A DNA stretch of 64,000 nucleotides, from positions 62,001 to 126,000 of the forward strand of contig JAIVFJ010000086.1 in the NCBI GenBank assembly GCA_025765615.1. Direction: 5' to 3'. The DNA is from Zopfochytrium polystomum (taxonomy: Eukaryota > Chytridiomycota > Chytridiomycetes > Chytridiales > Chytridiaceae). Shown piece by piece: positions 1 to 64,000 of this stretch (positions are counted from its first letter, which is position 1; each line of letters opens with the position of its first letter). The translations under genes and the position numbers were made by a program. Below the pieces are notes generated by a model. It was not told the origin of the DNA, did no database searches, and saw only the letters and a program-made list of their open reading frames with translations.

Positions 1-88
1 ACATTCTCCTATCCCAACCTATGGCCTCTAGACTTCGTGTATTGGGCATCCATGAATCACGCTCCAACGAGGTTTGGCTGTGCTGAGA

Positions 89-725
89 ATGTCAGGACGT
101 CTGGCTGACTTCAATTTCAGAAAGGAGCTCTCTAAGATGCTGGACCAACCGTGGGGAATTGTCACTTATAACTGTGTCCTCATGCTCCTCACCGCTGCTC
201 TTGCCCGTCCGGTGATTAACCGTTCGGCAAATACGGCGCAAATAGTTGTTTCAGTTATTTCTGGTCAGTGTCAGCGCAATTCTGTGTTGCCGCATGGTCA
301 CTCACGCAAATCCACTCGCAGGCGCTAGAATCGTGGACCTGTTCCTCAAAGACACCGTCTACAAACTCCTCAGCCAATCGCGCTTGACTACTTCTCATTT
401 CCTCGTCGTTCTCTTTGTCGCACAACTCTCCGCAATGACGGCGGGTTCCATTTCGATATCGTGCTTCCGACTACTAGAATTTCGCGCCGTTCCCTTTCTG
501 TTGATCGGATACGTTCTGCTTGTTCCGCTGACGCACAAGATGTGGACTCTTTTGGGCGCGTGGGTCGGCGCAAGGACGAGCCGCGGAAGTGGGCGGTGGG
601 GTGTAGTGGAGTATTCGGCGGTGCTGTTTGGAGTTTCGGGTCCTTTCTTTGTCGTATGCGTGTGGTTGTATGCGGAGACAACCAACAGACTGTCGTTGGG
701 CTCGGTAGATTTGTTCGTATGCTGA
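89..725 (+). CDS. Multi-pass membrane protein of unknown function (possibly 5'-partial)
   Basis: Two exons can be joined: 89-263 and 322-725. The 58-bp intron has a GTCAGT donor, a CTCAC branch-like site and a GCAG acceptor, and is phase 1. The joined frame gives 192 aa from the ATG at 89. At least four hydrophobic stretches are visible: one near residues 30-45, then ones encoded near 395-450, 490-560 and 620-680. Polar and basic loops such as RTSRGSGR lie between them. I do not recognise the family. The ATG at 89 may not be the true start: the sequence just before 121 resembles a 3' splice site (a polypyrimidine tract ending in CAG), so an exon outside or at the very edge of the window is possible. 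Confidence 0.5.
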
Positions 726-1120
726 ATCTTGGCCCTGTTAGCTCGCTCCATATCCATACATCGATTTAGCTTGTGTTCTCGTTCGCTACTTTTCCTGTCA
801 GGATCTTCATAATGTGAGGAACTTTCGCATAAGCTTGGAAGAGCTGTTGCTTAGGGCTTCTCGCTGACCTTGTGCCGATGCCCGACCACGCTCAGAGGTT
901 TTTGCGGGCACTACTCCACTGAAGGTTGCTCTTGAAGCTGGCCACTTCAGCCTTCCATTTCATTCCCAAGTTTGCTTTTCAGCGGCTTGAGTTTTCGTTT
1001 CGATCATCGTCCATGGTTTTTTCAGGTTGACGTCGTAGGGTGAACTGCGGTTTGTCTCTCCGTTCACGGGGTGCATCGTTGCGAGGTTGGCCACGCCGTT
1101 TGATCCCCTCCACCTTTAAA
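726..1120. other. Intergenic, no gene seen
   Basis: No convincing coding frame, repeat or RNA gene was found. The stretch lies between the end of the plus-strand membrane gene and the decayed minus-strand beta-propeller fragment. Confidence 0.4.
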
Positions 1121-1147
1121 AATAAATGGCCCGCAAAGTTGCCGGTG

Positions 1148-2012
1148 TCAAACTGGGGAAAACAACCCTTTCATCACCCCAGGACCTAGAAAAAAGGAGC
1201 TTACCCTCGTTCCGGTTCGCGCATCCACGCAATCGACCTTGTCTCGACCAGACAAGTACACCAGTCCATCGGTCGTCGCCAGCAGCCGCGGCAAATCGAT
1301 GCGGCTGAACATGCCAGGATCGAAGCGCCGGAGGACCTCTCCGTTCGCCAGATGCGGCTTCGGCACGGCGCCGCAACTCCGCTCCGACGCGTTGTTGTCG
1401 CTGCGCGCTCCGCCTCTGATCGTGACGGGTCAGCTTTGCTGCGACTGCAACTTTTGCATCAATGCGGGCCGCCGCGTCGGTTGACGTCGTCCTTCATCGT
1501 CCGCATCAATCCCCGCGGCAGTGGCGGTTGCCAGCAACCTGCCCGCAACAGTCCAAAACCTCTTTTTGCCCACGTCTCACCCGCACAATCGTGCACATGG
1601 TGAGAAGAACGCGGCGCCGCGGAGGAGGAGGGAAGCCTGCCGACTTGCGCAGGATGCGGTCCTGGAAACCGCACAGCACTCCGCCGTTGTCGGCGCGCAC
1701 CGACTAGCTCGGCGACCACATGAAATAAAGCTGGAGCCACTCGAGTTCAGCCGGCACATCACAGCGGTCGATACCACCACGGTCTATCAACTGGCAGATC
1801 GCTCATACCATGTTTTTTATCAGAGCGGTCGGAACCCTGGGTTTGCGTTCCTTGCCGCCTGCGTTGGCCCGGGTCACCAGGGTCCTCCCCTCAAAGGTGT
1901 CAGGACCTGAAAATGGCGGGTTTGGGACTTGAGGTTGGGCCACAAACAGTAGGTGGTACCCCGAGCAGTAGTGGGGCTGGCTGGCTGCTGTCGACCCCGC
2001 ATCTAATTTCAA
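1148..2012 (-). pseudogene. Decayed beta-propeller-like gene fragment
   Basis: The minus strand has short coding-like blocks that cannot be joined into one clean frame. The block at 1148-1366 contains LLATTDGLVYLSGR followed by DKVDCVDARTGT, which is the style of a PQQ/WD-like blade (a beta strand, then 'DARTG'). Upstream, 1640-2012 is one reading frame interrupted by an in-frame TGA (near 1805) and TAG (near 1705). On either side of these stops it gives plausible protein such as RCDVPAELEWLQLYF and DNGGVLCGFQDRIL. Possible splice sites exist, but the gaps would be only about 18-22 bp, shorter than any intron in this window. I favour a pseudogene. A rapidly diverged gene with unrecognised introns is the alternative. 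Confidence 0.3.
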
Positions 2013-2690
2013 GCAAGGCTGACTATTAAAAACTACTGTACCTTCTGACCATCAGATCATGACTGCCCATTGCTTGTTGAACAATGTTTTTGCTGGCAGG
2101 CTGGCAGGCAGGGCAGGCAGCGCACTCACTCGCTCCCGCACGCATCCGCTGCCCCATCCCTAACACCTCCCCTTCGAATTCTCCGGTTTGTGACTTACTG
2201 CCAGTGGCCCCGACGAAGCCCCATGTCTTTTTTTTTTTTTTTTTTTGTCTCTTTTCATGTTTTCGCGTGCTTGAATGCTATGGCCCCAACCACTTTGTGA
2301 GGCAGTTCTTGCCTGCGCGCATGCGGGCGCGCGGCGAAAGGGAACCGTCCAACTGCCATGCAAAAAAACAACGAAAATCGAATCTGTCCTGACCACCGTC
2401 CACACACCCGCCATCACCTGGCTGACAGGATTTGCCCTCCTCGTGCTCTGGACCTCCATCTGTGAATTACTTGCTTCACTTGAAGAGAAAAATAAAGGAC
2501 CGTCGCTTATTAGTTCAGCCGATACGCCGACCAAGTTGGCCCTTTCAGCAGCCGCAGTAAATCTGTCGGCAACATCGCTCGCTGAGAGCACGGAATTCAG
2601 CTTTTTCGAGCGGATCATTTGTTTTGAACGAGGGAAGCTGTCGCACAGACTGAATCCATTTCACCCTCCACCACTCCGCCGACCCGAAGC
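2013..2690. other. Intergenic with poly-T tract
   Basis: A run of 19 T lies at 2228-2246. A plus-strand open frame at 2275-2808 contains one hydrophobic segment (ITWLTGFALLVLWTSI), but it overlaps the last DRC4 exon on the opposite strand and has no other support. It is not called as a gene. Confidence 0.35.
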
Positions 2691-2696
2691 AGCGAA

Positions 2697-4597
2697 TCAT
2701 GACGCAACAAGCCCAGCAGGCCCAGGCCCAGATTTTGAAGCGACAATCAGTGGTTTGAACCCCATCTCTTCTATTGGGATGGAGTACTCCGTAAGCTTGG
2801 CTTCGTAGACTCGAATCATGTCGTTGTGTGCCTGTTAGAAGATTAAACCATTCAGCAAATCCAGCAACGTTTCTTCGATGTCAAAAACACTCCTCTCAAA
2901 AATACTTCTTACCTTTGTGACTTTGGCAAGATCAAACTGCAGCTCTTTGATGGTGGCGTTTTTGGCCTCGAGCACTTCTTCGAGACGTCGGGTGAGGTTG
3001 GACAGAGCCGCTGGGTCCAAGTTTGTCGCTTTCAAGATCTCGTTAAGCTGCAGCTCTTTCTTCTCCAAGGTTTCCTTGAGGCTCTCGACTTTCTTTTCGA
3101 GAATCTGCATGGCACAAAAACGACGTTATTGACTTGAGTTGAGAGGAAGCCGCACGAAGATGTCACAAACCAGATTCTTGAAGCCCGACTTTTGCTGCAC
3201 TCCAACGATCCGGTCGACAAACGATTCGTACAACTCCGAGCGCTCTTTTTCAACCTTTTCGAATCGTTGCTCCAAAACTTCGTGCTCCCACAGCAGCATC
3301 TTGTGGGCATCTTCCAGGACTCGCAAACGGGCTTTCGAGTTTTGGAGCGAAAGCTTGTCCTTTTTGTAATGCAAAAGTTCTTTTTTCAGCGCGTCGCACT
3401 CGGCGAGGGCGGCCTGCAGAGGTTCCGAGAGCCGCTTATTCTCGGCGGTGATGTCGGTCATGAGTTTTTCGTTGCGCTCCTCTTTCTTTTTCATCTCTTC
3501 GACTTGTTCCTGCGGCAGCGAGGACGATTATCAGCGAGCTGAGACGCGATTGGTTTCAAGTAAAGAGCAAATGACGAAATCGTCCATCCAACGCACCTTC
3601 AAAGAGTTGATTAGGGCGAGATTGTTCAAAGTAATGTCGTTGTAGTAATTCTTAATCTCCGTAAACGCCTTGTCGTGATTCTTCATCAGCGCGTTGATCT
3701 GCCCGTTCTTCCTCTCCTCGATCTCGTGGATCTCGTTCTTCCGCTTGACCTCGAGCTCCTCCCTTAGCGCCTTCATCTTCTTCTCGAACCGCGCGTGCAG
3801 CTCCCGCGAGCCGCGCTCAAAGTCGGCCCGCATTTTTGTAATCTCAATGTCGTGCGACCGGGAGAGCGCGCGGAGGAGGTCCTCGTGCGCTAGTTCAAGC
3901 TCCTTGAGCTCGAGCTTGAGCGCGCGCTTGTCGCGTTTCAGTTGCTGTTCGCGGGTAGAGTGGTCTTCCTGATCGAGCTGGAGCGCGCGTTCGGAGTCGG
4001 CTTGGAGGTGGGCGACGTTGTTTTGGTATTCGTAGAGGAGATGCTTCACTTTTTGTTTGTACACCTAGCGCGATGAAAAATGGAAGAGGGGACAATCATT
4101 AGAGACCCACAGCAACGAAAATGATGAATCGGAAATCGCGAACCTTGATCTCCACTTGGTGCTTTTCCTCGAGCTCCTCCAGTTCGCGATCCTTGTTCAG
4201 GATCTCAGCTTTCGACTCCTTCAGCTCATTCTTTGTGATCTCCCAGAAAGAGCTGATCTTGTCCTGGTTGGGCGGAAGCACAGATTCGAACGTTGCGCCC
4301 AGATTAGCACGATCGTGCAGGCGCCAGCGATCAAAGATCGAGTTCAACATGCGGTTCCCCCCTCTTTCAAAACTCGACGCTCACCCTCTCGAGCTGGAAA
4401 AAGTTCCTCTCCTCCTTTTCGGCGGCGAGCTCCTCGGCCAGCTTCTTCAACTCGGCCTCGAGTTCTTCGCGCGATCGCCCGCCGTCGGCGCCGGCATCGC
4501 CGCCGGCGTCTGCGCCGCCGGCTCCCTTCTTGCTGCCCTTGGACGACGAGGACGAAGCCGACTTTGCGGACGCCGCCCCCTTTTTTTTGCCCGACAT
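2697..4597 (-). CDS. DRC4: Dynein regulatory complex subunit 4 (GAS8 family)
   Basis: DRC4 is a coiled-coil core subunit of the nexin-dynein regulatory complex on axonemal doublets. It coordinates dynein activity in flagella. Six exons join cleanly: 4385-4597, 4144-4263, 3597-4064, 3171-3509, 2913-3104 and 2697-2831. Introns are 121, 79, 87, 66 and 81 bp, all phase 0. The product is 488 aa, close to the family length (human GAS8 is about 478). Family blocks are easy to see: RNFFQLER then [15 protein letters not shown] then [24 protein letters not shown] then [23 protein letters not shown] and, at the C-terminus, YEAKL with GFKPL. Residues 1-45 are a Ser/Ala/Lys/Gly-rich, probably disordered N-terminus; the rest is almost all coiled coil. 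The start at 4597 (MSGKKKG) is chosen because upstream in-frame sequence is not protein-like. Its presence implies a motile flagellate stage. Confidence 0.95.
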
Positions 4598-5508
4598 ACG
4601 GTGCGAGGTGGAAGGGTTTTTTTTTCTTGTTTTGTTTTGGTTTGCTTGAATTGTCGCAAACAACGGCAACGGTCCCAAACAAAGGCAACTGAGTCGCGAC
4701 ACCCTTTTTGAGGCGTTCAATCGGTCTGGACAGTCTAGACTGTTCTCTACAGTAGAAGTCGATGATGAGGATCGCTGCAGATCACCAGCGTGGGTGGGCT
4801 ACTGGCTGTTGGACTTTCAGAGTTGGGAGGCGGCGGCGATGCTAAAACCGACTCTGATTCGGCCCGGGCGATGCTTTCGCGCCAGCTTCCATTTTCCTCA
4901 CGTGCACGGTCAAGGTCAACGTATGCTTAGTGATCTGGTGTGATTAAAGATGGGCGGCAGATCTCGGCTGACACTGGTCCTCCATCGACGATCGCTGGAT
5001 GGGTTGGGGGGCACACTGACACGAAGACACTGCTGGTAGTTTTTTTAGGTGATCGATGCACACATCCAGAGGAGAGTGAGCACGGATACTTTGTGCCAGG
5101 AGATGCAGTTCAAGCTCTGCGCAAAGCCATCGGCCGACAGCCGTCGGTGTGCATCTTTCTTAAATGAACGGCCCGATGCCCTTGGGCAGTGATAGTGGAG
5201 CGGAAGATCTTTCAAAGATTCTTTCTGAACTGAAGTCAAGGGGCAGGAGCGCATCAAAAGTTGGTGTATTGAGAAGGAATTTTATTTCGGCTATTGGAAA
5301 GAAGCTCTAAAAGCAAGTCAGCACCAAATGAAACGTTTGCCAAGTTATAGACCTGTTTTTTCAATAGATTGGGGCTCGTCTGCATTTCAGCGTTATGATG
5401 GTAGTGGGCTCTGGTTCGGCTCCAGCCCTGAAACAGAGTTCACCTGCACCTGCCCCTCCTGCGCTGCCGGCTGGTCCGTTCTCCCGGTGGCAAGTGCGGC
5501 CCCCTCCT
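4598..5508. other. Intergenic, no gene seen
   Basis: This is the 5' side of DRC4 and the 3' side of the small membrane gene ending at 5509. Only scattered short open frames without protein character are present. Confidence 0.4.
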
Positions 5509-6123
5509 TCAAACCGCACGATCAACGCCCGAAATCACCGCCCCCACAATATACAAACAATTAAACGTCGCCACCGCCGCATCCGCGACTCCCACCAGCG
5601 GCGCGCACACGACCCCGCCTCCCCGCGCCCCATCGTCCAGCTCCGCGTACCTCATCCCCGCAGCGCTCCCGACGGCCACGGCCGTCACGATCGCCGCTCC
5701 AATCTCCGCGACGACGACGACGGCTGCGCGACCAAAGACGGCCGCGGCGGCGTTGGCGTCGTCCGCGGCCGAGGCGCGCGGGGTCCAACCGCGGTCGGTG
5801 ATGCGGAGCGGGTACTGGGCGGTGAGGAGCGGGTCTGCGGCGGGGAGGACGACGAGGGCGACGATGAGGGCGGCGAGGAGGGTGGAGGCTGCGGCGGAGA
5901 TTGTGGCGGTCATGTGGCTGATGGCGAGGAGGCGGAGGCGGGTCGTGCGGGAGAAGGGTGGGTTGGAGGGCTGAAGGGATGTTATCGGCGGCGACGGGTG
6001 CGAGCGGAGTGGGTATGGTGGAAGGCTGTCGGTGGTGGACGGGCGGCTCAGTGGACTGGAGCTTTTTGGCTGGTTCGGGTGGCTGGACTTGGAGGAGCTC
6101 GTGAGAGAGCGAGCGGGCACCAA
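5509..6123 (-). CDS. Small membrane protein, about 3 TM, unknown function
   Basis: A single open frame of 204 aa. Residues 1-70 are Ser/Pro-rich and likely cytosolic or disordered. Hydrophobic segments follow: TLLAALIVALVVLP, AAVVVVAEIGAAIVTAVAV and VVCAPLVGVADAAVATF. An internal Met at residue 71 (MTATISAAAS) could be the true start, giving a compact 3-TM protein. The high Ala content partly reflects GC-rich DNA, and the opposite strand is also open here (5395-6453). This strand is preferred because its hydrophobic pattern is regular. No family recognised. Confidence 0.45.
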   Translation of the reverse strand: MVPARSLTSSSKSSHPNQPKSSSPLSRPSTTDSLPPYPLRSHPSPPITSLQPSNPPFSRTTRLRLLAISHMTATISAAASTLLAALIVALVVLPAADPLLTAQYPLRITDRGWTPRASAADDANAAAAVFGRAAVVVVAEIGAAIVTAVAVGSAAGMRYAELDDGARGGGVVCAPLVGVADAAVATFNCLYIVGAVISGVDRAV

Positions 6124-6156
6124 CTTTTACGCAAACGAGCTGCCTTGATCAGTGCT

Positions 6157-7996
6157 CTACGAGAACTGAACAGGGTGGGTCTGATTTCCTACCTCACCGG
6201 AGAATACCCTTTCAAGATGGACAAGCTCAGATTTGCGCCGCTTTTGAGTCAAGTCGTTTGTGGCGAGGCCCTGAACTGTTGGTATTCGCGCAGGCAAGGT
6301 GCTCCTCTTTTCAATCGTGGGAAGACCGCTTTTCGGCGCTCGTGTCTTCTCCTTCACTGCTTTCTCGTTCAGCCCGGTCAGCTCGGCGAGCGGTGGTATC
6401 GGGGCTGGAATTTGAGGAAGTTTCTCTCCGCGATCAGAAAAAACGAGAAGTGAGGTCGAGCGCCCAGCACTCCATAAGCAGTACGCCGCCAAGACCCACT
6501 GAAGCACAAGACCAGTGGCCGTCGATATCGTAAAGTGGTTGTTGTCCAAAACGAGAAGGAGGGAAACGCGGGACGCTGTGCAACATATCATACGAACGCA
6601 AAGACTGAAGCCGAACATAGTTGATGAAGCGGTGGAATACTCTCGAAAGTTCTCGACAGCATCGTAAGGGGCTGTTCTCGCCGACTCGGAAGTCAAGAGC
6701 GGGTAATCGGCGATTAAGCTCGGGTCGACGAGGCACGGGATTTTAAGGGCCGTTGGAGCGAGGCTGCGAAGCAGAACAAGCCGGAAACGGGGAACGTCGG
6801 GAAGAAAGAAGCAGAAAAATAGGCTGATCGTCTCGAGAGTAGCCTGAACAGTTATCGGTCCAAGAAGGCCTTCTCTGTCAAATAGAGCCAGAAATAATGG
6901 AAAAGCGATGGTGAATCGCCCCACCTAAAAGCCATCTGTTTAGATGGAGACGACGGTGCCTTATTTTCTCTACCTCGATAGCCACCATGTTCCAAAATGA
7001 AATCCACAGCGATCTCATAGCCCTCTGCCACAGAGATTTTGATGGCGCAATGACCACGACCGAAAAGGCTGTCAGTGACCCAAGCAATGTAAAGCCCACC
7101 GCCATGAGCGTGTCATCAACGAATGTGGGCACATTGCCCAGTATGGAAAGCGTATAGAGTATTCCCAGAGAAAATGACGCCAACCAGTACCCAATGATTC
7201 GAATATACGTCAAACCCCACGTTCCCGGCTCCAGGAACGTCCAGTCGATGCAAGGAAGGCACCGCCGGAGCTTCGAGACAGGTTCGCTACTGTAACCTGA
7301 CTTGATGGCCAAATGCCTCTTGTTTCGAGCGTATTCCGTAATTTTCATCGAAGTAGACGGCTCCACGCATCCGCCCCGAAGCTTTTGCAGTCTGACGACT
7401 CTGAGTCCTTGAACGGTCGTCGGGCAGGTGATCAGCACGACCAGCGCACACAGCTGGTATCCCACGTAGTTTGCACCCGTCCCGAATGCGCCAAAGTAGC
7501 CGAAGGCGCCTCGAAGAAACGCGTAGACGTAAAAGGCGAAAAGGACGCCAAACAGGCTGGCAAGAGCAAGAATTATGATTGAGAGGGTGCAAGTGGTGAG
7601 GAAGGCAACGGTGGCAGTTGATTTCGATTCGGTCGGGTTGAAGAAGAGGGTTTCGCGGACAGCGATCCGCCGGTGGGTACTGCTGCTGCTGATCAGCTCC
7701 TCCCGGTTATCCCTTTGCATTTCCGAGGGAGGGAGTAGGGGATTGATTGGCTTCTCAGGCTGTTCCCAGACAATTCGTTGTTGTTTTATTCTTTTTTCTT
7801 TGATGATCGAAATGAACAACACCCAAGAAAACAGAAAGCGTGCCTTTCCGCCAGTTTGGGGACTGTGTGCAATGGGAGGTCCGACTCGATCACTGATTTC
7901 GTGAAGTTGATCACCGTTTGACGGCTCACAACGCTCTAGCGCGGCGTTCTCCATTATTAGGCAGGCTGCCGAGGCCCTACTGAGTTCCATCATCAA
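6157..7996 (-). CDS. Large multi-pass membrane protein, unknown family
   Basis: Two exons (6974-7996 and 6157-6924) are separated by a 49-bp phase-0 intron (GTAGAG donor, TTTTAG acceptor), giving 596 aa. The junction restores a continuous hydrophobic helix across FWNMVAIE and VGRFTIAF. Roughly 8-9 hydrophobic segments are visible. Strong ones include the helix after RETLFF, the pair LCALVVLITCP and GYWLASFSLGILYTL, and in exon 2 SLFFCFFLP and ATGLVLQWVLAAYCLW. The N-terminal 100 residues and the C-terminal 80 residues are polar. I see no transporter or enzyme signature. The start at 7996 (three consecutive Met codons) is the first ATG after an in-frame stop. Confidence 0.6.
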
Positions 7997-8225
7997 TTAG
8001 AGTTTCTTATACCTTGGCCTGGTGCAGATCCCTTTAGCTGCTACTCTATTTTGTAATCCGGGAAACGAAATTTTGAAGATCAGGGGATGTTGAAAATCAA
8101 ATCCGTTTTACGATTGCTGTTCGTAATTAATCACAACGGAAACAAGTTCAGCCCTGCTGTACCAGAACAAAAAGTACCATCACAAAATTGGATTATAACA
8201 ATGACGACGAAAAGCAAAAATCCCC
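7997..8225. other. Intergenic spacer
   Basis: An AT-richer spacer between the multi-pass membrane gene and the 3' end of the first WSC-like/SAM gene. No feature supported. Confidence 0.4.
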
Positions 8226-10000
8226 CTATCTTAGATACGGTGGAGGAGACAGAAGCGGGGACTCGGAGCTCGCAACGGAACCGTTCGACGGCGTAGCGTC
8301 CCCGCCATACTCCCCTCTGACAACCTCCACCATCATCATGACCCTCGCGCGGGCACCAGCGGCCGCGATGCCCAGTTCGTTCGCCAGGAACGCACTGTCC
8401 ATCCTCGCCAACACAACGCCGTCGATCTCGTTCCGCAGGAACAGATCTACGACGGTGAGGTCCATCCCGAGGTCCGCCAGCGCCTTTGCGACCTGCTGCG
8501 TGTTCCACGACCGCCACGACGACGACGACGCCGCCGCAGATCCGGGACGCTTCTTTTCGGAAAACGAGGCGTAGGCTGCGTCGGCGGTGTGCGTTGAGTT
8601 TGCGGTGCGCGTGGAGGATCGGTGGGCGATCGCGGCGGCGTGCGCGGGGCTGAGGTTGGATGGCATGGGTGGATGGTTGGGGGTCGGTGAAGGGTCCGTT
8701 AAGGTCCATAGGCGGTGGACCGTCGATTTATGGTCTCGCATGTTGAAGGTGCGCTCGCGGCCGACTCCCCCGCCGCCGGCCACCGTGCTGACTGTTTCCG
8801 AGGAGACGAGCCTCCGGGCGGGGTAGCCCGCCGAAGGCTCCGATTGCATCCGCGGGTCCTGTTGTTGATACGCGCGGGACACCGTGGGTCTCCGCGGGTC
8901 GTTTGTGTTCGATAGGGACGAGGCGGGTACGCGCAGGTCGTTTTGGAATGTCGACGGTTGGGCGGGCATGCGAGAGGGACTGTCGTACGCCTCGCGAGCG
9001 CTATCGAAAGCAGCTGCGGCCACGTCGTACTGGCGGGACGCTCTCGCGCTCTGATCCGAGCCAGCGTTGGGTCGTGCCGCTGGAACGCCGTTTCGAAACT
9101 CCATTCGGTCCACGGTCGTGGATCCCATCATACCAACCTCACCATCACGGGTTGAGTTGATCATGTTGACGGTCACGAAGTTTCCTGAAGCCTTGTTGGC
9201 AGCCTCCTCCTTCGCCCTTCGACGGGGACGGACGAAGTAGTAGTAAATTAACAGACCGGCACCGATGACGGCGAGCGCACATCCAATGGCAATGCCGTCG
9301 ATTTGTATAATGGTGAGGGAGGTTGAGCTCGAGGCTACTGCAGCGGGCGTCGCGGCGGTGCCGTTAACAGCGGTGCCTGGAACGGGCGACACTGAACTTC
9401 GGATCGAAGTCGTCGAAGAAGCAGCTGTCTTGGCTGAAGTTGTCGAGGCAGCAGTAGTGAAGGTGGCTAATCGGGGAATATGATGCATATGCACAACCAA
9501 AACGGCCGAGTTCGAATAAGTGTGTCGGTCGAGATACAAGAAGTTAGCGTGGGCGATAGGGAAAGAAAAGATGAGCCTCACGTACAGATGCCAAAGGTGC
9601 AAGCGGTCGTATTTGACGGAACGAGAGCATTGTAGCTTCCGCATTGAAATGCAGAAAAGTCTGCTGCGGCGAGGGCGGTCGGTGCGGATCCGATGAGCTT
9701 GGCGCACGAGCCGCAGGCCGAGGAGGTCGGGAGTGAGGCGATGGCGTCGGACCGGAAGCAGGAGCAGAGCATCACGCCGGTGACGGGGCAGCAGCGGGAG
9801 CCGTAAGCGAGGCCAAAGGCGGAGGAGCTAGTCGAGCGGCAAAGGGCCTTGCACTCGTCGAGCGACGCCACTTCCTGCGCCGCCGTGACGGGCCCGCCGG
9901 CAACGACAGCAGGCGTTGCCGTGAAGCAGCCCACGTAAGACGACGACGACGACGACGACGACGAGGACGTCGGCGACGGCGATGGTGATGGCGCGGCCAT
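8226..10000 (-). CDS. WSC-like ectodomain / TM / SAM-domain membrane protein, copy 1
   Basis: Exons 9586-10000 and 8226-9466 are joined across a 119-bp phase-1 intron (GTACGT donor, GATTAG acceptor), giving 551 aa. Residues about 21-138 form a Cys-rich domain that begins YVGC and contains ECKALC, YGSRCC, CSC and CGSC; this spacing resembles the fungal WSC carbohydrate-binding domain. A Ser/Thr/Ala stalk follows (about 139-190). One TM helix (about 195-216, GIAIGCALAVIGAGLLIYYY) ends at RPRRR, so by the positive-inside rule the C-terminus is cytosolic. A low-complexity tail leads to a SAM domain at about 459-522 (W..QQVAKAL, FLRNEIDGVVL, FLANELGIAAAG). The protein ends SPPPYLR, a PPxY motif. 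There is no N-terminal signal peptide; a Ser run precedes the ectodomain, so the TM must act as a reverse signal anchor or an upstream exon is missing. Role inferred: cell-surface sensor. Confidence 0.85.
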
Positions 10001-10086
10001 GTTATGTGGTGACAGTGGGATTGGGTAGGGGGGAGGCGGTTCAATCGGGGCTGTTTGGGGTGGCGGAAACAGTGGCAGGGGCGGAG

Positions 10087-10089
<3 letters not shown>

Positions 10090-10177
<88 letters not shown>

Positions 10178-10200
10178 GTATGTGTGTGTGTTTGTGTGTC
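10090..10200. repeat. (GA)n followed by (TG)n microsatellite
   Basis: About 84 bp of pure GA repeat (10090-10173) run into an imperfect TG repeat. On the minus (coding) strand the (TC)n tract lies 90 bp upstream of the start codon of WSC-like/SAM copy 1, in its presumed promoter or 5' UTR. Confidence 0.95.
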
Positions 10201-10541
10201 TCTGTGTGGAAATTGTTTGATTGCCCTGTTTCTGCTTCCGGCCGGCCCTTCTGCCGTGTCCGCCTCAGCCCGCTTTTGGATTTGGAGAGCCCGCCGACCA
10301 ATCAGGTGCTCCGTCGATCTCCTCCCGTTTTTGGCGGTAAATCGGGATCCAACTGGAGGGTGAAACTCATCATGTACAGGCAGACAGACAGACAAACGAC
10401 CACCACCATATCGAGACAAAAATTGGGGGGGATGAGGATGAGGGAAAAATTGAGAATCGATCCCTCCCTCCCTCCCTTCAGCTGCAGCCGTTTGGGCTTG
10501 GGTTTATCCTTGGCAAAGCGGAATGCCTGTGTGTGTGTGTT

Positions 10542-10578
<37 letters not shown>

Positions 10579-11382
10579 CATCATCATCGCACGTTTACAC
10601 CTGTAACAAACAACTGCGAAAATAACTATTGTTGCTTGTCGGCAAAGTGGCACCCAGACGCCTGAAGTGATATGTGCGCAATTTAAGCGCACCGCAAAAT
10701 TGGATTCTGCGCCTTGTTGATCCTCCCGATGAATTCTGGCCTCTCAACTCCGCCAAGCTGAGAGTTGTCCGTAATGCCCGGGAAGAAGCTGCTTGTCGCG
10801 AACGCGGGACCATATGCAGTATTTTGTTTCGGTTGGTCGTAGAGCAGAGTAGGAGCGGAAAGGGCGGGCGCTCAACACTTTGCGAGCGGGCTTGACTTCC
10901 GCAGAGGAATGCCATTTTTCTTTTTCTGAAAGCGCAGCCTTTCGTCTTTCCTCTCTGCTCAGATGGAAGAGGCCACGGTTATGTACGACGCGGACGCGAT
11001 AAACATCCCGAGGACGGTTGAAATAGATGAAAGAAAGTACACACTTTGTGTGACAGAACTAAAATCCGTGTTCACCCGTAAGCGCCATCTTCGCATTTGT
11101 GTTTGTGTTGAGTTGTCGACCCCCCCAAAGACATATCACAGGGTGTAAAGCGCGCGCAGAAAATCAGCTGAGGATGGGGGGGTGCTTCTCCCGATAACGG
11201 AGCGAAGAAATGAAAAGGCCCCCACGTTATGCGCGCATCATTGTGCGGCAACTAGTTTTTCGGGATTAGGAAGGAGAAACGGAAATGGTACTAGAGTGAC
11301 CGTGAACATCTTAGACTCGCGAGCCCAACACTTAAGGAGATCAAAAACAAACCGAAACATGCCGCCTATCCACACGAACGCA
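10201..11382. other. Intergenic spacer with (TG)n tract
   Basis: Contains a (TG)n run at 10528-10577 and short unsupported open frames. No gene supported between the 5' end of copy 1 and the 3' end of copy 2. Confidence 0.5.
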
Positions 11383-12902
11383 TCACCCCAAATAAGGCGG
11401 CGGCGGCCGCGACAGCGTCCCCACATCGGACGATCCACCGCCGTCGACCGTCATCGTCGCGGCCTCCGCCCCCGCCGCAGCGTCAGAGCCTGCGCTGCGC
11501 GCCACGCCGCCACCGACACTCCCGCGCACCTTCATGATGACCATCATAGCCCTCGCGCGCGGGCCGGCGGCCGCGACGCCCATCTCGTTCGCCAGGAACG
11601 CGCTGTCCATCGCGTCCAGCACGACGCCGTCGATCTCGTTCTGCACGAACAGCGCGACCACTGCGGGGTCCATGCCCGCTTCCGCCAGCGCCTTGGCGAC
11701 CTGCGGCGGCGTCCACGAGCGGAGGTCGGGGTGTTTGGGCGTCGGTGCGCCGTCGCCGTCGACGGCGGCGGCAGGCTTTTCGATTTTGAGCAGCGTGGCG
11801 GGGAGGGCGGCGGCGGCGGTGGCTGCCGCAGCGGCGGCGGGGACGGGGACGGCGGTGCGAGGTGGTGGCGTTGGGGAGGATGCGGTGACCGAGGAAGCCG
11901 GTGGCGAGACGACGGGGGACGCGGTGCTGTAGACGGTGCTTGCGTTCTCGAGCTGCTCCAGGGCCGCCGGGCTCAGGGTGCTGCCGCCGCCGCCGCTGCT
12001 GGGCGGGCCGGGCGAGCCGCTCGTCGCGATCACGGCAAAGGTACCCGCGGTCTTGCTTGCCGCTTCTTTGGCGCTTCTTCTCTGGCGGGGAAGGACGACA
12101 AAGAAGAAGACGGCGGCAGCGACGGCGACGGCGACGGCGAGGCCGCCGGCGATGCCGCCGATGGCGGCGGGGGAGAGGGCGGAGGAGGCGCCCGATGACG
12201 AATCGGTCGGCGGGGAAGTTCCGTTGGCGTTTGCGGCGCCGCCACCGGTCGTCGAGACGGACGGGCTGCCGCCGCTGGATTTGGATGTGGCGGAAGTGTC
12301 TCTTGCTGTTGATGATGATGATGATGGGTCGGTCGGGGCGGATGAGGTCCCGGGCAGCGGCGAAGACGAGGATAGCGACGATCCCGAAGACGACGACGAC
12401 GACGACGACGCTGCTGTCCACGTACCTGAGAGGAGGGAGGCAGGAAGGGGAACATCGATCAACAATGGCCAAACACTGAGAAAAAGGGGAGTTCATCCCA
12501 AAAAAGAACAGAAGGACGGCCACACATACATATGCCAAACGAGTTGATAGAGTCCGCCTGCAGGACCTGTGCGTTGAAGCTGCCGCACTGGAACGACGCA
12601 AAGTCGGAAGTGACGATGGAGGTGGAGTTTGAGCCGATGAGGGTGAGGCAAGCGTCGCAGGCGGACGACGAGTCGAGCGAGGCGAGGGCGTCCGTGTTGA
12701 AGCAGGCGCACAGCATGGCACCGGTGGACGGGCAGCAGCGCACGCCAAAGGAGAGACCGAAAGCATAGTAGGCGGCGGACGCGCCGGGGGCGGCCTTGCA
12801 CTGCGCCTTGCAGTCGTCGAGCGACGTGACCTCCTTGTACGCCGTCACGGCGCTGCCGGCGCCGACTTTGGACGAGCGGCAGCCAAAGAAGGCCGCCGAC
12901 AT
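11383..12902 (-). CDS. WSC-like ectodomain / TM / SAM-domain membrane protein, copy 2
   Basis: Exons 12530-12902 and 11383-12425 are joined across a 104-bp phase-1 intron (GTATGT donor, CTCAG acceptor), giving 471 aa, the shortest of the five. Residues 1-125 are the Cys-rich WSC-like domain (FFGC, DDCKAQC, GVRCCPSTG, CAC, CDAC, FQCG). A Ser/Thr/Pro/Gly stalk spans about 126-205. One TM at about 211-236 (AIGGIAGGLAVAVAVAAAVFFF) is followed by LPRQRRSAKEAASK, a juxtamembrane segment shared with copy 1. The cytosolic linker is only about 120 residues and lacks the LF(S/T)G repeat found in copies 3-5. The SAM domain is at about 362-426 (WTPPQVAKAL, FVQNEIDGVVL, FLANEMGVAAAG). The protein ends RPPPPYLG, matching PPxY. 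No signal peptide is visible: the ectodomain starts within ten residues of the Met. Confidence 0.87.
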
Positions 12903-13005
12903 TCTCGGTTTGATTGTTTAACTGAGAGGGTGGTCGTTCTGGCTTGTCAATTAAAAATGCAATATGTGTTCAATCTAGTTGATTATTCAGATGAGCAGAC
13001 AGACA

Positions 13006-13038
13006 AGCCGACAGACCGACAGACAGACAGACAGGCAG

Positions 13039-13105
<67 letters not shown>
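13006..13105. repeat. (GACA)n tetranucleotide repeat
   Basis: About 100 bp of GACA/CAGA repeat with a few substitutions, starting about 103 bp upstream of the start codon of WSC-like/SAM copy 2. Related GACA tracts occur at 23117-23180, 34684-34745 (as CTGT) and 37549-37608. Confidence 0.9.
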
Positions 13106-13108
<3 letters not shown>

Positions 13109-13226
13109 AGACTGTGAAGAGAGACAGGCCCCAACCAACATGCGAATATTTTGCAGATTCACTCGTTCGTCGGACCGCACCAACAACAAATAGCGGATCG
13201 AAGCGCACTACGCGACTACGCGCGCG

Positions 13227-13982
13227 CTACTCCCGCGCACCCACCGCAGACGAGGTCGAGGACGAGGACAAGGACGATGCGCGCAACGTAACCACCGTCG
13301 CCCTCACGTGCGCGGCGATCGCCTCCGCCGCCGCCTCGGCCGCCAGCCCGCTCACGTCGAGCTCGAGCTCGTTCGGCATGCCGCGCAGCAGCTCGCCGCG
13401 CCGCCGAAACTCGCGCAGCGTAGCCACGTCGCGTAGCTTGCTCTCGCGCCCGGCCCCCGTGACGAGCCGCCGCTCGTTCTCCTCCGCGTCCACCGTCAGC
13501 ACCACCCCGACGACGACAACGCGGCCGCCGCGGCCGCCCGCGTCTTCTTGAATCCGCCGCCGTCGCGCCGCGTTCTCCTCGTCCACGCACCGCTTCACCA
13601 GCGCAAACGTGCCCGTGTCGTACTGGCCTCCCGCGTGCGCCCCCGTCATGATAAACCCGCGCGGGTTCACCCCGCTCGCTCCTCCTCCCTGCGCCGTCTC
13701 GAGCGCGCCCCGCACCGTCGCTTCGAGGATGCGCGCGCGCACGTCGCCAAAGGCCGCGCCCGAGCTGCGCGGCGCGATCGACACCGCGAGGTCGATCACC
13801 TTGTGGTTGTCGAGCACCAGCCGCATGCCGAGCATCGGCGCCAGCAACCGTGCGATCGTCAGCTTGCCAGTGCCGGGCCAGCCGTTGAGGTAAACGAGGA
13901 CCGGGACATCGTCGTTGTTGTCGCCATTGAGAAGAGGAAGAGGAAGCGGGTCAGCGGCCGCGTCCGTTGCCGCAAGGCTCAT
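13227..13982 (-). CDS. P-loop NTPase, small-molecule-kinase-like
   Basis: A single exon of 251 aa. A Walker A motif GWPGTGKLT lies at residues 34-42 after a beta strand (PVLVYLN), typical of shikimate/gluconate-kinase-like or chloramphenicol phosphotransferase-like P-loop proteins. It is followed by LAPMLGMRLVLDNHKVIDLA, consistent with a bound-substrate aspartate region. A middle strand RGFIMTGAHAG and a C-terminal part with ENERRLVTGAGRESKLRD (a lid-like, Arg-rich segment) fit that fold. The substrate cannot be predicted. It lies on the same strand between WSC-like/SAM copies 2 and 3, with about 320 and 520 bp of spacer, so it was inserted into, or trapped within, the tandem array. No motif ties it to those proteins functionally. 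Confidence 0.75.
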   Translation of the reverse strand: MSLAATDAAADPLPLPLLNGDNNDDVPVLVYLNGWPGTGKLTIARLLAPMLGMRLVLDNHKVIDLAVSIAPRSSGAAFGDVRARILEATVRGALETAQGGGASGVNPRGFIMTGAHAGGQYDTGTFALVKRCVDEENAARRRRIQEDAGGRGGRVVVVGVVLTVDAEENERRLVTGAGRESKLRDVATLREFRRRGELLRGMPNELELDVSGLAAEAAAEAIAAHVRATVVTLRASSLSSSSTSSAVGARE

Positions 13983-14505
13983 GGTGATTAAAGTAAGGTG
14001 GCTTGCTTCTTCTTCTTCTATGCAGAAATAAATACTTGGTGGGTGCGGGGGCGGGGGGGCTGTGCAGGTAAAAAATGCTGTGGCTTGCGTGCTGACAACG
14101 AGGACTTGATAACGCCGATAAACAAAAACACATCCGAAGATTTCGTCATACTGTTGTTCATTCTCAACACTGAGTGTGCCGTCGACGCTGGGAAAAATAG
14201 AAAAGGGCTGTCCCTTGCCTCCGCAGCCCCCCCGGCGAGGATGAAAGAACTGAAAGGGCGCGATAGGTTAGGGAGTCGACGAAAAAAATTGAAAAGAACC
14301 GGATGAGAAGTAACATATGTCCCATCAGAGTAATAATGAGGGGCAACTCTTAGAGGCAGAGGGAGCGAACGATACATAAGAGGCACCAATAGACTAATCT
14401 TTGTCACAAAAATAAGAAGTTCCTCCATCCCAAAGTGAAAGCGTCAAACGCTCACACACAAAGACCCCACTCTCTCGTCAAAGAATCTCCCCTCAAAGCC
14501 AACAA
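13983..14505. other. Intergenic spacer
   Basis: Holds the 5' flank of the P-loop gene and the 3' flank of WSC-like/SAM copy 3. Nothing further supported. Confidence 0.4.
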
Positions 14506-16772
14506 TCATCCAAGGTACGGCGGCGGCGCCAGCGTCCCTGAATCCGCCTCGCCTGGCCCCTCCATCGCCGCCCCCGCCGCCCCCGCGACCCGCGCGCGCA
14601 CCCTCTCCACCGCCCTCATCACCTTTGCCCGCGTCCCCGCGGCCGCGACGCCCATCTCGCTCGCCAAGAACGCGCTGTTGACCGTCGACACCAGCACCGC
14701 CCCGTCGACCTCGTGCCGCGCAAACAAGGCCGCCACCCCGGGCTCCACGCCCTCCGCCGCCAGCGCCGACGCGACCTCGCTCGCGGTCCAGTGCCGCGGG
14801 TCGGTGTCGTCCGGGGTGGGCTTGGGTTTCCGCAGAACGGTCTCGTGGGAGGACGCCGCCGCGGCGAGGGCTGCGGCGACGTCGGCGGCGCCGGTGAACA
14901 GCTGCGACGACGAAGACGACGCGCCGGCGAGCCGCTTCTCGCCGTCTGACGCAGCCGCCACCGGCGCTTCCACCGCATTCGGCCGCTTACGGAGCGTCTC
15001 TCCCGCGGCAGCCGCCGCCGCGAGAGCCGCCGCGACGTCCGCGGCGCCGGTGAACATGGACATGCGGCCGCCGCCGCCGGGGGAGGGCGATGACGGCCGC
15101 GGCGGCGGCGGCGTGGCGGGGCTGCTGTTCGGCGAGTGCGGAATCGGCGAGTGAGCAGTCGCGGACGATCCCGTGGTCGAGCCGTGGCTGCTTTGGGTGA
15201 ATTCTTGGACCTGTGCGGTGCGGCTGGTGGTGCGCCGCGGCGGCGTCGGTTCTGTCGGCGGCTGCGCGGGCGCGTCGACGTCTGGTGTGGTGGCGGTGGC
15301 GGTCGCGCTCTGGGGCGCAAAAACGAAGGATGGGTGGGACGAGCTGGCAGACTCACTCGTGGGCGGTGGCGGGATGTGTGGTGAGATGGGCTGGTGAAGC
15401 GCTGGATGCATGGCAGGGGTGGTGGCGACGGTGTAGTCTTGCTGTGGGTATGCGCGCCCGGGATCCGTCATGGCCACGGCCTCCTGCTGGTAAAGCGCTA
15501 GCTGCGCGGGATCATACACAAGCGGAGCCCAACCGAGGGCTGCCATTTCAGGAGCAGAAAGCCTATGCGCTTGGCGTGAGGAGCCAACGTACCCAACGTA
15601 CCCGATCCCGTCTTGCAGCTGCGATCCGGCATTGTAACCGTATCCGCCGCCGGCAACCTCCCAGCCGCCCACATGATCAGGCGCTGACAGACGATGAGCT
15701 GGATTCCTTTGGTTGGAGGGAGCCTGATTGTTGAGGGACTCGGATGTTCCACTGTTCCATCCTTGCGGCGGTTGCACCTCGGAAACGTTTGGGTTCGAAT
15801 GCCAGTTCGAAACGGTGTTTGGCTGGGGCGATCCGGGCGTTGAGGGCCTTGCACTGCTTCCAGGTCTTCCTCCATTTGCTCCAGACGCCGGCGACACGTA
15901 CAGGCTCGACATGAGCTCCTTCTTCTCGGTCCGTCGCTGCTCTTTCCACTTTGGAGCAAGCACGAGGAAATAGACTGCCGCGAACGCAATGAGGAGAAAC
16001 CCGATGCCGCCGGCGATACCGGCGATGGCAGCGGTGGAAATGGCCGACGAACTGGAGGACGACGAACCAGGACCAGGCGTGGGCCCCGTTCCTTCGTTTC
16101 CAGAGCCCGTGCCTGGACCGGTCGTGGTCGGAGAGGTTCCACCACCGCCATCGCTTGATCCGGAAGTTCCACCAGAGCCGTTGCCGGAGCTTGCAGTGGT
16201 GGTAGACACAGAGGAATTGGGATCCGTGGTTGTGGAAGTCGCAGTGGAGCTTGCGGTGCTCGTCGTGGTGCTGGTGGAGGTGGTTGTTGATGATGACGAA
16301 GAGGTCGTTGAAGTGGCTGGGGCTTCAACCAGACAAAATCAGCATGGACTGTGGGCAAACCAAAACAAAATCACTCACCGACAACGTACAAAGCGTACGA
16401 GTACCTCTCTCCCGTGGACGTCAAGGTCGCGTTAAACACGCCGCACTGGCTGGACGCAAAGTCGGACGCAGTGAACTCGGTCGCGACAGATCCGACGAGG
16501 GCGCTGCAGCTGCCGCACGACGACGCCGATGCCAGCGAAGCAACGGCAGCGGGGACGAAGCACACGCACATCATCTTTGCCTGCGGGGGGGTGCCCGCGG
16601 CGATGCCGACGGCGAGGGCGTAGTTGTAGTTGGAGGCCGAGTTCTCCTTGTAGGTGCAGAGCGCGGTGCACTCGGAAAGCGAGAGGACGGTCGAGAAGCC
16701 GGCGACGACGTTGACGGCCGAGACGGTGCCGAGCGTCGACGCGACGCAACCCGAGTAGACTGCGGCCGCCAT
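14506..16772 (-). CDS. WSC-like ectodomain / TM / SAM-domain membrane protein, copy 3
   Basis: Exons 16379-16772 and 14506-16322 are joined across a 56-bp phase-1 intron (GTGAGT donor, TGAAG acceptor), giving 736 aa. The Cys-rich domain occupies residues 1-131 (YSGC, ECTALC, CVC, CGSC, SQCG). It lacks the CC pair of the other copies: that position reads AAGTPPQAKMMCVC, so one disulfide probably differs. Stalk about 132-225 (Ser/Thr then Gly/Pro); TM about 228-252; basic juxtamembrane KWKEQRR then EKKELMSSL, shared with copies 4 and 5. The long cytosolic region has Tyr/Pro/Ser-rich sequence and two tandem repeats of the form MFTGAADVAAALAAA...ETLRK and LFTGAADVAAALAAA...ETVLRK. SAM about 643-708 (WTASEVASAL, FARHEVDGAVL, FLASEMGVAAAG). 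The C-terminus is APPPYLG (PPxY). Confidence 0.87.
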
Positions 16773-16802
16773 GACGATGTGGCTGTGCTGTGCAACAAAG
16801 GG

Positions 16803-16803
<1 letters not shown>

Positions 16804-16841
<38 letters not shown>

Positions 16842-16932
16842 TGTGTTCTGTTTACAATAATTGTCGACACGCTTGTGTGTCTGCTTTGACTATTTCTCTA
16901 TCGGAACAAGCCGCAGTCCCATCAATACTCGG

Positions 16933-16982
<50 letters not shown>
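16804..16982. repeat. Paired (TG)n and (CA)n microsatellites
   Basis: A (TG)n tract at 16804-16840 is followed by a (CA)n tract at 16935-16982. The two are complementary and could pair as an inverted repeat. The first lies only 32 bp upstream of the start codon of WSC-like/SAM copy 3. Confidence 0.9.
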
Positions 16983-17123
16983 TTGCGGAATTGTCGGCCA
17001 CTCGCTGCGCACTGTTGTTACATTTTGTGTGCGTTTATTTATTTGAACGCTTTGCGTTTTTTGGACCGCCACTCACTCAACGCACCCCATTAGCTCGGCC
17101 TGCACCGGCGAAAAAGCCCGAAC

Positions 17124-19699
17124 CTACGCAAGGTACGGCGGCAACGTACCACTCGCGGCCGCCGCCCCGTCGCCGCTGCGGATCCCGCTCACCGCCATCA
17201 TCACCCTCGTGCGCACCCCAGCCGCCGCGACCCCCATCTCCCGCGCCAAGAACGCGCTGTCGACCGTCTGCAGGACAGTCCCGTCGATCTCGTGCGCCGC
17301 AAACAGCTCCGCCACCCCCGCCTCCACCCCCGCCGCCGCCAGCGCGCGCGCGACCTGTCGCGGGGTCCAGCCCAGCACGTCGCAGGGCGGATGGGGCAAA
17401 ACAGCCGGCGGCGGCTGTAGAGGCGAAGTCGGCGCCGGCGCACCGCCCTTTGCGCCCTTTCTCTGGAGCGTCTCGTCGCCAGCCGCCGCCGCCGCAAGCG
17501 CTGCCGTGATGTCGGCGACCCCAGAAAACAGTGAGGACCTATGCTGGTGGTGTTGCTGCTGCTGCTCCTGCAGCAGCATCAGCGTGCGCGCGTCGGAGGC
17601 TGTCGAAGGCGTGCGTACGGACGCCGATGGCGGCGGCAGCTCCGGCTGCCGCGTCCTCTCGGCGGCCGGGTCAGTCTGGTGTGTGTACACCATGAGAGCC
17701 GGCCGCGACGCGACGTCCAGGGGAAGCGGGCGCTTTTTGCGGAGCGTGTCGCCTGCGTCAGACGCGGCGGCGAGCGCCGCGGCAATGTCCGCGACACCGG
17801 AAAAGAGCGTTGATTGCCGTTCCTCCGAGTCTTCATTGTCGGCGGCGGGACGAAGAGGGTCGCCCGCTACATTGTGGGGACGGACCGAGGCTGGAAGCGG
17901 AGGCGGATCGCCCGCGACAGAGAGCGCACGCACGGACGCAGAAAGCACCGACGCGGGTGTCCCACCGCCGCCGCCGCCGTCGCTGTATACCGTGCTCTCG
18001 CGCTGGACGCCGACCCACCCCGGGTACGGCAGCACCAGCGGCAGACCCGCGCGCTGCTGCTGCGCGCCGTCGTGCGCACCGTCCTGCGCCACCAGGAACT
18101 CGGGGCTGTCGATGGGTGCCTGCATCTGGTAGTGCCCGTCGACTACCTGGATCTCGGTCGGCGGCGACAGCAGCGGCGGCCTCGCACCGAGATCCCACCC
18201 GGCGGGACCAGTGGCGGACGGCGAGACACCGGTCGTCGTCGCCGTCGTCGCAGAAGACGCGGTCGATTGGCGGTTGGGCAGGGCTCCCTGATCCCCGCCG
18301 TACGCGACGTCGCCGGCCATGCGCCAGCCTCCAACCACAGCGTCGTACATAAGCATCGGCGGCGGCGGCTGCTGGCTGCCGACAGCATCCGCTGCCGCGT
18401 GCAGATACGACGGGTTCAGCTGTCCCTGCAACCTCGGCGCGATCGGCGACCACTCGTCGTCGCCACCACCGCCAGCACCCGCCGCTGCGCCGTCCGTCGC
18501 CGCCGCAGTCGGCGCCTCCCGGCCCCGCCGCCCATTCGGCGTGAACAGCGACGCCAGCAGCTCCCTCTTCTCCGCGCGCTCGCGACGCCTCCGCCGCGGG
18601 ACGATCACGAGCGCGTACACCGCGGCCGCGACGACGACGAACCCGCCGACGCCGCCCGCGATGGCGGCCAGCGTCGCCACCGTGAGGCCCAGGAACGGCC
18701 CCGCCGCGGGGGTTGGGTCCGCCGGGCCGGCGGGATCGGGGCTGGTGCCGTTGCTGGGCGGGGTGGTTGACGTTGTGGCCGTTGTGGAGGCGGCGGTCGA
18801 GTCGGGTGGTGCGGGGTTGGCAGCGTCGGTGCTGGTCGTCGTCGCGGCGGTTGGGCTTGCGGTCGTGGGCTGCGTCGAGGTTTCGGGAGGAGAGGGATAT
18901 GTTGTCGTCCAAGTGGTGGTCGAAGTGGAGGTTTGGGTATTTCCGTCGGTTGACGTAGGTGGAGGGGGCGGTTGCCAGGTCGAAGTCGGGGACGTGGACG
19001 ACGTGGGCGAATTCGTCGATGATGAGGCACTGCTAGATGACCATGTTGATGACGTCGACTGAGACGAAGAGGACGACGACGACTGAGAGGAGGACGATGA
19101 TGTCTGTGAGGAGGAAGAGGACGAAGAAGACGACGACTCAGATGAAGAAGACGGCGGTTGGGATGTCGATGAGGACGAAGGCAGAAGCGAAGACGACGAG
19201 CTGGACGAAGATGATGGTGACTGTGAAGAGTGTGTCGATGGGCCTTCAAACAAGGAGGATGTCAGCCAATCTTTTGCACCAAGGATTGTCAAGAAGAAAG
19301 CGGGTACCGACCCACGCGATACACAGCGATAGAGTACGCATCTGTCGTCGACGCCAGCATCGAGTTCCCGCCGCCACACTGTTTGGATGAAAAATCCGCC
19401 ACCGTAAAAGAGGCCGTATTCGATCCGAGCAGATTCGCACAGGAATCGCATGATCCGGTCGTTGTAGAGAGCGACGCCAGCGCCGACGGCTTGATGCAGG
19501 CGCATACAATGATGCCGTTTGGAGGACAGCACCGGAGGCCGTAGGCCAGCCCGTACACGTAGTTGGAGGGGGAGGAACCCGATGAAGATATGCAGGCAGT
19601 GCCGCAGTCGTTGAAGGTGGTGACGATGGCGTGGTACGAGATCACGTCGGCGGAGAGCGCTGCAGTCGCACAGCCTACGTAGTAGGTGGCCAAGTCCAT
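17124..19699 (-). CDS. WSC-like ectodomain / TM / SAM-domain membrane protein, copy 4
   Basis: Exons 19312-19699 and 17124-19243 are joined across a 68-bp phase-1 intron, giving 835 aa, the longest copy. The donor is weak (GTCGGT; a nearby GTACCC could compete). Met 19699 (MDLATYYVGC) is chosen because it puts the WSC-like domain in register with the other copies. Cys pattern: YVGC, NDCGTAC, YGLRCCPPNG, CAC, CDSC, KQCGGG. The stalk is exceptionally long (about 130-310) and almost pure Ser, then Thr/Pro. TM about 316-343, then PRRRRR and EKRELLASLF. The cytosolic region carries two repeats beginning TLFSGVADIAAALAAA and SLFSGVADITAALAAA. SAM about 755-820 (WTPRQVARAL, FAAHEIDGTVL, FLAREMGVAAAG). 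The C-terminus is TLPPYLA: the PPPY of its paralogues is shortened, leaving LPPY. Confidence 0.84.
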
Positions 19700-20147
19700 T
19701 TTTTTTTTTGAGGAGGTGGTGGTGGTGGCTGTGGCCCTGTGATTGTTTGTGGGGTTGAGCGGAGTTTCAAAATTGTCTGTGGAGCACAAAAACACGCGAT
19801 TGGATGCGATACACGTAGACACGCGAAGAGGCTTTGCAGCTCGTGGCAGGCCATTTGCCAACCGCGACAAAGTTTAGAGTGCAGGTATGGGGTACGCTGG
19901 TCTTTCATATTTTGAGCGTTTTGCTGGCGCGCCTTCAAAAATAAGCAAACCAAGAGAAAGGAGATGAAGCGTGGGGCACAAACCACAAGCAGCTGTGAGT
20001 AAACACATGACGGAGTAATAGTAAGTTGTATGTTGAACTAGGCAAAAATTACTTCACTAGAGTGCACACTAAAGCCAAAGAAAGGGAAAAGAATCAAAGG
20101 ACCAAATACCATCTGCGGGGTTCATCTCAAGCCCGCTTGGTGCACAT
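19700..20147. other. Intergenic spacer with T-run at the start codon
   Basis: An 11-T run (19699-19709) abuts the start codon of copy 4 directly; on the coding strand it is an A-run immediately before ATG. The rest, up to the 3' end of copy 5, holds no gene I can support. Confidence 0.5.
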
Positions 20148-22181
20148 TTAGGAACTCGACTCCAAATACGGCGGCGGCGACAAAGTCCCAGCCTCGACAC
20201 CGCCGGCCCCGTCATGATCAAGGGCCCGCGGGTCCTCGGGCTCGCCCCTGATCCTCCGCACGGCCATCATCACCCGCGTCCGCACACCCGCCGCCGAAAA
20301 GCCGAGCTCGCCCGCCAAGTACGCGCTGTCCACGGTCTGCAGCACTACGCCGTCGATCTCGTTCCGCACAAACACGTCGACGACGGCGCGCGGCAGCCCT
20401 TCCTCGGCGAGCGCGGCGGCGACCTCATGTATGGTCCAGGCGTGGACGTCGCGCGGCGGCTTGCCGGTCTTTTTCGCGGGGTCCGCGTCGGCGGCCGCCG
20501 CAGCCGAGAGCGCCGAGGTGATTTCGCTGACGCCGGAGAAGAGCGTGGGGCGAGCCGGGGCCGGGAACAGCGCGGGGTTGCTGGTGGAGTTGGAGACGGC
20601 GGCCGTTGCGCTGGGGTTCGACTTTTCCGAGAGCGGCAAGGGGGTTTTGCGATCGAGCGTCTCGCCGGCGGCCGAGGCGGCCGAGAGTGCCGCCGTGACG
20701 TCGGACGCGCCGGTGAAAATGGAGCTGCTGGTGACGGAGTTGTTGTGGGGGAGCGAAGAGGTGGGTGCGGAGCTCGACACTGGGGACGGGGACGCTGGGA
20801 GGTGAGCGCCGGGTCCGGAATAGCGGCTGGTCGTTCGCGCGGGCGCAAACGGCTGTGGCGTGCTTGCTTCGGAGATCCAGCTCGAGTTCGAGTCGTCGGA
20901 GGCGTTGGTCATAAAACCTGCTTCGCCGGCCAAGCGCTCCAAGCTCGGCTGCACTGGCGCAAGCGGTGGATAGAATGGCTGGACGCCTGGTGGGAGAGGA
21001 GCCGGCCAGCTTGATAGATCTGGTGTTGAAAGTCGCTGGCTGTGGTTTGGGTTTGGGATTGGCTCGACGGGGCTGTATGGAGCCGAAAGTCCGGCTGGCG
21101 AGGACCATCGATTGGTGTTGTCGCCTGAATGAAGCGGCACGGGTGTTCCTGCACTCGAAGGGCCGCCAATTGGCCTGGCTGGCGTCGATCCAGCCGGCCC
21201 TGGCCCTGGTCCACCTCCGCCACCGGAGCCCGAAGCGAGAAAGACCGAAGACATGAGCTCCTTTTTCTCCGCCTCCCTCTGGTTCCTCCAGCGCGGAAGA
21301 AGCACCAGGAAGAAAACGACCGCAACGGCAATGAGAACGACACCGATGCCCGCGGCGATGCCAGCGACGGCGCCGGTGGATATGCCCGACGATCCAGAGG
21401 ATCCAGGATCTGACGCGGGGGGCGTCGACGGGGCTCCGTCGCTGCCTTGGCTTGTTTGGCCGCCCGAGGTGGCGGAGCTGGCCCCTGGTGGTGTGGATCT
21501 TGAAGACGACGGATTTGTATCGGTCGTCGACCCTGAGCTGGCGGACGATCCAGGCGAAGCGGTGGTGGAGGTCGTAGACTGCTGGGGATCGGTTGTGGGG
21601 GGAGTCGATGAGGTCGCGGGGGGATTGGAGGTGGAGGTGGTTGGCTGTGAAGAAGTGGCCGTTGTTGGATCTGCGAGCAATGTAAAAGCAAAGTAGGTGA
21701 TGAATGGATGGATGGATGGATGGATACGATGAGTGGATGGACCGACGGAACACAAAACCAAACGCAACACATTTTTACCGAAGACCTTGTAGACGGCAAA
21801 CGAGTACGGGGTGTCGGTGGCGGAGAGCTGCCCGTTACCGCCGCCGCACAGGCTGGAGTCAAAGTCGGAGGGGGTGTAGTTGACCAGCGAGGTGTTGCCG
21901 CGCAGGGTCGCGCACGAGTCGCAGGTAGCGCCGGCGGTGGGGACGGAGGCGAGGGCGGCGGGCTTGATGCAGATGCAGAAGATGTTTGCGTTGGGCGCGC
22001 AGCAGCGCAGGGCGTAGCCGTAGCCGTAGACGAAGAGCGAGTGCGACGCGCCCGAGGTCGCGCTGCAGGCGGCGAGGCAGGTGTCGGCGGTGGCGACCGT
22101 CTTGTAGTACGACACGTAGTCGGCCGACAGCGCCGTCGACACGCAGCCGACATACGAAGTGACGGTGCCGGCGGCGGCCAT
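20148..22181 (-). CDS. WSC-like ectodomain / TM / SAM-domain membrane protein, copy 5
   Basis: Exons 21779-22181 and 20148-21670 are joined across a 108-bp phase-1 intron (GTAAAA donor, CTCGCAG acceptor), giving 641 aa. The intron is a multiple of three with no in-frame stop, so unspliced RNA would encode 677 aa. The intron model is preferred because the same position is interrupted in all four paralogues and the intronic residues (SIHPFITYF...) are unlike the stalk. The WSC-like domain begins MAAAGTVTSYVGC (DTCLAAC, YALRCC, CIC, CDSC, SLCGGG). Stalk about 135-230; TM about 235-259; then PRWRNQREAEKKELMSSVF. Cytosolic repeats begin SIFTGASDVTAALSAA and TLFSGVSEITSALSAA. SAM about 546-610 (WTIHEVAAAL, FVRNEIDGVVL, YLAGELGFSAAG). 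The tail is SPPPYLESSS (PPxY). Confidence 0.87.
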   Translation of the reverse strand: MAAAGTVTSYVGCVSTALSADYVSYYKTVATADTCLAACSATSGASHSLFVYGYGYALRCCAPNANIFCICIKPAALASVPTAGATCDSCATLRGNTSLVNYTPSDFDSSLCGGGNGQLSATDTPYSFAVYKVFGKNVLRLVLCSVGPSTHRIHPSIHPFITYFAFTLLADPTTATSSQPTTSTSNPPATSSTPPTTDPQQSTTSTTASPGSSASSGSTTDTNPSSSRSTPPGASSATSGGQTSQGSDGAPSTPPASDPGSSGSSGISTGAVAGIAAGIGVVLIAVAVVFFLVLLPRWRNQREAEKKELMSSVFLASGSGGGGGPGPGPAGSTPARPIGGPSSAGTPVPLHSGDNTNRWSSPAGLSAPYSPVEPIPNPNHSQRLSTPDLSSWPAPLPPGVQPFYPPLAPVQPSLERLAGEAGFMTNASDDSNSSWISEASTPQPFAPARTTSRYSGPGAHLPASPSPVSSSAPTSSLPHNNSVTSSSIFTGASDVTAALSAASAAGETLDRKTPLPLSEKSNPSATAAVSNSTSNPALFPAPARPTLFSGVSEITSALSAAAAADADPAKKTGKPPRDVHAWTIHEVAAALAEEGLPRAVVDVFVRNEIDGVVLQTVDSAYLAGELGFSAAGVRTRVMMAVRRIRGEPEDPRALDHDGAGGVEAGTLSPPPYLESSS

Positions 22182-22216
22182 ATTCGCTATTCTTCTTTGT
22201 GTTTTGTTTGTTTTAG

Positions 22217-22239
<23 letters not shown>
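22217..22239. repeat. Poly-A run (23 bp)
   Basis: An uninterrupted A-run (T-run on the coding strand) 36 bp upstream of the start codon of WSC-like/SAM copy 5. Confidence 0.95.
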
Positions 22240-22247
<8 letters not shown>

Positions 22248-24906
22248 ACAAGGGGAGGGGGCTCAGTTTTGCAGTTGTTTTGGGGAGCCGAGTTGCCTTT
22301 TTTGGTGTCCTCTTTATTGCAATTTTTGTCTCTTTCGCACGCCGCACCAGCGGAATCTTTTTTGAAGCAACCGCAAGGAAGAAACAAGAAAGAAAATGCA
22401 GGGCGAGCCAGCGACAGCGGCGGTCGCCAGGCAAGATGGGCAGCTGAAAGGATCACCCCCGTTGGGTCGCAGACCGTAGAGTCATTTTGCAGTACGGTGC
22501 CTTGAGTCCCTCACAGCAAGTAAATGCTGTTTATGTATAGAGGGATACGACAACCTCGACTCACCCATCACCCGCTCGAAGTGACGGTGCTGGTGCTGGT
22601 GCTGCTTTGGGGCACGAGTAGGCCGAGAAGACGCGCCGAATGCAACGAGTCGCTCACACGAAGGAACCGATTTTCTTTTTTTTCTTCTTAAATTGGGGGA
22701 GGGAGGGTATTTCAGTCGTATACTACTAGTCTGATTAGGAACGGGCCACTACCACATAGGTAAACATCAGTCGCTTGGTTCTTGTGCACTAAGGGACCTC
22801 TGCACGCTCCCTCCCTTCCTCCCTCGATCGTTATCCTCTTATCGAAGCGGTTGAAGCGTGTGCGGGGCGAGCCTGCATGCCTGCCCTGCCCTGCCTGTGG
22901 AAAGTACGAGACCCCTGTTGGCAAATCTCCAAAATTCATGCGCAGCGCTTACCGATGGTGAAGGCAGCAGTATATGCACGCAAGCAGCGGCTTGCAATCT
23001 TTCCACAGCGGCTGGATAAGCTGCGAATGTTCAGGGGTGTTAAATAATTCGAGCTATGCTGGGGCGCGCCGCGAACATTCGTTCGTGGAATTCAAGAACT
23101 GATTGTACGATCCCCGACAGGCAGACAGACAGACAAGAAGACAGACCAACAGACAGACAGGCCACAAGCGGCAGACAGACAAAGCCACTCCCACACTGGG
23201 AAAAGAATAGTCCACGAAAGAAGGAAAATCTATCGCGTCAGCGATTAGTTGCGTGCGATTTGCGACGCGCGTGGAAGGGGGGTTAGCGCGAAGGCGAGAT
23301 AGCTAAGAGAGACAAACAGAGAGAAAGAGAGAGAGAGAGAGGAGAGAACGATGCGAAGAAGAAAAATTACATACTCGCCATGTCCGACACACACCCCTTC
23401 CCAGACCCGCGCATACCCCGCATACGTTCACGACCCCACCCCCCCTTCCCCTTCCCAGCCCGCCTTTGCCTCACCAAGACAACCCACTCGCAGCGCTTGC
23501 AGACTTCACCACCCGTCATATTCGATAACGCGCTCTCACGGAAGTACCACCTTGCAGAGTCGGTCCCCCATCTTGACCGCGAAACAAGTCCCCAACCCCC
23601 TTCGCTTCTTGCCCAAGTCCTCCCCAGTTCCCTACCGTACGACGCACCTCACTCGTTTCCCAATTATCTTTGTTCGCGCACTGATGATGATTTCTCCACA
23701 ACGCTTACAGCCGAACGAGAAGTTTTTCGTCGAATGCGAGTCTCCCGGCATGAGCAAAGGTTTCCTATACCCTCCCCCATCTCCCCAGCCTGTCCCCTCT
23801 GCCCTCCCCAAAACAGGGACAATGCTTTTTTACTAGTCACGGCCAACCGCGCCAGAGTTGCAAGGGTGCACCCCCCATCGGTGCATGTCGCGTTCAACCG
23901 CTCACGGGAGAGGTTTCCACGGAGAGCAAAACGAGAATCGCAGAGGGTAAAAAAAAGTGAAAAGATTGTAGCAGAGAGACAACTGTTGCTGTATTTTCTC
24001 TTTCAAAGGTGTTTTGGGGGGGCGCGCACGGATTTTGTGTTTCCAGTTTGACAAAGAGGAAAGGATGAGGTTCGAAACAAAAAGAACACGAACGGATTCG
24101 GGGAAAGGAGTCGCGCATACGACGCGGAAGGGGGAAGGAGTGAGGAGGACAGAATGGCTGGATGGTGGAGGCGTGACTTTTGAAAAACAAGAAAGTCCTC
24201 TCACGAATACACACAGGGGTGGGGAGTTAGATATAAAAAATCACAAACGAGAAGGTAACAGGAAACGCAAGCGGCGGCGGGTTGAGGGGGCGCATGTGTG
24301 AACCGGAAGCGGGGGTTGTGCGCAAAAGGAAGTCACTTTGTGCTTGTCAAAAGCAAAAAGCGAAAGGGTTGCCCACGGAGCGAGTACAAAGACAGCAAGA
24401 GGAAGAAGGGGGACAAACAAATCGCCAGATGAGGGATATGCGGTACGAAAAAGAGAGGCACACCAAAACGGTTGGGGAAACAGCACCTTTCGAAACAAGG
24501 CCACATACTCTCCCCCCCCCCCACACTTCCAAGGCAACCCGCAAAAGCAAAAAGCAGTTGAGGCGTTCCGTTGTAACAGGAAGAAGTTGCGCAAAAAAAA
24601 GAGAGGATTTCCGGGAGCCGTCGAGCCGAAAGCGACGGGTGGAAGAAAAGAATGTGGGTAACAAGATTGCTTCGGAAACGCATTACCCATTCACGGGTAA
24701 AGAAGAAAAATATAAAGAGACAACCAGTCCTCGCCCGGTGAAAACCAGAAAGCATTAGAAAGGGGAGGAGGGGGATACCTCTCGCGCGAGGTGGGATGGA
24801 CCCAAACAGTAAAAAAGAAACAAGAAAAGCTTGTTAGCATTTTCGAGCGCGGGCAAAAGAATCCTCCTCCTCCCCATCTAACTCTCTCTCTTTTGCTCCA
24901 AGCACC
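22240..24906. other. Long intergenic spacer, no gene supported
   Basis: About 2.6 kb between the array and the ferric reductase gene. It contains a GACA tract (23117-23180), a short GA tract (23320-23342) and purine-rich sequence at 23,900-24,800. Open frames on both strands (for example 23351-23836) are Pro/Ser/Thr- or Arg/Lys-rich without domain character. They look like a by-product of strand composition bias. Confidence 0.5.
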
Positions 24907-27029
24907 TCAGAGCGCGTACGACTCGACCTCGGTCTCGACCTGAACCTTTCGGTACTCGCCCTGGAACGACGCGACGCTCGCCAGCGCGTCCTCCATGAAA
25001 CGCTCGGGTCCGCACACAAACACACCGACGCGGGCCGACTGCGCACCCGCCTCCTGGGCGGCGACGACCTTTTCCACGACGTGGCGGTTCATCAGCGCGC
25101 GCAGGTGCGGGCGGGCGCGGGTGGCGTGGATCGCGAGGCCTGGCTGCGCGGGGGTGGTCGTCGGCGCGATGGCGTGGTCCTCGACGTCGCGGCCGGGGCG
25201 GGATGTGTCGTAGAGGTGGAGGGTGAGCTGGACGTCGGAGCCGTTGACGTCGCGGATGAGGGCCTGGAGGGCGTCGAGGCGCTCGATGCCGGGGGCGGGC
25301 GCGGCCCAGAAGAGGTAGACGTGGAGGGCGGCGGTGCGCGAGCCCGCGGTGACGGTCTCGGTTTTGGCGTCGACGGTGGCGAGGTACTTGTCTGCGTTTT
25401 CGGCGTCGGAGGCGCGGTCGTCGAGGATGTGCTGGAGGATGGCGAGGGCCGGGGCGACGCCGGTGCCGCCGACGTAGAGGACGATCGAGTGGTAGGACGA
25501 GTGCTCGAGGGCGAGGCGGCTGGGGAGTCCGAAGGGACCTTGGAGGAGGAAGCGCGGGGGCTTGCTGCCGTCGGCGGGGTTGACTGCGTGCTCGTCGAGG
25601 TATTTGCCGACCTTGGCTGTCCATTGCTTGTCGGAGCCGGCCTCGGGCGCGAACAGGAAGGTGACCGAGTCGCTGGTGGCCCGGAGGACCGACCACGGGT
25701 GGTACTCGAGGGCGTTGACGGCCGGGACGGCGACGCGGAGGAACTGGCCGGGCTTGCAGGCGACGGCGCGGACGGTCGACACGGTCACGGTGCGGTAGCC
25801 GCATTCCTCCTTGACGTAGTTGGTGACGACGTTGGCCTTGAAGCGTGAGGCAAGGCGGATGAATCCATCAAGAGTCCAGAGCGCGAGACCTGGGAGAAAT
25901 TACGCGTGAATCAACAAACACTGCAGTGAGCTACTTCCCTTTTTGCTTCCAAAAATTACCCCGCCCGCAAAGACAGCTCTCGCTTACCCGGAATCGCGTA
26001 GAAGATCGACATGGACGCGTGGAAGTACGAAAAAAGGATAAAGAGGATAACGGCAAAGTGTGAGATGTAAAACACGTTGTACGCCTTGCGCCGGACAAAG
26101 CTCAGCGAGGTCAGGACGACAAAGATGAGGGCGATGGTGGCCCAGGCGCCGAAGACGAACAGGTAGTTCTCCTGGCCCCAGGTGGTCTTTCCGTCGCGGC
26201 CCTTCCTAGGGACGAACAACAGCTGGAAGAACGACAGGGCACCCCACTGCTCGTCGAGCAGGCCGACGGAGACGTGGAAGAGGGTGTACCACAGGGTGGC
26301 GTAGCCGAGCCACTGGTGGACGCGGACAACGGCGGTGTAGGGCAGGCCGAGGAGGTCGTTGACGGCCGAGTACTTTGCGGCGGGCAGCAGGGCGAGGCCG
26401 TAGATGACGGAGGCGCCGTCGCCGGACAGCCAGGCGAGGACCTCGAAGATTACGTGGATCCACTGCCACTGGCCCTTTGCGGCCTGGGGCTCCTTCTGGG
26501 CGTAGTAGTAGGCCCAGTTGGTGGCGGGCACGGCAAAGGCGGCGACAAAGACGGCGAGGGCGAACCACGCGACTTCGCCGAGCGTGACGGTGGAGGTCTT
26601 TGAGATGCGCAGGGCGGTGAAGCGGCGCACGACGCGCAGGTACTTTGCGGCGATGGCGACGAGGGCGGTGAAGACGAGGAAGCTGTAGAAGATTGCGAGG
26701 TTTTTGCGGATGACGACTATCTTGTTGGCCTTGACATGGTCGCACACCTGTTGTTGTTTTTGGGAGTGATTGATTGATTGATTGATTGATTGATTGCACA
26801 TCACTATTTAGCGTCCTGTTTCATGCCAGTGGAAGATTTCCTCCCCCACACACAAGCAAAAACTCACATCAGAGAAGCAGCCCGTCTTCACTCCCGCGTA
26901 AAAGTGGCCAAAGACCCACGACGCCGGGTAGATGGCGAGCGAAAAGACGAGAAAGACGAGCGACAGCAGCGAGAGGACCGACTTGGACCGCGCTGCAACT
27001 GCAGAAGACGAAGAGGTCGATGGAGGCAT
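24907..27029 (-). CDS. Ferric reductase / NADPH oxidase-type transmembrane oxidoreductase
   Basis: The predicted role is to move electrons from cytosolic NAD(P)H through FAD and two hemes across the membrane, typically reducing Fe(III) chelates before iron uptake. Exons 26868-27029, 25988-26747 and 24907-25889 (introns 120 bp phase 0 and 98 bp phase 1) give 634 aa. TM1 is near residues 18-42. The heme-binding core has H198 and H212 (HQWLGYATLWYTLFH, 13 residues between) and H284 and H297 (12 between), the classic bis-heme spacing. The cytosolic half has the FAD motif HPWS at 371-374, a nucleotide-binding GGTGVAPALA at 448-457, and CGPERF at about 600-605. Length and order match the fungal FRE/NOX superfamily. 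The absence of EF hands or other additions favours a ferric reductase-type enzyme over a calcium-regulated NOX. The first intron carries a TGAT repeat. Confidence 0.9.
26768..26797. repeat. (TGAT)n repeat inside ferric reductase intron 1
   Basis: About seven TGAT units within the first intron of the ferric reductase gene, on the acceptor side. Confidence 0.9.
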
Positions 27030-27264
27030 CGTTTTCGGTTTGTTACTTTTGTTTGGTCCTTTCCTTTTTTTTTTTTTTTGCTGGCTGAGAGGAGGAGGAG
27101 CGAAACAGGGCAGGTGTCAAGTGTGAGGTACGAGATTGGGGTGAATGAACGGGCAGTGGAGGCGATCGCCGCTTTGTATTTATAGGTGTTTGTCACACTC
27201 GCTTGCTGCGTTTGCGGCCCCGCGTCTTCGCAAAAGACATGGTTGGCTCTCTCCCTCTCTCTCC

Positions 27265-27301
<37 letters not shown>

Positions 27302-27656
27302 CTCTCTCTCTCTCTCCCTGTCTCTGTCACTGGCTTTCCCTCCTCTCTCTCTGCCCCTCATGCAATCTCTTCGTTTGGAACCAGCTGAACTTCTTCATCC
27401 TTCCCCAGTCTCGCTTCTTCCAGGAATGTGCCATTCCTGGTTGATCGGCGTTTCTCTCCCTGTCTGTCTCCTCTCTGTCTCTATCTCTCCACCGACTCCA
27501 AAATACGAAAAGTCTCCCGTTACGAAACCCCAACCAAGGTAAGCAATTCCTTCCTTCTCTACGACGTTCCACTGTGGAAAACCAGAGCGACAACAACACC
27601 GCTTGGCAAAATGGGTGTTTGCTCAACAGGCTGTTCCGCCGGCTCCGCTCACACTC

Positions 27657-27694
<38 letters not shown>

Positions 27695-28082
27695 TGCAAC
27701 AAAAAAGAAAAATCTACTCTAAATCGATGCCACAAGAACAAAAAAAAATTTCTCTCGTCGTTTTTCCTTAGAGGAAAGTTCGACGGTGGAAAGGAACACC
27801 AACGGAAAAAGAAAGAGAAAAAAAAAAAAAAAAAAGGCACAAAAGAACTTGAGGAAGAACTAATTACTTTTTTGTTTGATTCGCTGATCGCGATAAATAG
27901 CAAATTGGGTAGAGCTGAGGCGTTTTTGCGGGGGCTTGCGATTGGACGATCGGGGAAGTGGCGTACAGCAAGCACTAAGCGCATTGGAATGGCGTTTTCG
28001 GGGCTTACAAGTTGTCCGCTATCGCGCTGTTGCTGTTGCTTCTGCTGTTGTCTCTCTCTCTCTCTCTCTCGCTCTCTCTCTC

Positions 28083-28118
<36 letters not shown>

Positions 28119-28586
28119 CTCTCGCTCTCTCTTATTATTCTAATAATTCCCCGCGCGATTTTTTCGATTTCGAAGTATAACTTTCGTTGCTCCATGCTGG
28201 AGATGCCTCGAAGGCAAGCGCCTTCGATGAGTGATCGGAGTGGCCTGTTGGCCCCGACGAAGCCAGTTCCCTGAGCTTAGGTCAGCAAATATGTGCCAAA
28301 ATCGTCCCTCAAAATCGCCTTACTCTCCGCTATCTTCCTTTTTTGCCTTTTTTTTTTGTTCGACGCTGGAAATTTCCTGTTTTTGCATCAACTAATTGCA
28401 GCAACTAACTTTCCCCTTTCTTTATTCATTGCAAATCGGGGTTTTGTTGGCGTACAATGCCTCATGAAACTCAATGCTTTTTGCGAATTCTTCATCGTTT
28501 TGTTGCTGGTTTGCGCTTTTTGGAAAAGGGATGTGGATTATTCAAGGGGGGGTGTGTTGCCCCGTAAAATACGCCCTGCAATCCAT
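27030..28586. other. Spacer rich in microsatellites
   Basis: Contains a T-run (27067-27080), (CT)n at about 27260-27330, (CA)n at 27658-27691, an A-run at about 27818-27834 and (CT)n at about 28048-28132. Apparent long open frames here are Ser/Leu- or Thr/His-repeats translated from the microsatellites. No gene supported. Confidence 0.6.
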
Positions 28587-29453
28587 TCAGTCTTGCAGCG
28601 GCTGCTCATGCAGCGTCGTCGCTGACGAGCGGGCCGCCGCGTTCTGGAGGTGCGCCTGCTTTGGGGTTGTTTGAAAAAAAGTCGAGAAAGAGAGAAGAGA
28701 CGCGCGAGTGTGTGTGTGAGCGAGAGACGTCGAACGCGACCGTGCCTTGACGCATACAACCAACCTTGTCACGGATCTTGTCGACCGCCGACGCGTGGCG
28801 CTCCAGCGCCGCCGCCATCTCGGCCTCATGGCGCTCGCACTCGCTCCGCACCTCGGACTCGCGGATCGCCGCCCGCATCTCGGCGCGCGCGTGCCCGGCT
28901 GTGCGTGTGTGTGTGTGTGTGTGTTTGGTGTGTGGGGGGTTTGGGAGAAAGCAAGTTAGTTCGAACGTTGGTTGAGGAAGAGAGAACAACACGAATGCAC
29001 ACAGGCACCCTCTCCAGTCTCTCACCCACGCCCCTCCACAAACTCACCCTGCACATCGTCCAAGCTCCTCCTGGCCCTCTCCCTCCTCTCCTCCCTCGCC
29101 CTCTCCACCCTCGCCTCCACCCCTTCCTCCCTGTCCCCTTCCCCCTCCTCCGCCTCCCCGACCACCTCCCCCTCTGTCGCCCCAACGCCACCACCGACAA
29201 CGACCCCGCCCTCCCGCTCTCGCACGCGGTCGACTTTCTCCGCAAGCCGGAGCGCCCGCAGCTGCTCCGCCGCCTCGACCCGCGACGACAGCGACGGCCG
29301 CCCCGTCGCGACCGCCGCCAGCTGGTCGCGCGCTTCGTTCGAGGCGCGGCGGGCGGCCGCGGCGGCGAGGCGGGACGCTGTGGTTGGTGTTGGTGGAGCA
29401 GGTGCAGTCGCTGTCGGTGGCGCGGGTGAGGACTCTGTGTTCTTGTTGGGCAT
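28587..29453 (-). CDS. Small coiled-coil protein, unknown function
   Basis: Three exons (29048-29453, 28765-28898, 28587-28655) join with consistent phases (1, then 0; introns 149 and 109 bp), giving 202 aa. The protein is charged and Ala/Arg/Glu-rich, with heptad-like helices: RVEAAEQLRALRLAEKVDRV, ARVERAREERRERARRSLDD, and the C-terminal RAEMRAAIRESEVRSE followed by MAAALERHASAVDKIRDK. A Gly/Val/Glu loop separates the two coiled-coil parts. The consistent joining of three exons into one helical protein is the main evidence that it is real. I do not recognise a family. Because zoosporic organisms have many small coiled-coil flagellar or basal-body proteins, such a role is possible, but nothing here proves it. 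Confidence 0.6.
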
Positions 29454-30781
29454 GAAGGCTGCGTGTGTGTCTGTTGTGGGTGTGTGTGGGTGTGGGTTGT
29501 GTGTAAGCAAGCAAGCTTTTCTTCTTAGTATTTTGTGGAGCCTTGTGTGTGCGTGTGCGAGTGTGGGTTGGAGGAGTTTTGTCCCAAAGTGTTAAATAAA
29601 TTGGGAAAAAATACGCGAAGCCTCCCCAAGTCTCTTTTTTTTTCTTTTTTTTGCCATCGTATTATTTGGTGCTTTTTCTCTTTTGTTCCTTTTTCTTTTA
29701 TTGAGGGCTCGTGACTCATCAAGAGCAATCGGATGTGGGGGGTGAGTGGGAAGGAGTGTTCGGTTCGTGCTCAAGGAAGAGGGGCTGTGGGGAAGGGGGG
29801 TAAAGGAAGGAAAGGCAAGGGGAGGAACAAACCAATAAGACCCATAACATGGGCGCCTTGGTTGGTAGGTTGGGGTTGGGGTGTCGAGGGTAAAAAACAA
29901 AAGGGAGATGGGGGGAAGATAAACACAAAACGAGCGCGCGGTCGCGGGGAAACAGCAAGGAGAAAAGGGTTTCAAAACGGGAGAAAGAAAGGAAAAGCGC
30001 AAACAAAAAGCAACACCGATACGGAGGAAAGAACTGCAATGGAGGGGAGAATAGAAAAGGGAAAAGAAGAGCCGGGAAAGGAGACCAGACTCGGAACAAA
30101 AAGAAACTTGAACACTGCGCCGCATACATACGCACGGACAAACGAACGAGCGCACACACACGCAACGCACTCAAATACAAAGAAAAGAAAAAAAGAAAGT
30201 ACAACAATCAGACAGAAGAGAAACCCTAATCGGACGGATTCATCGCATCAGTCCGAGATCGACACACGAAAGCAAAGACAAAGAAAAGACACTCAGGTAC
30301 CAAAAAGACTGGTTACAGTACTAAGAAAGAGATAGCGGTGAGGGCAAGCGCACAAAAACTACGTGGGCGCAGAGAAAAAAGAAAAAGAAAAACAAATGGG
30401 GAAAAGTACCGCAACAACTACAGGAGAAGGGGAGGAGAAATAACAGGTAGCCAGATGGAATTGGACTACTATTAGGGAGTAGAGCAAAAGGAGAGATTGA
30501 AACGACAGTCCTGGCGAAGGCCAGTCAAAGCGAGTCTGAGGGAGGGGGGAAGAGACTCGAAGCCAAAAAAATAAAAGACAATAAAGAATAAAACGCGCCA
30601 AAAAACCTAAGGCAGAGAAGAAAAAGTAGACCAAACATGTTTGAACACAAATTAGGAAAGTGGACCGTCTATGCCCTTTCTATCTCACTTTGCTTGCGCC
30701 AGGTTGTGGCGTTTACAAAGAAAAGGCAGCTTCGCCTGAACCACCCCACATTCTCAGAGCGGGTGGGTACAGCGGTGTGAT
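29454..30781. other. Intergenic, strongly strand-biased spacer
   Basis: The plus strand is purine-rich from about 29,740 to 30,630. Long open frames on both strands are Lys/Arg-rich or Phe/Leu/Ser-rich as a direct consequence, and no domain can be seen. No gene called. Confidence 0.5.
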
Positions 30782-32366
30782 TCAATCCATCTTGTCGTAG
30801 TCGCGCGGCTCTGCTGGTGCCGCAATCCTCGGCTCGTCCATCTCGTCTTCATTCATCCCGTCTCCATCCAAGTCGTCGTCGTCGTCGTCGTCTCCGTCGC
30901 CTTCGTGCATTGACCCTCCATAGGCTTGGGATCCGTCCAGCCCGAGTCCCGTTCCATCGAACCCACCAAGACCCGGCGACCCCGCGCCACTGGCCATCCC
31001 CGACCCCGCCGCAGCCGCTGCGGCCGCGGCCGCTGCACACCCGTGCGTGACCGACCGCGACGTGAGATGCCTCCTCAGCGCATCCGCGCGCGGAAACAGC
31101 TTCCCGCACCCGCCGCACTGGTGCGGCTTTGCGGTGTGGTGCAGCGACCGTCCGTGGCGGTGGAGGTCGTGCTTGCGGCGGAATTGCGCGGGGCAGCGGT
31201 CGCATGGGAATTTGGGCTCGCCGTGGCAGCGAGAGTGGGACCGCAGTGAGTGCGCGTTCTTGAAGGATTTGTGGCAGGAGGGGTAGGTGCAGTGGTACAG
31301 CTTGGTCGGGGAGAGGGAGGACGAAGTGCCCTTCGGGGCACCGGCGGACGAGTAGGCGAGTGTGGGGATCGTCGACGACAGGGATGGGGACGGCACGGAC
31401 GACGGCGCCGGTGATGACGACGACGAGGACGACGAAGACGGCGACTTTGACAAAGGCGATGCCGTCGTGGACAACGTCGACGCCGTGGACGCGAAAGACG
31501 ACGACGACGCGAGCTTCCGGGCAGTAACCCTTGACGCGGCAGGAGACGTAGTTGCTCGTTTTGCAGTGGTCTTTGGTGTGGCGGCGGACTTTGCGATGAT
31601 GCTCGTTCCGGGGCGGAAAGTGTCCATAGTCGCAGACGTTGTCGGTGAAGAAGCTGGCATCAGTTTCTTTCGCAGTTGATTAGAACTGTGCTGATGGTAC
31701 GCAGCGGAAGGAGGAGTGGAGGGGGGGTGATGGGGACTCTGACATTTGCGCATTTGTAAACAATGGTGAGGCCGCCAGAGGCGAAGAGGCGGGGCGCGCA
31801 AGGCGTAGTGGAGATTCAGCGGTTCGAGAGTGACCGTGGGCTGTTGCGAGTTGGTGGTGGGTCCCCTTTGGGCTGGTGAGATGGTGCGCAATGGGGGAGA
31901 AGGGTGGTGGAAGTTGATTTTCTTGCTGCAGCTGATGTTGCTGTTGCTGTTGCTGTTGGTGTTGTTGCTGGTGCTGCTGGTGCTGCTGCTGCAGCTGCTG
32001 CTCGTACTGCCCGCGGTACTGGTGAAGGAGGCTGTGGTTGCTGATTCTGTTGTGATAGGGGTCTGGGGTCGGTATTTCGGGGGTCAGCCTCGCCTGTTGC
32101 TGCTGCCAATGCTGCTGCTGAAAGAGGTGTAGCGGTTGTTGTCGGAGCGGGTGAAAAAGCAGTGGCGGTGGCGCCGGGAGGAGCAGGGCTTCATCATCCG
32201 GTGCCGCCACTGCCGTCGGTGCCGCCGCTGGTGCCCGTGCTGGCGCGGAAGCTGCGCAAAAGTCGCCGCCGACTCTCCCGTCACCAGCAATAATGTCGTC
32301 GTCACGTGTGGGCGTCAGAACACGTGCCTCGGTCAACCCACTCGGCGACACGTCAGCGGCAACCAT
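30782..32366 (-). CDS. C2H2 zinc-finger transcription factor with poly-Gln region
   Basis: The 3' exon (ending at 30782) encodes three adjacent C2H2 fingers near 31,050-31,290: YHCTYPSCHKSF...H..CH (C-x4-C-x12-H-x3-H), FPCDRCPAQF...H....H, and HQCGGCGKLF...H with an unusually long H-H spacing (HLTSRSVTH). An Ala run, a Gly-rich stretch and an acidic run (GDGDDDDDDDLDGDG) follow. Upstream, 31680-32366 is a different reading frame rich in Gln/His/Pro (about 31,920-32,110), typical of activation regions. The two frames must be joined by a short intron near 31,695-31,760. The best choices are a GTCAGA donor with a CACAG acceptor (about 57 bp) or a GTACCA donor with a closer AG; I could not decide. 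The start at 32366 (MVAADVSPSG) is the first Met of the upstream frame. Predicted nuclear DNA-binding regulator; targets unknown. Confidence 0.65.
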
Positions 32367-32761
32367 CAGCTGACCATCGCGATGAGGGCCGGTCTGCTGG
32401 CGGCGGTCTCTGCCGTTCTTCTTGCTAATTGGCCGGTTTCGGTTTTTTTTTTTTGGATTTGATTTTTTTTTTGAATTTTGTTTTTGTTTTGTTTTTGGAA
32501 ATAGTTGTCAGTCGGTGCAGGGAGACAATTGCAAAGAGCGGGACTGGTTCGGAACGGAACAGCGGATCGGGTCGACCAACGGATGACGGACGGCAGACCA
32601 ACGAACAGAATGGAGGGAGCTGGGCTCTGAGGGTCTGTCTGTGAAGTGCTCCGAAAGAGGAAGGAGATGTGCTGCAGGAATTCAATGCCTGCCCCCGCGG
32701 CAAACGATCGCGTTTCACGAGAGAGACAAGCCTTGGCTGGACAAGGGAGAGCGCAAGACAG

Positions 32762-32807
<46 letters not shown>

Positions 32808-33044
32808 ACAGCAAAGACGGGAGGGGGCGGTGCAAATGGGGTGCAGCCCAAGTCACGCGGCGCCCGAGGCGCCCCGCTGACACCCTTCTTCTGCCTTGCT
32901 TTGCCCTTCCACACGCAGCACGCACATACACCCGCAACCGCCAACTGTGAAATGTCAGGTGGCCGGCGGGCAGGCGAACGTGCGCGCCCCCACCACCGGC
33001 TCGCACGGGGGCAAGTGGGAAAAGGAGGAGGGGCGCAGACACGA

Positions 33045-33076
<32 letters not shown>

Positions 33077-33261
33077 CGCCCAGAAGCAGCACCAGACTGG
33101 ACTGGCTACCGCCCGACACAACATCTCCCCACACGCAACCCCACACGCAGGAAGGATAAAAATATATGCAAGCAAACACGGCGGCGTCGGGGTCAGGTGT
33201 AGGTTTGGCTTGGGTTGAAAGCCACATTGGGGAGGCGGCGCGCAATGAACATCTCCGTCAC
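32367..33261. other. Spacer with two (GA)n tracts
   Basis: (GA)n at 32761-32804 and 33049-33076, plus T-rich runs at 32,440-32,490. Nothing else supported. Confidence 0.6.
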
Positions 33262-34190
33262 TCACCCGCTGGCTCTCGAGGTAGACTGGGCACTTGCGGC
33301 ACCCACCGACGGCGCTACGGACGCCGGCGGCGTGGCGTAGCTGGTGCTTCGGTCAGCAACAGCGGCGGAAACAGCTGGAGCAGAGGCAACGGGTCCAGAG
33401 AGCGGCGTCGCGGCGGCGGCATTCGCCAAAGCCTGCCGGTTGGTGCCAGTACTCGCTGTCGTCATAGCCGCGCCGGCGCCTGCGCCCGACGGCGACGAAA
33501 AGCGCAGGAGCCCAAGCACGCTCACAGCGAGCAGCTCGCTCTCGTCCCGCAGCTCGTCCATGCGCGGCGGCGTCCCTACCGCCGCCCCCGCCGTCGTCGC
33601 CGTCTGTGTTGGCGGCTGCATAGAGTATACGCCTGCCTCGAAAGAGTGAGGAGACGGCGTCGACGACGACAGCGTGGGGAAGCTGTGGGCTCGAGGGGGC
33701 GGGCGGCGGTTGAAGCGTCGTCCGTCGCCTCAGCTGTTGCCGGCGAAAAGGGTGGTTGCGGCGGCGGCGGTGCGCCGGGCGGTACTGGGACTGCGGGAGA
33801 GGGTGGGGGTGACGAGAGCAAGCCCGTGAGGGAGAAGCCGGGGCGGACGGCAGTGGCGGCGACAGCGGGCTGCCGGTGCAGCTGCAGCTGCTGCTGCTGC
33901 TGATGGTCGTGGTGGTGGGCTGTCGTGGTGCGCGCACGGTGCTGCAGTGGAGTCGTTGGCAGGGAGGCGTCGTTCGGGAGCTTGTTGCCAAAGGGTGTGA
34001 CGGCATCAGAAGAAGAGGAGGAGGAGGAGGAGAAGGAATGGACGCGAGATCGGGAGGTAGAGACGGCATGCAAGCTGGGATCGGCAGCCGGCATGTCGTC
34101 TGATTCGCTCTTGTTCAGGATGAAAGACAGCTGGTACCGCTTTGGCACCTGCTGCTGCTGCTGCTGCGCCGACGGCGACGACGGAGTCAT
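33262..34190 (-). CDS. Ser/Pro/Gln-rich protein, unknown; intron unresolved
   Basis: The first exon starts at 34190 (MTPSSPSAQQ, then PKRYQLSFILNKSE) and reads through Ser-rich, His/Gln-rich and Pro-rich sequence to about 33,780-33,860. The last exon is in another frame and ends at 33262. It reads plausibly upstream as FPTLSSSTPSPHSFEAG, and contains the one ordered-looking segment, MDELRDESELLAVSVLGLLRF. An intron must connect them. The best phase-compatible pair is a weak GTCACC donor after SLTGLLS with the CCCACAG acceptor just before FPTLSSS. The composition and the short conserved-looking blocks YQLSFILN and LLAVSVLGLLRF suggest a regulatory protein with short linear motifs. No family recognised. 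Confidence 0.45.
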
Positions 34191-35501
34191 CTCGAGAGCG
34201 AGAGGGGGTAGAAGGAGGGGGGGATGAGGGCGCGAGAGAGGGCGGCAGGGCTGGGGAGGTGTGGGTCAACCGGGGCACGGGGTCTAAGGGCTGGCGGCTG
34301 TGGTGTGAAACGTGAGAAATTATTGTGGGGTATTTACTTTTGACGAGAGCTTCATGCCGATTTGTGGGTCTCCCTCGGCTTCGTCGGTCGGTAGGTGGGC
34401 TCTCTCTCTGTCTGTCTCTATCTGTCTGTCTCACTCTCCCTCTCTGTCTCTCTGTCCCTCTGTCTCTCTCCCTCTCTCTCTCCCTCACTCCCTCCCTCTC
34501 TCTCTCGCTCTCTTTCTCTCTCTCTTTCTCTCTCTTGTCTGTTTTGCAGTCGCGGTACATGGCTTTCGGATGACCCCTGTCCCCGTGCTCCATTTCTCTC
34601 GTTTTTCCTGTTTTTGTTTGTTTTTTGACCCTTCTCGTTTTTGGGTTTTGCTTTCCCTTTTTGTTGCGCGCCTCGCGACGCGGGCTGTCTGTCTGTCTGT
34701 CTGTGTGTCTGTCAGTCTGTCTGTCTGTCTGGCTGGCTGTCTGTCTGATAGTATGTCGCCCCCAGCCTGTCTGCCCGCTTGTGATTTGATCTTTGTATCC
34801 GCTTTGTTGCTGTTCAAACCGACAACACTGGTCACCCGGCCTGTGCCAACTTTCTTTGGGTTGTGGAAGGACTTTGGCCCCACAACAGTGCCGCCTTGAA
34901 GCTTTCACCATTCCGGCGAAAGAGGGGATGGTTCAATCATCTCGCCTGTCTCCACTTCTCCCACTCTCATCTCACCTTCACATATGGAGTCGCTCTCAAC
35001 TCTCCCAGAGCTCTCTCTCTCGCGGGTGGGCTGCCCCCAACGCGCGTTCGTGCCGCCTCCGTTTTTCGTACTGCTCTCCCGTGACGTGATTCGTTTTTTC
35101 CCGGTTTCGCTGCTCTTGCACGTTCATGCAACCTTTTTTTTTGAAGAGGCCCGGCACCTTGGCGCCCGACTCTGCGCGCACAGACAGAGAGCCAAGTGGA
35201 CGACGCAAAAAAAATCAAGAAGAACTGAAAGAAGAGTGAAGCCCCGCCCCGAACCAAGTGTATACAAGCAGTCTGCAAGTCTGCAAGGCAGTCTGTTTTC
35301 CACGTCCGGCGGAGGACGGGCGCTTCTCAAAACGGAAGGCGCCGCGTGCAGCAGCATGCCCAAAATTGGATCAATGTAGATACTGGTCACAAGGTTTTGG
35401 GGGGGAAAAAAACATTTATCTATTAAATATTTGCGACGCGAATCATCGGCGGCCCGCAAACAGGCAAAAAGGCACCTCCACCGATATCGGGTGGGCGACG
35501 C

Positions 35502-35570
<69 letters not shown>

Positions 35571-36013
35571 TACAGGGAGAGAGACAGAGAGAGAGGAGAG
35601 ACAGGAGGGAGCGAAGCCGGCCGAAAGTTTGACCAATCAATCCGTCCGTCCGAAAAAGGAAGAAGAAGCCTCTTCCAGAGCAAATTCAAGCAAGCGCCAC
35701 CGCCTGCCTGCTGACCCCTTCCATGTCAGTGACTTCGGCTTCGCTGGTTGGATACTTTGGTTGGTCATTTACTCCACGGAATGGCAGCACACAACACCCA
35801 CCACACACACACACAAAATTGGGCAGCCCACCAATCAAATCGAACAGGGAAAATAGACTCCAACGCACACGCCCGAATTGTCCCAAGATAGAACACGTGT
35901 GTGCGTGTGTGTGTGTGTGGTGGTGTGTGTGAAAATAGCAGCATGGTTTACTCTTGTGCCTAAGTGCTATCCCCGCCCCCCGACAGCACGAAAGCACTCC
36001 TCCCGCAACCTCA
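34191..36013. other. Long spacer with (CT)n, (CTGT)n and (GA)n tracts
   Basis: CT-rich at 34390-34540, CTGT repeats at 34684-34745, (GA)n at 35511-35566, and a TG tract near 35900-35930. No gene supported. Confidence 0.6.
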
Positions 36014-36701
36014 ATGATTGGCATCGTAGCAGCGAGCGAGAGCACCGCACCGCTGGCAGCAGCAGCACAAACGGCGACCACCACCAAAACGAAGGGCAAC
36101 AACAAGGCCACCAACACCCCCCGCACGGGCACGAGCACAAGCAAGAAGGCGGTGGCGGGCGCAGCCACCTCCGTGCAGTATGCTTCGTCCATTCTCCTCC
36201 ACGCGCTCTTCCCCGAAACTCTAGTGCGGGGCTTCGACGCCGATTCTTCCCCGGCACCCGTTCCGCAACCGGGAAATCGCACCAATCAGACGCGCCCGTC
36301 GGTCGGATCGAAACCTCGCCGCAGCAGCACCGGCAACAAGAGCAGCAGCACTAGCAGCAGCAGCAGAAGCAAGGAAGAAGCAGGAGGAGGAAAAAAAGCA
36401 TCGACTGCCAGTGCGTCCACGGCGGCGGCGGCGGCGGCGCCGTACTACAACGCGCTGCTGCGCGCCAGCTTCCCAAACGTGCACCACCTGCACCCGGTCG
36501 ACTCGTCCGCGGAGCGGCCGTCTTGGGGCCGCCACCCTCGGCGGCGACGAGACACGGCGACAGTTCGCGAGCAGGAGGCGGCCGTCGCAAAGTTTTTGGC
36601 GCAGGTCGACGACGACGACGACGAGGAACACGCTCTGGGTGGCAGCAGAGTCATCAAGGCGAACAGGATTGCCGACAGCGGCGTCGACGGCACCACGGTG
36701 G

Positions 36702-36732
<31 letters not shown>

Positions 36733-37330
36733 GCAGCACCAGTGGCCGCTGTGGTGGCTGCTGTGGGCGTGGGCGGCCGTCGTAGTGGCCTTCGCCGTGG
36801 CAGGTACGGTACGGAGCGGGTACAGAGGCTTCGTCTCTTGCTTGTCGACGAGTGTGAGAGAGATGGAGGTCGTGTGTCTTCTGTGTGTGTTTTCTTGTTG
36901 CGATGAGGAATGTGCGTTGGTGTGTGTCACGATGGCGCGTTGGCGGGATGGCTCGGACAATGGGGGCGCATTTCCGGGGTTTCCGTTCTCAACTAACTTG
37001 GACTCTTTCTGAACCCGCCCTTAACCTCCTAACGCCGCCCCCAAAAAAAAAAAAAAAAAAAAACACTCTCCGAAAATGCGGACCAAAACAGCCGCGACGG
37101 TGGTTCAGACTGGGAATGCGTGGTGGCCAGCGACGTTCCTCGAAGCGACTCAAAATGTGCTGCCCGCCGGCGCCGCCGCGGCCTCGAGTCCACTCTGTGG
37201 GGCTGCCAGCGCTGCTGCTGGTGGTGGTGGTGCGGTTGCTGCTTTCAACGCCTCTGCCTCTGCAGGCGGTGGTCGTGTTGGTGGCGGTGGTGGTGGCGCC
37301 GGCAGCGGCGGCGGCGGTGTTGGGTGGTAG
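36014..37330 (+). CDS. Low-complexity single-TM protein with duplicated LL..xFP motif
   Basis: Exon 1 (36014-36803) encodes an Ala/Thr/Ser/Lys-rich chain, two related segments (YASSILLHALFPETLVRG and YYNALLRASFPNVHHLHP, the latter after a poly-Ala run), an acidic run (DDDDDEEH), a Gln run and a Trp-rich transmembrane helix WPLWWLLWAWAAVVVAFAVA. A GTACGG donor follows the helix in phase 1. The most likely second exon starts at 37092, after AAAACAG, and runs to the stop at 37330 (Ala/Gly-rich), giving 342 aa; this exon is uncertain because the sequence is mostly GTG/GGC repeats. There is no signal peptide, so a type II or tail-anchored topology is likely. The duplicated motif suggests a repeated protein-binding element. 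No family recognised. Confidence 0.5.
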
Positions 37331-37576
37331 TAGGAAGATGGGGTGGATGCTTCCCCCTGGCTGGAGAGGAGTCACAGAGAAAAAGAGTCACAGATCTGTC
37401 ACGTGTCGCTTGAAGGAAGCCATTCAACGCCGGCGACGGCCAAAATCTTTTTTTTTTTTTTTTTGGCAAAAATTCTATATTAGTTGTTGGTCGTTTTTGC
37501 GTCGACATGACTCACGGTCTGTGCGAACCAGCCAGCGGGACAAAAAGAGACAGACAGACAGACAGACAGATAAGCT

Positions 37577-37609
<33 letters not shown>

Positions 37610-38105
37610 GGTGTGTTGAATATAAATAGAAATGAGGCTCCTGCAATCGCCTTCCCTTCTCGTTTTCCCCTCCAGCTATCCACTGGGCACTTTTCGATCT
37701 GGCTCTGTCTGACAAGGTCGGTCGCAGACACGGACGACTGCAACGGACACCGCCGCCGCCGATCCCCCGCTCGCTCGCTGATCTCTGCGCCGAACATATC
37801 TCCATAATTAATCCTTCGACCCCTTCGACCCATTGTCCCGCGTCGATTGCTCTCTCTCTCTCTCTCTCGCTCTCGCTCTCTCTCTCTCTCTCCCCTTATC
37901 TGTCCTCCTCTGTATCGCTTTACTCTCTCCCGACTTGTTCCTTCGTTTAACTGACTGACTGGACGCGGCATTTGCTCACCCCCAACCCACCACATTCCCA
38001 CACACACTCGCTACCACCACCACGACGACCACGACGACATCTTCGACGCCGGCAGCGGCTGCAACGGCCTCGGCACAATCGCTTTCCTACCTCCTTTCTC
38101 TCTTC
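37331..38105. other. 5' flank of bZIP gene with GACA and (TC)n tracts
   Basis: T-run at about 37447-37464, GACA repeats at 37549-37608 and (TC)n at 37851-37893. The (TC)n tract sits about 210 bp upstream of the bZIP start and may be part of a TC-rich promoter. Confidence 0.5.
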
Positions 38106-39879
38106 ATGTCTCCGGACCCGACTCCCCCGTCGTTCCCGGCACTGCCGGAACTAAAGTCCATCGTCATCCCGGTGGCGTCTCCAACCCCACCACCACATCC
38201 GACAACGCCTCTAGTACATACGCAATCACAGCCACTCCTGCAGTCCGCCCTGCCCGTTGGAGCAGTATCTGCCGTCAATACCGAATCCGCCACTTCCAAT
38301 CCGCCTCATGCTGCCCGCACAGTAGTCTCCGCCTCTCACCATCTCGCTCTACTTCACCATCTTCGCTCTCAGTCCACCTCGTCGCCATTCGCCCCCTCAG
38401 CTTGGACACCCTCAATATCGCCGTCGGGTTTTCCCGAGGCCGCCTCACTAGCAGAGCGCACTCCGCCCGATTCTGCTTCGTCGAGCGGCTCAAACAGCCT
38501 GATGTCGTCTTCCCTTTCGCTCGACTCTGGGTCCCATTCAAGCGACAGAGATGCGAGACCGGTCCAGCAGCAACCGTCAGCAGGCTCCAGCTCCAGCAAC
38601 AGCAGAAGGCGCCGCCGGTCGTCATCGACAGCAGAACCGGCGCGCGGCAGCAGCGGCTGGCCTTCGGCGACAGGCAGGTTGAACGCGCCGCCGCCACCGG
38701 CGCAGCAGCAGCCCCAGCCGCCCGCACCGATGCAATCGGTGTCTACGCTTCACCTGCCGGCGCCATCACCCAGCAAGCAGTGGGTCGGATGGCGGGGGCG
38801 GTCCATTCCCACCGCCGGAGACCTCTCCGCCCTGAACACAACCGCGACAGCGCCCGTCACTCCCTTGAGCGGGGCCTCCCCGCCTTCAGTCGCGGCTGCA
38901 GCGGCGGTATCGACGGGCTCATCCTCGTCTGCGGTGGCGTCGGCAGCTAGGCGCCGTCGGTCGGAGTCCACTTCGGACTCGGGCGCCCCCACCACCAAAA
39001 GTCGGTCTGCCAGCGGCGGCGACCGGTCGGGCGGCGAGGCAGCTGGAGGCGTAGACGCGGGAGACAGGGAGCAGAGCCCCGTTGAAGAGGACCAAGAGTC
39101 GGCCAAGCGGCGCCGGAACGCCGAGGCGGCGCGACGGTCGCGTCTGCGGAAGCTACAGACGGTAGGGGCTGCTAGTTGCGGGTTGTGGTCGACTAATACC
39201 GTTTTTCTCTGTTGTTGTCGGCGTATTTGCTGGGTGTGGGTGTCGCGGTGATGTTACAATTTTGTCGACATGATTCTATCGTAGTTGATTGACCAATCAC
39301 CCCGACAAACCGTTTTCATGAACCCTGCCCTCGTACCCATGCACACTCCGCACACACTCGAACACACTCGCAAACGTGCCGACGACCGATACAACCGGCA
39401 AACAGCTGGACTTTTACGAATCGCTGTGCCACAAGCTCGAGATCGAGAACGCGCAGCTGACGACGCAGTTGGCGGTGCTGTCAAGCGACCGCCAAATGCT
39501 GCAGCAGCGTAACCAGGAGCTGTCGGCACGCGTGTCCGGCCTCGAGCTGCAGCTGGCTGAAACGCACCAAGCCCTCTTTGCGGCGCGGAACCTGATCGCT
39601 GCAAGCGCTGGCATCCCTCCTGCTGCCCTTCCTCCTTTGATGCAGCAACAACTACAGCAACAACACCAACAGCAACAACAACAGCAACAGCAGCAGCAGC
39701 AGGAGCAACACCAACAATTCCCACAGCACCAACAGCAACAGCAGCATTCACATCCGCACGCGCAAGAACGGCAGCAGCAAGAGCAACAACAGCAGCAACA
39801 GCAGCACCAATTAAACCAGCCGCATCAACTGCAACAGCTACAACAGCACCAGCGACCACCCCGATCCCCTTTCATGTAA
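38106..39879 (+). CDS. bZIP transcription factor with C-terminal poly-Gln
   Basis: Exons 38106-39161 and 39406-39879 are separated by a 244-bp phase-0 intron (GTAGGG donor, AAACAG acceptor), giving 509 aa. The intron falls between the DNA-binding basic region and the zipper. Exon 1 ends with AKRRRNAEAARRSRLRKLQT (about residues 333-352), which matches the bZIP basic signature N-x7-R. Exon 2 begins LDFYESLCHKLEIENAQL and continues with Leu at heptad spacing (YES.., HKLE, AQLT, AVL). The N-terminal 330 residues are Ser/Pro/Thr-rich, consistent with a regulatory or activation region. After the zipper the tail is almost pure Gln/His (39,640-39,860). Predicted nuclear dimeric factor. The N-A-A-R type basic region is general to fungal bZIPs and does not settle a subfamily. 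Confidence 0.88.
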
Positions 39880-40115
39880 CATAATTATGAGAGTCGACGC
39901 AATGGGATGGAGGAGGGGTGAGACGTTCATGGGGCTTTGACGCTCACTGGGTTCTGGCGGTGCTTTTTATTAACAATTACGTTGGTGGGTCGGTGACTGG
40001 CTGCGCGTGCCCGGTTAGGGACAGTGCCATTCACGTTGTGAGTGGACTCGCGAATAAACGCCACGATACATACCGCGGCAATTATTTGTAAAATCGGCTC
40101 GACACGCGCGAGCTG

Positions 40116-43100
40116 TCATGGGGTCACGCCTTCGCTCGGTTTGGGCGCTCTCCGCGGCACAAGACCAGCGGAATGGTCAAGGTCTCTTTCGCTTGCGAGA
40201 TTGAGCTGTTCCACCCGCGCGATCTCCGCAGCAACGGCTGTCGCCGCCGCCGCCGCCGCAGCCTCCGCGGAGGCCGTAGCTACATGAACAATACTCGCCG
40301 CCAGCTTGCGGGTCACGCCCGATATAGCAGGCATCGCCGCCACAATCGTCGGCACAAACGCCCGCGTGCACTGCTCCACGTCCAGTCCATCAACGACCGT
40401 GCACGAACTACTCGCCGCACCGACAAGGTGCAGCCACAGCCGGCAGAGGCGGCCGCAAAGCGCGGACAGCTGCTGCCCATCAGAGTGCCGCTGCTCGTTG
40501 TGGCCCTGCACGCGCAATTGCACGACAAACGTGCGGACGAGGCGCGGATCAAAGAGTCGCCGCAAAGGTGTCGCCCAGCAGTGCCTGCTAAAATCGTACC
40601 TTGCTGCTGCGACCGCCTCAGGCATGTACCAGGAGGCGACCGTTGCGGCGTCGAGTATCGACCGCAATGGGACGTCGAGGCTTTCGGATGCGCCATCTGC
40701 CTCGTCAAGACTTGCGTGCAGGAGCGCTGCAACGTGCGCTGGCTCAACCAGTCGAGCAAGATCTAGCTGCCGCTGCCGTTTACGCTTTGCCTCGTCTTCC
40801 TCGGTATGTAGGATTGCGTGATGGAGCGCTGCAAGCAGCCGCCGCGCCAAGGCCGTCCGCGCAGTCGGGTCTTCTGTCGCGACAACCAGACCCAAGAACC
40901 GCGACACTGTACCAGGGTCCGACGTCGCCCTTTTCCACACACCCCAAGTCAGCATCAAACTCAAGATCGACGCTCCGTACGAGACCCTCTGCAGCTCCCG
41001 AGCCCGGCCTTGTTCAGTCCGGCGTCTCGCACTCTCTGGGGCATCCCCTTGCAGCTCCAGCGCCGCGACAACAGACCCCCAGCTACGCCGTAGAGGACCA
41101 ACGCCGCCGCCACTTGTGTCCAGCAGAACGGCGACCCCGAACTCCTTAGCAGCGACAACAACTCGCTCCGCGATTCGCGCCACCGCCGAGCGAGCTTCCA
41201 GCGCGATGCCAGACCCGCCCGAGACGTCGGCAGTCATCATGGAGGCCGACAGAAGCCGGCCTATCAATCGACCGTCTCCGGCGATCCGGCGCTGCAAGTG
41301 CGGCGACGCGGCGACTAGAGTGTCTACTATCCTCGCGGATTGGAGCTCCAGATGATGCGGCATTGATGAGGAGGTCGATAGGTGGACGAGCACGGCAAGT
41401 GATTGGCCGATTCCGGATTTACGACTTCCGACGACCGCATCGCAGAAGTGCTGGGTCAGCTTGGATGACCCCTTAAACTGCACTTCGGCCTCGGCGAGGC
41501 GGACAACAGCTTCCATGCAACCGACAAGCGCTTCGGTGAAGTGCGATAGTGCAAGCGCTTGGGCTTCAACGAGGAGTCCACACATCCACCCCACAACCCC
41601 GAGCTCGACAATATCGTCAATGCACACTCCGAGCACGTCGCCCCCAGCCCCAACAATTATCGAAAGAGCCACCGTTGCTACCTCCACCGCAGCTCCAACG
41701 ACCGCCACAGCTTCACCGGCTGCTGCAACCCTTGTGCCGCCGACGTCTAAATCTGCCAGCGCAAACCTCGACACGATCGGAAAAAACCCCTGGCACAGCA
41801 GCTCCGCGACGCCGGCCGCAGCCAACACCTCGCTCCCACCCTCCACCGCAGCACGCACAACGGCAGAAACCAGCCTCAGCCCCGCCTCCACCACGTCATC
41901 ATCACCCCCGCCATCGACTGCACCGCCCTCTTCAAAAGTCCCACCGCCGCCAGCCATCCCACGCGTCGCAGTCCACTCGGCGACCCGTCGCAGGCACCAC
42001 CCGACCGCCGCCCTCACCGCCGCAGCATCCCCGCCGCCAAGCTTGCCGGCCGCCACCGCCACCGCCGCCTTCACACTGCGCAGAGCCGCAGCTGCGGCGG
42101 CGCCGCCACCCACTCCGCCGCCAGGGCACCCAGGAATTCGGCGCACGGCCTGCCCCACCGTCTCCCTCTCCGCGGCCGCTGCTGTCACCACCGCCACCGC
42201 CGCCGCCGCGCCCTCTCCGGCTCTCCGTGTCCTTCGCCGCTCCCGCGCTCCCGCGCCCCCGTTCTGGACCCCATCCCCGACGTCTACCGCCGGCCCCGCG
42301 CCCGTCTCATCGTCCACATCCTGCTCCTCCTCCTGCTGCTGGTGTTCGTCCCCTGACGTGACCCAGAACGGCGCGTCAGCGAGCTCCGGCCAGTCGATCC
42401 TAGCCGCGGGGTCCTTCTCCAGTAGCGACTGCAGCAGCGACGTGAAGCCGGCGCTGGCCGCGGGCGGGGCGGGCATGGTGGACGTCAGGATCAGGTCGAT
42501 GAGGGTGAAGATGCTGGTGGCGTAGAAGGGGGGGGAGCCAGTGAAAAGCTTAGGTTGGGGCGTTAAGGGCTCAAGGGGTTAGTTACGGTGTCACAGCTGA
42601 GACTTCTGGACGGGATTGAGAGGAACGGAGGAATTCCGGAAAAATCAACCTCTGGCAAGAGATTTTGCTCACCTCGTACATGATGACACCGAGCGCCCAG
42701 AGGTCGACTTTGCGCGTGTACGGCTGCTCACGAATGATTTCGGGGGCCATGTAAATGGGCGTTCCTGGTGCGGGCGTAAAATGAGAATTGTGGGGCTTTG
42801 CAGAGCGAAACTGAGACTCGAACAAAATAAATGAAGCGGTTGGCTTATACCCTTGACAGACGTTAGCGCCAGCTCCTTGGATTCGACCAGCTTGGAGAAC
42901 CCAAAGTCGCAGATCTTGGCCTCCCCGTCGGCACCGATCAAAATATTCTGTTTGTAATTTTGTTGCGGGATTCGCCGCGAGGCGTGGTCGTAAGTGGAGA
43001 GTAGTCGAAACGTTAGCCCCCGACGCTTCAACGCAAATCCCTTGTAGCGGCTTTTCACCTGCAATTTCAAATCGCGATGCACGATACCCCGCTCGCAGTG

Positions 43101-43670
43101 CAAATACCTCAACCCCTTTGCGATCCCTGACCCCCACCTCCTCACCCTGTCCTCCTCAAACCGACCCTCCCTCCTCAACGCCGCCAATAAGTCCCCCGCG
43201 ACGCACAGCTCCATCACCACAATGACGTCGCCGTCGTCCGATCCCGCGGCCGTCGCTGCCGTTGTGGCAGGGGAAGAAGCCGACTGGAAGCAGTCCAGGC
43301 ACCGGACAATGTTGGGGTGCGCGAGGCCGACGTGGCAGTGGATCTCGGCTTTGAGGGCGAGGAGGTCGGCGCGCGAGCGGCCGAGGAGAGAGATGATCTT
43401 GAGGGCGACGGGGGTGGCGGTGGCGGTGTGGACGGCGCGGAGGACCTTTTTGGTGGAGTTGCGCGGGCGGCGTGTAGGGGCGAAAGGGGGTAGGTCAGTG
43501 GGGTGGGGTGGGGGGAAAGCGACGATCGACTACCCCTCCCTGATCCCAGCAACGCGTGTCCGTACTACCTTGCCAAACTGGCCAACTCCGATGCACGAGC
43601 CGATCGTGTAGCCAGCGAGCCCTTGTCGGGGCTTGGTGGGCGGCAGACCCTGGGGGCTGGGTTCGGACAT
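40116..43670 (-). CDS. STK36: Fused-type serine/threonine kinase (STK36 family)
   Basis: Five exons (43569-43670, 43059-43445, 42851-42947, 42673-42764, 40116-42548) join with consistent phases, giving 1,036 aa. The kinase domain has the Gly loop IGVGQFGKV across the first junction, catalytic Lys in VALKII (K50), HRDLK (157-161), DFG (177-179) and GTPIYMAPE (196-204). Fused-specific sequence follows: [10 protein letters not shown] then [20 protein letters not shown], and [10 protein letters not shown] closing the domain. The remaining about 750 residues are Ala/Val-rich and helical, like the ARM/HEAT-type C-terminus of Fused. In animals Fused acts in Hedgehog signalling and in building the ciliary central pair; in flagellate fungi, which lack Hedgehog, a flagellar role is the natural inference and fits DRC4 in the same window. 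All catalytic residues are present. Introns are 123, 111, 86 and 124 bp. Confidence 0.88.
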
Positions 43671-44200
43671 TCTGTCGGAGTTTCAATCTTCCTTGCACGA
43701 AGTTTGACCGGCCGAGCGCGTTCGCGGTGCAACGGCCTGGAGTGGGCGCAGCGTCGACAGCCTCCCCCCGCGAGAGCGCGCGCGGGGGGAGACTGTCCTC
43801 GCTTTTGCACCGGCGGAGCAATTGGGCGGACTGGACGGCAAGAATGATCTGTTACTTTTTTTTGAAAGGAGCAAGTATCTCTGCAACTCCGACGCACAAA
43901 TATTCACGCAACGAGGGCACACACTTGAAAACTTTTTTTATTGCGCTTTCTTCCCCTACTCGAGCACGCGGTTCTGAACGGTCGAAATCTTTACATCAAA
44001 CGAGCAGATAGGGGAAGGGTACAAACGCGATGAAAAAGGGAAAGAAGGGAGAATTGTACAGAATGACGAAAACCTGGGATGGTTCGTTCCAATCAGCTAC
44101 TCTTCTTCAGGCGGCGAGCGAAGGTGCGAGGCCGGCGGCGGCGACGGCAGGAACCACAAAGAGCGACCCTGCGGTTGGCCCTCTCTTTGCTGGATAATTG
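43671..44200. other. 5' flank of kinase gene
   Basis: Sequence at about 43,670-43,690 (upstream of the kinase start) is repeated in decayed form near 51,105-51,126. No gene seen in this spacer. Confidence 0.4.
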
Positions 44201-47004
44201 GACCGGGACTAGATCCAGCACTTAATCAATAGGGACAGGAGTAATGGAATCCAAAATATAGTGCTCTAAAGAAACATGGCTTTAATTCCGAAAATATTCT
44301 TGTCCTAGTACGTCGTCACCCATCGTTCAGCACCAGCTGCCCAAGGTCTGACGGCTATCGTTCAATTTCTGTCATCAGTCTCTCCACAATTAAACGCTTT
44401 GCGGTCTTCAAACAGTTGGAGCAGCAGTGCAACTTTGCTGTTCCTCCTCACTAATACGACGATGTGCCTCACTCAAAATTAAAGATGTTTCGCGACGAGG
44501 AGGCACAAAAACGCGCAGAAAAACAGGAGCACTTCATGTTTCCGGGCAAGTATTTATAAGCATTTTTCGGCAGGGGGGAGCAGGAGGCGGAGCCAGCCCA
44601 CCCGAGTTGATTTTGGCTTCCAATTGAATAATGAGGAATATTAAGAGTGCGGCAAGCCGGTTGAACAAGGTCTGGACGCGGGGGAGGCAAGAAAATGTTG
44701 AATTATAAGCTAACTTCCAGTGAAAGCGATCTGACTCCGTCACAGTGGTTCCAAAAACAATTAATTTTTCCAGTCCCTCGTTGCTTTTCGTTCTCTTTAT
44801 CCTTTCTATTTATCTCCATCAATATTGCATAGCAAATAGGTTTCTCTTCATTATTACATCATACTGAGCGCAGCTCCATGTCGCGTCAAGGGCAGCTCCA
44901 CATGATAGGAAATGGGATTGCAGTAAACAGCAGCATTCATCATTGCATCTTTGCATACGGTCATTAGCAGAAAATAATATAAGAAATACCGAGCAACTTG
45001 TGTCAACTTGTGCACCACAGCTTCAACCTCTTCAGTCCCCCACCATCTTAGTAGTCAACCTCTGCATCACCTAAAGCTCGTATTTTCTTCAGAGAAGGCA
45101 AAGGGAACAGCGACCCAAATACGTCCCAAGCGGAGCGATTCGCAACAAGTCCAAAAATGGCTCGAAGTATTTAAGCCCAAGGTCTTCACAATTTTACATG
45201 GCCCAATGACTTTTTTCATTTGACAACCGATCTCTTGATGTTTGCTTTCACAGGTTGGATCGCGGCTCATGGTCGATCGAAACCTTCCTGCAGAGGCAAG
45301 AGAAAGTCAGTGCGCCTATTCCTCGCTCTTCCCCATAGCAGTGAAGCGTGCGACTCACTGGTGTGAGACTGTGCTCTCTAAATCCTCACCCTGGGCTATG
45401 GGTGGCAAATAGAGCAATGGCCTAAATACCAATCCTGAAAAGTGAAAAAGGGCAAAAAGGAGATGTCTAGGGGTCACTAGACAGGACAGTGTATTTGGAG
45501 TCTTAAGAAGCCCAAGAAACACAAGAAAACTCTCTTACTACACACAAAGAGAAGACTCTCACACTCAGACCAAAGGCAACTGTGAAAAGGTGGCACACTA
45601 GCAAAGAATGTGCAGGGTTCTCTGGTCCATGACACAGAGTGGGCCCAATGGGAGGCAAAAGCCAAAGCCAAAGGGGACCGGGAAATCCGGTAACAATGCT
45701 GGAGGTGCAAGATGCAACAAGCTCCAGGGAGCGGCACTAAGTGCAGCACTCCAATCCAACTGAAGAAGACAAGAGAGTGGGGAGGAAAGTGGCCAGACCC
45801 CGGTCTGTTGGAGCCACCACCATGGAGCAAGGCTCCCTCTCTGTCAAAGACAAGCCCTAAGTTGGAGGGGGTTGGACACAGAGGGCAAACACAAGGAACA
45901 GTTAGTGTGCAGAGGTGTCTGTTGAATTAAATCAGAACTGTTTTCCACTTAACAGAACCAGACACAACTTGTCTCACTCCAAGGAGAAGTTCCAACTCAA
46001 TCCAAGGAGGGGGCACACAGGGGTGGGAGACAGTGGGACTCTTCTTACTTCATCCTACTAGGACACAGACATCTGCTTCACCAAGCCAGAGGAATTCCCT
46101 ATCTTAGAAGCAAGGAAGGTTAACACCCACTCCCTCACCCAAATGTGACACCATGACATCACAGGCATTAATCTGAGAGAAAGAGGGTCTGAACCCAGTG
46201 AAGACCAGGCCCACCAGAGGCCACAGGAGCCAACAACCAGGGAAGAGGGGGCATACCTGAGAGACCATTCCTGCAGCAGTACCTGACCAGACAGCTCATT
46301 CATATCCCCTTGAGAGACCTGGATTTGACTAGATGTATTGACAGGAACCTAGAGGCACCACCACAGATTTACCCTCCATCCTTCCATCACCAAGTGGCTC
46401 CTACCCAGTCCAACCTAAACAGCATGCAGAATTGGTGAGGTGCACTGGGGCTTGAACCCAGCACACTGCCATCATGGCCAAGAGGACTTCAACCTCCTGT
46501 CACACACCAGGGGACTGCCACCCCCAGCTCTACATACAGTCAGGAAGAAAAGGGCAGGCAAGGGACTTCAGGCACAGGTTCTCACAGTCAACAAGATGGG
46601 GGGCAGCTGCTTAAATAGGAAAGGGTTGGAATCAGCAGGGTGAAGGAAGAAGGAAGGGAAAAGAGGGGAAAACATATACAAAAGAACAAAACAATAAATA
46701 AAACAGCAAAGGGGGAAATAACAGACAATTGTGAGATGGCGGCATGGATGCGTGACGTGCAAGAACAAGAGCTCACGGGAAACGAGGTAGTCACTTTCAC
46801 CCACTACAACATCCAGCTGGCCGCTGCGAAGCAGCACCACCAAAAGGAAGCTGGATGCCGGTGCCGCCCGTCCCTCGTCGATCAGCTTTACTTTAAAGGC
46901 GTCGTAGCTCCCGAAGTGTTAGACTTTAGGGTCTTGCAGTAAGCAGTATGCAGGAGCAATACCTTACACTGTGGTGCACGGGAGCACCAACTTTAGTGAG
47001 GACT
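44201..47004. other. AT-richer, gene-free repeat island (left part)
   Basis: Base composition drops in GC against both flanks and no open frame has protein character. At 45362 a TGTGAGACTG.. sequence resembles the left end of the 1,238-bp element at 49262, but no matching right end or target duplication was found. At 46444-46461 the minus strand has a perfect T-arm-like hairpin (CTGGG, TTCAAGC, CCCAG), which matches an RNA polymerase III B-box in style. No complete tRNA cloverleaf surrounds it. The most economical reading is old transposon or SINE-derived DNA. Confidence 0.45.
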
Positions 47005-49260
47005 TACACTGGCTCAATGTTTTGAACATTGCTGCTGAGTGCTGTCACACATGCATAAGACCATCAAAAAATTTGAGAAATTCAGCAAATGTTGCCCTGC
47101 AGTAGACTAAACTGCTCACAAAATTTCATTCTTCCAGCTTTTGAATTGCGCAAGAAAGAGGCATAGGAAGTGTGCTGCACCATTGGGCCAATTTTGTGGG
47201 TGTCCAACGATTTTTTTATTCAGTATGTAGTGTGACCCCCACCTGCTGCAATCACAGCAGCAATCCTTCTAGGCATACTTTCAATGAAGTTCTGGCAAAC
47301 TTCAGGGGGAATTTGCCTCCACTGGCAGCGGATTCGCTCCCAGAGCTCTGCATTGGATCTTGTTTGTCGTCCATAGGAATTCAGCCGAGTTTTCAAATCT
47401 CTCCACAGATACTTGATAGGATTCAGGTCTGGAGATTGAGCTGGCCACTCAACACAACGAAATCCTTGCTCTTCCAGCCATCCCTTGGTGTATTTTGATG
47501 TGTGCTTTGCTGGTGATTGCGCCTGGCATGTCAGAAGGGCACCAACAGACTTGAGTCGGCGTGGAGCGATAAAGCTTGTTTAGAGCGGGAGCCCTTTTCT
47601 TGTTAAGAGCGAAGCACCCTTTGTTGGCAAAGTAGATGGAGAGCCGATGCTCTCAGACAGATTGGTCTTGTTTAGAGTGCAGAGCACACCCTTTTCTTGT
47701 AAGAGCGAAGCACCGTATACAAACGAGGTATCGACCCAAGGTAGAACTTGAAGAGCTTCGCAGGTCAAGGTAGAGGGTATGGTGACTCAGATAAGAATAA
47801 TGGTTTTTGTTTGTTGTATTTGAGGGTAGAGAGAGAGCAGGCAGGTGTGATCAGGATCTGGGATAATGCTTCTCTGGAGCTGCTGGGGCTCCCCCTTTTA
47901 TACTGCAGGTGGTCTCAGGAACCAGACTTTGGTGACAGCGTTTTAGCTCTGAGAGATAGAGTTTAGACTTTGAGGAGTCAGAAGGCAGGCATGACATCAT
48001 TGTTGCATCACGCTGATTTGGCCAGAACTTCCATGGAGTTATGTGTGCAAGAAGTAAGTCAGGCTCCCTGTCAAGCTCCTATAATCATTCCTATCAAATT
48101 GCTAGAGTGAAGCACACTGATGTGGTCTACCCAGACTGGGGATTGAAACCACCTCGTGTCAGAGATTGGGAGAAGTGTAGATAACACTGGGACCAGCCCT
48201 TACGCCATCTTAACTCATCTTTACTCTTGAAGACAGGTCAGAGGATCTTAAAAGGTGTAGGTAATGTGTGCAAACTCCAACATGCTTGGGGTTGTTGCCT
48301 TGCTGAAAGGTGATTCCTGCAGGGCCAATTCCCATTTTATCCAGACTGGGGATAAGACTATTTTCCAGAATTGTCACATATTGTTCCGAGACCATATATT
48401 CCTTATACAAATGCCATTTGCAGCACTCCAGTCCAGGTCATAGCACCCCAAACCATCTGGGAACTGCCACCAAACTTCGTGGTGGGTTGTATGTGTCACT
48501 CTTGCAGTGGTTTTCCTGGGATTCTCCAAGCGTAAGCCATGCCATCTGAGCCTTCGATGTTGAGTTTAGTCTTGTCAGACCATGATGACATGCTTAAAAT
48601 CCTCAACAGTCCAGTTTTCCAATTTCAAGCAAAGTCCAAGCGAGCTTTCTTGTGTCTGGGAGATAAGGCTGGCTGTTTTTTCTTCCAAAGTCCTCTAGGA
48701 CCTGCCTCGTGAAGCGCGCAGCGCACTGTTTCAGTCGAAACAGTGTCTCCGTTAGTTGTGTGGTGAATTTGGGCAAGATGAGTTGCGTTTTTCGCCTCAC
48801 CAGAGTTGATTTTTCTCACGTACAACCGCTTTTTAGGGGATGAGAGCTTTCTTGGCCGGCCTGCTGGTTTGATAGGTGCCTCTGGACGCTTGCTGTTTCA
48901 GATTCAATCCACAGTGTGACGTCCTACGTCCAGTCTGGATGCAATTTCATGACCAGAAAGACCTTGGTCGATGAGATTGAGCACATCATTTTTTTTTTTT
49001 GCAAGTGGCATTGATTGGGAGATGGCACAGGAGCAAGTGGGAGTCATGATGCATCCACAAAAATTGGGCCAATGGATTGCCGATCATTGCAAGTGCGCAG
49101 ATTGTGCAATTTTAATGATAAACAAATGAAAATTCGTGTACATCTTCTTCATATACAGGGTTGTTGGCCCTGCAAATCTCACAGGCATCTTTATTGCAGC
49201 TGTACTTGCATTTGCCAGCCCAACCTTGAAAAGATTGGCCCAATTTTGTGAGCCACTGTA
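47005..49260 (-). mobile_element. Decayed Tc1/mariner element, interrupted by another insertion
   Basis: The ends TACACTGGCTCA (47005-47016) and, inverted, TACAGTGGCTCA (49249-49260) match at 11 of 12 positions including the TA target. A second motif around TTGGGCCAATTTTGTGG occurs near 47190, 49060 (inverted) and 49235, as in Tc1 elements with repeats inside their inverted ends. Between them the minus strand carries a broken Tc1 transposase. About 0.7 kb (roughly 47,520-48,250) is foreign to the transposase and splits it. That insert has, on the minus strand, a TATAAAAGGGGG box, suggesting a promoter-bearing element such as a solo LTR. Confidence 0.8.
47220..49011 (-). pseudogene. Tc1-type transposase, inactivated
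   Basis: The start at 49011 gives the N-terminal helix-turn-helix (VLNLIDQGLSGHEIASRL), followed by in-frame stops near 48,900. A frame with RPEAPIKPAGRPRK and LHEAGPRGLWKKKQPALS follows (AT-hook-like GRPRK and the second DNA-binding helix), then the first catalytic region near SDKTKLNI. The second catalytic block reads QQGNNPKH where active family members have an Asp in place of the first Asn, so a catalytic residue is lost. The final block, after the insertion, reads EWPAQSPDLNPIKYLW and ends SMPRRIAAVIAAGGGHTTY at 47220. There are multiple stops and frame changes, plus the 0.7-kb insertion. It is not functional. Confidence 0.85.
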
Positions 49261-49261
49261 G

Positions 49262-50499
49262 TGTGAGACTATACTCACTCCTTTGACCCTGGGATCTGGG
49301 CCCTAGAGTGAAGGAAAGGAAGTAATATGCTAAAACTAACTTTATTTGGCTGTTGTCTAGGGGGCGTTTCAACCCTACTACTTGCCTAGTCCACGAAGTA
49401 CCCCTACTGATCTGCCTAACAGGGTCTCAAACACAAAGAATGAACATTCAGAGGGACCATCCTCTGAGGGGTCGGTGTAGGAGCACCAATTACTCACGTG
49501 GCCGCAGGTCAATGCGAGGGGAAACAGAAGGGCACTCCCAGGGGCACAATACAACCGCAGAATAAAGAGAGAAAAGAGGGAAATGGGGGTTTTTATCACT
49601 GGAACCTAATCTCAAACGTAACAGGAGCAGTTAATAGCAATGGGACGGACAGGGCGCGACCTAGCGCCCCTCATCGTGGACGGTGCTGTGGGAGCCCTTG
49701 TCGTTGCCAGCAATAAGGGGGAGAGAGAGAAGGGAGTTGACTATGTAGGGGTTGGAAGGTCGCTGGCAGGGAACTCGCACATGGAAACATCTGCAATCAT
49801 ACACGCACCCCACTGGGCTGTGTCAGCATGATCACTTGACCAACGGGCTTTATCACATCACACTTGTACTCGCACATCTCACTCTCACAGCAATAGGACC
49901 GAGGCAGACACTCGTAGATCGAACTCTCAGGTGTTGGGGGCGGTGCTACCAGCCACCAACACCCAAGCAGGGTTGACGATGCTGTCACTGTCGCCTCTGC
50001 GGCAGGCGAGTGCCTGTGATCCTCACTCCAACACAGAGCCTGCAGTGTCACACAGTCCGTGGTGGGGCCAGCTGCATTTCCCACTCACGGCCCCTTAAGA
50101 GGAACCCCCGAAGGGACCATGTACTCACCTGGGTGTTTACCACCTCTCACTACCCTCACCTCTGTGAGCCAGATGGATTTGAAGGGACTCTGTATTGGTG
50201 CCAAAGGACAGAAATCAGATTGAAGAAAAAAGGAAAAAGAGAAATGGCCCAAAAACAGAGCGAGAGAAAATTGACAAGTCAATCCCCCTGACTTGGAGCA
50301 TCCACCACAAATGCTCTAAGTCCCTCCCAACCCTATGCATGTATGTACAAGTGCCGAAAAATAAATAATAAATTAGGCAGGCTTGGGGTATGGCCTGTCA
50401 TGCACCCAATCCCTATCCTTGCAGTTTTATGACAGGTACACTTGTTTTTGCTAATAAAATCCCTAGACTTTATCACTGAGACCTTGGTGTAGTCTCACA
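49262..50499. mobile_element. 1,238-bp TG..CA element (solo-LTR-like) with 4-bp target duplication
   Basis: The element begins TGTGAGACTA and ends TAGTCTCACA, a perfect 10-bp inverted pair with TG..CA ends. It is flanked on both sides by GTAG (49258-49261 and 50500-50503), a 4-bp target site duplication. An AATAAAA signal lies near 50,452, about 45 bp before the right end, as expected for an LTR polyadenylation region. No coding capacity is visible inside, so a solo LTR is the best reading. It landed exactly at the right end of the Tc1 element: the duplicated GTAG uses that element's last G and the TA target. It is therefore younger than the Tc1 insertion. Confidence 0.75.
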
Positions 50500-50689
50500 G
50501 TAGCACCTCGTCTTTGTTACAAATTTGTATAAAGCAATCAGCATGCATTTTGTACAACAGTCTCCCACCTCAAGCTTCACAATCACAGCACATGTAGTTC
50601 ACCAGGGTAGCCACCTCCATCCACATTCAGCGGCTCTCATTTCTTTCACGAAGGTCTCATCGATCAGCGATGCATATAAGGCCCATTAG

Positions 50690-50970
50690 CCTGTTTGAAT
50701 GAGAGCTTTTGTTTGGCGCATGGACTTCCACACAAGCCAAGCGCACCAGCGCATTACATGATTGGATCCAGCCCAAGGTGCAGTGGATTTGGGAATAGAT
50801 AGCGACCAAGAGTGCAAAGTCGGTCGGGTCGGCTTTGGGCGGGCGGTCGGCGCCAAAGGTGCGGTAGGTATCGCCCACGGCGTAGTCGTCGTTGTGCAGG
50901 TCGCCGAGTTCGACGATCGGGACGTGGACGTTGTAGAAGTGGTGGAGGACGGCCTCCTTGGAGTGCGATT
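50690..50970 (-). pseudogene. Truncated coding fragment next to transposon island
   Basis: One frame on the minus strand reads well as protein: HSKEAVLHHFYNVHVPIVEL, then GDTYRTFGADRPPKADPTDF and ALLVAIYSQIHCTLGWI. Its composition matches host genes and not the AT-rich island. Upstream (about 50,975) lies a GTACGTGA/CGTACC boundary that could be a splice site. Downstream the frame degrades into low-quality sequence and meets the mobile element. There is no start, no convincing stop and no recognised family. I read it as the remnant of a host gene cut by the repeat island; a real internal exon is the alternative. Confidence 0.4.
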
Positions 50971-51045
50971 CGAGGGCGCGTCACGTACCGTATGAAAGGC
51001 CGTCGGTGAACAAGCCAAGTCTGTTCAATCTCCGTTTGATTTTTT

Positions 51046-51126
51046 CGCGTGTGTCTGTCACAAGCCGACCGTGTAGTGACCCGGGGGGGCAGGGTTCGGA
51101 CATTCGGTCAGAATTTCAGTCTTCTG
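51046..51126 (-). pseudogene. Decayed copy of the Fused kinase 5' end
   Basis: On the minus strand this segment matches the upstream flank and first codons of the kinase at 43,670: a shared block around GAATGTCCGAACCC with only a few changes over about 40 bp. After a deletion, TACACGGTCGGCTTGTG stands against TACACGATCGGCTCGTG in the kinase. The frame starts MSEPCPPG against MSEPSPQG and stops soon after. It lies on the far side of the transposon island from the intact gene, in the same orientation. Confidence 0.65.
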
Positions 51127-51250
51127 AAGTTAGCAGCAAGACTCGAAAAAAACTCACTGCATAATAAAAAAAAAGATGCTTGGTTTTATTTGAGGTTTAC
51201 ACTGTAATCGAGCGCATTCACCACACACTGACATACGAGCCTACCAACAA

Positions 51251-54200
51251 TCACTTCTTCCCTTTCTTTGGCTTCTCCTTCTTCGGGTCCTTCTTCGGTT
51301 CCTCCTTCTTTGGCTCTTCCTTTTTCTTTGGTTCATCCTTCTTGGGCTGCTCCTTCTTCTTTGGCTCCTCTTCCTTTTTCGGCTCCTCTTTCTTCATCGG
51401 TTCATTCTTCTTCGGGGTGTCCTTCTTTGTGTCATCTTTCTTCATCGGCTCGTCCTTTCTCTTGGGTTCGGCTTTCTTCGAGGCGTCAGGTTTTTGCTTG
51501 TCTAGGCCGGCTTTGGCGCCTTTGGCCGCAGGGCTGTCCGCATTTTTCGCAGACTTGCCGGCGGCTTTGGCGGCAGCCCTTGATGCGTTGTTGCCCATCC
51601 TGCTTTTGGCTCCATCCTTGCCCTTCTCTGGGGAGTCCTTGTCCTTCTTTGTGTCGGGTTTGCCCTTCGGTTCGTCCTTTGTCATGGGCACTGCCTGCTT
51701 GGTCGCGTCGGGCTTCTCCTTCTCCTTGTCCAGGCCAGCTTTCGCACCTTTGGACGCAGGACTGTCCGCTTTTTTCGCAGACTTGGGGGCTGCTTTTGCA
51801 GCAGCCCTCGAAGCGTTGTTGCCCATCTTGCCCTTGGCTCCCTCCTTGTCCTTTGCCGAAGAGGCTTTGTCCTTCTTTGGCGACTTTTTGTCGAGTTTGC
51901 TCGTCGGCTCAGCCTTTTTCTTCTTCGTGTCGACTTTTTTCTTGTCAAGGCCAGCTTTGGCACCATTGGACGCAGGACTCTTCGCCTTCTTCGCCGATTT
52001 CTGAGCTGCTCTAGCTGCAGCTCTCGAAGCGTTGTTGCCCGCCTTCTTCTCCTCTCCAGCTTTGGTCTTCTTCGCGGAATCCTTGCTCGTCATCGGCGAC
52101 TTTTTGTCGAGCTTGCCAGGATTTGCCTTTGACGGTGTCTTGCCCTTCTTGGAGGGTGCCTTGCCTTTCGTCGACGTCTTTCCGCCACCTTTGACGCCTT
52201 TCTTGCTTTTCTTCGCTGACTTGCCGTCTAGTTTGCCGCCTTTTGCTGTTTTCTTGCCTGTTTTCGCCTTTGCCTTTGCCTTGCTCTTGTCTCCACCTTT
52301 GCTCTTGGCCTTGCTTTTGCCCGTGCCCTTGCTAGTCTTTTGCAGCGACTTGCCACCTGCCTTGGGCTTCATCTTGCCGTCTTTGGCCTTGACCCCGCGC
52401 GCCTTCGAGGCCTTCGAGCCGCTCATGTTGCCTTTCTTAAGGCTTTTCGACGACTTGGATTTCTTGGTGTCCTTCGCGCTGCGCGGTTTGACCGACTTCT
52501 TAGCAATCCTGCCCGACTTTTTGCCCGATTTGGACTTCCTAAGGTCCTTCTTTGACTTCTTCGACTTGCCGCCTTTGCCTTTGGGTATGCCGCGTCCTTT
52601 GCCCTTGCCCTTGGTCATGCCGCGCTTCTTTCCTTTCGAGAATCCCTTGCCTTTCTTGCTCTTCTTTGCCTTGCTGAGCTTCTTGCCTTTCTTGCCCTTT
52701 TTGCCTTTCTTGCCTTTCTTGCTCTTCTTGCTCTTCTTGCCCACGCCGCGGCTTTTGCCCTTCTTGCCTCGCTTGCCCTTTTTGCCCGACTTGCGCTTTC
52801 CGAGTCCCTTCTTTCCCCGCTTCTTGCCTTTTTTGCTTTTCGCCTTGAGACCTTTCACGCCTCGGTCCGTGCTGGCTGCTGCGCTGGACAGATCCGATAA
52901 CGCTGAGAACATGAGCAAAAGGAAAAAAATAAGCCGGTCAGCCAAGTTTGCAGAACCAAGCCCGCAACACGTTACCTGAAGCAGTGTCCGAGGCTCCAGC
53001 GACGTCGGCAGACACGTCGGATCCACCGGGCGCAGGCGAGCTCTCACTCGGCCCAGGATCGCCCGGAGCCGCCCCTGCGTCGCCAGGCGCTGCGCCACCG
53101 TCTGCTTGTCGAGACGCCCCACTGTCGTTCGAGGGGCCTGGCGCCGCCGCGTCGGTTGGGCCGGGTCCTGCATCTTGCGATGAGGGCGGCGCACCACCGT
53201 CGCCAGCCGGCGCAGCGTCAGAGGACGGCGCGGCATCACCTCCGGCAGGCGGCGGGGAAGCACCGCCAGCTCCTGCGTCGTCAGAGCCCGCGGGTCCCGG
53301 TGCGGGTCCGCTGCCGCCGCCGCTGTCGCCGCCAGCTGGTGGTCCGCTGGACGAAGTGTCGCCCACCGGGGCAGACGCAGAGTCAGCGGGGCCGACCGGC
53401 GCTCCCGCGTCGCTCGAAGCCGGAGCGTCGCCCGGCGGTCCTACCGGGCCCGAGTCGCCGGCCGGGGGTCCGATAAAGCCTCCGCCGCTGCTTCCGGCAC
53501 CGGCGTCGCCGCCGGCGCCGCTATCTCCGCCGGCAGGTGGTCCACCGGACGAAGAGTCACCCACAGGCGCGGACGGGGAGTCAGCGGGGCCGCCGGCCGG
53601 CGCTCCCGCGTCGCTCGAAGCCGGTCCCGAGTCGCTGGCCGAGGGTCCGATAAAGCCTCCGCCGCTGCTCCCCGCACCGGGATCGCCGCCGCCGCCGCCG
53701 CTGTCGCCGCCGGCAGGTGGTCCGCCGGACGAAGGGTCACCCGCTGGGAAGTCGACGGGGCCGCCGGCCGGCGCTCCCGCGTCGTTCGAAGCCGGCGCGT
53801 CGCTAGACGGTCCGCCGGCCGGAGGTCCGATGAAGCCACCGCCGCTGCCACCGTCGCCGCCAGCTGGGCCGGAGCCGCTGTCCGGTGCGCCGCCAGAAGT
53901 TGGCGCGGCGCCCGAGTCGGGGGGAGCCGGCGAGCCAGAGTCCGAGGACGGCGGCGCATCGCCTCCACCAGGTGGCCCAGCCGGGCCTGAGTCGCCGGAC
54001 GAGGGCGGGCCGATAAAGCCACGGCTGACGCTGCCGCCGTCGCTGGGAGGCGCCGATTCTGAAAGAGGCGGTGCACCGCCGGCCGAGTCGCCAGGTGGTC
54101 CTACTGGTCCTGGAACGTCAGCGCCGGGTCCGCCGTTTCCGCCGTCGCCGCCGTCGCCGCCGCCGCCGCCGACCGATGGGCCTGCGGGTGATGGCAAAGA

Positions 54201-55750
54201 GTCGGATGAAAGGTTACCACCAGCGTTCCCGTCAGGTCCGGGCGCAGGCGGGGAAGGGTCGGAGAGGGGGGAAGCAGATGAGTCTCCAGCGCCGTCTTGG
54301 GACGAGGCAGGGGGGCCAATGAAGCCGCCGCTTGAGTCGGGTGAGGAAGAGGAGGGAGGAGGCGAGGAGGCGTCTGACGGTGGGGTGGGAGACGAGTCTG
54401 ACGGAGACGAAACGGGGCCAATGAAACTTCCGCTTGTGTCCGGCGGGGAGGAGGAGTCGCCTAGGGGTGTGGGTGCAGAAGAGTCAGTTAGGCCGGGAGC
54501 ATCTTGGGCTGAGACAAGGTCACTCGAAGGTAGGGAAGAAGAGGAAGAAAGGTCGGACAGGGGGGGAGCGGAGGAGTCTCCGGCAGGAGTGGCTTCGGGC
54601 GAAGTTGGGCCGATAAAATTTCCGCTAGGGCCAGATGGGAAAGAGGAAGACTCATCCGAAGGTGGTGGGGAGGAGGGGTCGGTTGGAGAGGGGGTGGAGG
54701 AGTCGCTGGGAGAAGCGTCTTGGGAAGAAGCAGGGCCGATAAATCCTCCATTTGGGCTCGGTGGGGAAGAGGCGGGGTCATCCGATGGTGTGGGTAAGGA
54801 AGGGTCAGATAGAGGGGGAGCCGAGGGATCTTCGGCAGGAGCATCCTGATGTGAATCCACGTCTGTGACGTCTTCAGCCATGCCGGGTGAGGGAGGGGAG
54901 TCGTTTGGAGCGGTGGTGCCAGATGAGTCCCCTGCGGAATCGTCGTCTGGTGGGTCGGGCAGGGTAGACGATAAGTCACCTGCGGGAGGAGTTCCAGAGT
55001 CCCCGCTTGGCGGCCCAGAGTCACCGCCCGAAGGCGGCGCCGGAGACGACGAGTCTCCGACGGGGTTGCTTTGAGGCGAGGCGGGACCGATGAAGCCGCC
55101 GCCGGCTGTGGACTGTTGCGGCGAGTCGTCGCCGCCACTGGGTGGAGGCGTGTCTCCCGATGACAGTGGTGGTGGCACTGCGAGATCTGCCAGTGAAGAA
55201 GACACAACTGGTCAGTCAACAAACTATCCGCCGTGGGCGATGGTGAAGGACGGAGGTAGAGAACGAACGAGCTTACCTCCAGAGGAGCCCGCAGGGCCAT
55301 CAGAGCCTCCGTCACCTTCAGCAGTAAGGGTGAATGGTCAGATAACGCGTGAAACCTCGGCGGGCATGAGGTTGTTCGAAGGGGAAAAAGCTCACTCATT
55401 GGCGGTCCAGCCGCGATTCCGTCGCCGCCGTCTTCCCCGTCGTCATCCTCATCGAACTCATCGTACTCTTCATAGTCTAGCTCGCTTGGTCGTAACTTTG
55501 CTGCTGCTGCAACTCCGGCGCGACGCCGAAACAGTCGCTCAGGCCGGCTGGTGACAAACGGTGCCACCGGTGCCAGGAGCGCGGCGTCGACTGCGGGGAC
55601 GAAGCCGCGCCGATCTAGTGGGGTTGGCTCGGCGCTACCGACTGCTGCTCCCACGGCGGAGCCGAGCACCAGAGCTCCGACAAGAAGAAGCGGGACAAAG
55701 GATCCATTCTTTGTCCTCGGCCGCGGCCGCGGCCTCACCGGGGAGGGCAT
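51251..55750 (-). CDS. 1,418-aa secreted/anchored polyampholyte with FIGP repeats and Lys-rich tail
   Basis: Four exons (55396-55750, 55277-55315, 52976-55186, 51251-52902) join with every intron in phase 1 (80, 90 and 73 bp). Residues 1-40 look like a signal peptide or signal anchor: basic RPRPRPRTKNG, then a hydrophobic FVPLLLVGALVLGSAVGAAV. A short acidic stretch follows (YEEYDEFDEDDDGEDGGD, about 95-113). Residues about 132-868 are Ser/Pro/Asp/Gly-rich with about nine FIGP motifs (GGGFIGPAS, GGFIGPPAG and similar) at irregular spacing. Residues about 869-1418 are extremely basic (KKGKK, KKSKK clusters), containing three copies of a unit with GNNASRAAA and a KAGLDK end, then KKEEPKK runs. 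Such a split-charge secreted protein could condense on cell walls or bind mineral or polyanions; Lys clusters recall silaffin-type or histone H1-type tails. No family recognised; function is inference. Confidence 0.75.
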
Positions 55751-56432
55751 GCCGCGATTGTTGAAAGTTGACGAGGGAGTCGCTCGCCAAGCAGGGTGGT
55801 GGGTTTGATTGACGCGTTTGCTGCGGCTGGTACGTGGCGAGCCGGCAGGGAACAGTGGAGAGAAAGCCAGGAGGGAGGAGGTTGTGTGGTGTGTTGGGAG
55901 AGATGCGGGGAGACGGAGGGCTGTAGCAGTCTGTGAGGACGATCTTTTCCTTCCAATAGGTTTTTTCTGAGTCTTTCTTCACTGGAAATTGTGTCTCGTG
56001 GAGGCCTCCACCTGCGCCGCGGAAGCCGCCAGGTCGGTGGTGCTTACTCGGCGAATCTCACGTCGTGTCTGTGCGTGGGTGCTTGCGTGTTTGGTTAAGT
56101 GTCCGGGCCGTTTAGTAGTAGCCGCAGCTCAACTAATTTGCCGTTCGTCCCATTTCCAGTGTTCATTGCAGTTTATTCAGACATCGGGGCGTCGAAACAA
56201 AAGAGCGTATACAAATAAATATAAATATAAAGCTAGAGGTAGAGAATGCGCGAGCACGATTGTGTTCGTCTCGATAGAAACGGCGTCGCTTTGTGCTCCA
56301 AACCGAGATGGTGTCTCGCTGATTGCCAAACGCGCACCGTCTGCCCAACAATGAGTATCCGCCAAAATAACATCTCCACGCGTGTCTCGCGAGGGAATCA
56401 ACACCCACCATTCTCCCTCGTAAAGCAACTCC
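55751..56432. other. Spacer and R-SNARE A 3' flank
   Basis: The region near 56,163-56,240 (GCAGTTTATTCAGACATCGGGGC...) resembles the unit repeated three times at 57,290-57,826. The 3' flanks of both SNARE genes therefore share ancestry. No gene supported. Confidence 0.45.
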
Positions 56433-57252
56433 TTAGTCACCGCCAATGACTCCTGTTGCCTTCAGGATTGGAAATAGCAATACCAGCGCCAGGACGAGGC
56501 AAACTGCGGAGAGGATGAGCGTCATCCGCATGTTCTTCCACCACATTTTGTTTCTGTCAAATACATCGGCGAATGCCGGGACAATGGTGAATGGGACATC
56601 GCCGTCAGCTGCAACAGTCAAATCCGGGTTTTCAGCATTCAACTCAACTTGACTTCTTCGGACTTCTCCCTAAATGTTCTGGTCGACGCGTTCAGATGGA
56701 CGATTTGTTCGTGCAGAGTCTCAAGAGCGTCTCCTCGTTTACTCATCTGCAGAAGGGTCAAGGTTAGAAGCGGGTTCGGTTGAGACGACGGAGAATGAAT
56801 TGTCAAAAGCGCTCGTCAACTCACCTCGGCGACATTGTCCCTAAAGATGTTGAGGACCACTGAAATAGGGGAGATCGTGACGTCCACGAGCACGCGGTTA
56901 GGCGATCAGGGTTGCAACGCTTTACGGATTCAACACTCCTCGAAGGACCTTCGCCGATGCTCACCATCCGCTTCCTGTTGTAACTGAGCAAGGTGGGGTG
57001 TCAGCGAAGTAGCTGCGCCACAAGGCGGTGGGAGCTAGACCAGATCTGAAATAAAGCAGGCCTGCCTCGTTGGCTAACTACCTGGTTCAGCTTGGCGTCC
57101 TCTGCCGATCGAACAGGCGCGTAGCCAGCGCCGCCGCCTCCGGCACCGCCGGAACCCCTTCCAACTCCTGGAGAACCCCGTGCGGGGTCGCCCGCTCCCT
57201 TGCTCGCCGTCACTGTGTCTCGCCCACCTCCACCTCCACTGAATCGAGACAT
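56433..57252 (-). CDS. R-SNARE (synaptobrevin/VAMP-like), copy A
   Basis: R-SNAREs on vesicles pair with Q-SNAREs to drive membrane fusion. Five exons (57082-57252, 56965-56983, 56825-56859, 56649-56746, 56433-56553; junction phases 0, 1, 0, 2) give 147 aa. Exon 2 is a 19-nt microexon encoding LQQEAD. Residues 1-57 are Gly/Ser-rich (MSRFSGGGGGRD...YAPVRSAED), replacing any longin domain, so this is a short brevin-type. The SNARE motif has the zero-layer Arg in VVLNIFRDNVAE, followed by MSKRGDALETLHEQ. The membrane-proximal KMWWKNMRM matches the WWKN signature of synaptobrevins. One C-terminal TM (TLILSAVCLVLALVLLFPIL) ends in a short lumenal GVIGGD. It is a tail-anchored protein, likely on secretory vesicles or the plasma membrane. 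Confidence 0.9.
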
Positions 57253-57289
57253 TTGGCTCGGGCGAGGGTGCACATACTCTGTATCCGAA

Positions 57290-57826
57290 CAACGAACCTG
57301 TGTAAACGCCACCCCAAGTACAGAAATGCATCTTAAATGTTTGCAATTTGCGTATAATGCAGTTTACTCAGAGGTCCGGGCTACGACAACCAGAGAGGAA
57401 AGGAATATAATAAATAGGAAGGAGAGCAAAAAAGTCAGAGCAAAGTGAACAAGACGAAGATAGAGAGCAACGAACCTGTGTAAACGCCACCCCAAGTACA
57501 GAAATGCATCTTAAATGTTTGCAATTTGCGTATAATGCAGTTTACTCAGAGGTCCGGGCTACGACAACCAGAGAGGAAAGGAATATAATAAATAGGAAGG
57601 AGAGCAAAAAAGTCAGAGCAAAGTGAACAAGACGAAGATAGAGAGCAACGAACCTGTGTAAACGCCACCCCAAGTACAGAAATGCATCTTAAATGTTTGC
57701 AATTTGCGTATAATGCAGTTTACTCAGAGGTCCGGGCTACGACAACCAGAGAGGAAAGGAATATAATAAATAGGAAGGAGAGCAAAAAAGTCAGAGCAAA
57801 GTGAACAAGACGAAGATAGAGAGAGA
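57290..57826. repeat. 178-bp tandem repeat, three copies
   Basis: The block beginning CGAACCTGTGTAAACGCC is present three times with a constant 178-bp period (shared positions 57303, 57481, 57659) and no visible mismatch in the parts compared. The third copy ends near 57,826. It lies between the two SNARE genes, in the 5' flank of copy A and the 3' flank of copy B, and each unit includes the sequence shared with the 3' flank of copy A. Confidence 0.92.
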
Positions 57827-58049
57827 TAAAGAAAGAAGGGTTCAAAGCGTGAGTTCGCCCTAGCACACAGGTCCACCACGCCAACGAGTAACGTCGGGGT
57901 GTTCACGCTCCCGCTCGGACTCCAAAGGCACACTCGTACCTCCCCCACTGGTATGTACACCACACCCGGTCAGCCCCATAGTTAGCCCTCCCCGCACGCA
58001 TCCTGGTGTTACCGGCACCCTACCACCCCCACCACCCCCAAAGCGACCA

Positions 58050-58955
58050 CTAATCATGGTCGCCACCGCCCCCGCCAAGAATGCCAGTCGCCTTCAAGAT
58101 CGGGAAAAGGATGACCAGCGCCAGGACAACGCAAACCGCAATGAGAATGAGCGTCATCCGCATGTTCTTCCACCACATTTTGTTTCTGTTTCCAGCGGTT
58201 TTTGTGAAAGAGAAGGATGCGTGTAACAAAGGAAGGGAAACTGTCAGCGCAACAGAGAGACCAGTGGAATATCAGACAGCATCAAACTCAACTTGACTTC
58301 CTCCGATGATTGCTTAAACTTTTTAGCCTCCACGTTCAGCTCCACAGTCTGTTCGTGCAGCGTCGTCAAGGCGTCCCCGCGTTCCAGCATCTAAAGGTTT
58401 TCGAGGTGGACGTTAAGGCTTGGGAATCGGCTGATTGAAAATGCGGAAGCTTATTCTCTACTCACTTTGGCGACATTATCCCTGTAAATGTTGAGCACCA
58501 CTGGATTTGGGTAGAGATATCAAGTGGACGTGCGTTAGGTTGGTGGCGATGTTTTACAGACCCAGCGCTCCCCCACTAAAAAAGACGGAGATCGCGACTT
58601 CTCACCATCGGCTTCCCGTTGTACCTGGGCGGACGACGGATGGACGGGTCGCGGGGAGCGGAAAAGGAAGGCTGGTGTAAGTAAAGACCCCAGAAGCTGT
58701 GCCCGCAAGGGTGCCAAGATCTGGGGAAGTGGATCTGAAGTGGGGGGGTAACGCATCCTCGCCTCTCCGGCCTACCCGATCGATCTTATCGTCCTCCGCC
58801 GATCGCACTGGAGCGTAGCCGGCAGCGCCGGGGCCTCCACCTCCGCCTGGAGCACCGCCGCGGCCGGGTGGGGCGTCGCCGCCGGCGCCTCTGCTCGCCT
58901 TGGTTGGTGTGTCTCTGCCGCCTCCGCCGCCGCCGCCGCCGCCGTAGCGAGACAT
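58050..58955 (-). CDS. R-SNARE (synaptobrevin/VAMP-like), copy B
   Basis: A tandem paralogue of copy A with the same five-exon structure (58776-58955, 58606-58624, 58466-58500, 58293-58390, 58050-58185) and the same phases, giving 155 aa. The second exon is again 19 nt and encodes VQREAD. The N-terminus is Gly-rich (MSRYGGGGGG then RDTPTKASRGAGG) and lacks a longin domain. The zero-layer Arg lies in VVLNIYRDNVAK; MLERGDALTTLHEQ follows; KMWWKNMRM precedes the TM (TLILIAVCVVLALVILFPIL). The lumenal end GILGGGGGDHD is longer than in copy A. Exons 3-5 are more alike between copies than exon 1, suggesting that the core is under constraint while the Gly-rich head drifts. Confidence 0.92.
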
Positions 58956-59707
58956 TCAGTTTCTCGGTGGTTCAGGGTGGCTGTCTGCTGTCTATTTTTT
59001 CTTTCCCGGACCACATGTGCGCAGAGTTTTTTGTTCGAGTTCAGACCTCCACCCACGGGCCACGGGGCATTTTATCCTGAGAATTCAGAGAGGAGCCGAT
59101 CGCAAAACCGGTGGCTGCGCGTGGAAGACGCCCTTAGACAGAGAGAGACATGCGCATGGACAGAGAGTGAGAGAGAAGCTAGAGAGAGGGAGAGGGGCGG
59201 ACAGAGAAAAGGAGACAGGACAGCGAGAAAATGGAAGACAGCCAAGTGAAGAAAAGAAGACGCACAAGAGATATCCAACATGAGCTTGGACTCCGCGAGA
59301 GTGTGTTATCAAGGAGAGAAAGAGAGAGATATTTTTTTTCTGTTTTGTCATTATTTATTTATTCAATGTGTGGAGGCTGGGTGGTCGAAGGCTCCTCCCA
59401 TCAGGAGAGAGAGAAAAACTGAAGAGGTGGAGCGAAAGGCCAGGAGAAAGGTCAGTGCTGCCGGAGTGGGTGTCCAGCAGGAGGTCTTGTGGAGTAAAAG
59501 GCAAACGAACGCGAGACAAACAAACGACAGCAAGTCACAAGAATAAACAGCAGACCAAGAAACGAGGCAGCCAAAAAAGAAACGAACAAAATAAAAGAGC
59601 AACAGAAATAACAACACCGGTCAAAAAGAGACGCGCAAAGACTATTCTTTCCGTTCCCCCCCTTCCCCCCTACACCTTCGGAGCACTCGACCGCAGCAAG
59701 GCCGAAT
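58956..59707. other. Purine-rich spacer
   Basis: Purine-rich and GA-rich sequence with open frames of Arg/Glu/Lys or Ser/Leu/Phe composition only. This is the 5' flank of R-SNARE B and the 3' flank of the acyltransferase-like gene. No gene supported. Confidence 0.5.
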
Positions 59708-61925
59708 CTACACCTTCCTGATATCGGCAACAGTGATCTTGCCCTTTGACTCCTTCATTCTCTTCAGCGCCGTGCACAACGCCTTTTCAAAGCTATCCGC
59801 GTCCGACTCGTGCACGCTCGCCATGTCGTAACCGACCGCCACCGACATGTTCCCGCCGAGCGTAATAACACCCAGCGTAAACAGCCCGCGCACGCCGTCA
59901 AACGAGCTGTTGACGACGCCGCCAAAGTTGTCCAAACGCAGCCGCAGGTCCTCGGGCCCTGCGTTGGGCGGCGCGGCGGGGTAGTCCCAGGCGCCGAGGT
60001 TCGCGACCTCGACCGAGTACGAGCGCGACAGCTTGGACAGGTCGGTGCGCTTCTCGATCATGGCCCACAGCTTGGGGTGGCGGTAGCAGTAGTTCATGAG
60101 CTTCATGCGGGTGATGGCGGCGCGGAAGACGGTCGCGATCGACTTGCGGACGGAGCGGCAGCGCTCCCAGGCGTCGGAAGTGTCGATCAGCTTGAGCGAG
60201 CTGTTGGTCACCGACCCGGCGTAGCCGCCAAACATCTTTAGCCCTTCGTCCGCCTGCTTTTCGCCGCCTTCGAGCAGCTTGGACTGCGGCAGCATGTGCC
60301 GCAGCGAGTTGGTCACGACCCACCCTTGGTGCGTTGGCAGCGGCTTTGTCTTGTATTTGGGGTCCGCCTCGAACGAGGTCCGCACGGCCGCGAGCGCGGC
60401 TACGACCAGGACCGCCGCGATCGTCGTGCCCTCCGGCTTGGACCGCTTGCGCAGCGCCGTCACAAACTCCTCGGGGAACCACAGGAACCGCACGCGCGTG
60501 TAGGCGGTTTTGAGCGGACGTTCCGGGTTGACGACGACGTCGAGGGCCGGCATGGAAGAGGCCGTGGGATGGAGCTGGACGGAGCCGTTGTTCTTTGGGT
60601 CGCTGCGGCCCGCAAAGGTTGAGTGCATCGACTTTGCGTCTGCGTCGTCGCCGGCGCGGTGGGTGGACTGAATCGCGTGGACGATCGCGCTTGCAACGAG
60701 GGAGTCTTCCGAGGCTACTTGCTCCGAGTTGCGAGATGGAGATGGCGATGGCGCGCGCTTTGGTGCTCCTGCGACAACAGCTGTAGGACGCTCCGCTTTG
60801 GGCTCGTCGCTATCTGTTTTATGGCCCTTGAAGCGTTTGCCTTTTTTCCCAAAGGCAGCTCGGAAGAGTGTGCCAGTCGCCTCTGTTATTGATTTAACGA
60901 TACGTGAGCAATGAAGTGATGATCAGATAAGGCAAGTAGGCCAATCCATACCTGGTAGAATTTCGAAAAAGTTTGGCTCAAACAGGTTGTCGAGAATGGG
61001 CGGTGGTTCGTTGGTGACCGGCACGTTTTCAAGGTGCAAGTCGTCCGAGTTCATGTGCTCCGCGTCGGCTTTTTCAAGATATGTCCGGGCGTATGCAAAC
61101 ATGGAAAGACCGTCGCCGAGGCAGTGATGGAATGTAAACATGATTTCAAAGTACGGTCTTCCTTCAACGATGGCGGGTGATACTCGTCCAAACATGTCGC
61201 CGGTTGTGTCAGGGTTCGGCACAAACGTCGGAGAAACGTTTGCGGCGACGAGCTCAGTCGCCTGCGGATGTGGCGCGAATGAGTAAGCACCAAGAAGCAA
61301 AACCGAGCCTCAATCCAAAAACAAAAATCGTTTCCTTCGTCACTTACCCCAGCAAGAACAGGCCCGTCTTTCGGCATCAGCTCGTCCGGCAAGATGATGA
61401 CGCTCCGCCACAGCGGCTTGCTCGTGTTCAAGACGTCAAAGTTGGTGTTCAATTCCTGCTCGTAGACGCTCTTCCAAGTGTCTTCCTTTTCCCTCTTGAC
61501 GAACCGATAGCTGCAGGGCAGATCCTTTGCCTTTTCGCAGAAGCGATGCGCGATCATGGTCTCGGGGTCGATGTAGGAGGCCAGGCGGTAATGGCGGGCC
61601 TGGGCGAGGCGCAGTAGGTCGACGACGCGGCCGACTTTGAAGACGGGTACGGACTCGGGCAGGCGGAGGCGGATGAGGATGCCCATGATGACCTGCGGGC
61701 GGTTCGGGGCCGACTTGAAGAAGACGCGCTCGACGATCGACAGGCCCGAGGCGTCGATGACGGGGCCCTTGATGGCCGACCGCGACGACTTTTGCGACGA
61801 GACGCTGCGGGCGTCGTGCTGCCCGCTGGCGCGCCCCCGCCGCCGCAGCGGGTGCCGCGCCAGGGCACAGTGAGCAGCTGCTGGTTCTGGGGAGGTTGCT
61901 GTTGCGGTTGGTGCTGGTCAGCCAT
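59708..61925 (-). CDS. HHxxxDG acyltransferase-like protein (CAT/condensation fold)
   Basis: The signature HHCLGDG (encoded near 61,110) marks the CoA-dependent acyltransferase superfamily (chloramphenicol acetyltransferase, alcohol acetyltransferase, condensation domains), where the second His is the catalytic base. Exons 61348-61818, 60952-61261 and 59708-60882 join cleanly (phases 0 and 1). A first exon 61869-61925 (MADQHQPQQQPP...) with a 50-bp intron and weak GTGCCC donor gives 670 aa in total, but that junction is uncertain. Early sequence includes LSIVERVFFKSAPNRPQVIM and YIDPETMIAHRF, typical of the acceptor-half start of such enzymes. A Lys-rich, Ser/Pro-rich linker (about residues 285-350) separates the two halves. 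The second half has NFGGVVNSSFDGVRGLFTLG in the place where this fold has its structural DFGWG-like segment. Likely transfers an acyl group to an alcohol or lipid; the substrate is unknown. Confidence 0.72.
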
Positions 61926-62364
61926 CTCAGATTTTTCTGGGGGCGGCCTTGTTTGTCTGTCTCTGGCCCAGTTGCCCCTTTTTGGCCACTTTCTAGATCA
62001 GTCGTCCTCGCCCCCGCTCACAAGCGATTCCATCATCGCCCAAGCCACACAGATGACCCAACAGGAAGCGAGGACTGGGCTATTGAGTATTACATCCGCC
62101 ACAAACAACAACAACAACAACAACAACGCGCGATCTGCTTCTTGCCATGAAATGTGAGCACGCCCACAATACAGCGACTCTGGCGCGTGCGCCCCACCGC
62201 CTCGAAAGACGACCTTGAAAGCGCGCTCGGGTAGTTGACAAGCACAAACACAATCTATTTGCATATCAAAATGTGTGAGATAGAAACTCCACAACAACGC
62301 CTCATAAAGCAGTCCTCAAAAGGACGGAAAATGCAGCCCCGTCCACGTAGAAAAACAAAACTCA
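61926..62364. other. Spacer with (CAA)n
   Basis: Separates the acyltransferase-like gene from the peroxidase gene. A (CAA)n tract lies at about 62102-62126. No gene supported. Confidence 0.5.
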
Positions 62365-64000
62365 TCAGCAGTCGATCAAGCTTCCAACGGACCGCGGGAC
62401 ATCCGACACTCCGTCCACCACGGGGCTCGCAGTGGAGTGGGACATGAATGCGCCTGATGTGTCGAAGCTGGCGACAAAGTAGTTGTAGTTGTTTTCAGGC
62501 GTCGCAAAGGTGGTGTTGAACGGCGCCATGGACAGGGTGCCCGGAACCAGATCCGGGATACGGAGGCCGACGTCGATGGCGTCCCAGTACTGCAGCGTCA
62601 CGGGGGTCTGGTTGATGTCGATCGACTTGTGCACCGCGACAACAAACTTGCCGGTCCAAGGCGCAGTCGACACAGCCGGCGCCTGCCTGCACGACTTTTT
62701 GTCGTCGGTCAGCACCAAATCCTGCACGGGGAACCCGACGCCGTTGTTGTCGTGCACCTCTGTGGTGCCGTCCTTGAGCGTGATGCGGACCGTCACCCTG
62801 GACACCGAGACGGCCTGGCTGAGCATCGCGGAGAACCCGTAGTAAGTAAACTGCTCGCCGTCGCCGCCGCCGTACCCGCCCTGGTACATTTCGTGGAACG
62901 TCTTGATCGTGCAGCTTTCGCAGGCGTTGCCGCTGCGGTCGGTGACGAGCAGCTCCACGGCGGAGATGTTGGCGTCGGAGCGGACGGTCGTGCGGACGCG
63001 GACGTCGCCGGAGAAGGTGATGTTGCCGTTGGCGTTGGGGAACAGCTTCCAGGAGTAAGGTTTCACGTCGTACGGAGCGATGGGCTCCGACAGTTCGACG
63101 GTCGAAGGTACCGTGTCGATCATTCGGGCGAGGATTGAGCCGCAGGCGGATTGGAAAGCGGCGGGAGAGGCTGCCAGGGCGCGGACGGTGGCGTTGCCGT
63201 CGGCAGAAAAGACCTTGAGGTCGGCGTTCCTGTCCGGGTCGGGTCCGACGACGAGCGGGTCGGTCGAGTTGCCCGCGACGTATTCGGTGACAATTTTTCC
63301 GTCGAAACTGGCGCTGGTCGAGTCAAAGTGGTGAAAGTTGTTGTCAAAGGTGCCGTTGGGGACGATGGTGGGAAAGTCCTCCCCGTGGACACCGCCGAGG
63401 GTGTGCCCGCAGGCGACCATCGCGATCATGTCGGACGTGTTGAAACCCGCCTTTGCGAACGCTGCGGTGAATTCCTGGGTCGACTGCTGCGGCTCGGGAA
63501 CGCCGAGCGGTCCGGCGCGGTCGGCGTCTGCGCGGCCCACGCGCAGCGGGATAGACGGGCCGCCGCAGCTGGTGACCGAAACCTTGAGCGCGATGGCGAT
63601 CAGGTCGGACAGCGGCGTGTGGGCGTTGTAAAAGCCGCCGATGAAGCTGAACGTGGCGTTGATGGCGTCGCCGGGGTTCTCTGCGCGATCGGTCTCGTAG
63701 CGGATGGAGCCGTCCAGGCCGCCGGTGCCTGTTTGGACGTCGTAGGTGATCATGTCGTGGAAGGCGGTGCGGACCCACTCGGCGGCGGCGACCCTGCCGT
63801 GGCCGTCGGGCGAAAACGAGCAGGGGCTCACGCCGTCGATCAAGCCGAAGCGAGCGAACCCGCTGGCTTGGTAGAGAAGCTCTTCGAAGCGATCAAAGAG
63901 GGGCGACGGCCAAGTCCTGGTTGTTGCTACCGCGGGTGCGGTGGCGGAAGCAGCGGTCGGAACAACAACAACAACAACAGCGAGACCAGCGACGAGGGCG
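62365..64000 (-). CDS. Secreted heme peroxidase with C-terminal extension (5' end beyond window)
   Basis: The frame is open from the right edge to the stop at 62365 (about 545 codons visible). The cut N-terminus reads ALVAGLAVVVVVVPTAASA, the hydrophobic core and end of a signal peptide, so little is missing. Plant/fungal-type peroxidase features: WVRTAFHDM with the distal Arg and His, GGLDGSIRYE, LRVGRADAD, and MVACGHTLGGVHGEDF with the proximal heme His. FDSTSASFDGKIVTEY follows, as in class II/WSC-associated fungal peroxidases. After about residue 330 there is a further region of about 210 residues with beta-rich character (TTVRSDANISAVELLVTD, CESCTIKTFHEMYQGG) and several Cys, unlike the usual compact enzymes; it ends GSLIDC. 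Probable extracellular oxidase acting on phenolic or wall material (inference). No intron seen in the visible part. Confidence 0.85.
   Translation of the reverse strand, partial: ALVAGLAVVVVVVPTAASATAPAVATTRTWPSPLFDRFEELLYQASGFARFGLIDGVSPCSFSPDGHGRVAAAEWVRTAFHDMITYDVQTGTGGLDGSIRYETDRAENPGDAINATFSFIGGFYNAHTPLSDLIAIALKVSVTSCGGPSIPLRVGRADADRAGPLGVPEPQQSTQEFTAAFAKAGFNTSDMIAMVACGHTLGGVHGEDFPTIVPNGTFDNNFHHFDSTSASFDGKIVTEYVAGNSTDPLVVGPDPDRNADLKVFSADGNATVRALAASPAAFQSACGSILARMIDTVPSTVELSEPIAPYDVKPYSWKLFPNANGNITFSGDVRVRTTVRSDANISAVELLVTDRSGNACESCTIKTFHEMYQGGYGGGDGEQFTYYGFSAMLSQAVSVSRVTVRITLKDGTTEVHDNNGVGFPVQDLVLTDDKKSCRQAPAVSTAPWTGKFVVAVHKSIDINQTPVTLQYWDAIDVGLRIPDLVPGTLSMAPFNTTFATPENNYNYFVASFDTSGAFMSHSTASPVVDGVSDVPRSVGSLIDC

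Follow-up and report, generated by a model that had tools for sequence, protein, structure and literature searches.

Five paralogous genes for WSC-like, single-pass membrane proteins with a predicted C-terminal SAM domain and a PY motif in Zopfochytrium polystomum

Why should a protein that resembles a yeast wall sensor on the outside of the cell end, on the inside, in a SAM domain? The question is raised by positions 8226-22181 of the 64,000-nt stretch of Zopfochytrium polystomum DNA analysed here (the window), for which the original prediction had proposed five same-strand genes of shared architecture. The gene models bore this out: five paralogous genes (g1-g5) lie there, all on the minus strand, and the outer ends of the models fall exactly on 8226 and 22181, as had been proposed. 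The tandem arrangement stood in that the five paralogs adjoin, but a P-loop gene at 13227-13982 interrupts the array.

Gene models and domain order

Each gene consists of two exons, since a single intron (119, 104, 56, 68 and 108 nt in g1 to g5, respectively), of phase 1 in all cases, lies at a common position, the boundary between ectodomain and stalk. The splice sites were chosen by eye, from GT/AG and reading frame in the genomic sequence alone, with near-by alternatives for the acceptor of g2 and the donor of g4; the spliced models are 551, 471, 736, 835 and 641 aa long, respectively (Table 1). The domain order is the same in all five: cysteine-rich domain, Ser/Thr stalk, transmembrane segment (TM), low-complexity tail, SAM domain and PY motif.

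That ectodomain and SAM domain might belong to separate genes, a possibility raised with the original prediction, is contradicted by two observations. In fact, g5 reads unspliced as one open frame of 677 codons, therefore its ectodomain and SAM domain are parts of one gene, and for the C105 paralog the public model, P0002, places the same architecture within one protein of 674 aa. The ectodomains are 33-51% identical to that of g1, and the SAM tails 43-59%; the SAM tail of g5, used as query, retrieved those of g1-g4 with E values of 6.9e-23 to 9.5e-20, far past chance.

Table 1. Features of the array, in window coordinates
Gene	Feature	Position	Strand	Remark
g1	exon 1, WSC-like ectodomain	9586..10000	-	starts at own Met
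g1	exon 2: stalk, TM, cytoplasmic tail, SAM, PY	8226..9466	-	
g1	TM and basic stop	9216..9308	-	
g1	SAM domain	8307..8507	-	SAM_1 17.0 bits, below cut-off
g1	PPPY motif	8235..8246	-	
g2	exon 1, WSC-like ectodomain	12530..12902	-	
g2	exon 2: stalk, TM, tail, SAM, PY	11383..12425	-	
g2	TM	12076..12165	-	
g2	SAM domain	11515..11715	-	SAM_2 23.6 bits, above cut-off
g2	PPPY motif	11392..11403	-	
g3	exon 1, WSC-like ectodomain	16379..16772	-	exactly 8 Cys
g3	exon 2: stalk, TM, tail, SAM, PY	14506..16322	-	
g3	TM	15931..16029	-	
g3	FSG-type cytoplasmic motif, copy 1	14986..15057	-	
g3	FSG-type cytoplasmic motif, copy 2	14830..14901	-	
g3	SAM domain	14587..14790	-	SAM_2 25.3 bits, above cut-off
g3	PPPY motif	14515..14526	-	
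g4	exon 1, WSC-like ectodomain	19312..19699	-	predicted fold
g4	exon 2: longest stalk, TM, tail, SAM, PY	17124..19243	-	
g4	TM	18582..18677	-	
g4	FSG-type motif, copy 1	17736..17807	-	
g4	FSG-type motif, copy 2	17460..17531	-	
g4	SAM domain	17169..17369	-	SAM_1 15.1 bits, below cut-off
g4	LPPY motif	17133..17144	-	
g5	exon 1, WSC-like ectodomain	21779..22181	-	
g5	exon 2: stalk, TM, tail, SAM, PY	20148..21670	-	
g5	TM	21276..21371	-	
g5	FSG-type motif, copy 1	20649..20720	-	
g5	FSG-type motif, copy 2	20472..20543	-	
g5	SAM domain	20238..20438	-	predicted fold, pLDDT 84.6
g5	PPPY motif	20166..20177	-	

Ectodomain, stalk and membrane topology

We considered the ectodomain as a cysteine-rich domain of WSC type (putatively PAN/Apple-like), which is its best explanation, and we call it WSC-like. 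Precisely, eight cysteines in the order of Wsc1 (C, CxxxC, CxC, C, C, C) are kept in 5/5 ectodomains, to which a vicinal CC is added in all but g3; compared with Wsc1, they are spaced differently ahead of the CxC pair, and so are the final two from each other. At the position of the CGG motif of WSC domains we found CGG in g4 and g5, CGS in g1 and g2, and CGV in g3. The WSC-like ectodomain of the original prediction is upheld by the cysteine order but not by the Pfam WSC model (PF01822), which no copy passes: the best, g1, reaches 19.1 bits where 27.8 are required, and g2, g3, g4 and g5 have no match up to E 1. Kazal, PAN or another known module was rejected, since over the ectodomain Pfam, run on full-length g5 and on the other four ectodomains as separate pieces, gave only the sub-threshold WSC match of g1 and a chance-level zinc ribbon in g4. 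The structure model of the g4 ectodomain was of middling quality.

With our own boundaries the stalks of g1 to g5 measure 53, 87, 98, 189 and 101 residues, near the range of about 65 to 180 given before, lengths that on the original prediction might tune reach; their Ser/Thr content is 49-60%, and a single TM is present in all five. Residue counts agreed with the predicted run of basic residues after it: the 20 residues ahead of the TM hold none, and the 25 residues taken at its cytoplasmic end include 5-8 (5/5).

An N-terminal signal peptide is a defining feature of yeast Wsc-type sensors. By hydropathy alone, on the genomic models, none was evident at the N-termini of g1-g5: the best 19-residue value near the N-terminus is 0.59-1.62, versus 2.25-3.14 for the TM, and the value of 1.62, that of g3, falls within the ectodomain. 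A Met lies at most about 20 residues ahead of the ectodomain in the 7 WSC-type loci (7/7), and P0002 begins at such a Met. Upstream of g2 there are an in-frame stop 6 codons before and a single AG one base ahead of the ATG; upstream of g4 the frame is open for 59 codons and holds possible acceptors. Some of the genes may thus have a signal-peptide exon further upstream. The array proteins would be inserted N-out, with no cleaved signal peptide.

SAM domain, PY tail and genomic relatives

Pfam SAM_2 was passed in g2 and g3 only, SAM_1 stayed sub-threshold in g1 and g4, and g5 had no Pfam SAM match; because this support is uneven, the SAM assignment rests on profile and fold comparisons. Against the PDB (31 sequences matched, E <= 1) the SAM profile ranked Scm, SAMHD1 and Polyhomeotic first and Shank2 further down; when profile and structure comparisons are taken together, Scm, Polyhomeotic/PHC3 and Shank belong to the nearest matches. 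A SAM fold of the C-terminal segment, as originally proposed, is well supported by these predictions, the profile matches and the g5 model (pLDDT 84.6) contradicting a non-SAM fold. The SAM domains of Scm, Polyhomeotic/PHC3 and Shank polymerise; those of the array are like them in fold and in their bipolar charge distribution (computed), and unlike them in lying close to the C-terminus of a membrane protein, where we suppose that they polymerise. A Ste50/Ste11 type was rejected, and the suggestion that the SAM domain might recruit Ste50/Ste11-like MAPK proteins found no backing, neither name occurring in the 31 PDB matches just mentioned (E up to 1), which is a weak negative.

A C-terminal (P/L)PxY is present in 5/5, as PPPY in all but g4 (LPPY), and looks like the WW-ligand motif of Nedd4/Rsp5, a putative ligase docking site; the linker ahead of it is not conserved. 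The genome also has two tandem WW3-HECT Rsp5-type genes (C215), candidate ligases. Sequence and structure models together show the anatomy: how the genes are built, the order of the domains, the SAM fold, the conserved motifs, the signals of topology and the presence of an Rsp5-type ligase pair in the genome.

The original prediction had overlooked the PPxY/LPxY, the FSG motif repeated in g3, g4 and g5 (two copies each), the apparent lack of a signal peptide, the interrupting P-loop gene and the relatives elsewhere. The SAM-PY cytoplasmic half recurs in the genome, partly beneath another ectodomain. In the 5.5 kb read for the C4 paralog P0001 we recognised no WSC exon; at C86:16035 the SAM frame is broken and PPPYLG is readable only in another frame; the copy at C208:95361 is degenerate-looking, with no PY seen; and the g5 tail matched weakly at C89, C61, C24, C248, C685, C195:11-15k and C477:6221. 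In the SAM tree, in which the bootstrap had not settled, C4 was tagged WSC despite the lack of a WSC exon and the row of C86:16035 ends at the frame break, 12 copies group together against Scm and Ph with support 97/97; most of their internal order is unsupported, and WSC-type and other-ectodomain classes do not separate.

Protein searches with the SAM-PY tail, of poor sensitivity, returned Zopfochytrium only, with 1 match among 6575 candidates (P0002 was missed) and 2 matches, one being the query, among 7988 candidates scored (P0002 was recovered); the likewise insensitive search with the g5 ectodomain gave 0 matches among 387 candidates at E 10. The five array genes themselves were absent from all these results, and because the searches missed them and, in one case, P0002, absence from other fungi cannot be concluded. 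Pfam gave nothing at E 0.01 on P0002, an example of how a standard domain library can miss this family.

Proposed function and its alternatives

The reading that we favour, with a probability of roughly 0.42, is that these are Wsc-like surface sensors in which the SAM domain clusters the tails into a PY array; this array would bring in Rsp5 and switch it on, and so control turnover or signalling. Surface sensors with their own oligomerisation domain, as first proposed, are a fair reading of a WSC-like ectodomain, a TM and a SAM domain in one protein; clustering, Rsp5 binding and function are what we infer. Five single-pass surface proteins would hold a WSC-type domain outside on a Ser/Thr stalk and, inside, a long flexible tail ending in the SAM domain and the (P/L)PxY WW-ligand motif. 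Were the outer domains brought together, whether by wall polymer, by stress or by one another, the SAM domains would polymerise head to tail, and PY motifs that had stood singly would form a dense array, by which a WW-HECT ligase would be recruited and activated; the receptor or its neighbours would then be ubiquitinated and internalised, or the signal handed on.

In DIX-TPR-Ndfip2 constructs, self-association together with a PY motif switches on a Nedd4 ligase (PMC5892558). The array proteins are like these polymer-activated substrates in joining a self-association domain, here predicted, to a PY motif, and unlike them in having a SAM domain, with a presumed polymer, and not DIX/TPR polymers or membrane tethers. 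If the favoured reading is true, one polypeptide would be surface sensor, polymerisation domain and ligase-docking site, a natural counterpart of the combination built by hand in those experiments and a natural test of clustering alone as activator of Rsp5-type ligases, and a chytrid would be seen to build its wall sensing from components that differ from the yeast ones. It is doubtful that one can go further and see lineage-specific receptors acting as their own ligase switch, in which an exchangeable ectodomain gathers the receptor, the SAM polymer makes a dense array of the single PY motifs, Rsp5 is activated without an arrestin-type adaptor, and the family expanded alongside the tandem Rsp5-type pair.

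The family shares with yeast Wsc1-3 (PF01822, 7pz2) an eight-Cys ectodomain, here putatively of WSC/PAN type, a Ser/Thr stalk, one TM and a basic stop, and it differs in the absence of an evident signal peptide, in the long tail with SAM, PY and (g3-g5) FSG motifs, and in ectodomains sub-threshold to the Pfam WSC model. In titles and abstract openings of open-access papers we found no description of the combination of WSC-like domain, SAM and PY, in keeping with the earlier statement that no such family was known; nor did we find a paper on Wsc1/NPFDD in the open-access literature.

Yeast Wsc sensors have short cytosolic tails. The far longer tails of the array, the signal peptide that is not evident and, as weak evidence, the lack of Ste50/Ste11 among the PDB matches make it rather unlikely that these are Wsc-like wall sensors in which the SAM domain only clusters, or binds a SAM protein of a MAPK cascade, with the PY motif serving endocytosis as a housekeeping signal. 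This would suit the WSC-stalk-TM plan, and clustering of the yeast sensors requires the Cys-rich domain (PMC9024836).

We consider it unlikely that the proteins, like Bsd2, Ndfip, Comm or PRRG, are Rsp5 adaptors anchored in the membrane, bringing other membrane cargo to the ligase and sensing nothing, even if elsewhere the SAM-PY half is joined to another ectodomain, which could select cargo. To our knowledge such adaptors have no conserved SAM domain or disulfide-type ectodomain, whereas the array has both, with one PY motif at the extreme C-terminus after the SAM domain. The likeness lies in a membrane protein with cytoplasmic PPxY/LPxY and, in some, in the lack of a signal sequence, as in the transmembrane PY proteins Comm1, PRRG1 and PRRG3 (PMC5578492).

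An adhesin or recognition family, with variable tandem ectodomains binding substrate or kin and a SAM-PY tail that only anchors and clusters, would fit the tandem array, the divergent ectodomains, the spread of stalk lengths and a second array in the genome with another ectodomain, but is quite improbable given that allelic differences are mainly synonymous per site and that in g2 and g5 the exon for the ectodomain does not differ between the two contigs.

Structure of the array and its second copy

When the minus strand was re-read, the limits of the array in the original prediction proved exact, and five paralogous genes (g1 to g5) were obtained. In all five of them the cysteine-rich domain is encoded by exon 1 and everything else by exon 2, and the intron (56-119 nt, phase 1, splice sites chosen by eye) has an identical boundary; g5, if left unspliced, keeps its frame open from start to stop.

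The complete array is present again on contig C306, with 98.0% identity over 12.2 kb (the longest aligned piece); this copy is probably the other haplotype. The window copies of g1 to g5 are all intact. Pooled over the genes, the two copies differ at 47 of 2626 synonymous sites and at 32 of 7013 nonsynonymous sites, corresponding to a ratio of about 0.26, with counts possibly inflated if C306 has assembly errors; this ratio points to purifying selection on the array genes. The one-base indels of C306, either assembly errors in a GC-rich haplotig or real decay, would break the frame of the genes in which they occur, which counts against gene maintenance.

Coordinates of the features (window positions unless a contig is named; C86 is the contig of the window)
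Feature	Location	Strand	Remarks
Array g1 to g5	8226-22181	-	
P-loop gene, between g2 and g3	13227-13982	-	AAA_18 24.8 bits, below the cut-off of 29.4
Second array copy	C306:37.6-51.6 kb		One-base indels in g2, g3, g4; none in g1, g5
Second SAM-PPPY array	C208:95-113 kb		Related copies on C195, C477, C188, C530, C546, C580
Two similar genes between receptor copies	C208:90.5-100.4 kb		Arrestin-like by eye
C4 paralog	C4:381.0-386.5 kb		DFJ73DRAFT_756074
Rsp5/Nedd4-type gene pair	C215:73.9-75.8 kb and 78.1-80.1 kb (region 73.4-80.1 kb)		Three WW and one HECT domain each
Heme peroxidase	62365-63843	-	PF00141, 81.9 bits
WSC matches	C86:127989-128646		Just past the window end
GAS8/DRC4-type gene fragment	3531-4064	-	PF13851, 46.4 bits
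Ferric reductase-type gene	24907-26804	-	Ferric_reduct, FAD_binding_8, NAD_binding_6; at least two open frames
Repetitive open frames	51251-55205	-	Long; Lys-rich and Pro/Ser/Gly-rich

Short motifs and membrane topology

A few residues before the stop codon there is a PY motif, missed by the original prediction, which reads PPPY in g1, g2, g3 and g5 and LPPY in g4; PPXY and LPXY are both reported as ligands of the Rsp5 WW domains (PMC2810449). Among the SAM-tail loci fetched from the genome, 27 of 29 end with PPPY, one with LPPY and one is without an in-frame motif, where the count covers 29 of the 30 fetched loci (C524 left out), many of which are alleles. By distinct locus, PPPY ends 10 of the 12, the others being g4 and the copy at C86:16035, which has PPPYLG in another frame only; no PY was seen in a degenerate-looking thirteenth copy on C208. 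Since the linker between SAM domain and motif shows no conservation, the motif seems to be under a constraint of its own. The genome also contains two tandem Rsp5/Nedd4-type genes, with parallel matches on contig C164 and, judged by eye only, a C2-like stretch upstream.

Also missed was a short cytoplasmic motif, with consensus roughly F(S/T/N)G(V/A)x(D/E)(V/I)xxALxAA, present twice in g3, g4, g5 and the copies on C105 and at 16 kb of C86, once in the C4 paralog and in a looser form in the C208 copies; it was looked for and not found in g1 and g2. A genome search that used the g4 version as query, with an E limit of 10, yielded 20 matches, and every one lies on a contig with WSC-type family members or on C4 or C524. 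By eye, the motif was likened to the first SAM helix.

The original prediction likewise overlooked the position of the start codon. At seven of seven WSC-type loci, including the copies at C86:14166 and on C105, it lies at most about 20 residues before the domain, and in six of them the start methionine is followed by G; for C105, the public model DFJ73DRAFT_850455 starts at the same methionine as our reading. The transmembrane segments of g1 to g5 have no basic residues in the preceding 20 and 5-8 at the inner end. Because of this distribution and of the start position, the simplest reading is that the WSC-type proteins are inserted N-out, without a cleaved signal. In contrast, at least three C208 copies start with stretches that by eye resemble signal peptides.

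Relatives and proposed mechanism

A further feature absent from the original prediction is an array on C208 and related contigs that joins the SAM-PY half to a second, different ectodomain (FCVGDxIxY motif); the two of these that were scanned (copies a and c) reached no Pfam cut-off. In the SAM tree all 12 copies group together versus Scm and Ph, most of them not ordered within the group. For one of the two C208 genes that look arrestin-like by eye, two open frames gave no Pfam match. The C4 paralog combines SAM-PY with stalk and transmembrane segment; a WSC exon was not recognisable in the stretch read, and the N-terminus of its public model looks doubtful. This protein and DFJ73DRAFT_850455, both of Zopfochytrium polystomum, were recovered by SAM-tail searches. 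Protein searches of limited sensitivity, in which the five window proteins were themselves unlisted, found no relatives outside Zopfochytrium, and we found no description of the WSC-like/SAM/PY architecture in titles and abstract openings of the open-access papers that our literature searches listed.

The clustering of yeast Wsc sensors under wall stress is reported to require their cysteine-rich domain (PMC9024836). The ectodomain of g1 to g5 is of a similar kind, and here it is joined to SAM and PY on a membrane. For ligases of the Nedd4 type, soluble PY substrates are described as weak activators, and substrates that are polymerised or tethered to a membrane as strong ones (PMC5892558). From this anatomy we propose that gathering of the ectodomains would lead the SAM domains to assemble, that the assembly would present an array of PY motifs, and that such an array would promote ubiquitination driven by Rsp5. 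As alternatives to this PY-array mechanism, the proteins may be plain Wsc-like sensors, Rsp5 cargo adaptors or recognition molecules.

Other genes in and near the window

The heme peroxidase and the WSC matches that adjoin it are probably a peroxidase-WSC fusion of the Hybrid B type, a class reported as already described for fungi. The GAS8/DRC4-type ciliary gene fragment fits a zoospore-forming fungus, and the window also contains a ferric reductase-type gene and a region of long repetitive open frames.
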